A stretch of DNA of 28,032 nt from a virus. This document shows, one piece after another, positions 1-28,032 of the stretch (its first letter is position 1; every line of letters begins with the position of its first letter). The DNA lies in IMG/VR virus record IMGVR_UViG_3300017737_000063, positions 1 to 28,032 of that record. The stretch is one strand, 5' to 3'. The notes under the pieces were generated by a model that had not been told where the DNA came from, searched no databases, and saw nothing but the letters and a program-made list of their open reading frames with translations. The position numbers were made by a program, and so were the translations under genes.

Positions 1-182
1 TCTTTCTTATTTTTTTTTTTCCATTTCTTTTTACTACATCCCATTGTATCAATTCTTGCTTTTATCTTCATAAAACAGCCACAGTCTTTACAAGTTCCTG
101 TTGGTTTAAAATAATAAATACAACTCTTACAAATAGCTATTCTATCTTCATAGACTTCGTTAGGTACAAAGAACTTATTCAT
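1..182 (-). CDS. Zinc-ribbon protein with CGCFM motif, cut by window edge
   Basis: The frame starts at ATG 182 and is still open at base 1, giving 60 complete codons. It contains CKSC near residues 18-21, then CKDCGCFMK near 33-41 and a further Cys followed by SKKKW, a spacing that fits a small metal-binding ribbon. I associate the pattern Cys-x2-Cys, Cys-x2-CGCFM, Cys...KW with small proteins of unknown role in many tailed phages, which usually end soon after the KW. Here the frame runs into an A-rich stretch. If the window ends are joined as a circle, it continues for 12 more residues and stops at TAA (27996-27998). It follows the sigma-like gene by 26 bases and looks like the last gene of the early operon. 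DNA or RNA binding is only a guess. Confidence 0.7.
   Translation of the reverse strand, partial: MNKFFVPNEVYEDRIAICKSCIYYFKPTGTCKDCGCFMKIKARIDTMGCSKKKWKKKNKK
3..15. repeat. Left half of a 13-bp inverted repeat shared by both window ends
   Basis: TTTCTTATTTTTT here is the exact reverse complement of the last 13 bases of the window (28020-28032). If the ends are joined, the halves flank a 2-base centre (TC) and would form an AT-rich hairpin with flanking A and T runs, like a bidirectional intrinsic terminator. As a linear molecule it would be a near-terminal inverted repeat. An assembly artefact is also possible. Confidence 0.6.
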
Positions 183-208
183 ATTATGATGGCCATATAA
201 CTACTAGG

Positions 209-754
209 TTAATCATTTAATTCCTTTTTAAGTATTTCTCTTACTTTATCTATTGTAGTAAAAAGACTGTTCCTGCTTATTCCTGTTTTCTTTGCTAGAC
301 TGTCTAAAGTTTCACCTGAGTAATATAACTCAAATATCTTTTTATCGTACCAAGTTTGTTTATCTAATACCTTATCAATTTCTTCTAGCTTCTCCCATTT
401 ATAGTTGTCTTCTTTTTCTTCAGGTAAATTGTAAATACTATTATGAAAAGCGTTCTGAGTGTAGCTTGGTGTGTAAACTCCTACTAAATTAGTGTAGTAC
501 TTCTTATACTTATAATAAAAAGGACTTCTTACACTTGTTAAGCTTCTTCTTAACACTACTGCACCATAACCTTTAATTCCTTTTAGTCCATCTTTTTCGT
601 ATATTTCCTGTAAAGTTTTAGGGTTCATCTGAAGGAAGTATATCATAAGTTCCTGAACAGCGTCATTAATTGCTTCTTCATCTTGCGTTATACCATAACA
701 CATCTTCCTAAAGAAAGAACTTAGCTTTGATATTTCTGAATAAATCTCAGTCAT
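209..754 (-). CDS. Sigma-70-like factor (putative phage sigma)
   Basis: This 181-residue protein has the layout of a small sigma factor. A helical N-terminal part includes an acidic stretch DEEAINDAVQELMIYFLQ (residues 25-42), like the start of sigma region 2. After a basic, aromatic-rich linker comes a C-terminal region-4-like helix-turn-helix (about 130-176) with the core GETLDSLAKKTGISRNSL. It would direct RNA polymerase to phage promoters or act as a DNA-binding regulator. Its start overlaps the end of the upstream gene by 8 bases, so it is co-translated near the end of the early operon, as expected for a late-gene switch. Region 2 is weak by eye and no -10-melting motif is obvious. The alternative is a plain HTH transcription regulator. 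Confidence 0.6.
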   Translation of the reverse strand: MTEIYSEISKLSSFFRKMCYGITQDEEAINDAVQELMIYFLQMNPKTLQEIYEKDGLKGIKGYGAVVLRRSLTSVRSPFYYKYKKYYTNLVGVYTPSYTQNAFHNSIYNLPEEKEDNYKWEKLEEIDKVLDKQTWYDKKIFELYYSGETLDSLAKKTGISRNSLFTTIDKVREILKKELND

Positions 755-1103
755 TTATTTGTTCTAAAGCGTCAATTTTATCTGTTACATCGTGAACCAT
801 CTCGTCAAGTACAGTTTTATAAGCTCTAAGTGTAGGTGAGTTACTTCTTGTTTCAAGACCTGCAAAGAACCCGTTAGTCGCTACTGATAAGTTTATTGGA
901 ATAATCATTAGCCAATCATACCAATTGTTTTCTTTAACTCCTGTGCCGTAATTGTTATGGTATTCAAGTATAGTATCTAGCACGTCTAAGTAATTGTTGT
1001 ATTTTGCTTTTGTACTTACTTCTTTTGAAAACTCAGTGCACATTAATATGTAAGTTTCAATTATTTGCTTGTGTTCCTCACTTGCATAAATCGGTGTTAT
1101 CAT
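747..1103 (-). CDS. Hypothetical protein, 118 aa
   Basis: I do not recognise this protein by name. It is mostly helical and acidic with two aromatic-rich segments: HNNYGTGVKENNWYDWLMIIP in the middle, and a hydrophobic stretch around PINLSVATNGFFAGLETR that is too polar for a clear membrane helix. It starts at ATG 1103, 21 bases after the NinG-like gene, and its end overlaps the sigma-like gene by 8 bases, so the two are probably translated together. The position suggests an early regulatory or accessory role, but nothing in the sequence fixes a function. Confidence 0.6.
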   Translation of the reverse strand: MITPIYASEEHKQIIETYILMCTEFSKEVSTKAKYNNYLDVLDTILEYHNNYGTGVKENNWYDWLMIIPINLSVATNGFFAGLETRSNSPTLRAYKTVLDEMVHDVTDKIDALEQIND

Positions 1104-1124
1104 ACGCCAAAGATAAAAAAAAGT

Positions 1125-1535
1125 TTATTCAATTCCTTTTTCTTTTTTTAACTTATCAACAAGTGATTTGTAATAACTTATCTTTTCTTCATATTCTATC
1201 CTAGAAATTTTTAAAGTTGTTCTAGCTAAGTATTGTAATTCCTCAGCTTTGCCTTCTCCATACTTTCCATCTAACGCTAGACTGAACTTGTACTGTTCAC
1301 CCCAAGCATAAACATTACACTTAACACATTGTACTTGACAATTCTCCTCATCAAATCTTGTAGACAAATGTTTCCTACTTTGAAAGTGTCCGTTCTGCAT
1401 ACCATCTTTGTAGTGCCTGACTACTCCACAAGTGAAGCACTGACAATAACCAAATTCGTTTGCTGAACGCAACCTGATAAAAAGACTAAACCACTTGTCA
1501 AGTTCCTTTTTTAATTTACTGACTGTCTTTTTCAT
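1125..1535 (-). CDS. ninG: NinG-like recombination endonuclease
   Basis: The product matches the lambda NinG/Rap pattern: an N-terminal helix, then C-x-C-x2-C (31-36, CQCFTC), NGHFQSR (49-54), RFDEENC (60-66) and QCVKC (69-73), followed by a YG-containing helical tail. NinG proteins are metal-binding nucleases that act on branched recombination intermediates such as D-loops and Holliday junctions. The His and Cys pairs fit an HNH-like zinc site. I chose ATG 1535 because it overlaps the upstream TGA as ATGA; an upstream TTG would add three residues. The gene follows the PP-loop gene directly and belongs to the replication/recombination operon, which complements the NinB-like gene near terminase. 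Confidence 0.85.
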   Translation of the reverse strand: MKKTVSKLKKELDKWFSLFIRLRSANEFGYCQCFTCGVVRHYKDGMQNGHFQSRKHLSTRFDEENCQVQCVKCNVYAWGEQYKFSLALDGKYGEGKAEELQYLARTTLKISRIEYEEKISYYKSLVDKLKKEKGIE

Positions 1536-2407
1536 AGTCCACAATATCCGCTATCACATTCATCAAAATCTTCAAAAGATAATTCTATCTGTGGTTTGTA
1601 TTCAAGTATCTCTTTATAAGTGCAATCTTTTCTAAATGTATTAGGTGAGTTTTCAGCTTCTATATTTGCAAACCATTCCATTTTGTTTTTATGTTCTTGG
1701 CTCATCTTATTTAAAAAAACAGGGTTTCTGTGAAAACATCCTACGCAATTATTATAATAACCATCAGCAAACGATACCTCTTTATTCTTTTGCCAATAGT
1801 TAAAAATTGTATCATTGTTTATGTTAGCGGGTATTAAAGGAAATGTAGGTATTCTCCATTCTACCATTCCCCATCTGTTTCTGTTTCCTGTTTTACTTTT
1901 ACCTATTACAGCTTTCATCTCATCAACTCCATCAGCGTTAAGTTTATCTATAACTCTTTTTGCTCTGTTCATTTCTGAAGCTCTGAAACCTATACGCATT
2001 TCTACTACTTCATTTATCTCTTTTTGCCACCATTCAAATATCGGTTTCATTTTCATTTCAGTAGTACAGTATCTAGTCATTAAATTAGGTAAATAATGTT
2101 TTCCGTTCTTTCCTTTATTCCATTCTCCATTTATTATTTCATCAAAAGTTTTAGGACTTAGCCAAGTTATTTCTTTACCTATAAATTGTTCTAGGTCAAG
2201 CATAACTTTTATTATGTTATCTTGCTCTAAAGTTCCTATAAACTCAACCCCTATTTTATCTGACACTATCTGTCTAAGTTTTTTATCAGGGTAAAGACAA
2301 GTCTTGTCATTTGTCCTAACTAAAGCAAACACATTGTAATCAGCAGGATAGTTAGCTGCTATGTAGCTTGAGGTTTTACCACCACTTAAACTGTTTACTG
2401 TTTTCAT
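1532..2407 (-). CDS. PAPS-reductase-like PP-loop protein
   Basis: The 291-residue protein begins with the PP-loop SGGKTS (8-13), which binds ATP or a nucleotide in the PAPS reductase / N-type ATP pyrophosphatase family. Further conserved-looking pieces are TRYCTTEMKMKP (111-122), a Cys pair NCVGC (221, 224) and a C-terminal CDSGYC (Cys 284 and 289). Phages carry such genes, but their role is unsettled: cellular homologues reduce sulfate or adenylate and thiolate nucleic acids. The extra Cys pairs could hold a metal or serve as a redox or sulfur-relay site. It overlaps both neighbours by 4 bases (ATGA) and sits beside ninG in the early operon. That favours nucleic-acid or nucleotide metabolism over sulfur nutrition, but this is inference. 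Confidence 0.8.
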   Translation of the reverse strand: MKTVNSLSGGKTSSYIAANYPADYNVFALVRTNDKTCLYPDKKLRQIVSDKIGVEFIGTLEQDNIIKVMLDLEQFIGKEITWLSPKTFDEIINGEWNKGKNGKHYLPNLMTRYCTTEMKMKPIFEWWQKEINEVVEMRIGFRASEMNRAKRVIDKLNADGVDEMKAVIGKSKTGNRNRWGMVEWRIPTFPLIPANINNDTIFNYWQKNKEVSFADGYYNNCVGCFHRNPVFLNKMSQEHKNKMEWFANIEAENSPNTFRKDCTYKEILEYKPQIELSFEDFDECDSGYCGL

Positions 2408-2727
2408 AGTTTATTTATTCCTTTAATATGATATCCTAGTTCTTCTCGCCACTTATCTTGTTCTTTACCCTGTCTTAATTTATATATCTCACCTCTAAGC
2501 TCAGGGTGTTCTTGTTGTAGCTTTGCTCTATTTCTTCTAATTGTTTCTGCATTAGTCAATTTAGCTTTTGAATACATATTTAAAAATTCAGCTGTTTTCA
2601 TTTCTTTAATATCAAAACCTTTTTCTTTAAGTTCTTCATTCCAAAAGTTAGCAATTAGTCTACTATCACTGTCTTTTAAAGTAGGGTACTTAACTAATAA
2701 CATCTTTACTATTTCTTTAGCGTTCAT
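2404..2727 (-). CDS. Hypothetical phage protein, 107 aa, basic C-terminal half
   Basis: The N-terminal part reads KYPTLKDSDSRLIANFWNEE and the C-terminal part carries an Arg-rich helix with TIRRNRAKLQQEHPELRG. I recall this pattern (PxLRDSD...R+RRKLQE..PELRG) from phages of Bacteroidota as a conserved protein without a known role. The basic helix suggests nucleic-acid binding. ATG 2727 is preferred over an upstream TTG because it lies 11 bases before the stop of the small membrane ORF, fitting local coupling. The 3' end overlaps the PP-loop gene as ATGA. Its place between replication and recombination genes supports a DNA-related role. Confidence 0.65.
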   Translation of the reverse strand: MNAKEIVKMLLVKYPTLKDSDSRLIANFWNEELKEKGFDIKEMKTAEFLNMYSKAKLTNAETIRRNRAKLQQEHPELRGEIYKLRQGKEQDKWREELGYHIKGINKL

Positions 2728-2809
2728 ATTCGTCAAATTTAGTACAGAAAATTGCTTCTAAAATACAAAGTACAATTATTATTCCCCATACGATTGTTAA
2801 TATCTTCAT
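2717..2809 (-). CDS. Small membrane protein, 30 aa
   Basis: A 30-codon frame starts at an ATGA overlap with the end of the 122-residue gene (2806-2809) and stops at TAA 2717, overlapping the start of the next gene. The product is almost all one hydrophobic helix, LTIVWGIIIVLCILEAIF, followed by a short charged tail KFDEYER. This predicts a single-pass membrane peptide with the tail probably in the cytoplasm. The gene fills what would otherwise be a gap, and overlaps both sides in the style of its neighbours. That is the main evidence that it is real. No function can be assigned. Confidence 0.55.
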   Translation of the reverse strand: MKILTIVWGIIIVLCILEAIFCTKFDEYER

Positions 2810-3174
2810 CTTAATAGTTTTAAAGGTTCTTGATACCATAGAGTCTTTTCTTTTGGCTTTCCTAATGTATGAACTTCATAGTAGGCATTATCTACTAACT
2901 TCTTTTGAGCATACACCCACTTATAGAATGTTCTAATATTTAAAAAAGGTTCGTCCTTTCCAAATCTTACACCTTGTCTAAAAGCGTCCTGAACTTGGTT
3001 AAAGGTCATATTACCAAAACGCTTCTCTTGTATCAAGTCCTCTGCGAATATTTTAGATAGACTTGCTAAGGTCTGAGCGTCTGATCTGTGTCCTATTTCA
3101 ACTGCTGTCTTTGCAACTAAGTCTAAGACTTTTTCAGTTAGTTCTTTTAAGTTTTCTTGTTTTAATAATTTCAT
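2806..3174 (-). CDS. Hypothetical replication-region protein, 122 aa
   Basis: The protein is helical. The N-terminal half reads like a regulatory or loader helix bundle, and the C-terminal half has RFGNMTFNQVQDAFRQGVRF and NIRTFYKWVYAQKK. I recall the FGxMTxxxVxxAFxxGxRFGK...RTFYKW pattern from Bacteroidota phages, next to initiator genes and without a known function. ATG 3174 is chosen because it overlaps the upstream TGA as ATGA; a further in-frame ATG at 3198 would add 8 residues inside the upstream gene. Position straight after the winged-helix initiator suggests a helicase-loader or accessory replication role, which is inference only. Confidence 0.6.
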   Translation of the reverse strand: MKLLKQENLKELTEKVLDLVAKTAVEIGHRSDAQTLASLSKIFAEDLIQEKRFGNMTFNQVQDAFRQGVRFGKDEPFLNIRTFYKWVYAQKKLVDNAYYEVHTLGKPKEKTLWYQEPLKLLR

Positions 3175-3797
3175 AATAATTCTTTTGCTTTTTGCCATTC
3201 ATTAATTTGTGCGTCTAACTTACTCATTGTTTTTGGAGCGTATGTTTTTTTATTTTTAGCTCTCATTTCCCAAGTTCTTACGCAGGCCCTCCAATCTTTC
3301 ATTTTGTTTTTACCTACCATCCAACCTTTACTTTCATAAAAATTAACAAAAGAAATAGCATCTATTTTATTATCCCTTTCAATACAATAAAGCTCAACAT
3401 CATTAACGCTTGGTATTTTAAAGAGTTTATTATTACTTGTATTATTATTACTTGTATTATTATCTTTAACAATTTGATTAATAGAACTATTTTCATTATT
3501 GTTAATACCCCATTGATTTAATTGTAAATACCTCTTATCAATTTCTTTTGTTCCCTTTTTATAGATAATTTTCCTAATAATAAATCCTTTGTCTACTAAA
3601 ATACTTATCCACCTGCTTATTGTTATAGGAGAAACATCATAAAGTTTAGCGAAATATTTATTGCTAGCCCAACAAAAATTTTCTTTCTGTGATAATGCTG
3701 TAATTTCTGCATAAAGTAATTTTGCATTTGGAGTTAGTTCCTTTGCATATCTAACTTCGGCAGGGATAATAGCGTAGTAACTTGGTTTTTCTTTCAT
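3171..3797 (-). CDS. Winged-helix replication initiator-like protein
   Basis: Residues 1-90 resemble the helix-turn-helix domain of phage replication proteins and DnaD-type initiators: YYAIIPAEVRYAKELTPNAK, then a winged helix with VSPITISRWISILVDKGFI. An Asn/Ser-rich linker (about 110-125) carries the repeat NNTSN. The C-terminal part, with FVNFYESKGWMVGKNKMKDW and an Arg/Trp helix, resembles the end of DnaD/lambda-O-like helicase-recruiting proteins. It likely binds the phage origin and recruits the host helicase. The linker DNA is the 15-bp tandem repeat at 3427-3463, as in phages whose origin lies inside the initiator gene. It is coupled by ATGA to genes on both sides. Confidence 0.75.
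   Translation of the reverse strand: MKEKPSYYAIIPAEVRYAKELTPNAKLLYAEITALSQKENFCWASNKYFAKLYDVSPITISRWISILVDKGFIIRKIIYKKGTKEIDKRYLQLNQWGINNNENSSINQIVKDNNTSNNNTSNNKLFKIPSVNDVELYCIERDNKIDAISFVNFYESKGWMVGKNKMKDWRACVRTWEMRAKNKKTYAPKTMSKLDAQINEWQKAKELL
3427..3463. repeat. 15-bp tandem repeat inside the initiator gene (candidate iterons)
   Basis: TTATTATTACTTGTA occurs twice without change (3427-3441, 3442-3456), followed by a partial third copy. The surroundings are very AT-rich. It encodes the NNTSN linker of the initiator. The arrangement recalls lambda, where iterons bound by O lie in the O gene. It could also be only a low-complexity linker. Confidence 0.55.
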
Positions 3798-4303
3798 ATA
3801 ACTTCTATTTCGTATTTATAATTTTGAAGTGCTAACTTACATAATTCAAATTTATTATAGAACTCTCTGTAAGAAACCTTTATGTTAGCTCCAAACTTAC
3901 CGCAACTAATACGAATAGTAGTTTGATGTTTATCACTATCAAATATATTATTGTCTCTTAAATATTGTTTTAAATCGTGCAAATCTTTAAAAGTATATTT
4001 TGCATCTTTAATTTCTGAATAAGCATTGTAAATTAAATTAAATGTATCTCTGTATTTAGCAAAAGAAGCATAATTAAATGCGTGCCTTACTTCATAATGG
4101 TTTATACTTGTTCTATCTCTATCCAATACTTTAGCAATTACTTCTCTATGTGTGCCATCTTCAATTCTTGAAATCATAGCTGCAATCATTCTTGGTACTT
4201 GATATTCTATCTTTCTAGTTTTTAAAGCTAGAGAGCCTTTAGGCAACCCTACTAAATTTGTAGTAAGGTCGCAAAGGTTTTTAAAGTTATCTTCTGTATT
4301 CAT
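3794..4303 (-). CDS. DnaA C-terminal-domain-like protein
   Basis: Residues 36-74 follow the DnaA domain IV pattern: an Arg-Met helix (VPRMIAAMISR), then the DNA-binding stretch REVIAKVLDRDRTSINHYEVRH. This is close to the DnaA signature GRDHTT plus a following helix, with DRDRTS in its place. There is no Walker A motif or AAA+ domain, so it is not a full DnaA. The remaining 90 residues are unassigned and basic/aromatic. It probably binds origin-like DNA, either as part of the phage initiator or by competing with host DnaA. It lies between the SSB-like gene (1-base gap) and the winged-helix initiator (ATGA overlap). Confidence 0.7.
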   Translation of the reverse strand: MNTEDNFKNLCDLTTNLVGLPKGSLALKTRKIEYQVPRMIAAMISRIEDGTHREVIAKVLDRDRTSINHYEVRHAFNYASFAKYRDTFNLIYNAYSEIKDAKYTFKDLHDLKQYLRDNNIFDSDKHQTTIRISCGKFGANIKVSYREFYNKFELCKLALQNYKYEIEVI

Positions 4304-4304
4304 C

Positions 4305-4646
4305 TTAGAAAGGTAAATCGTCAGGAGTAGTTCCTTCGAAATGTTTATCTAAACCATTATTAGATTTAGATTTATTACTCTGATTAGTGAAAAAGTAGCC
4401 ATCTATATTGTGAAAATATCTTCCGTTATATTCTCTTGAATAAACATTACAAAGAACTGACACCTCCATTCCTATTTCAAGCTTGTTCATTTGACCTACT
4501 TTATCACCAAATGCACTAACACAGACTTCATTGTTAAACTCATTTCCTGTGTCAATTACTATTGATTGCTTCTTCCATTCTTTACCTGCTTTAGATACTC
4601 CTGTTTCTAATTCAAGTTTCTTTACTAGTTTTCCTGTTACTTCCAT
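4305..4646 (-). CDS. ssb: DUF3127-type single-stranded DNA-binding protein
   Basis: The 113-residue protein shows the OB-fold pattern of DUF3127 proteins: a first beta strand (MEVTGKLVKKLEL), the motif SKAGKEWKKQSIVIDTG (18-34), a central VSAFGDK, then VSVLCNVYSREYNGRYFH. After a polar Ser/Asn linker the chain ends in DDLPF, an acidic tip like that of bacterial SSB (DDIPF), which binds partner proteins. The likely role is coating single-stranded DNA and recruiting repair and replication proteins. It sits between the Rad52/ERF-like candidate and the DnaA-like gene. Confidence 0.85.
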   Translation of the reverse strand: MEVTGKLVKKLELETGVSKAGKEWKKQSIVIDTGNEFNNEVCVSAFGDKVGQMNKLEIGMEVSVLCNVYSREYNGRYFHNIDGYFFTNQSNKSKSNNGLDKHFEGTTPDDLPF

Positions 4647-4660
4647 TTTTATTTATTTAT

Positions 4661-5053
4661 TTAGTTATTACTCTTTTTAAAATCTTCTGCTTCATCTTCT
4701 CCAAATACTCCAAGTTCATAGAACCCTGTTAGCTTTAGTACAGCTCTTGACATTGCTCGTTTCTCTGCCATTTCCATAGTGTACCAAGTGTTAGTGTTTC
4801 CGTCTTTAAAACCTGTTCCTTTCAAAGCTGAACCAAAAGTTTGAATTGCCTTACCTTCTTTTCTTGCATTTGCTTTTACTACGCAAAAATCTTTTTCACA
4901 TTTAATAACATCATAATCTATGTTGATGTTTTCTAAAGCTTGTATCTTATCAATACCACTTCTTGTCAAGATAATGTAGTGCTGATGTTTAAAGACATCA
5001 TCTTTGGTTAGATTGTACTTTATGTACTTTTCTTTTAGTGCTTCTGTTTTCAT
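4661..5053 (-). CDS. Phage recombination-module protein, Rad52/ERF-like candidate
   Basis: The 130-residue protein has a beta-rich first half (IILTRSGIDKIQ, YDVIKCEKDFCVVKANAR) and the conserved-looking helix TWYTMEMAEKRAMSRAVLKL near residues 88-107, followed by an acidic tail GEDEAEDFKK. A Met-Ala-Glu-Lys-Arg-Ala helix after a beta region recalls ERF/Rad52-type single-strand annealing proteins, and I have seen this family next to SSB genes in Bacteroidota phages. It is shorter than typical ERF proteins, so it may be a compact version or an unrelated conserved protein. Its place directly upstream of the SSB-like gene supports a role on single-stranded DNA. Confidence 0.6.
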   Translation of the reverse strand: MKTEALKEKYIKYNLTKDDVFKHQHYIILTRSGIDKIQALENINIDYDVIKCEKDFCVVKANARKEGKAIQTFGSALKGTGFKDGNTNTWYTMEMAEKRAMSRAVLKLTGFYELGVFGEDEAEDFKKSNN

Positions 5054-5113
5054 ATATTTCTACCTATGTTAATTGGCTAGGATTTTTACCTGTTAATAAT
5101 TTCGTTAAAAATA

Positions 5114-5491
5114 CTAAACTAAATTGATTATGATTGGAATTTCGCCATTGTTTTCATAGTGTTTTAAATATTCAGGATTAAGTTCTCTATCCCAACTATC
5201 CTGAAGTTGCCAACCGTGTTTCTCTATCATTCGACAGAACTTGTTATAGATTTGTAATTCAGTTCCCACAACTATTACTGACCTGTTGTTATAGCTTATA
5301 TCGTTATTAAAATGACCTGAAGCCCTGTCGTAAGTGTGAACTCCTGTTTGTTGGTACATAGGCTTTAAATACCATTCATCAGCTTTTACTTTAGTATTGT
5401 CTAAATCTCTTTCTAAAAGATTTGAATAGAAAGGTTTGTTATAATCTACATATGTAGAGTGTTCTAAATATTCTGCGTCTAGTATTGTCAT
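5114..5491 (-). CDS. Hypothetical early protein, 125 aa
   Basis: I do not recognise this protein. It is rich in Tyr, Asn and Asp. The middle has a stretch SVIVVGTELQIYNKFCRMIE that looks like a beta strand followed by a helix, and the chain ends in a short hydrophobic strand IPIIINLV. There is no signal peptide or membrane helix. It is separated by one base from the upstream membrane-protein gene and by 60 bases without any supportable feature from the next gene. It belongs to the block downstream of the promoter at 6.1 kb, so it is probably expressed early. Confidence 0.6.
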   Translation of the reverse strand: MTILDAEYLEHSTYVDYNKPFYSNLLERDLDNTKVKADEWYLKPMYQQTGVHTYDRASGHFNNDISYNNRSVIVVGTELQIYNKFCRMIEKHGWQLQDSWDRELNPEYLKHYENNGEIPIIINLV

Positions 5492-5492
5492 C

Positions 5493-5717
5493 TTAGCAGT
5501 AGTTTTGAATGTAAAGTAAAGTAGCTAAGATTGAAAGACCTAGTATACATAAGTGAGCAAGTAGGTCTAACATTCTATTTGTTCTTCTTGCTTTCGCTTT
5601 AGTTAGATTGTAGGTATCATATTGAAGCTTTCCGTTGATTTTAAATAATGTTTCTTTTTCTTCTTCATTTAAGAAGTGAGTAGCTCCTGTGTTTCTGTTT
5701 ACGATTTTGTAGTTCAT
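5493..5717 (-). CDS. Small C-terminally anchored membrane protein, 74 aa
   Basis: The first 45 residues are polar and basic (including LTKAKARRTNRM), and the last 25 form one hydrophobic segment, LDLLAHLCILGLSILATLLYI, ending in QNYC. This predicts a tail-anchored inner-membrane protein with its N-terminal domain in the cytoplasm. It is the second gene after the early promoter. Early small membrane proteins in phages often alter host functions or block superinfection, but nothing here proves that. Confidence 0.6.
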   Translation of the reverse strand: MNYKIVNRNTGATHFLNEEEKETLFKINGKLQYDTYNLTKAKARRTNRMLDLLAHLCILGLSILATLLYIQNYC

Positions 5718-5732
5718 TTCTTGATTATTTAT

Positions 5733-5750
5733 GGGGGTTTTTAAGCCCCC
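5733..5750. other. GC hairpin before the 74-aa membrane-protein gene
   Basis: GGGGG and CCCCC are separated by 8 bases in an otherwise AT-rich gap (5718-5760). Neither strand has a T run just after the stem, so a simple intrinsic terminator is unlikely. It may be an RNA structure that tunes translation or protects the upstream message. Confidence 0.4.
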
Positions 5751-5760
5751 TGATTATTAT

Positions 5761-6054
5761 TTAGTTTTTTAATCCTAATTTTTCTAAAAAATTATAGCCA
5801 GTTGTAAATCCCTGTATAGTAGTACCACTTGCTCTGTCAAATCTGTGGCTAAACATTACAGCATTGTACTCCCATCTTAATGTGAAGAAAAAGAAAGCTT
5901 CAGAGCCTTCTAAACAGATACCAATAACATCCTCATTAAATTCATTTTTTGAAGTTGATACTGTTGCTCTTCCTTCTTCTTGTAATTTTAAAGCAGCGTT
6001 AATTAATTCGTTACACTTAGTTGCTTCTTCTGTTTGGTTGTTAAATATTGACAT
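5761..6054 (-). CDS. Hypothetical first early gene, 97 aa
   Basis: ATG 6054 (MSIFNNQTEEATK) is preferred because it follows an A-rich leader and lies 32 bases below the promoter -7 box. A longer frame upstream would read through the promoter itself. The protein starts with a helix, then has a beta segment (RATVSTSKNEFNEDVIGICL), an aromatic-rich strand EAFFFFTLRW and a Gly-rich end. I do not recognise a family. As the first gene after the early promoter it is expected to be made at once after infection, and small proteins in that position often act on the host. Confidence 0.6.
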   Translation of the reverse strand: MSIFNNQTEEATKCNELINAALKLQEEGRATVSTSKNEFNEDVIGICLEGSEAFFFFTLRWEYNAVMFSHRFDRASGTTIQGFTTGYNFLEKLGLKN

Positions 6055-6085
6055 TTTGTTTATTTTTTTTGTTTGTTTGATGGTA

Positions 6086-6116
6086 CAAAGATACAGTAAA
6101 AAACTTACCAACCAAA
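6086..6116 (-). promoter_or_regulatory. Bacteroidota-type promoter for the early operon
   Basis: On the minus strand a TTTG box (6113-6116) is followed after 19 bases by TATCTTTG (6086-6093). This matches the Bacteroidota vegetative promoter consensus of TTTG at -33 and TAnnTTTG at -7. It lies in one of the few real intergenic gaps, upstream of the 97-aa gene and the leftward replication genes, and downstream of the lysis-like cassette. Confidence 0.7.
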
Positions 6117-6126
6117 CTTTTAACAT

Positions 6127-6144
6127 ACTTTTTAACTAAAAAGT
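6127..6144. promoter_or_regulatory. 8-bp inverted repeat next to the early promoter (operator candidate)
   Basis: ACTTTTTA and TAAAAAGT are perfect inverted copies with a 2-base centre, ending 11 bases upstream of the -33 box. That is a usual place for an activator or repressor site. A short AT-rich hairpin is the alternative. The remaining bases up to 6230 are T-rich on the minus strand and show nothing else I can support. Confidence 0.4.
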
Positions 6145-6230
6145 TTAAAAATAGTTATCCCCTATCTAGTAAATGATACTAAAATAAATTTAAAAAAAGA
6201 TTAAAATTGGTTGAAAAAGATGTTAAAAAG

Positions 6231-6308
6231 CTACAAATTCAGCAATAAAATAACTAAAATTATAAGCATATATATTAAAAATATGTTCGTTGATTGGTTT
6301 TCTTTCAT
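6231..6308 (-). CDS. 25-residue membrane peptide
   Basis: The frame starts at a TAATG overlap with the metallophosphoesterase stop and ends at TAG 6231. After a polar start MKENQSTN, the rest is one hydrophobic helix rich in Ile and Leu (FLIYMLIILVILLLNL). It is the last frame before the early promoter region, at the end of the lysis-like cassette. Coupling and a clean transmembrane profile argue for a real gene. A membrane-active lysis or regulatory peptide is conceivable but unproven. Confidence 0.45.
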   Translation of the reverse strand: MKENQSTNIFLIYMLIILVILLLNL

Positions 6309-7030
6309 TACAAAGGCATTAACAAATTGATGGGAGTTTGACCGTTATTTAGTACAACTGCACAACCAACAGCAGGACGTTTACCATATTTTGCATACGC
6401 CATAGCATATGACTTGTGATTGATACCGCAACCGACTTGAGTTCCATAAACTCTGAACTTCTTACCTACATAGTGTTCTGTATAGCATTGGGTATGCAGA
6501 TGTCCTTGTACGGTATTCATCATATCAGCTCTACATTTAGTCCTGGCTGTACCTCCTTCACCGTGTATATATTGAACTCCATCTGCTTCATATCGTTCTA
6601 CAAAGTTCCAATCAGGAGTTTCTAAGACTTCTTTGAAAGACTTAATCCATTTAGAAGGTATTGATGAAGTTTGTGCCTTCCTCATAATTATGCGGTCGTG
6701 ATTACCAATAATAACTGTAGCCATAGGAAAAGCGTCTCTCCATCTACCTATTTTCTTAATAGCCAATTCAAGCTCATCTAAGCCACCCATTCCGTCTGCT
6801 GAAGCTTCGTGATAGCTAGAGTAATGATTGTCTATTACGTCGCCTATAAAGACTACCTCCGTACAATTATAAGCATAGTATTGTTCTATACAGAAGTCTA
6901 AGTAACCATCTAAACAGAATGGTTCGTGCAAGTCACCGATAACTAGAACATTTCTAGTCTCGGCTTCTCGCATCTTTTCTAGTGCCACTATTTCGTGTGG
7001 CTTTAATCTGTATCTATTACTTTTTAGCAA
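6308..7030 (-). CDS. Calcineurin-like metallophosphoesterase
   Basis: All metallophosphoesterase signature blocks are present and in order: GDLH (32-35), GDVID (63-67), GNHD (109-112), IHGEG (155-159) and GHLH (176-179). They bind two metal ions and cleave phosphoesters. Phage members of the family act on nucleic-acid ends, cyclic nucleotides or unknown substrates; the substrate cannot be read from the sequence. The frame opens with TTG 7030 inside the upstream holin-like gene; no ATG lies between it and Met20, and Met20 would still keep all motifs. It is an odd neighbour for lysis genes. Confidence 0.88.
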   Translation of the reverse strand: MLKSNRYRLKPHEIVALEKMREAETRNVLVIGDLHEPFCLDGYLDFCIEQYYAYNCTEVVFIGDVIDNHYSSYHEASADGMGGLDELELAIKKIGRWRDAFPMATVIIGNHDRIIMRKAQTSSIPSKWIKSFKEVLETPDWNFVERYEADGVQYIHGEGGTARTKCRADMMNTVQGHLHTQCYTEHYVGKKFRVYGTQVGCGINHKSYAMAYAKYGKRPAVGCAVVLNNGQTPINLLMPL

Positions 7031-7211
7031 CGTCTGCTATTCCTTGTCCAACTATTAATGTAAGAATTGCATAGTATAAATCTTTTGCAGTTGTTTCATC
7101 AACTCCTAAGTAAGAAACTAAAGCAGGTACTACTACAGAACTAACTGCATACCAAAACTTCTTGCTCTTAATCATTTGTCCGATAAGGTACTTTTCTAAA
7201 AACTTTTTCAT
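7017..7211 (-). CDS. Holin-like small membrane protein, 64 aa
   Basis: A charged N-terminus with FLEKYLIGQMIKSKKFW is followed by a hydrophobic segment YAVSSVVVPALVSYLGV, a short polar turn DETTAKD and a second, weaker hydrophobic segment LYYAILTLIVGQGIADV, ending in AKK. Two membrane segments and a basic tail fit a small holin that would open the inner membrane for lysis. It starts 2 bases after the DUF5675 gene, which supports a lysis cassette. Holins vary widely, so the call rests on topology and position. Confidence 0.6.
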   Translation of the reverse strand: MKKFLEKYLIGQMIKSKKFWYAVSSVVVPALVSYLGVDETTAKDLYYAILTLIVGQGIADVAKK

Positions 7212-7213
7212 AA

Positions 7214-7702
7214 CTATTTATTTTTGATTATTAAATTAATGTTTTCGCCGCCCAAATTAAGTATTTCTTTGATTACTAAGTCCATAGCTAAACGTGAGTT
7301 ATTAACAGCGTTATGTTCACGACCATTTCCCACTAGAATACAGCCGCTTGTATCTTTAGCTGTGTTTCCTCTATGAAATAAGATATAACTTCTATTAGGA
7401 ACATCTTGAACTAATAAATGTAAGTAATTCCTAGTCGCTGACTCTCTAGGAAGTCTAAGTCTTACTTTGTATTGACCTTCAGGAATACAGCTTATGTTTC
7501 TTTCGTTATTAATATAAGGGTTTTCTAATGTGTCACAGAAACTCTCACCATTGATAAACAACCGACCAATAGTACTTTCTTTTGTAAAAGTGTCTCTAAT
7601 GATTAAAAGATTAACGCCCTTGACCTCTGTAGGCTTTTTTAAAGCCGTTCTGTCCTCTACTTGCGTTTTTGGAGTGTACTCCCTTACGTTTCTTTCTAAC
7701 AC
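7214..7702 (-). CDS. DUF5675 protein, candidate cell-wall lysis enzyme
   Basis: The recognisable domain begins at NLLIIRDTFTKESTIGRLFI and contains ESFCDTLENPY, then FHRGNTAKDTSGCILVGNG, the DUF5675 pattern. The His, Gly, Ser-Gly-Cys arrangement resembles the catalytic motif of L,D-transpeptidases (HGxxxxxxSxGC). With holin-like genes on both sides it is a good candidate for the peptidoglycan-acting lysis enzyme, although this activity is inferred. The start is unclear. GTG 7702 is used here and TTG 7753 is possible, but both run through the 41-residue basic gene in another frame. The domain itself begins right at that gene's stop, where no standard start codon exists. Confidence 0.75.
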   Translation of the reverse strand: MLERNVREYTPKTQVEDRTALKKPTEVKGVNLLIIRDTFTKESTIGRLFINGESFCDTLENPYINNERNISCIPEGQYKVRLRLPRESATRNYLHLLVQDVPNRSYILFHRGNTAKDTSGCILVGNGREHNAVNNSRLAMDLVIKEILNLGGENINLIIKNK

Positions 7703-7736
7703 TCTTAAAACCGCTTGTAATAACTTTACGAGCCAT
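7611..7736 (-). CDS. Small very basic protein, 41 aa
   Basis: ATG 7736 directly follows the TAG of the membrane-protein gene (TAGATG). The product is full of Lys, Arg and Ser (MARKVITSGFKSVRKKRKGV near the start, KKAYRGQGR at the end). I recall a family of small phage proteins with SGFKSVRKKRKGVH and a C-terminal YRGQGR in marine Bacteroidota phages, function unknown; this memory cannot be checked here. The charge suggests nucleic-acid or ribosome binding. The frame lies inside the 5' part of the longest DUF5675 reading frame, so only one of the two overlapping sequences is probably coding. This one looks more protein-like. Confidence 0.6.
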   Translation of the reverse strand: MARKVITSGFKSVRKKRKGVHSKNASRGQNGFKKAYRGQGR

Positions 7737-7895
7737 CTATTTAGATTTTTCAAATTGAATGAATTTATATATAGTAAAACTAATTGCTAGGACAAGAGAA
7801 ACTAGCGTTAGTATTTCGTTACAGTCTGTTATGCTAAAAGCTATTGCTGAACTGTTAGCTAACCCTACTTGTAGAGTATCTTTTACTTCTGTCAT
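7737..7895 (-). CDS. Single-pass membrane protein of the lysis region, 52 aa
   Basis: ATG 7895 follows an A-rich leader (AAAACAAAACAAA). The first 30 residues are polar to mildly hydrophobic (VGLANSSAIAFSITDCNEIL). A strong membrane helix LTLVSLVLAISFTIYKFI follows, and the end is polar (QFEKSK). This predicts an outside-in single-span protein with the N-terminus in the periplasm. Such proteins often sit just before the phage lysis enzyme as holin, antiholin or spanin-like subunits. It ends immediately before the basic 41-residue gene. Confidence 0.65.
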   Translation of the reverse strand: MTEVKDTLQVGLANSSAIAFSITDCNEILTLVSLVLAISFTIYKFIQFEKSK

Positions 7896-7971
7896 TTTGT
7901 TTTGTTTTTTTATCTAAGTAAGTCTTTAACTTAGTAACGTTTTTAGTTTTAGGTTTATAGTGTTTCTTCAT
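7855..7971 (-). CDS. Possible small basic protein, 38 aa
   Basis: The frame starts at a TAATG overlap with the stop of the head-tail adaptor gene and ends at TAA 7855, overlapping the next gene by 41 bases in another frame. It is Lys/Thr-rich (MKKHYKPKTKNVTKLKTYLD) and its last part lies over the membrane-protein start, so that tail may be unconstrained. Coupling is the main support. No function can be assigned. Confidence 0.4.
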   Translation of the reverse strand: MKKHYKPKTKNVTKLKTYLDKKTKQNDRSKRYSTSRVS

Positions 7972-8546
7972 TATAAGTCAGAAGCGTTTAAAAAGTTTCT
8001 TAACGTAAGTTTAGTTCCTTGTGGAGTTGGTCTTTCAAGGTTCATACCATTGTAATAGGCATTTTGGTCTGCTTTGACATCACTTCCACTCGATTGACTA
8101 TATTCAGGAAAGCTAGTAGTATTATTACAAACATAATCAATTAATCTTTCTGTGTAATACTCAGCCGTATTCCTGACTTCTTCTCTAAGGTGTTGAGCTT
8201 CTTCTGTGCTTAAAGCGTTTCCTGTTTCTGATGTCTTAGAATATATATTGCCGTTCTCAATCTTAAATCTTAAAAAAGGGATAGCGTGATAGAACGCCCA
8301 ATTTGGAAGCATATCCCCAATATAGTCATCTACTAAAGTCTTGTAAGCTTCATTACCTACATTCCCTATTGTTCCTGCTGTAATTAAGTCTTTAAGTTTT
8401 TGCGTAAGAACAGTTCCTAGCTTAGTTTCAACATACAGCTTCTGTGCTTGTCTTACATAAGGAAGTAATAGCTCAACATCAACATTCAAATTAATTGCTG
8501 TAGAGTCCTTTAGTTTTGCTTCTGATATAAATAATACGTATGCCAT
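7971..8546 (-). CDS. Head-tail adaptor, DUF6712-like
   Basis: The start has YVLFISEAKLKDSTAINLNV and LLLPYVRQAQKLYVETKLGT, a pattern I associate with DUF6712 head-tail connector proteins of Bacteroidota phages. It is mostly helical, has WAFYHAIPFLRFKIENGNIY in the middle and a C-terminal polar arm, and its 191 residues match the usual size. Adaptors bind the portal ring and link it to the tail. Its TAATG overlap with the portal gene, which is translated just before, fits that partner. Confidence 0.75.
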   Translation of the reverse strand: MAYVLFISEAKLKDSTAINLNVDVELLLPYVRQAQKLYVETKLGTVLTQKLKDLITAGTIGNVGNEAYKTLVDDYIGDMLPNWAFYHAIPFLRFKIENGNIYSKTSETGNALSTEEAQHLREEVRNTAEYYTERLIDYVCNNTTSFPEYSQSSGSDVKADQNAYYNGMNLERPTPQGTKLTLRNFLNASDL

Positions 8547-10588
8547 TATCTTACATTTTTATATTTAGCAATTAGTTCAGGGTTTACAAAACCGTGATTA
8601 GGCATATCGTGAGGAGCAACTGAAACTTCTTTTGCATTTCTCGGTAATTTTACACCCCTGCTTTTTGCTTGTGTTGATGTTATTATTTTGTCTGAATTTT
8701 TTGGTCTTTTTCCTTCTTGTACTAGTATGATTCTGAACCATTTATGCTTACATAGCGCTCCGCCTTTCCATTTCCAAATACTGTAAGTTGCAGCACCACC
8801 TTTACCCCAACCCGGATTAACTGCTTTTCTACCCATAGCAATAATATCTTCTTTACGATATATCTTATTTGAGCTTGTCATTTTTCTGCAAAAGTCTCTT
8901 TCGCCTGTTAAACTCCCTGTGTATCTGTATCTTACCCTGTAAATATCATCTACATATTCAGTTTGTTTACTCTTTTGGTCTTGCCCTGATTTTCTGTTTG
9001 GGTAAGCTGAACCTGTACTAGCAAATTCGTAATATTTGTTATGTAATTCAGATTCAAAGTCAAAGTCTTCTATCTCGTCTTCTGCTTCTTCTTCTGAAAT
9101 TATTTCGTAACCTTCAGGAACGTCCTCTCCAAACTCTTCAATAAAACTTTCAAGCTCTGTCTTTTTTGAGCAATTACATTTATTTAAAGAAGTGATTTGT
9201 TCGTGGTTTTCACAGGGCATATAGTACTCTTTACCATCTTGCGTATGAGTGTGCGTGCCACGACAACCAATCTTTTTTGCTTCTGCTTCTGCTTCTTCTA
9301 TAGTGTCAAATAAAGGAAGCTCTTTTCCATCAGTAATCATACTACCAACCTTAGCTAGCTTTACGTCTTGTTCTACTGTATCTTCATCTCCTAAAGCTTC
9401 AAGACCTAAGTCAGCTCTTATTTCGTCAATTGTCATAACTTCTCTAATAGTCTTAGAGTCAAATTGAACTGTGATAGGTTTAAGCTGAACAAACTCAACA
9501 GGCAAATCCATATTGTTTACTGAGAATATAGTTTGTAAAGTGTTTAAGATATTTAATTGAAAACCTCTAACTACTGTGTTTTGATAGAAATTAGCTGCAT
9601 TTATTAATTCATCAGCATTACTAGAGAAGCCGTTAGCTGTATCAATACCCATTAAGGTCTTAGATGTAATTCTATGTGCTGCACAAATGTTTGAAACTAA
9701 TAGCTCCTGTAGTGCCAAATATTGTTTGTCAGCATCAGAAACGCTTATAGGAGTTATTTCAGGTGTTCTAGTCTTATCATCTGAGAATGTTAAAATAAAT
9801 TTGCCCGAATTTGCGGCCCCTGCGAATTTATCTACTAAACTTTGTTCTATCTGTCTTCTTTCTTCTTGCGTAGGAATACCATTAGCAAAAGAAACAAAAT
9901 AGCTGCCACTAAATCCATTTTCTATATTGTTTAAATGAAACTCTGCAACTTTTTGGTCTACTAAAGCCCAATTGCAACCCGCTATGTAATCAGGTGTATG
10001 ATATACGTCCATATTAGGGCTGTAAGCGCCTGTGTAAAGTAATTGACTTCCTGAAGTTCTATCGTTAACGTTAAAAGCAGCAATAGGATAAGGTTTATTT
10101 GTCCTTGTGTTTCCCCAATCAGCACTTATAAAGTAAGTGTCAACCTTACCTATATCGTTTGGTCTTCCTGCTCTTACACGCTCTACAGGTACGTGATAAA
10201 CCTCTGCTATTTCTGTTCTTTCTCTATTCCATACAATATGTAAGGCATAAGCACCTTGAAGTTTAAAATCAAAAGCAACTTTCTTTATTACTTGGTGTAA
10301 ACTTTCATTAGAATTAGCGTGTCTTAGAAACTTCTTTAGTTTAACATAAGCTTCTAAATTAATAGCGTCTTCTTCTTCAGCTACTAGGTCTTCACCTGCT
10401 ATCATTTCAGCTGTTTGATTAACAATTGCAGCGTGTGTACTAGAATTGTAGTATAAGTCAATTAAGAACTGTGGGTAAAGATTTTTCCAATCTTCCGTTC
10501 CATACTCAATGTAATCACGACCTCTAACTTCCTGTACTATTGGTGCAGTTGAAGTTTCTAAATTGATGCTTAAAATTGTATCTTTCAT
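8546..10588 (-). CDS. Portal protein with extended C-terminus
   Basis: Residues 30-420 follow the portal pattern of PBSX/HK97-like phages, including an N-terminal wing region, the stretch ADKQYLALQELLVSNICAAH (286-305), RITSKTLMG and a C-terminal helical stem. The protein forms the dodecameric ring through which DNA is packed. At 680 residues it is longer than most. Residues 441-473 carry a His/Cys cluster (GCRGTHTHT, MPCENH, CNC) that could bind metal, followed by a very acidic segment. A separate basic domain (545-680) has ERDFCRKM and GGALCKHKW. Such a domain may be a fused minor head protein. It precedes the adaptor gene but lies far from terminase. Confidence 0.85.
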   Translation of the reverse strand: MKDTILSINLETSTAPIVQEVRGRDYIEYGTEDWKNLYPQFLIDLYYNSSTHAAIVNQTAEMIAGEDLVAEEEDAINLEAYVKLKKFLRHANSNESLHQVIKKVAFDFKLQGAYALHIVWNRERTEIAEVYHVPVERVRAGRPNDIGKVDTYFISADWGNTRTNKPYPIAAFNVNDRTSGSQLLYTGAYSPNMDVYHTPDYIAGCNWALVDQKVAEFHLNNIENGFSGSYFVSFANGIPTQEERRQIEQSLVDKFAGAANSGKFILTFSDDKTRTPEITPISVSDADKQYLALQELLVSNICAAHRITSKTLMGIDTANGFSSNADELINAANFYQNTVVRGFQLNILNTLQTIFSVNNMDLPVEFVQLKPITVQFDSKTIREVMTIDEIRADLGLEALGDEDTVEQDVKLAKVGSMITDGKELPLFDTIEEAEAEAKKIGCRGTHTHTQDGKEYYMPCENHEQITSLNKCNCSKKTELESFIEEFGEDVPEGYEIISEEEAEDEIEDFDFESELHNKYYEFASTGSAYPNRKSGQDQKSKQTEYVDDIYRVRYRYTGSLTGERDFCRKMTSSNKIYRKEDIIAMGRKAVNPGWGKGGAATYSIWKWKGGALCKHKWFRIILVQEGKRPKNSDKIITSTQAKSRGVKLPRNAKEVSVAPHDMPNHGFVNPELIAKYKNVR

Positions 10589-10590
10589 AT

Positions 10591-11280
10591 TTATAAAGTT
10601 GCTAGTCTATTGTTTACATTAGTTGTAAGTGCTGTACTTTCAGAACTAAAAATTGCTATTTCATACATAGTACCATCAAAAGCGTTTGTTTTAGGGTTTC
10701 TAACTCCTATTGCATCAATGTCTGCTGTTCCTGTTAGTGTTGCTGATATGTTTTGGTCTACTCCATTATGCCATAACCCCATATTATTTAAAGCGTCTCT
10801 AGTTACTACAATATAACCATCACCAAAAGTTCCTGAAGCAAGAGGAAGATTTACAACCTCAGTTGAACTTGTTTTAACTCTTAGATTGGTTGATGAAGTA
10901 ATTTTAAACATTTCGTTAGCATCAGTATTATCTGCTATTAAAACGTTATTAAATGCTTCAATATGACATTTTATACCAACAGTAAAAGCTCCTGAAATAG
11001 TAATTTGAACAGTTGTTTGTAAATGGTCATTAATTCCGTCAAAGGTAATACCTGTGCCTGCTCCTGAATTTTTTAATGGTTGTTCACTAGTATTTCCTTG
11101 TACCATATCGTAGCTATTAGCACTATCATTCCAAGCACTAACTAGATTTGTAGAAGAGTCAAAAGTAATATCAGTGTCGTTTTGATACCAAGCAACAACC
11201 GAACCTTCAGAATTAGGTGTCCAACCTGCTGAAGAAGTCTTTACATTATTTAAGCTCAATCCTAATTTTAGTGCTAACAT
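10591..11280 (-). CDS. LamG / concanavalin-like structural protein
   Basis: The product starts with a short hydrophobic leader (MLALKLGLSLNN). After it comes WTPNSEGSVVAWYQNDTDI, then a beta-rich chain with GITFDGINDHLQTT, LWHNGVD and FDGTMYEIAIFS, the last being typical of LamG/concanavalin A-like domains. These bind sugars or decorate surfaces. In phages similar proteins are small virion components, either head fibres or tail appendages. It lies 2 bases upstream of the portal gene in transcription order, within the head region, so a head-decorating role is possible. Host binding cannot be excluded. Confidence 0.65.
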   Translation of the reverse strand: MLALKLGLSLNNVKTSSAGWTPNSEGSVVAWYQNDTDITFDSSTNLVSAWNDSANSYDMVQGNTSEQPLKNSGAGTGITFDGINDHLQTTVQITISGAFTVGIKCHIEAFNNVLIADNTDANEMFKITSSTNLRVKTSSTEVVNLPLASGTFGDGYIVVTRDALNNMGLWHNGVDQNISATLTGTADIDAIGVRNPKTNAFDGTMYEIAIFSSESTALTTNVNNRLATL

Positions 11281-11283
11281 ATT

Positions 11284-11559
11284 TTATGTAGTTGGTCCTT
11301 CATCATAACCTATTCCAATACCGCTAGTCAGGGTAATTGCAGTTATGTTCATAAACAAAGTTGTTCCCGCAGGTAAAGTAGTTTGTAAGGCAGTTTCTCC
11401 TGTTGCGTCTGCTGCTGCTATTGAAGCTACTACACTTTCCACAGGGAAATAAACACAATACCAATCTTTTGAAGTCTGTGCTGCTGTTGTAAATACTACT
11501 GTGCTACCATTTTTACCTAGTTGCTCTGATAATAATTGTTGTACATTTTCTATTGCCAT
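11284..11559 (-). CDS. Small structural protein, 91 aa
   Basis: This beta-rich, Thr/Ala-rich protein begins with a helix (IENVQQLLSEQLGKN), then has SKDWYCVYFPVESVVASIA and ends with FMNITAITLTSGIGIGYDEG. The last part looks like a strand that often ends head decoration or fibre subunits. It follows the 160-aa gene by 11 bases with a strongly A-rich leader before ATG, suggesting high translation. It lies among virion genes, so a minor capsid decoration protein is the best guess. Confidence 0.6.
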   Translation of the reverse strand: MAIENVQQLLSEQLGKNGSTVVFTTAAQTSKDWYCVYFPVESVVASIAAADATGETALQTTLPAGTTLFMNITAITLTSGIGIGYDEGPTT

Positions 11560-11570
11560 TTTTTTTTATT

Positions 11571-12053
11571 TTATTGTCCGTAATATATATAATTTGTTCC
11601 ACTTGGCTCTTGCCTTTGCGTATATTGAACTTGCTGAGTTCCATCTTTTTCTGTTATATTCATCTTACCTTTAGTTACAAGTCCTTGAACTACTCCTTTG
11701 TCGTTAGCAACAGGTGTTAAAACATCATTTTCATTTACAGGTGCATTTCCTGCACTTACTGTTACTGTTCCTATCCAACTAACTTCAAAAATTTCATATT
11801 TCCAATAACCTGCGGGCAATAGTTTTGTTTTTCCCGTGTAAACATCAGGTGTTAAATTGTAAGTCATAACAATTTTTGTAAATCTGTCTTTAATAGTTTC
11901 AGTAGAACCGTAAGCATATTGAACTGACTTATCTAAGTCATTTGTGAATTTAACTAAGTGCCTTATTTGAGTAGAAGCTACAGAAGTATCTATACGATTG
12001 TCCTCAGTTTGTACATATATACTAAACGCTGTTTCTGTTATTGCTTGTATCAT
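11571..12053 (-). CDS. Probable virion structural protein, 160 aa
   Basis: A beta-rich protein without Cys, having TETAFSIYVQTEDNRI near the start, KIVMTYNLTPDVYTGKTKLL in the middle and QQVQYTQRQEPSGTNYIYYG at the end. Its composition fits a phage virion subunit. It is the first gene after an intrinsic terminator (12114-12142) and has the AT-rich motif at 12067-12084 just upstream, so it may start its own transcription unit with the smaller virion genes and portal. No family is recognised; a minor capsid or head-tail protein is likely. Confidence 0.6.
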   Translation of the reverse strand: MIQAITETAFSIYVQTEDNRIDTSVASTQIRHLVKFTNDLDKSVQYAYGSTETIKDRFTKIVMTYNLTPDVYTGKTKLLPAGYWKYEIFEVSWIGTVTVSAGNAPVNENDVLTPVANDKGVVQGLVTKGKMNITEKDGTQQVQYTQRQEPSGTNYIYYGQ

Positions 12054-12066
12054 AGTTAGTTTGTCT

Positions 12067-12084
12067 GTTATATAATAGAAATAA
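12067..12084 (-). promoter_or_regulatory. AT-rich leader motif, copy 3 (candidate late promoter)
   Basis: Minus strand TTATTTCTATTATATAAC. Together with adjacent bases it shares 19 identical bases with the copy upstream of the tail chaperone. It sits between an intrinsic terminator and the 160-aa gene, where a new transcript is expected to begin. The alternative is a translation enhancer. Confidence 0.5.
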
Positions 12085-12113
12085 GTTGAATTTATTTGTA
12101 TTCAGTTAGCAAT

Positions 12114-12142
12114 AAAAAGAAAAAGGTGAACCGAAGTCCACC
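12114..12142 (-). terminator. Intrinsic terminator after the tail tube gene
   Basis: On the minus strand GGTGGAC and GTTCACC pair over 7 positions (one G-U) around a TTCG tetraloop closed by C-G, a very stable loop. TTTTTCTTTTT follows at once. On the plus strand no T run follows, so it ends leftward transcription only. It lies 27 bases below the tail tube stop. Confidence 0.85.
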
Positions 12143-12169
12143 CTAATCAAGAAATATATAAGAAAACTA

Positions 12170-12751
12170 CTAAGATGTAACTATTGTTCCCATTGTAAAT
12201 GCTGCATTGTCAAACGGGTTTGTAGTGTAATCTGCTACCATTGGAAACGGTTCTGTTTCCATTCCATCAAATGTAAGAGTATATCCGTTCTTATCTCCCC
12301 AAGCAGCACCTGTGTCCATAGTACCTGCATTTAATTCCATTCCATTAACTCTACCTAAACAGATGATAACGTCGTGTCCGTTAGCTAATTGTTGGTTTAA
12401 TTGAGCAAAGATAACAACCTTAGTTGCTCCTAACAATTTAATTTGATTTTGGTCTTCTTTTGTAAGTCTGTTGAATAATACTTGAGCTGTTGGTGTGTAA
12501 TAGATTGTTCCATTATCTCTACTTCCAACAATTGTATCTGTTACAGAAGCTACACCTAAAGGCATAGAATATCTGTAAAGAACATTAGAACCCATTTCAA
12601 TGTCAGTAACTTCTCCTGCTGCTTCAACTATTCCTGTTCCGTCAATTGGTGCTGTAAATTGGTCGTAAACTCCGAAATAAATAAATTTTACTCCTCCACT
12701 GATACGATTACAGTCGAGTCCCCTACCTTTTGTTAGTGCTGTACAAGCCAT
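12170..12751 (-). CDS. Major tail tube protein (probable)
   Basis: The 193-residue protein starts MACTALTKGRGLDCNRISGG, a pattern (MAC...TKGR...C...SGG) I recall from abundant tail or structural proteins of Bacteroidota phages. The rest is beta-rich with EAAGEVTDIEMGSNVLYRYS and GYTLTFDGMETEPFP, as in tail tube subunits. A strong A-rich leader, a hairpin just upstream and a terminator just downstream mark it as a highly expressed unit next to the major capsid gene. No sheath gene is seen, so a non-contractile tail fits. A head protein is the alternative. Confidence 0.65.
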   Translation of the reverse strand: MACTALTKGRGLDCNRISGGVKFIYFGVYDQFTAPIDGTGIVEAAGEVTDIEMGSNVLYRYSMPLGVASVTDTIVGSRDNGTIYYTPTAQVLFNRLTKEDQNQIKLLGATKVVIFAQLNQQLANGHDVIICLGRVNGMELNAGTMDTGAAWGDKNGYTLTFDGMETEPFPMVADYTTNPFDNAAFTMGTIVTS

Positions 12752-12774
12752 TTTATTTTGTTTTTTAGGTTAAG

Positions 12775-12797
12775 GGAGGAAGGGTTTTACCCCCTCC
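12775..12797. other. GC-rich hairpin between capsid and tail tube genes
   Basis: GGAGG and GGG pair with CCC and CCTCC around TTTTA with a 2-base bulge, an 8-bp GC stem in an AT-rich gap (12752-12816). No T run follows on the minus strand, so it is not a normal terminator. It may protect the 3' end of capsid mRNA or mark a processing point. Confidence 0.5.
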
Positions 12798-12816
12798 TTC
12801 CGTATTATTTATTTTA

Positions 12817-13722
12817 TTATGATTGTCTTACGATATCAGCTCCTGTTCCTGTTTGAACACCTGCTGAGTAACGAGCAACTAATCTCATATTATCAGAACC
12901 TGTAAACGCCATATCGATTAAATCTATACGAGTTTTATCGCTTAGCAAATCAGTCCCAAAAAATAAATTAGATTTTTGTGCTATCACTAATTCGTTTTCG
13001 TTCATTCCATTACAAACAGCGATTTTGTAGCCTTCAAACATTGGTACATAATCTCCATTCATATTGTAAGCATTAACATATCCTAAAGTAGATACTGCTG
13101 AAATGTAGTATTGGTAAGTTCTTTGACTCATATAAATATGTAAGTCTTCTTTTCCTAAAACTGCACTAGGTATTGAAGCAACTGCTCCTTGTAATTCTGC
13201 AATGATTGTAGCTGCTGTATAAGCTCCTGCTGCTGCATCTTGAACAACTGTTGCATCAACTAAAGGTAATAAAAGACCTGTACCTGCTCCTAAGAAACCA
13301 TTGAATTTCCCTGCTACAGCAGTTCCACCCCATATTGAATTTTCTGTTGCTTCTGCTATAATTTCTCCCATATAAGAGATAACATAGTCATCAAAAGATG
13401 CAGGTGGTGGTGCTCCTGCTCCTGCTCTCATTTGTAGAGCCTCCCAAGAGTCTAAAAGTGTAGCCTTGCATAATTCAAGATTAACTTGTAGGTTCTTAGG
13501 TTCTAATACTTTTTCTGTTAAAGCTAGAGTACCTGCACTAGTGAAGTCGCACGTAGCATCTGCAACTGAATTTACAGTATTATTCATAGCCTGTATATTA
13601 GACTTATATTTGATATTTTCTATCAATGTTAAGTAGTCTAACGAGTTTGATGCTTTTAAAGCTGCTGAGATATAAAATCCTGCTGCTTTTCCCGCAAAGT
13701 TTGATGTTGTAGTAAACGCCAT
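12817..13722 (-). CDS. Major capsid protein
   Basis: A 301-residue protein directly downstream of protease and scaffold genes in transcription order, the classic HK97-fold location. It has an N-terminal arm, a helix-rich P-domain-like section with SFDDYVISYMGEIIAEATEN and IWGGTAVAGKFNGF, an Ala-rich spine helix region and a beta-rich end (FFGTDLLSDKTRIDLIDMAF, NMRLVARYSAGVQ) typical of the A-domain. Many copies would form the icosahedral head. A long A-rich leader (AAAAAAAAACAAAAAA) precedes the ATG, which fits strong translation without Shine-Dalgarno. It is short for HK97-type capsids but usual for small phages. Confidence 0.85.
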   Translation of the reverse strand: MAFTTTSNFAGKAAGFYISAALKASNSLDYLTLIENIKYKSNIQAMNNTVNSVADATCDFTSAGTLALTEKVLEPKNLQVNLELCKATLLDSWEALQMRAGAGAPPPASFDDYVISYMGEIIAEATENSIWGGTAVAGKFNGFLGAGTGLLLPLVDATVVQDAAAGAYTAATIIAELQGAVASIPSAVLGKEDLHIYMSQRTYQYYISAVSTLGYVNAYNMNGDYVPMFEGYKIAVCNGMNENELVIAQKSNLFFGTDLLSDKTRIDLIDMAFTGSDNMRLVARYSAGVQTGTGADIVRQS

Positions 13723-13746
13723 TTTTTTGTTTTTTTTTAATTAATA

Positions 13747-14451
13747 TTAGTTATTTAAATCGTGTAAAAATTTCTCTCTTCTTGTCATTCTGCTGTATTC
13801 TGCTCTTGATACAGGTTTTCTGTCAGAACTGAACTTATTAGTATCTAAAGGAGCTGATGCAGGTTGTGCTGCTAATTCAGTCTTTAGTCTTTCGTTTTCT
13901 TCTTTTAACTTAGTCAATTCATCTTCTGCTGAGAACTCAACTACTTCTGTAGTTTTTATAGACTTAGGATTAGTAGAAGGTTCAACTGTTTCTTCAGACA
14001 TTTCTTCAACTTCATCATCACCTCCAACCTTAGCTTCTTTAAGTTTAGCTACAGCGATTTCTAAGTTCTCAATTCTTTTCTCCATACCTTTCCAATCTGC
14101 AACATCAGCTTCTTCGTCATAGTCTTCATCTTCTTCAGCTAATACTGTTTCTTCTGATAAATCTTCTTCTTCAACTGTATCTACTTCTTCAGTTTCTGAC
14201 TCAATAACTTCAGCAACAATACCTTCTTCTTCAACTCTAAAAGATACTCCTGTATCAGTCTTATAAGTTCCAACAGGTAATAAAATTGTAGTACCATCTT
14301 CAGTCAAAACTGAAATGTCCACTCCTGCTTCTAATTCATCAGCAGTTGAAACAAATATTGTTCCGTCTTCTGATTTTGCTTGCCACTCTAACTTAATTGT
14401 TTCTTCCTTGTTAAGACCTAGAGCTACTAAGATTTGTTCTTTAATGTCCAT
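13747..14451 (-). CDS. Scaffold protein
   Basis: A 234-residue, strongly acidic protein with long Glu/Asp runs in the middle (EETEEVDTVEEEDLSEE), a coiled coil with MEKRIENLEIAVAKLKEAK, a second coiled coil ELTKLKEENERLKTEL and a basic C-terminal tail with SRAEYSRMTRREKFLHDL. This layout is typical of phage capsid scaffolds, whose basic C-terminus touches capsid subunits during assembly. It lies between the protease and major capsid genes, as expected. The AT-rich motif at 14479-14497 is 28 bases before its start. Confidence 0.8.
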   Translation of the reverse strand: MDIKEQILVALGLNKEETIKLEWQAKSEDGTIFVSTADELEAGVDISVLTEDGTTILLPVGTYKTDTGVSFRVEEEGIVAEVIESETEEVDTVEEEDLSEETVLAEEDEDYDEEADVADWKGMEKRIENLEIAVAKLKEAKVGGDDEVEEMSEETVEPSTNPKSIKTTEVVEFSAEDELTKLKEENERLKTELAAQPASAPLDTNKFSSDRKPVSRAEYSRMTRREKFLHDLNN

Positions 14452-14478
14452 AATTTCTTTTTGATTTTAGTTGTGTTT

Positions 14479-14497
14479 GTAATATATAATAGATAAA
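14479..14497 (-). promoter_or_regulatory. AT-rich leader motif, copy 4 (candidate late promoter)
   Basis: Minus strand TTTATCTATTATATATTAC, differing from the other copies by one base in the TTTCTATTATATA core. It overlaps no gene and precedes the scaffold and capsid genes. Confidence 0.4.
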
Positions 14498-14500
14498 CTA

Positions 14501-15214
14501 TTACTTTGTTTGATTTTGCTTAATTATTTCATTTAACGCTGAAAGAATTTCCTCGTTTGTAGGAGCTTTTTCTGACATTTGTTCCATCTTGTCCGTAAAG
14601 TAGCCTTCAATTGATAATCCTTTTAATTCTCCTTCTTTGATTTTATTCCAAAGCTCATCATTCTCTATCTTCATTTTAACGAACCACGTGCCGTTAGGTA
14701 AGTCGTAACCGTACAACTTAGACTTATCCATATCACCTTCCTTAATCCAAGACTCAACCGTTAGAACGCCTGAAACTCTGTCTTGATGTTGGTATGTAGC
14801 TTTATGGTGATTGTTATGTTTCAAGTATAATTCAGAAGCTTTTCTAACTGTATCAGGACTAAAGTAAACATAGTAGTCACTGTCTGTATTAGGGTTATGT
14901 CTGAATATTTGCTTATTAGGAATAAGTGCAGGACTAACCAACATTCTTTTCTCCTCATCTACTTTAGCAAATGTAAGGTTATTCTTTTCTTTTCCAAAGT
15001 AAACAAAGTCCTGTTCTATTGCAGGTGAAGTTACTAAACTGATTGCGTCAATAGCTAGTTCTTCTGAGTCATCTGCTATAACTAATTCTACAATAGATGT
15101 AGTCTTTTCGTAATAGTCTTTATTGGCTTCTTCACATTCAGCTACTGAGTCATAAGTGCAACTTCCTGTTTTTCCCCATTTGTATTTTCCGTTTTCACAT
15201 TCTTCGCAAGGCAT
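14501..15214 (-). CDS. XkdF-like prohead protease
   Basis: After a Cys-rich N-terminus (CEEC, SCTYDSVAEC, residues 3-27) comes AIDAISLVTSPAIEQDFVYF (54-73), the start of the XkdF serine-protease domain seen in PBSX-like phages. Likely catalytic residues are His143 in YQHQDRVSG and Ser201 in LKGLSIEGYF, spaced as in prohead proteases. GTWFVKMKIENDELWNKIKE lies between. The enzyme would cut the scaffold and mature the head. It is directly upstream of the scaffold and capsid genes. The N-terminal Cys cluster may hold zinc and is not part of the classic protease. Confidence 0.8.
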   Translation of the reverse strand: MPCEECENGKYKWGKTGSCTYDSVAECEEANKDYYEKTTSIVELVIADDSEELAIDAISLVTSPAIEQDFVYFGKEKNNLTFAKVDEEKRMLVSPALIPNKQIFRHNPNTDSDYYVYFSPDTVRKASELYLKHNNHHKATYQHQDRVSGVLTVESWIKEGDMDKSKLYGYDLPNGTWFVKMKIENDELWNKIKEGELKGLSIEGYFTDKMEQMSEKAPTNEEILSALNEIIKQNQTK

Positions 15215-15231
15215 AGTATATAATATATTTA
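15215..15231 (-). promoter_or_regulatory. Diverged AT-rich leader motif (weak copy)
   Basis: Minus strand CTAAATATATTATATAC ends at the ATG of the protease gene. It shares ATTATATA with the other copies but not the TTTC part, so it could be chance in AT-rich DNA. Confidence 0.25.
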
Positions 15232-15249
15232 GTTAATTTTTATTTGATT

Positions 15250-16707
15250 TTAGATTGTAGCTCTACGTCTTATATTGGCTAATTGGTTTTGACTGTTTGT
15301 CATTTCATCAGTTACTACAAACGCTTTCATAGGTTCGGGTGCTACTCCTCCACTTAATTCAAAAGCTCCCGACATCATTTGTGGTGCAGGTGCTTGTGCA
15401 GTTGCTGTTGGTACAGATGGTGCAGTTGCTCCTCCTCCTCCTCCTCCACTTGCAATCTTAGCAATATTCATAGCAGAAAAAATACCTGCTGCACTTGCCA
15501 TAGCAATAGGATATGCACCTGCTGTTGCTGCTGTTAATGCTACATTTGCGTTGGCTGCTGTAAAAGCATTTTGAACACCCTGAACTCCTGAAATAGTAGC
15601 TTGTGCAATTGCTGCTGCTTTTCCAATAGCTGTTCCTTCTCCTGCAATATCCTTTATTACACCTAGACCTTGTGCTGCCATATCTTGTTTAAAGTTTCTA
15701 AGGTCTAATTCTAGTTTCTCTTTTTCTTCAGCAGCTTTTTTATCAGCAGCTATATTTGCTTCTCTACTTCTTTGTTGCTCTTTATTCCACTCATCATTAG
15801 CTTTGATTTTAGCTTCAAATTCAGCATCTATTCTTGCTTGTTCAGCGTCAAGTATGTCTTGTTTTTCTTTTGCTCTAGCTTTTTCTTCTGCTAATATTTC
15901 ACGCTCTAAACTATTAACTTCAGTAACTACTCTTCTTCTCATTTTAATAGAAGCAGTTTCTTTTTCAATTATTTCTGTTTTTAATCTTGCTAATTCAGCT
16001 TCATCTTCAACTAAATTTTCACTTAAAGCCATTTCTTCCTGCTGTATTGCCATTCTTTCTTTTGCTAAAGCAATTTCATCTTCTGTTGTTTTTGCTTCTA
16101 ATTCTAGTGCTTTTTTTAAGTTTTCTAATCTTTCTGCTGCTGATTTTGTTTCATCTTCTGCAATCAATCTAGCTTTTTCTATTTCTTGTCTAGTTTTAGC
16201 TTTCTGAACCATAAACTCATTATCAGCGTCTCTTAAAGCTTGAGTTCTTTTAGTAAGTTCAACCATAGCTGCAACTTCTTCTTTTATTTCTTCAGTAATT
16301 CCTGCAAAAGTACCTTTTAACGCTTCTCCTGCTTTTCTAAATTCGCCTGAGAACACATAGCTAATAGCTTCACCAACTTTACTAAGTCTATCTGTTAATA
16401 CATCTACAACAGCACCCATTGCAGTAAATGTTTGTGCTAGTTTGTCAGCACCTCTTTTAGTATTTGTAAAGTAAGATATTAATGAAGTAACAGCTATAAG
16501 TAAAGCACCAATTCCTGTAGACATTATACCTGCTCTAATAGTTGCAAATGAAGCTTTTGCAGTAGTTGCTACTGATTGAAAACCTGCCTTAACGCTATTT
16601 AAAGAAACGCCCATAACTTTAAATTCACCTGCTGCACTTTTTACATCCTTAGATACATCACCTATATTTGATTTTACTTCTGCTTCTATTACTATTTTAT
16701 CTGCCAT
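15250..16707 (-). CDS. Tape measure protein (short)
   Basis: A 485-residue protein with an N-terminal hydrophobic segment (about 55-82, including MSTGIGALLIAVTSLISYF), a long charged coiled coil rich in Ala, Glu and Lys (about 150-345), an Ala/Gly hydrophobic region (about 350-425), a Gly run and a Pro/Ala linker. This is the tape measure layout: the helix spans the tail lumen and sets its length, and hydrophobic parts may enter the host membrane. By the rule of 1.5 angstrom per residue, the tail would be at most about 70 nm. It is unusual that the tail chaperone is about 7 kb away rather than just upstream. Confidence 0.8.
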   Translation of the reverse strand: MADKIVIEAEVKSNIGDVSKDVKSAAGEFKVMGVSLNSVKAGFQSVATTAKASFATIRAGIMSTGIGALLIAVTSLISYFTNTKRGADKLAQTFTAMGAVVDVLTDRLSKVGEAISYVFSGEFRKAGEALKGTFAGITEEIKEEVAAMVELTKRTQALRDADNEFMVQKAKTRQEIEKARLIAEDETKSAAERLENLKKALELEAKTTEDEIALAKERMAIQQEEMALSENLVEDEAELARLKTEIIEKETASIKMRRRVVTEVNSLEREILAEEKARAKEKQDILDAEQARIDAEFEAKIKANDEWNKEQQRSREANIAADKKAAEEKEKLELDLRNFKQDMAAQGLGVIKDIAGEGTAIGKAAAIAQATISGVQGVQNAFTAANANVALTAATAGAYPIAMASAAGIFSAMNIAKIASGGGGGGATAPSVPTATAQAPAPQMMSGAFELSGGVAPEPMKAFVVTDEMTNSQNQLANIRRRATI

Positions 16708-16717
16708 AATTTTATTT

Positions 16718-17566
16718 TTAAAGTGCTACTCCTGTTTTAATTTGTGTAAACCTTATATTACTACACCATTCTATTGTCATATTTGTTTCTCCTCTTACAT
16801 CTATAATAAAGTTAGTTCCATCTACTGTTGCTGTTGGTCTCCAATTGGTATGACTTCCTGAACCTTTTATTGTATCTCTTTCTCTTTCTATACTTAGTGT
16901 TCCTGACTTATTTATTACTACACCTCTTTCTACCCAACTAAGAAAATCACCTGCTGCTCCTGACGCTGAAGTTCCTCCAACCCTTACAGCTAATACATCA
17001 GCGTGAAAATACATAGCAGTATTATCAGGAATAGTAAAGTAATTTCCTGATATATTGTTTAAGTAACTATCAACTGTTCCTCCTGCTGTTGTTTGTGTTC
17101 CATAGATTAAATGAATACTTTGTCTTTCAGCTAAATTATCAGTTGAAGCGTTACCCCCTAATATTATTGAATTATCGGCTGTAGCTTCTCCTAAAGTGCC
17201 ATAGACATTAGCATTGTTTACTCCGTTTGCTATTTCATTTTGATTTCCTACTATAATGTTGTTTCTTGATAATCCTTTTACAGTATTATTTTCACCTATT
17301 ATTTGTGTGTTATTTGTTCCTGTTTCTGTTGTGTTTCCTGCTCCCTGTATTTTATTACTTTCATTACTAAAGCTGCTGTTAAGATTTGCGTTAAATCTAA
17401 AAATAGAGCAAGTTCCTGAAGCCTTATCATAAGTATATCCGTAAGCTTCACATTGTTCTTGATTTGGTCTTATGTCGTCCCTACCATCAGTAAAGGTTAC
17501 AATTCCTAAACTTGAAGTAGATAAAGGTTTTACGTCAAAACCTGATAAATATGGTATTGTTGCCAT
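16718..17566 (-). CDS. Beta-repeat tail fibre-like protein
   Basis: The 282-residue protein has a short N-terminal part with a Cys pair (EQCEAYGYTYDKASGTC, about 38-54). A run of Asn-rich beta repeats follows at about 75-125 (GTNNTQIIGENNTVKGLSR, NNIIVGNQNEIANGVNN, NSIILGGN). They repeat Asn-x2-Ile-x-Gly-x2-Asn at about 14-residue spacing, like the beta rolls of trimeric YadA-type adhesins. The C-terminal half is a beta-rich domain. It probably forms a trimeric fibre or spike at the tail tip and is a candidate host-binding protein. It overlaps the 908-residue tail gene (TAATG). Confidence 0.6.
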   Translation of the reverse strand: MATIPYLSGFDVKPLSTSSLGIVTFTDGRDDIRPNQEQCEAYGYTYDKASGTCSIFRFNANLNSSFSNESNKIQGAGNTTETGTNNTQIIGENNTVKGLSRNNIIVGNQNEIANGVNNANVYGTLGEATADNSIILGGNASTDNLAERQSIHLIYGTQTTAGGTVDSYLNNISGNYFTIPDNTAMYFHADVLAVRVGGTSASGAAGDFLSWVERGVVINKSGTLSIERERDTIKGSGSHTNWRPTATVDGTNFIIDVRGETNMTIEWCSNIRFTQIKTGVAL

Positions 17567-20292
17567 TATGGTATTAGTATAAATTCAACTGTTGCTAAGT
17601 CGTTTGGTTTGTAGTCTATCTTGTTCACTCTGAAAGTTCTATTTTTAATAAACACAGTATCATACATTCTAAAAGTGTTAATATCTGAAGGACTTAAGTT
17701 TACTTTTAAATTCATTATTCTTGTGTCAGGGTTGTACAATTCGTTGTAATAAGGCAGCCAATACAAATTAAATAGATTATTATTTGCAGGAGTTCCAAGT
17801 CCACCTACTAACTGACATTCTCCAAAGTGAAAGTCGCTAGTGCCTAATACTGTAGGAATATTTGTTAAATGACTAAATTGTAAAAATTCGTCTTCAAAAG
17901 CGTTTCCTGGTACACCATTTTGTGCAGGAACATTGTATGTGCAACTTGTTAAAGTTTGAGGACCGCTAGGTGAATGGTAGTTACGATACATAATTCTAGG
18001 ACTATTTTCAAAACCTTCTGAAGTGTCATCTTGTGGGTTGTAAGAGTAAACAGCAGGTGTTATAAAATCAGGGTATTGGTCAGATAAAGGCTTTACAACT
18101 GTTGCTGCAAAAGGTTCTGCAACTATTTCATTTTCTCCTGCTAAAATTGTAAAACCTGAAGCGTCATACTTCTTGCTGCCGTATAAATGACCTACTGAGT
18201 TTTTATAATTCATAAAAGCATAGTCATCTTCATCTTCTACAAACTTAAATATAGTTTTTTTATTCAACTCGGTTAAAGGTGTTAATTTCATCTCTGAAAT
18301 ATCTATTTTTTCTGTCCAATCGTGTGCAATACCTCTACTTGCTAATGTCATATCAGATGTTGAACCACTATTAGTATTATTGATAAATACATCTCCATAG
18401 GGTTCTATTAAGATATTATTAGGGTTATTTTCATCAGGCAAAGTAATCAAGTTAAACATAGTCAAAAGACCTTTTAAGAAATCCCATTGTCCTAATTCAC
18501 CTCTTAGCGTTTGCAATAATACATTAGTCGTTGTACTTAAAACACTTCTATTAACAACTATATCAGCAGTAATTGCAGGTGGGCTTCCATATACATCATA
18601 ATTTTGAACAATACCATTAGTTGTATCGCTAGAAAACTGAGCTTCTAAAGTATCTCCTGTTTGTAATATTGGTGAAATAGTACCACCAAATGCAAATACT
18701 GTTCCTGATGAGCCACCTGATTGCATTGGAGTTAAGTCTATTTCTTCTTCAAATCCTGTTGCAGCTCTTGTTAAGAGCCATCTAGTACTATATTGAGAGT
18801 TAGTAATAGCTACACGCATTTCATAATAATAAGTAATATTGTATTGAACATTAGTAGTAGTTGCAGTAAATTTATTAGTTGTAGTATTATAATCTACTTG
18901 CGATAAACTACTACTTAGCAAAACCAAATTCCCAAAACTTCCATTCGGGGCATAATTAGTAGCCATATCTATGTAGTAGTTACCATTTTTAGTAGTATTA
19001 GAAGTTACAGGGGCATTGTCAGAACCCCAATTGAAGTCCATAAACAACCTGTCAAAATCTGCTGTATTAAAGAACGCACTTTCGTAAGTAAAATCTGTTG
19101 CAGCAAAAATTCTATCTATTAAATATTTAATATTTATAAAAGGTCTAAATGCACTTTCTAAATTAGGAAGAACAGGGTTTCCGTTACTATCTAATGTAAA
19201 TTGATGACTCCAATCTACAAAAGGATATCTTAAGACACCTGTAACTGAAGTTCCTGCTGTTCCTGCAAATGTGCCTACAGGTAAAGGGTTAGTTAGTCCT
19301 AATGTTCCCTGCCAACTGTTTTTAATTTCTGTATAATTATAATTATGCTTCAATTCAGAAAAATCTAAATCTGAGAATGTTCTTTCGTCTAACACATCAG
19401 CTAGAGCAATAACTTCAGAATAAAGATTAACATTGTAGCTTATTTCTCCTTCTTTGTTTTGTATGTCTATAAGTCTTAAATATCCTTCAAACAATAAAAA
19501 ACCATCTTGCTTTAATATTGCTTTAGTTTTCTTATAAGGATTAAAGTTAAGCCCTGTGTCAGTTCTTGTTACTTCAAATATATTGTCAAAGATTTGATTG
19601 TTTCTTTTTGTTGCAGGAAGATTAAAAGCTTTTGAATATGACTGCACTTTCTCAGCTACATTTTTAAAGTCATCTACACTAAGACTTAAAGGTATATCTT
19701 CATCTTCATAAAGGTCACAAATGACTTGACCATTACTTAAATCAGTAAAGACTCCGCTTGGTGTTGACGCAGAAGCACTACAAGATACGCTTTCTATTAT
19801 AGCTGTAGAGTTTACACTATAAATAACTATCACGTCAGCAGTTGAATAAGCGTTAAACGATATGGTCTGTAAGCCCGTACCTGTTATTGTATGAGTACTT
19901 TTTAATACATTTCCTTTGTATTGATATACTTTAAGATTTGTTGAGTTAGATGTTATGTTTAGCGTTAAATCGTATGTAGCTCCAAAAGTAAGACTTGATA
20001 ATCTTTGCACAATACCTTCATCAGGACTAAAGTTTATTGCTCCTGAACTTTCATCAACCTCACTTGCAACACCACTAAAACGATACCAAGTGTTTATTGT
20101 AAAAATAGAGAACCCAAGGAAAGTGTAGGTATTTACAAATGTTTGTGGTAAAGCTCCTGATATACTTTGAGTTGAAGAAGAAGTATTAACAGTATTGAAA
20201 TCAATACCATCAACAACTAATTCACTAGCTAGGGAACTTAAAGGTCCTGAACCATCAAAATATTGTGGAAATACTATTAGTTGTACGCTCAT
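17566..20292 (-). CDS. Large tail / baseplate protein, 908 aa
   Basis: The longest protein in the window. Residues 1-180 are a Ser/Thr-rich beta region with FTINTWYRFSGVASEVDESS that looks like a carbohydrate-binding-type jelly roll. Then VICDLYEDEDIPLSLSVDDF (about 190-209) opens a conserved-looking core, and the C-terminal end (DIDTFRMYDTVFI-like strands, NRTFRVNKIDYKPNDLATVE) is beta-rich. I have seen the core motif in tail proteins of Bacteroidota phages. It is likely the distal tail hub or a minor tail protein that contacts the host. It overlaps both neighbours as TAATG and sits between two other tail genes. Confidence 0.65.
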   Translation of the reverse strand: MSVQLIVFPQYFDGSGPLSSLASELVVDGIDFNTVNTSSSTQSISGALPQTFVNTYTFLGFSIFTINTWYRFSGVASEVDESSGAINFSPDEGIVQRLSSLTFGATYDLTLNITSNSTNLKVYQYKGNVLKSTHTITGTGLQTISFNAYSTADVIVIYSVNSTAIIESVSCSASASTPSGVFTDLSNGQVICDLYEDEDIPLSLSVDDFKNVAEKVQSYSKAFNLPATKRNNQIFDNIFEVTRTDTGLNFNPYKKTKAILKQDGFLLFEGYLRLIDIQNKEGEISYNVNLYSEVIALADVLDERTFSDLDFSELKHNYNYTEIKNSWQGTLGLTNPLPVGTFAGTAGTSVTGVLRYPFVDWSHQFTLDSNGNPVLPNLESAFRPFINIKYLIDRIFAATDFTYESAFFNTADFDRLFMDFNWGSDNAPVTSNTTKNGNYYIDMATNYAPNGSFGNLVLLSSSLSQVDYNTTTNKFTATTTNVQYNITYYYEMRVAITNSQYSTRWLLTRAATGFEEEIDLTPMQSGGSSGTVFAFGGTISPILQTGDTLEAQFSSDTTNGIVQNYDVYGSPPAITADIVVNRSVLSTTTNVLLQTLRGELGQWDFLKGLLTMFNLITLPDENNPNNILIEPYGDVFINNTNSGSTSDMTLASRGIAHDWTEKIDISEMKLTPLTELNKKTIFKFVEDEDDYAFMNYKNSVGHLYGSKKYDASGFTILAGENEIVAEPFAATVVKPLSDQYPDFITPAVYSYNPQDDTSEGFENSPRIMYRNYHSPSGPQTLTSCTYNVPAQNGVPGNAFEDEFLQFSHLTNIPTVLGTSDFHFGECQLVGGLGTPANNNLFNLYWLPYYNELYNPDTRIMNLKVNLSPSDINTFRMYDTVFIKNRTFRVNKIDYKPNDLATVEFILIP

Positions 20293-21674
20293 TATATAGA
20301 CTGTGTTCTTAGGGTTTTACTCTTTTCTACTTCAAAAGTGTATTGAATTAGTTTATCGTTAGCTACTGTCTTTCTTGTAAAGCTAGAAGTTGTAAGTCTT
20401 GTAGGTATTACATATTGATTAAGTGCTGAGAAAGTTCCGTCTGTTTGGTAGCCGTCTAATATATAAACTTCAGGACTGTTTATTAATTCTTCAAACATTA
20501 CATTTTCACTTTCACTTACAAAGTCTGTATTCATTTGTATTTTTTCAGTAGCGTTTACTCTAAAGGCTTTCTTACCACCTTTGTAACTGTCTACTCTATA
20601 AGCTGCTTCATTCCAAGTTCCTGCTAATTGTTCGTATGTAGAACCTTTAGTTGATATGCTTCTTACTGACTTCTTAGTGAATGTGTAGTAATCCCAAGCA
20701 CCCCACTGATTTAACCAACAAAGTCTAATAGACTCAAAACCTTTAGTGTCAGGACAATTAACATTAATAGTGTATGTTTTAGAAATTGCAGTATTACTTA
20801 CATTAAAAGCCCTTAATTCTATTGAACCACCACTTATTTGGTCTACAGGTGAAACTAAAGCATTAAAAGTAGAACTCCAATTCTGTAAATTAGCAGGAAA
20901 ACAACCTAAGTACAAAAGTCTATTTGATATTTGTGAACCAAGATTAGCATAAGCTCCATTTGCAAAATCCTTATCAACATCTTCTGTTCCTATTTGACTT
21001 CCTGAGCTATCTCGATATATTAGTTGTATGTATTCTAAGTTGTCGTTAGGTGCTAAAAAAGCAACTGTTCCGTAATCTTCTAAATTAGCATACTGAGTCT
21101 TAGGAGCGTTAGTTAAAAACCTGTCTGATGATGAAGATAAATTAAAAATACCCAAGCTATAACCAAAGTCATTGTTGAATATATCAAGTTCATCAGTGTA
21201 TTTTAAGTACCCATTGAAAATCTGATAATCTACTGAATTTTGTGGAGTGTCTATTTGGGTGTCTCCGTTTGCGTCAATATATTGAGTTTTAAACTGAATA
21301 GTTAGCCATCTAGCACCTTTTTTATTTATTGAAAATTTATCTATTAAATGAATAGGGTGTGGAGTGTCATCAGTTGTTAAAGTTCCTTTATACTCACTAT
21401 TGTTTGCAGCCATATTATCAGCACTAACATAATTTTCAACTACTTGTCTAAAATCAAATATACCTACTCCTGCATTGTTTGGAGTTGTTTTAAAAGTAGC
21501 TGTTGGTACAGTAGTTGTAGTTGGTGAAATTGCTGTTGTATCGCTTATATAAACATCAGCAATGAATCTTACATTTGTTTGAGTAGCTACTATTGTATTG
21601 TTAGATACTACAAAAATTACTTCTTGTCCTACAGGAAGTTGAGGGTATAAAGGTTCTTGTTCTATTGTTGTCAT
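20292..21674 (-). CDS. Minor tail / baseplate protein, 460 aa
   Basis: A beta-rich protein with low Cys content. Notable pieces are GIFDFRQVVENYVSADNMA (about 70-88), RWLTIQFKTQYIDANGD and FESIRLCWLNQWGAWDYYTF in the second half. The WLNxWGxWDYYTF pattern recurs in my memory of tail proteins from flavobacterial phages, usually next to a large hub protein, as here. It starts 1 base after the stop of the gp10-like gene and overlaps the 908-residue gene by TAATG, so the two products may form one complex. The exact role in the tail tip is unknown. Confidence 0.6.
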   Translation of the reverse strand: MTTIEQEPLYPQLPVGQEVIFVVSNNTIVATQTNVRFIADVYISDTTAISPTTTTVPTATFKTTPNNAGVGIFDFRQVVENYVSADNMAANNSEYKGTLTTDDTPHPIHLIDKFSINKKGARWLTIQFKTQYIDANGDTQIDTPQNSVDYQIFNGYLKYTDELDIFNNDFGYSLGIFNLSSSSDRFLTNAPKTQYANLEDYGTVAFLAPNDNLEYIQLIYRDSSGSQIGTEDVDKDFANGAYANLGSQISNRLLYLGCFPANLQNWSSTFNALVSPVDQISGGSIELRAFNVSNTAISKTYTINVNCPDTKGFESIRLCWLNQWGAWDYYTFTKKSVRSISTKGSTYEQLAGTWNEAAYRVDSYKGGKKAFRVNATEKIQMNTDFVSESENVMFEELINSPEVYILDGYQTDGTFSALNQYVIPTRLTTSSFTRKTVANDKLIQYTFEVEKSKTLRTQSI

Positions 21675-22199
21675 TTATTTTACTGTTGTTAATCCATTAA
21701 TGATATCATCTTTTACTGCTCCTAACATTTCTTTTCCAAACTGCTTTAAACCTAACATCAAAGGCTTCTGAAAGAAACTTATTCCTTGTATTCCTTTTCT
21801 CTTAATGCTTCTAGCTATTAAAAAAGATATGCTTTTTCTTGACATAAATCTTCCTTTTTCATCTCTTGGAGCTATTCCTTTTTTAACTATCCACTTGTCA
21901 AGAACCCTGCTAGGTGGTTGCTTTGAAGTGTACTTATAAGGACTTGTAATTTTCCTGCCCTTATAATCTTTGAAACTTCTTCTAACATCTGTTCCTGAAA
22001 CTCCCTTATCTACAAAAGTACCATAGCTATCCATATAGAATTGAACGCTAAAACCTTCAGCAGAAGTAATTACTTTAAAGCTTAATGACTTTTCTAAATT
22101 AGTGCCACCACCTTTAGCTTTTTGTAAATTTCCTTTTGCTCTGTTTACTACTTGCTTACCAAAGCTATTAAGGTATCGTTCAAGTGCTTCTGTCTTCAT
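21675..22199 (-). CDS. HK97 gp10-like neck / tail completion protein
   Basis: Residues 1-60 read as a helix followed by beta strands with LEKSLSFKVITSAEGFSVQF, then DSYGTFVDKGVSGTDVRRSF (57-76), a pattern typical of HK97 gp10-type proteins in Bacteroidota phages. The rest is basic, with MSRKSISFLIARSIKRKGIQ and a last amphipathic helix. gp10-like proteins join tail to head at the neck. It overlaps the upstream structural gene by TAATG. Its high basic charge is normal for this family. Confidence 0.75.
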   Translation of the reverse strand: MKTEALERYLNSFGKQVVNRAKGNLQKAKGGGTNLEKSLSFKVITSAEGFSVQFYMDSYGTFVDKGVSGTDVRRSFKDYKGRKITSPYKYTSKQPPSRVLDKWIVKKGIAPRDEKGRFMSRKSISFLIARSIKRKGIQGISFFQKPLMLGLKQFGKEMLGAVKDDIINGLTTVK

Positions 22200-22648
22200 T
22201 ATACTAGACCTGCAAATATTTCTACTTGAACATCAGTTGTTGCTGAAGGTCTTACTTCTACAGTAACTAAATCTTGCAATGTAGGAAAAGCAGGACTTGC
22301 ATCTTCTTCACCAATTAATGCTTCTTCAGCTTGGAATAAGATATGAGAACCCCCTGCTCTTACAGTTACTTGATAGTTAGTTGCTGATGTTACAAAAGCT
22401 ACTTTCATATCTTGGTCTGTACTTAGGTTAGTTACTCTAAAGTATTTACAGTTCTCTACATCTAAAGCACCATCAGCTCCATAAGGAGTTGAATTAAATA
22501 CTGCTACTGTTGTAGTCTGTGAGTGAGTACAAGTTAATATTCTTTCAAATACATCTACTATACCTGTTGTTGTTAAAGTGTTTGTAGAACCTCTGACTGA
22601 GCCGTTAAGTACTACATTTTCTGTAATTGTTGTTGTTAAGTCTGCCAT
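22199..22648 (-). CDS. Probable virion structural protein, 149 aa
   Basis: A beta-rich, Thr/Val-rich protein with TTTITENVVLNGSVRGSTNT at the start, a central CKYFRVTNLSTDQDMKVAF and a repeated beta ending TDVQVEIFAGLV. It resembles small phage decoration or tail subunits in composition only; no family is recognised. A clear A-rich leader precedes ATG 22648, and the stop overlaps the gp10-like start, so it belongs to the neck/tail assembly block. Confidence 0.55.
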   Translation of the reverse strand: MADLTTTITENVVLNGSVRGSTNTLTTTGIVDVFERILTCTHSQTTTVAVFNSTPYGADGALDVENCKYFRVTNLSTDQDMKVAFVTSATNYQVTVRAGGSHILFQAEEALIGEEDASPAFPTLQDLVTVEVRPSATTDVQVEIFAGLV

Positions 22649-22649
22649 T

Positions 22650-23000
22650 TTATTTTTTATCTATTTGTTTAAGTTTATTTATTGCCCAATTTACACCTGA
22701 TGAACCTCCCCAAGCATCCCACATTATACCCCCACAACCTTCTGAGTAAGGAACGTCTTTATGTTGCTGATGTCTTTTAAATGATGCCATTCTTGCTATT
22801 GTATCTCTACTGATAGGTTTTCTGTCTGCTAGTTGTGCTGAACGAGTCCAACCAACCCTAGTTCCACAACTGCTTCCGTTTTCTTCCTTCCATTTTCTTG
22901 CTCTTTTAGCATTATTACTAGCTGCTTCAGGGTAGTCGCTGTAACTTTCAAGCTCTATGCTTATTGCTTCTAGTTTTTCTAATATGTCTTCGTACTTCAT
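22650..23000 (-). CDS. Head-associated domain protein with CGTxVGWxRA pattern, 116 aa
   Basis: The chain has an N-terminal helix (YEDILEKLEAISIELES), then SDYPEAASNNAKRARKWKEE, SSCGTRVGWTRSAQLADRKP, SRDTIARMASFKRHQQHK and GCGGIMWDAWGGSSGVNWA. I recall this block as part of larger head proteins in marine phages, often fused to an XkdF-like protease or portal. Here it stands alone, between the putative tail terminator and a structural gene, about 7.4 kb from the protease. Its Cys, His and Trp positions look conserved, but no activity is known to me. Confidence 0.6.
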   Translation of the reverse strand: MKYEDILEKLEAISIELESYSDYPEAASNNAKRARKWKEENGSSCGTRVGWTRSAQLADRKPISRDTIARMASFKRHQQHKDVPYSEGCGGIMWDAWGGSSGVNWAINKLKQIDKK

Positions 23001-23071
23001 AGCTTAATTGTTATTTTAAATTTCTTCCATCCTATTTGAACTATTAATCTTCCTATCTTAAACTTTAGCAT
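22997..23071 (-). CDS. Possible 24-residue basic peptide
   Basis: The frame starts at a TAATG overlap with the upstream stop and ends in an ATGA overlap with the 116-aa gene, exactly filling the 70-base gap. The product is short, basic and amphipathic (MLKFKIGRLIVQIGWKKFKI). Double coupling is the only real evidence. It may serve to carry ribosomes across the gap rather than make a working peptide. Confidence 0.4.
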   Translation of the reverse strand: MLKFKIGRLIVQIGWKKFKITIKL

Positions 23072-23616
23072 TAGTAACCTGCACCCCTAGTACCTACAGG
23101 AATATCACAAGTTTGAAAGTCATTCTGAACTAATACTCCTAAGTTAAATACATATCCACAACACAAATTATCAAAGCGTTCTTGAAACGGCTCAATAGTG
23201 AATTGGTCTTGTGTAAAATATATAGGATGATTAATATCATTGACACCTGCTAGTGATTGTCTTGAACTGTGTCTAAGCATACCTATAATATCTGTACATA
23301 TTGCTAAAGTCTGATTGAATACTTCTTGTTCATTGTTCTTAGTATTGACTAACTTAGTTAAAGACGCTTGTTGTGCAGTTTGCCAACTTGACTTTTCAGA
23401 AACCATATCCATAATAAATATTTGAAAGTTATATGTCAATTGACTATCACCTGTTGTTACTGATGTTGGGTTTACGTGCATAAGCGGAAATTTCTCCATA
23501 ACTTCAAGATTAAGGTCATATATATCTCCAACTGAAGTTGTGCTGATTTGGTCGTGATACTGACCTAACCTAAGTAAAGTGTTCACGACATTATTATAGC
23601 TTTTATTGTTTACCAT
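23071..23616 (-). CDS. Putative tail terminator / completion protein
   Basis: The 181-residue protein opens with SYNNVVNTLLRLGQYHDQIS and YDLNLEVMEKFPLMHVNPTS, then a strand-rich part with QLTYNFQIFIMDMVSEKSSW, a helix (EVFNQTLAICTDIIGMLRHS) and a closing beta segment. Helix, beta sheet, helix, and a size of 150-180 residues next to the tail chaperone fit a tail terminator, which caps the tail tube and joins it to the head. It starts 14 bases before the stop of the -1 frameshift extension. No catalytic motif is visible, so the role is inferred from position and fold pattern. Confidence 0.55.
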   Translation of the reverse strand: MVNNKSYNNVVNTLLRLGQYHDQISTTSVGDIYDLNLEVMEKFPLMHVNPTSVTTGDSQLTYNFQIFIMDMVSEKSSWQTAQQASLTKLVNTKNNEQEVFNQTLAICTDIIGMLRHSSRQSLAGVNDINHPIYFTQDQFTIEPFQERFDNLCCGYVFNLGVLVQNDFQTCDIPVGTRGAGY

Positions 23617-24381
23617 TTCTTTTAACTTTGTTTTGTGAGTTTAAGTCTGTTTCATAACTTAACCAAGTCAAGCACTCTAACAGTCCTAAATTCGTTATTC
23701 TTTCTAAGTTTACTATTTCACCATTTGTCAATCTATACATAACACCAAACCAACCCCACTTCTCTGCAAAGCTTTCAGAAGCTATTGCGTCTTCATTTCC
23801 TTCAGCTGCTCCATCAAATACAATGGCAAAATCTCTGACAACTCCTTCCCTAAAGTGTAAAAAAAAACCAATGCACTTTGCACTTGTTGAGCTGACATCT
23901 TTTTCATTTCTTCTGTCCTAAGCCGAATGTCTCCATCATAAGCATCAATAATATAAACATCATTCTTCTTTTCTTTTACAGGTCTATAAAGAACAGCCAT
24001 CACTTCAGGTAAGTGCTTTTCAATTCCACCCTTTATAAATGTTTCTAAGTCTGCATATTCACCTAATGTTATACTATCTAAATCAGGGTGAAAGCCGTAC
24101 TCAATACCATCTATTTCAATAATCCTTTTTAACTTTGTGTTTTGATTATTTTGTAATTCTGCAATTCTGCTCATTATTACAGCTACATCTGATAAAGCTA
24201 ATTCCTTTACTAACTGCTTAGGAATGTTAGATAAAGCTGTTATTGTTTCAGTTGCTTCTTTAGTCTTACTACCTGTTTCAAAGTCAATCAGTTGCAACCA
24301 TTTTTCAAGAGTTACATCTTCCCAACTATTAATAAGTTTGAACTCTTTTACCTTACCTTCTTTTTTAACTTTTACTTTCAT
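23603..24381 (-). CDS. Tail assembly chaperone, -1 frameshift product (gpGT-like, 259 aa)
   Basis: If ribosomes slip back one base at the T run (23859-23867), the product keeps residues 1-174 and gains 85 codons, stopping at TAA 23603-23605. The extension reads LHFREGVVRDFAIVFDGAAE, then SFAEKWGWFGVMYRLTNGEI and LGLLECLTWLSYETDL. It looks like a true protein segment, with an aromatic Trp-Gly-Trp core, a clear helix at the end and no ATG at its beginning. It overlaps the zero-frame end and continues across a gap of 165 bases that would otherwise be empty. The overlap with the next start is 14 bases. Confidence 0.75.
23782..24381 (-). CDS. Tail assembly chaperone, zero-frame product (gpG-like)
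   Basis: The 199-residue zero-frame protein begins with strands (MKVKVKKEGKVKEFKLINSW), a helical part with TLEKWLQLIDFETGSKTKEA and a central part with IDGIEYGFHPDLDSITLGEY. It has the size of tail assembly chaperones and sits one gene before a putative tail terminator. Near its end is GTT TTT TTT TAC (codon 172 on), a -1 frameshift site that leads to a longer product, as in lambda G/GT. Chaperones of this type hold the tape measure until tail tube subunits assemble. It starts only 32 bases after the terminase stop. Confidence 0.75.
   Translation of the reverse strand: MKVKVKKEGKVKEFKLINSWEDVTLEKWLQLIDFETGSKTKEATETITALSNIPKQLVKELALSDVAVIMSRIAELQNNQNTKLKRIIEIDGIEYGFHPDLDSITLGEYADLETFIKGGIEKHLPEVMAVLYRPVKEKKNDVYIIDAYDGDIRLRTEEMKKMSAQQVQSALVFFYTLGKELSEILPLYLMEQLKEMKTQ
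23860..23866 (-). other. Slippery site T TTT TTT for -1 frameshifting
   Basis: In the chaperone frame the codons GTT TTT TTT TAC contain the heptamer T TTT TTT within a run of nine T. A -1 slip changes the next codon from TAC to TTA. Transcript slippage on the T run is an alternative route to the same product. Confidence 0.75.
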
Positions 24382-24383
24382 CT

Positions 24384-24401
24384 GTTATATAATAGAAATT
24401 T
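24384..24401 (-). promoter_or_regulatory. AT-rich leader motif, copy 2 (candidate late promoter)
   Basis: Minus strand AAATTTCTATTATATAAC, ending 2 bases before the ATG of the tail chaperone. If TATTATA were a -10 box, the transcript would be nearly leaderless. A translation-enhancing leader is the alternative. Confidence 0.45.
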
Positions 24402-24413
24402 CTTGTTTTTAGT

Positions 24414-25610
24414 TTACTGCACATAATACTTACCTGCGTTAGGGTTATCTAAGTGATAAATAACATTATAACGAACCCCGTCAATTGCGTGGTTGTAGTT
24501 ATCTACATAAAGCTTAGAACCTTTGTCAGCGTATATGTAGTTGTTCAATTCTTTAGCTATGTTAGTGCTTTCAGGAGTTACAATTAATTCATAGTCTTGC
24601 ATACGAGTTATCCCGCTTTCAATAGTTCCTTTTTTTACAGGTTTAATATTAACCCCTAAGTGTCTAAGGTCTGCAATTAGTCTTGGTTCTGCTGAGTCAG
24701 CTATGATAAGTTTGTTGTCTACTTTGTCTAATATTATTTTAGCCAACTCATTTGACTTTAATCCGTTCTTATAGATATGTTCTTTTAAATATATCTTACG
24801 TTTCCTTTTATCAATAGCTACTTCAGTAAGACTATCAGGGTCTACACTAAAACCAAAGTCCATACCGCAAGAAGTCTGAAGTCCATCAGGATTAAATTCT
24901 CCTATTGACCAATTCTCAAATACAACTCCTTCTGCTTTGTCCAACCAACCTCCTAAGATTTTGTGCTGATACTTTTTAAAGTTTCTATGCTTTATAGTGT
25001 TAATACGCTCTAGGAAGCTCTGTGATAGATTATCTTCATTATCTAGGTATGTACTATGAATGTAGCATACATTGTCTCTAACGCCGTTAAAACCTGCTTC
25101 TACTCCTTTGTCCTCAAAAAACCTTTTGTATATCCAATGCTCTTTAGTTACAGGATTAAGTATAAGTATAATTCTATTCTGTATTTCTTTTTCTCTAATA
25201 CTTAAATCAATAGTATCAAATATATCCTCGTCTATTAATTCTTCTGCCTCGTCAAGCACCCAAGTGCTTATTCCTTGTAAAGATTTTAGACTTGCTGTTT
25301 GGTTTCCCGCTGATGTCTTAATACCTCTAAATAGAATGTCTGACTTGTTTCCTAAATTAACAACCTCTGCTTTATTTACACTAAAGATGTTTTCAAAGCC
25401 TAACAGACTAATCTTTTCTAAGAACTCAGGAATGATAGATAGGTGAGCCGATACCATTGTAAATCTTGTAAACAATACTCTTATGTTTTTAGACATAGTA
25501 AGTAAAGTCAAAAAGACTGTTACAGCAAAAGACTTTCCTGAACCCCTACCACCTGTAATAATAAAGTATCTAGCGTCAGAATTAAAAAGAGGGTTATATT
25601 TATTACTCAG
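24414..25610 (-). CDS. terL: Terminase large subunit, apparent CTG start
   Basis: Numbering from CTG 25610, the protein has Walker A GGRGSGKS (20-27), Walker B VLDEAEE (118-124), a coupling segment LILNPVT (about 150-156) and a nuclease domain with MDFGF (Asp252), LIIADSAEP (Asp305) and NHAIDGVRY (Asp377). It is a PBSX-type packaging motor: an ATPase that drives DNA into the head and a nuclease that cuts it. The first ATG (25496) and the first TTG (25511) both lie after Walker A, so they cannot be the true start. Upstream, a TAG at 25620-25622 limits the start to ATA or CTG codons. CTG 25610 gives a natural start (xSNKYNPLFNSDARYF) and overlaps the small-subunit stop by 8 bases. Confidence 0.9.
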   Translation of the reverse strand: MSNKYNPLFNSDARYFIITGGRGSGKSFAVTVFLTLLTMSKNIRVLFTRFTMVSAHLSIIPEFLEKISLLGFENIFSVNKAEVVNLGNKSDILFRGIKTSAGNQTASLKSLQGISTWVLDEAEELIDEDIFDTIDLSIREKEIQNRIILILNPVTKEHWIYKRFFEDKGVEAGFNGVRDNVCYIHSTYLDNEDNLSQSFLERINTIKHRNFKKYQHKILGGWLDKAEGVVFENWSIGEFNPDGLQTSCGMDFGFSVDPDSLTEVAIDKRKRKIYLKEHIYKNGLKSNELAKIILDKVDNKLIIADSAEPRLIADLRHLGVNIKPVKKGTIESGITRMQDYELIVTPESTNIAKELNNYIYADKGSKLYVDNYNHAIDGVRYNVIYHLDNPNAGKYYVQ

Positions 25611-25872
25611 TATCAGTTTCTACAAATGTTATTAAAGGCATATTAATACTATCATCATTTGTTGTAACATCTACCCTTTGTTGAGGTTTACCATAAAAGT
25701 ATTCAAAGAACAGCTTGACCGCCCATTGTTCCTTTTTGTCAATACCACTTTCTAAAGATTTTAAAGCCTTCTCGTTCATTGGTGTTAAGTTCTCTATTAA
25801 CTTTTGTTCTGCTGCCTTAGACTTGCGTCCTGCTCCTTTCCTAGCACCGCCATTGTTTATTCGTTTATCCAT
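25603..25872 (-). CDS. terS: Terminase small subunit
   Basis: The 89-residue protein starts with MDKRINNGGARKGAGRKSKA, the GGxRxGAGRK basic motif that many small terminases use to bind DNA, followed by a helical part EKALKSLESGIDKKEQWAVK and LFFEYFYGKPQQRVDV, also typical (FxxYxYGKPxQ). It would recognise phage DNA and load it onto TerL. ATG 25872 is preferred over TTG 25896, which would place the start only 4 bases from the AT-rich motif (25901-25918). It is followed directly by terL with an 8-base overlap. Confidence 0.85.
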   Translation of the reverse strand: MDKRINNGGARKGAGRKSKAAEQKLIENLTPMNEKALKSLESGIDKKEQWAVKLFFEYFYGKPQQRVDVTTNDDSINMPLITFVETDTE

Positions 25873-25900
25873 AATTGAAATAGATTGATTATTCAATCCC

Positions 25901-25918
25901 TAATATATAATAGAAATT
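25901..25918 (-). promoter_or_regulatory. AT-rich leader motif, copy 1 (candidate late promoter)
   Basis: Minus strand AATTTCTATTATATATTA, starting inside the stop of the NinB-like gene and 28 bases before terS. It is a good place for a packaging/late promoter. Confidence 0.45.
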
Positions 25919-26300
25919 ATTCATATTCATTTGGAAGCATAAGCCTTATGCCTAAGTCAGTTAAAGCCCATATCCTTATTTGTTCTGTATATTGCTCAAA
26001 GGCTTTTGTGTTTAAAGCTGTTGTACTTCCTATTTTATTTATTACTATTTGATTATCGTTAAAACTTATCATTTCATATTCTGATAAGAACTTAGCTCTT
26101 AAAGCATCGTGCATTTCATTAGGGAAATATCCTAGTTCTTCTGCTAGTCCTTGTACGATACATTTCCAATAGTAACTGTTCTGCATATTGCTTCTTGTGT
26201 TTCTTTGTTTCTTTACACTAACTATGTAGTCGTTCTCTAATTCTTTTAGGTAACTAAATAGGCTTTGCTTGTCTCTATTGTCTTTTATTACAAACTTCAT
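25917..26300 (-). CDS. ninB: NinB-like recombination protein
   Basis: The protein has the NinB pattern: a short beta start (MKFVIKDNRDKQSLFSYLKE), KKQRNTRSNMQNSYYWKCI (34-52) with the typical R-x-N-x2-QN-x2-YW, then GYFPNEMHDALRAKFLSEYE and the end STTALNTKAFEQYTEQIRIW with WALTDLGIRLMLPNEYE. NinB binds single-stranded DNA and helps recombination, replacing host RecFOR in lambda. It lies directly upstream of terminase, away from the rest of the recombination genes at 1-5 kb. Length fits the family. Confidence 0.8.
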   Translation of the reverse strand: MKFVIKDNRDKQSLFSYLKELENDYIVSVKKQRNTRSNMQNSYYWKCIVQGLAEELGYFPNEMHDALRAKFLSEYEMISFNDNQIVINKIGSTTALNTKAFEQYTEQIRIWALTDLGIRLMLPNEYE

Positions 26301-26558
26301 TTAGTAGTCTTCATTTATTCCTCTTGTTCCTATTAGCTTTTCTTTTGCACTTGCCCAAAGTTTATCACCTCTTTTTTTTTTACTTAATGATGCTTCAGTT
26401 CTTTTAAGGCTAGGCATTCCGTCTGTTGGTTCGCTATCCATATACTTACCACAACTGCACTGAGCTTCTTTACATACCCACTTTTCATCTCTTAGGACTA
26501 TTGTAGCTTTGCCAACTTCTTTTTGTTCCTTACCGCATTCGCAAGTATATAGTGTCAT
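26301..26558 (-). CDS. Zinc-ribbon protein, 85 aa
   Basis: The protein begins MTLYTCECGKEQ (Cys6, Cys8) and continues with VCKEAQCSCGKYM (Cys29, 34, 36), a likely four- or five-Cys metal site. After GMPSLKRTEASLSKKKRGDK the rest is basic and helical. I associate the CSCGKYM...GMP pattern with small phage proteins of unknown function. It overlaps the methyltransferase stop by 4 bases (ATGA) and touches the NinB-like start. Nucleic-acid binding is the natural guess. Confidence 0.65.
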   Translation of the reverse strand: MTLYTCECGKEQKEVGKATIVLRDEKWVCKEAQCSCGKYMDSEPTDGMPSLKRTEASLSKKKRGDKLWASAKEKLIGTRGINEDY

Positions 26559-27562
26559 AATATCTTTAATTGTTTTTCCTGCTTATTAATTCTTTCTTCA
26601 GCAATCTTAAAATACTTTTCATCTTGCTCAATACCTATAAAGTTTCTGTTGGTATTCTTTGCTGCAACTCCTGTTGAGCCACTTCCCATTGTTGCGTCAA
26701 ATACAGTCATATTTTCATTTGTATAGGTTTTAATTAAATACTCAAGTAGTGCAGTAGGTTTTTGTGTTGGGTGTACACTTTTATTTTTACCTGTTGCAAA
26801 CTCAATTATGCTTGTCGGATATCTTTTATTACTTACATTGCCACCTTCTACAAATTGGTCTAAGTGTTTTACATATCCGCCACCACTTACATACTTTTTG
26901 CCTTCTGTCATTTGTGGGTTATAAACTCTCGGGTTTTTTTCATCAAACTTTCTTATTAATTCCGCTCTAAATTCTTTGTTCTCTATGTTTAAAACTTCCC
27001 ATTCGGCAAACCCTTGCATTTCATCAATACTATAAACATCAATAAGTTTATTATAAGTTTTGTTTGTACATAGTCCATACTGCGTGCTGTCAACCCTAAA
27101 GCAATGGTCTGAACATTGCCCTATTTTATTTATTATATCTTTCTTTTTTAATCCAATAAAATCAAGTACTTTCTTAAAATATAGTCTTTGTGGGTGTTCG
27201 CCTTTAGCGTCGTATTTTGTTGGTTCATTGCTAAAGACTAAAACATCTTCAAAGTTTTTCATTGGCATTTTATTAGCAAGTAATGGGTTGCTTCCTTGTT
27301 CTTTCTGCCATATCCATTGATGACTAAATCTATCAATATTACTTGCTATTAATTTAGTTGTAAAGGGTTGGCTTGCTGTTAACATTATAAATCCGTTTGG
27401 TCTTAATATTCTGTAAAACATTTCCCACATTGGTTTAAATGGGATTATTTCATCCCAACTACAAGCGGTTGTTCCATAAGGCAAATCGGTCAATATTAAA
27501 TCAACGCTACCGCTTTCTATTTTATCGCTTTCAATTAAGCAATCACCTTTATATAGCGTCAT
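26555..27562 (-). CDS. Beta-class DNA methyltransferase
   Basis: Motif IV DLPYGT (26-31) comes first, then a variable middle, HPTQKP near 265 and finally motif I DATMGSGSTG (289-298). This is the order of beta-class amino-methyltransferases. DLPY in place of DPPY still fits an N6-adenine or N4-cytosine enzyme that transfers a methyl group from AdoMet. The middle part (about 140-215), with Cys residues (QCSDHCFR, YGLCTN), is the likely target-recognition region. There is no restriction partner, so it probably protects phage DNA from host enzymes. It overlaps the DUF3310-like gene by 14 bases. Confidence 0.9.
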   Translation of the reverse strand: MTLYKGDCLIESDKIESGSVDLILTDLPYGTTACSWDEIIPFKPMWEMFYRILRPNGFIMLTASQPFTTKLIASNIDRFSHQWIWQKEQGSNPLLANKMPMKNFEDVLVFSNEPTKYDAKGEHPQRLYFKKVLDFIGLKKKDIINKIGQCSDHCFRVDSTQYGLCTNKTYNKLIDVYSIDEMQGFAEWEVLNIENKEFRAELIRKFDEKNPRVYNPQMTEGKKYVSGGGYVKHLDQFVEGGNVSNKRYPTSIIEFATGKNKSVHPTQKPTALLEYLIKTYTNENMTVFDATMGSGSTGVAAKNTNRNFIGIEQDEKYFKIAEERINKQEKQLKIL

Positions 27563-27815
27563 TGTGTATTCTTTCTAATTCAAAGTGTAGGTGGTTTATT
27601 GCTTTTCTAATATCTTCAACTCCTCCGTCATTATGTTTGTTCTTACTTCTCAGAAGATAAGTTACGGCTGTTCCTATATTGTAAGTTAAATCAAAGTTGC
27701 TTACAACATCTTTAGCCATATATCCGTTCTTTCCTTTATAGTAATTAGGCACTTCTTGTAATTCAATTGGTGGCATAGTTTCTAGGTTTCTAATTAGTTT
27801 ATCGTTTTGTGTCAT
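27549..27815 (-). CDS. DUF3310-like protein, 88 aa
   Basis: After PNYYKGKNGYMAKDVVSNFD comes LTYNIGTAVTYLLRSKNKHN and GGVEDIRKAINHLHFELERI. This is the DUF3310 pattern, with Y-x-I-G-x-A-x-x-Y-x-L-R and D-I-x-K-A. Relatives occur in many phages and include proteins near T7 nucleotide kinase 1.7, but the biochemical role of this family is not settled. It overlaps genes on both sides, and with the methyltransferase it may deal with nucleotides or DNA modification. Confidence 0.75.
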   Translation of the reverse strand: MTQNDKLIRNLETMPPIELQEVPNYYKGKNGYMAKDVVSNFDLTYNIGTAVTYLLRSKNKHNDGGVEDIRKAINHLHFELERIHNDAI

Positions 27816-27981
27816 TGTCTAAAAGTTTAAGTAATTGGTGAGGTGTGTATATTCTGCTATCACCATCATAGTTTTCAAAGATACAAGTAAAGTTATCGTT
27901 CTCCCAAGTCCAAAGACTTCTGACATTCTTTTTAATGTGGCTGTTCAATACCCACTTAATTGTTTTGTAAGTTCTTTTCAT
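27799..27981 (-). CDS. Hypothetical protein, 60 aa
   Basis: A short basic protein with VLNSHIKKNVRSLWTWENDN, then DNFTCIFENYDGDSRIYTPH and a last helix HQLLKLLDNDTKR. I do not recognise a family. The frame starts at ATG 27981, 17 bases overlapping the DUF3310-like gene. It is the first gene at the right end. If the ends are joined, it follows the zinc-ribbon stop by 14 bases. The stretch 27982-28032 holds only the right-end repeat. Confidence 0.5.
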   Translation of the reverse strand: MKRTYKTIKWVLNSHIKKNVRSLWTWENDNFTCIFENYDGDSRIYTPHQLLKLLDNDTKR

Positions 27982-28019
27982 ATCTATTGTTTAAGTTATG
28001 AATACGCTAAGGGTTCAGT

Positions 28020-28032
28020 AAAAAATAAGAAA
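28020..28032. repeat. Right half of the 13-bp inverted repeat shared by both window ends
   Basis: AAAAAATAAGAAA is the exact reverse complement of bases 3-15. On joining the ends, the minus strand would read an A-rich stem, a short loop and then TTTCTTATTTTTT, which looks like an AT-rich intrinsic terminator between the zinc-ribbon gene and the 60-aa gene. Confidence 0.6.

Follow-up and report, generated by a model that had tools for sequence, protein, structure and literature searches.

The window is the whole 28,032-nucleotide stretch analyzed here, positions 1 to 28,032 of virus record IMGVR_UViG_3300017737_000063, which derives from an uncultured marine bacterial virus. Its minus strand carries a 199-residue open reading frame (23782..24381), the zero-frame gene or G form of a probable tail assembly chaperone, in which codons 172-175 read GTT TTT TTT TAC and hold a run of exactly nine Ts (23859..23867, minus strand; A9 on the plus strand) with the slippery heptamer T_TTT_TTT at 23860-23866. 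The -1 frame on this strand has no stop between 23918-23920 and the TAA at 23603-23605. The resulting extension, referred to as the T domain, comprises 85 codons plus TAA (23603..23860, minus strand), contains a KWGW motif, and would encode the protein LHFREG...GKQ; the G-T fusion would have 259 residues. Immediately 3' of the run, the end of the zero-frame gene and the start of the extension form a dual-coded stretch (23785..23858, minus strand). The extension then occupies a 165-bp gap (23617-23781) that would otherwise be empty, and its stop end overlaps the first 14 nt of the next gene, a conserved neighbor of 181 residues (23071..23616, minus strand; ATG at 23614-23616). No ATG, GTG, or TTG occurs in the extension ahead of the internal ATG in ...GVMYR, which comes after the KWGW motif. 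These results bear out the earlier note, which had described GTT TTT TTT TAC at codon 172 of the 199-residue gene, an open 85-codon -1 stretch giving a 259-residue fusion, the lack of a start codon at the beginning of that stretch, and the filling of the gap to the next gene.

Examined in the window alone, a T9 run in a 199-codon gene is unremarkable, since its amino acids and codon usage predict 0.26 runs of nine or more; for the -1 stretch of 83 codons without a stop, dinucleotide shuffling gave a p value of 0.0003. An A10 run is also present on the sense strand of a small minus-strand gene (26301-26558) at 26372-26381, where it lies in codons for KKKR without a long alternative frame after it.

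Retention of the T run and extension in relatives

In order to avoid selecting on the extension under test, relatives were also gathered by the G part alone or by its profile. Of the loci obtained in this way, 147/147 with the site in sequence kept a run of nine or more Ts, and 135/135 with enough sequence had a -1 extension of 80-88 residues. The unbiased sets as a whole comprised 256 distinct sites, which fall into 129 clusters when grouped at 90% identity of the extension. The run and the -1 frame were kept in 80/80 close relatives found using the extension, and the same -1 relation recurred in distant relatives, one set being led by the P12024L extension and a second by another branch. Across all sets together, 524 of the 526 loci carrying the extension had T8-T12; of the two exceptions, one is a contig cut at the site and one is probably a noisy assembly. 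T_TTT_TTN was present in the zero frame at every site, and T8 only was found in one freshwater branch and a few others. Relatives thus keep the run, a point that the earlier note had proposed to check, and neither an early stop in the -1 frame nor drift destroying the run while the frame decays, the outcomes it had set against its own claim, was seen in any relative with usable sequence. Because the hidden extension is conserved in relatives, which is the decisive evidence, it is judged from these sequence comparisons to be real and not a chance open frame. In-frame G-T fusions were absent from all fetched loci. Neither of two scans across bacterial and archaeal genomes turned up a relative, so that no bacterial host is assigned from them.

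Several individual loci differed in run length. One branch (L096-L107, L110, and L112) has eight Ts (CTT TTT TTT ACT/ACA) and a longer zero-frame overlap. In a T8 copy, L418 (IMGVR_UViG_3300005239_001047), the zero-frame gene itself shifts frame close to the run, as though a T had dropped out, either through a sequencing error or because the homopolymer was truly shortened. Two plasmid-database records named Lysinibacillus pakistanensis (L391, CP045836.1) and Escherichia fergusonii (L392, NZ_CP040811.1) share the terminase and G/T segment of these phages, with broken genes and differing T-run lengths (T8/T7). Judging by their sequences, these two records look like noisy assemblies of one phage genome, and they were left out as such.

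Selection on the extension

Substitutions that separate the extensions of close relatives fall almost exclusively at sites silent in the -1 frame. In the extension-only part, the ratio of nonsynonymous to synonymous change (N/S) relative to expectation was 0.056 in the -1 frame and 1.0 and 5.2 in the other two frames, the low value being biased by the choice of loci on the extension; the G-only sample was therefore added. Within the dual-coded stretch, the -1 frame was constrained (N/S 0.27) and the zero frame unconstrained (1.04). These ratios support purifying selection on the extension as a protein, in the -1 frame only. Since only the -1 frame is constrained in the overlap, the C-terminal end of the 199-residue form seems dispensable, and the part that is conserved is the hidden extension.

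Gene neighborhood and probable function

The gene for the large terminase subunit, TerL (24414..25511, minus strand; Pfam Terminase_3, E 7e-29), lies directly upstream and served as a synteny anchor. Terminase was found upstream at 270/317 sites with enough flank, and gene 23071 downstream at 215/231, which makes TerL - G/T - gene 23071 a conserved gene order. A probable tape measure gene (15250..16707, minus strand; PHROG 3336 'tail length tape measure protein', E 3e-9) shares the strand and late cluster of the G/T gene, but the latter has an unusual place beside TerL and is separated from the tape measure gene by seven genes. This distance weakens the G/GT family label, not the mechanism. 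The order of structural genes at 8546-25511 of the window is unusual, namely terminase, G/T, tail genes, tape measure, protease, probable capsid protein, and portal. A DUF3721 match falls in the long C-terminal part of the portal protein.

The 199-residue gene matches PHROG 32199, of unknown function (E 5e-15). A profile search of the extension against phage proteins, as the earlier note had proposed, succeeded in finding PHROG 38404 (E 0.005 with the extension of the window, 6e-44 with the best-scoring member of the family), although no match named a function. Searches of Pfam, NCBIfam, PDB sequences, and PDB folds gave no usable relative, and function was named by no Pfam, NCBIfam, PDB, or annotated PHROG match. 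The G part was modeled by AlphaFold2 at pLDDT 88 and the extension at pLDDT 61, a low confidence. In Foldseek searches the G model matched about 40 viral proteins, nearly all uncharacterized, and, more weakly, predicted proteins named tail assembly chaperone (E 0.0029 and 0.2). Several single-chain viral proteins of 226-267 residues in BFVD matched the G model and the extension model alike, and on these predicted folds are best read as natural in-frame G-T fusions. Because of the gene layout, the conserved synteny, the weak predicted-fold matches, and the downstream tape measure gene, we infer that the G/T gene most plausibly encodes a tail assembly chaperone. The chaperone assignment of the earlier note is consequently retained on gene layout, synteny, and weak predicted-fold matches, but not on membership of a named sequence family.

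Proposed origin of two products from one gene

From sequence and by analogy with lambda G/GT, it is very probable that one gene gives rise to two proteins, G and G-T, by slippage on T9 in a chaperone arrangement of that type. Standard decoding would yield the 199-residue G form, while slippage on the run at codons 172-175 would bring a fraction of products into the -1 frame, giving G-T, a 259-residue form that ends in a conserved domain, probably helical. The role of G would be to bind along the length of the tape measure protein and that of the T domain in G-T to bring in tail tube subunits, while the slip would determine how much G-T is made relative to G. A slip by RNA polymerase or by the ribosome would produce the same fusion protein. 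We infer the production of both proteins, the chaperone role, the partners, and the level at which slippage occurs. Of the lambda-style pair of chaperone forms originally suggested, the extension and the T run proved to be retained and under selection.

An IMG/VR scan anchored on the KWGW codons was used to compare run lengths. With T7 there were 12 matches, 0 of them in the family; with T8, 25/28 matches were family members; and with T9 there were at least 120 matches. The run is locked as a homopolymer, with nine Ts nearly always and seven never. In the common phase, position 8 of the run could change from T to C without altering the protein read in either frame (TTT to TTC; TTA/TTG to CTA/CTG), and the ribosomal heptamer T_TTT_TTC would stay intact. 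This silent change was found in 0/106 clusters versus approximately 20% expected from codon usage (P ~1e-10, assuming independent clusters, which they are not fully). Where the 5' T was lost through a changed upstream codon, nine Ts were kept through the next codon (3/3 versus 3/63 clusters, p = 0.0004). A first compensation test (p ~1e-9) was discarded, as its loci had been fetched by exact T8/T9 patterns that bias the result. The lack of T7 members, the absent silent T-to-C, and the compensated 5' loss suggest that selection maintains an uninterrupted run of about nine Ts. This constraint exceeds the ribosomal need, since a ribosomal -1 slip requires T_TTT_TTN only. No nested RNA structure above shuffled background was detected downstream of the run in 127 clusters (mean z -0.1), and nested structure in the downstream region of the window had a z of about +1. 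The homopolymer pattern and the undetected stem-loop are no less compatible with slippage of RNA polymerase than with ribosomal frameshifting, and on these sequence patterns the choice is nearly even, leaning somewhat to RNA polymerase.

Slippage of RNA polymerase on T9 would add one U (or drop two) in some transcripts, from which ordinary translation would give the fusion, and we regard the prospects of this mechanism as evenly balanced. The pure homopolymer is what it would call for: according to reviews, transcriptional slippage in bacteria takes place on runs of nine A or T (PMC5009743), and conserved cases have runs of eight or more (PMC3711429). One freshwater branch and a few other members with T8 only fit it less well, and characterized tail chaperones slip at the ribosome (PMC5009743). 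The wider proposal is that RNA polymerase slippage on T9, and not ribosomal frameshifting, sets the ratio of the two tail-chaperone forms in a large uncultured phage family with P12024L/S as its cultured members, and that all three phases of the run are used while its length is kept; it is offered tentatively, at a shade below even.

Ribosomal -1 frameshifting at U_UUU_UUU, by a tandem slip of tRNA-Phe as in lambda G/GT, is a serious contender for making the extension, though somewhat short of even. It is the documented mechanism for lambda GT (PMC5009743), and its heptamer T_TTT_TTN stands in the zero frame at every site. The hydrophobic residues at the fusion (V/L/I-F-F-L/F) would account for some of the run, and ribosomes may slip less readily on UUC than on UUU. 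This explanation is harder to reconcile with the lack of a T7 member and of a silent change at run position 8, with a length held at nine when the phase changes, and with the failure to detect nested downstream structure in the 127 clusters.

Re-initiation at a separate gene with its own start is improbable. It is the arrangement annotated in the cultured phages P12024L and P12024S (gp41 and gp39), whose ATG overlaps the upstream TAA (TAATG), but the first start codon in the window is behind the KWGW motif, and 79/124 clusters have no -1-frame start codon ahead of that motif; therefore, re-initiation at a usual start codon cannot supply the domain there. The residues directly after the run are also conserved in the alignment. 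That a sequencing or assembly error in the homopolymer split one ordinary gene is next to impossible: homopolymers are error-prone and the two plasmid-database records (T8/T7, broken genes) are seemingly from the same phage, but hundreds of independent contigs and the cultured P12024L/S all show this -1 relation, and the extension is under purifying selection, which refutes the reading.

Slippage on T9 would provide a probable function and a missing protein product for an abundant uncultured phage family, the two parts of which have so far had no assigned function or been overlooked by gene callers. Transcriptional slippage, if true, would represent a new variant of the two-form chaperone class. 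The strict conservation of T9 also poses a testable question, namely whether the chaperone ratio is set at transcription, as opposed to the standard ribosomal explanation.

Comparison with known systems

Lambda G/GT yields two forms from one gene via a -1 shift (Xu et al. 2004, as summarized in PMC5009743). The two-form chaperone arrangement is known from other phages, and the case of this family is unannotated until now. In common with lambda G/GT and related siphophage chaperones, the window locus has a probable -1 shift near the 3' end of the gene, a small C-terminal -1 extension, and a place in the late structural cluster. It differs from lambda in that no sequence similarity was detected, the gene adjoins terminase whereas that of lambda directly precedes the tape measure gene, the slippery site is a T8-T12 homopolymer rather than a mixed heptamer, and no nested downstream structure was detected.

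Transcriptional slippage on A or T runs in bacteria is described for Shigella mxiE and spa13, Thermus dnaX, and Citrobacter tssM1 (PMC5009743, PMC4256274). As in these genes, a pure homopolymer of about nine or more would lead to a second product and a stem-loop would not be needed; unlike them, bacterial genes with measured effects, the locus here belongs to a phage. The literature searched contained no phage tail chaperone using transcriptional slippage and no paper joining tail chaperone, frameshift, and flavobacterial phages.

The cultured Nonlabens (Persicivirga) phages P12024L and P12024S carry the homologous pairs gp40/gp41 and gp38/gp39, with approximately 32% identity over half the length of the G part and approximately 31% in the extension. 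In contrast to the window, each pair is annotated as two hypothetical genes, with the zero-frame stop overlapping an ATG. Like the window, both phages have a T9 run, the same -1 relation, and the same place after terminase.
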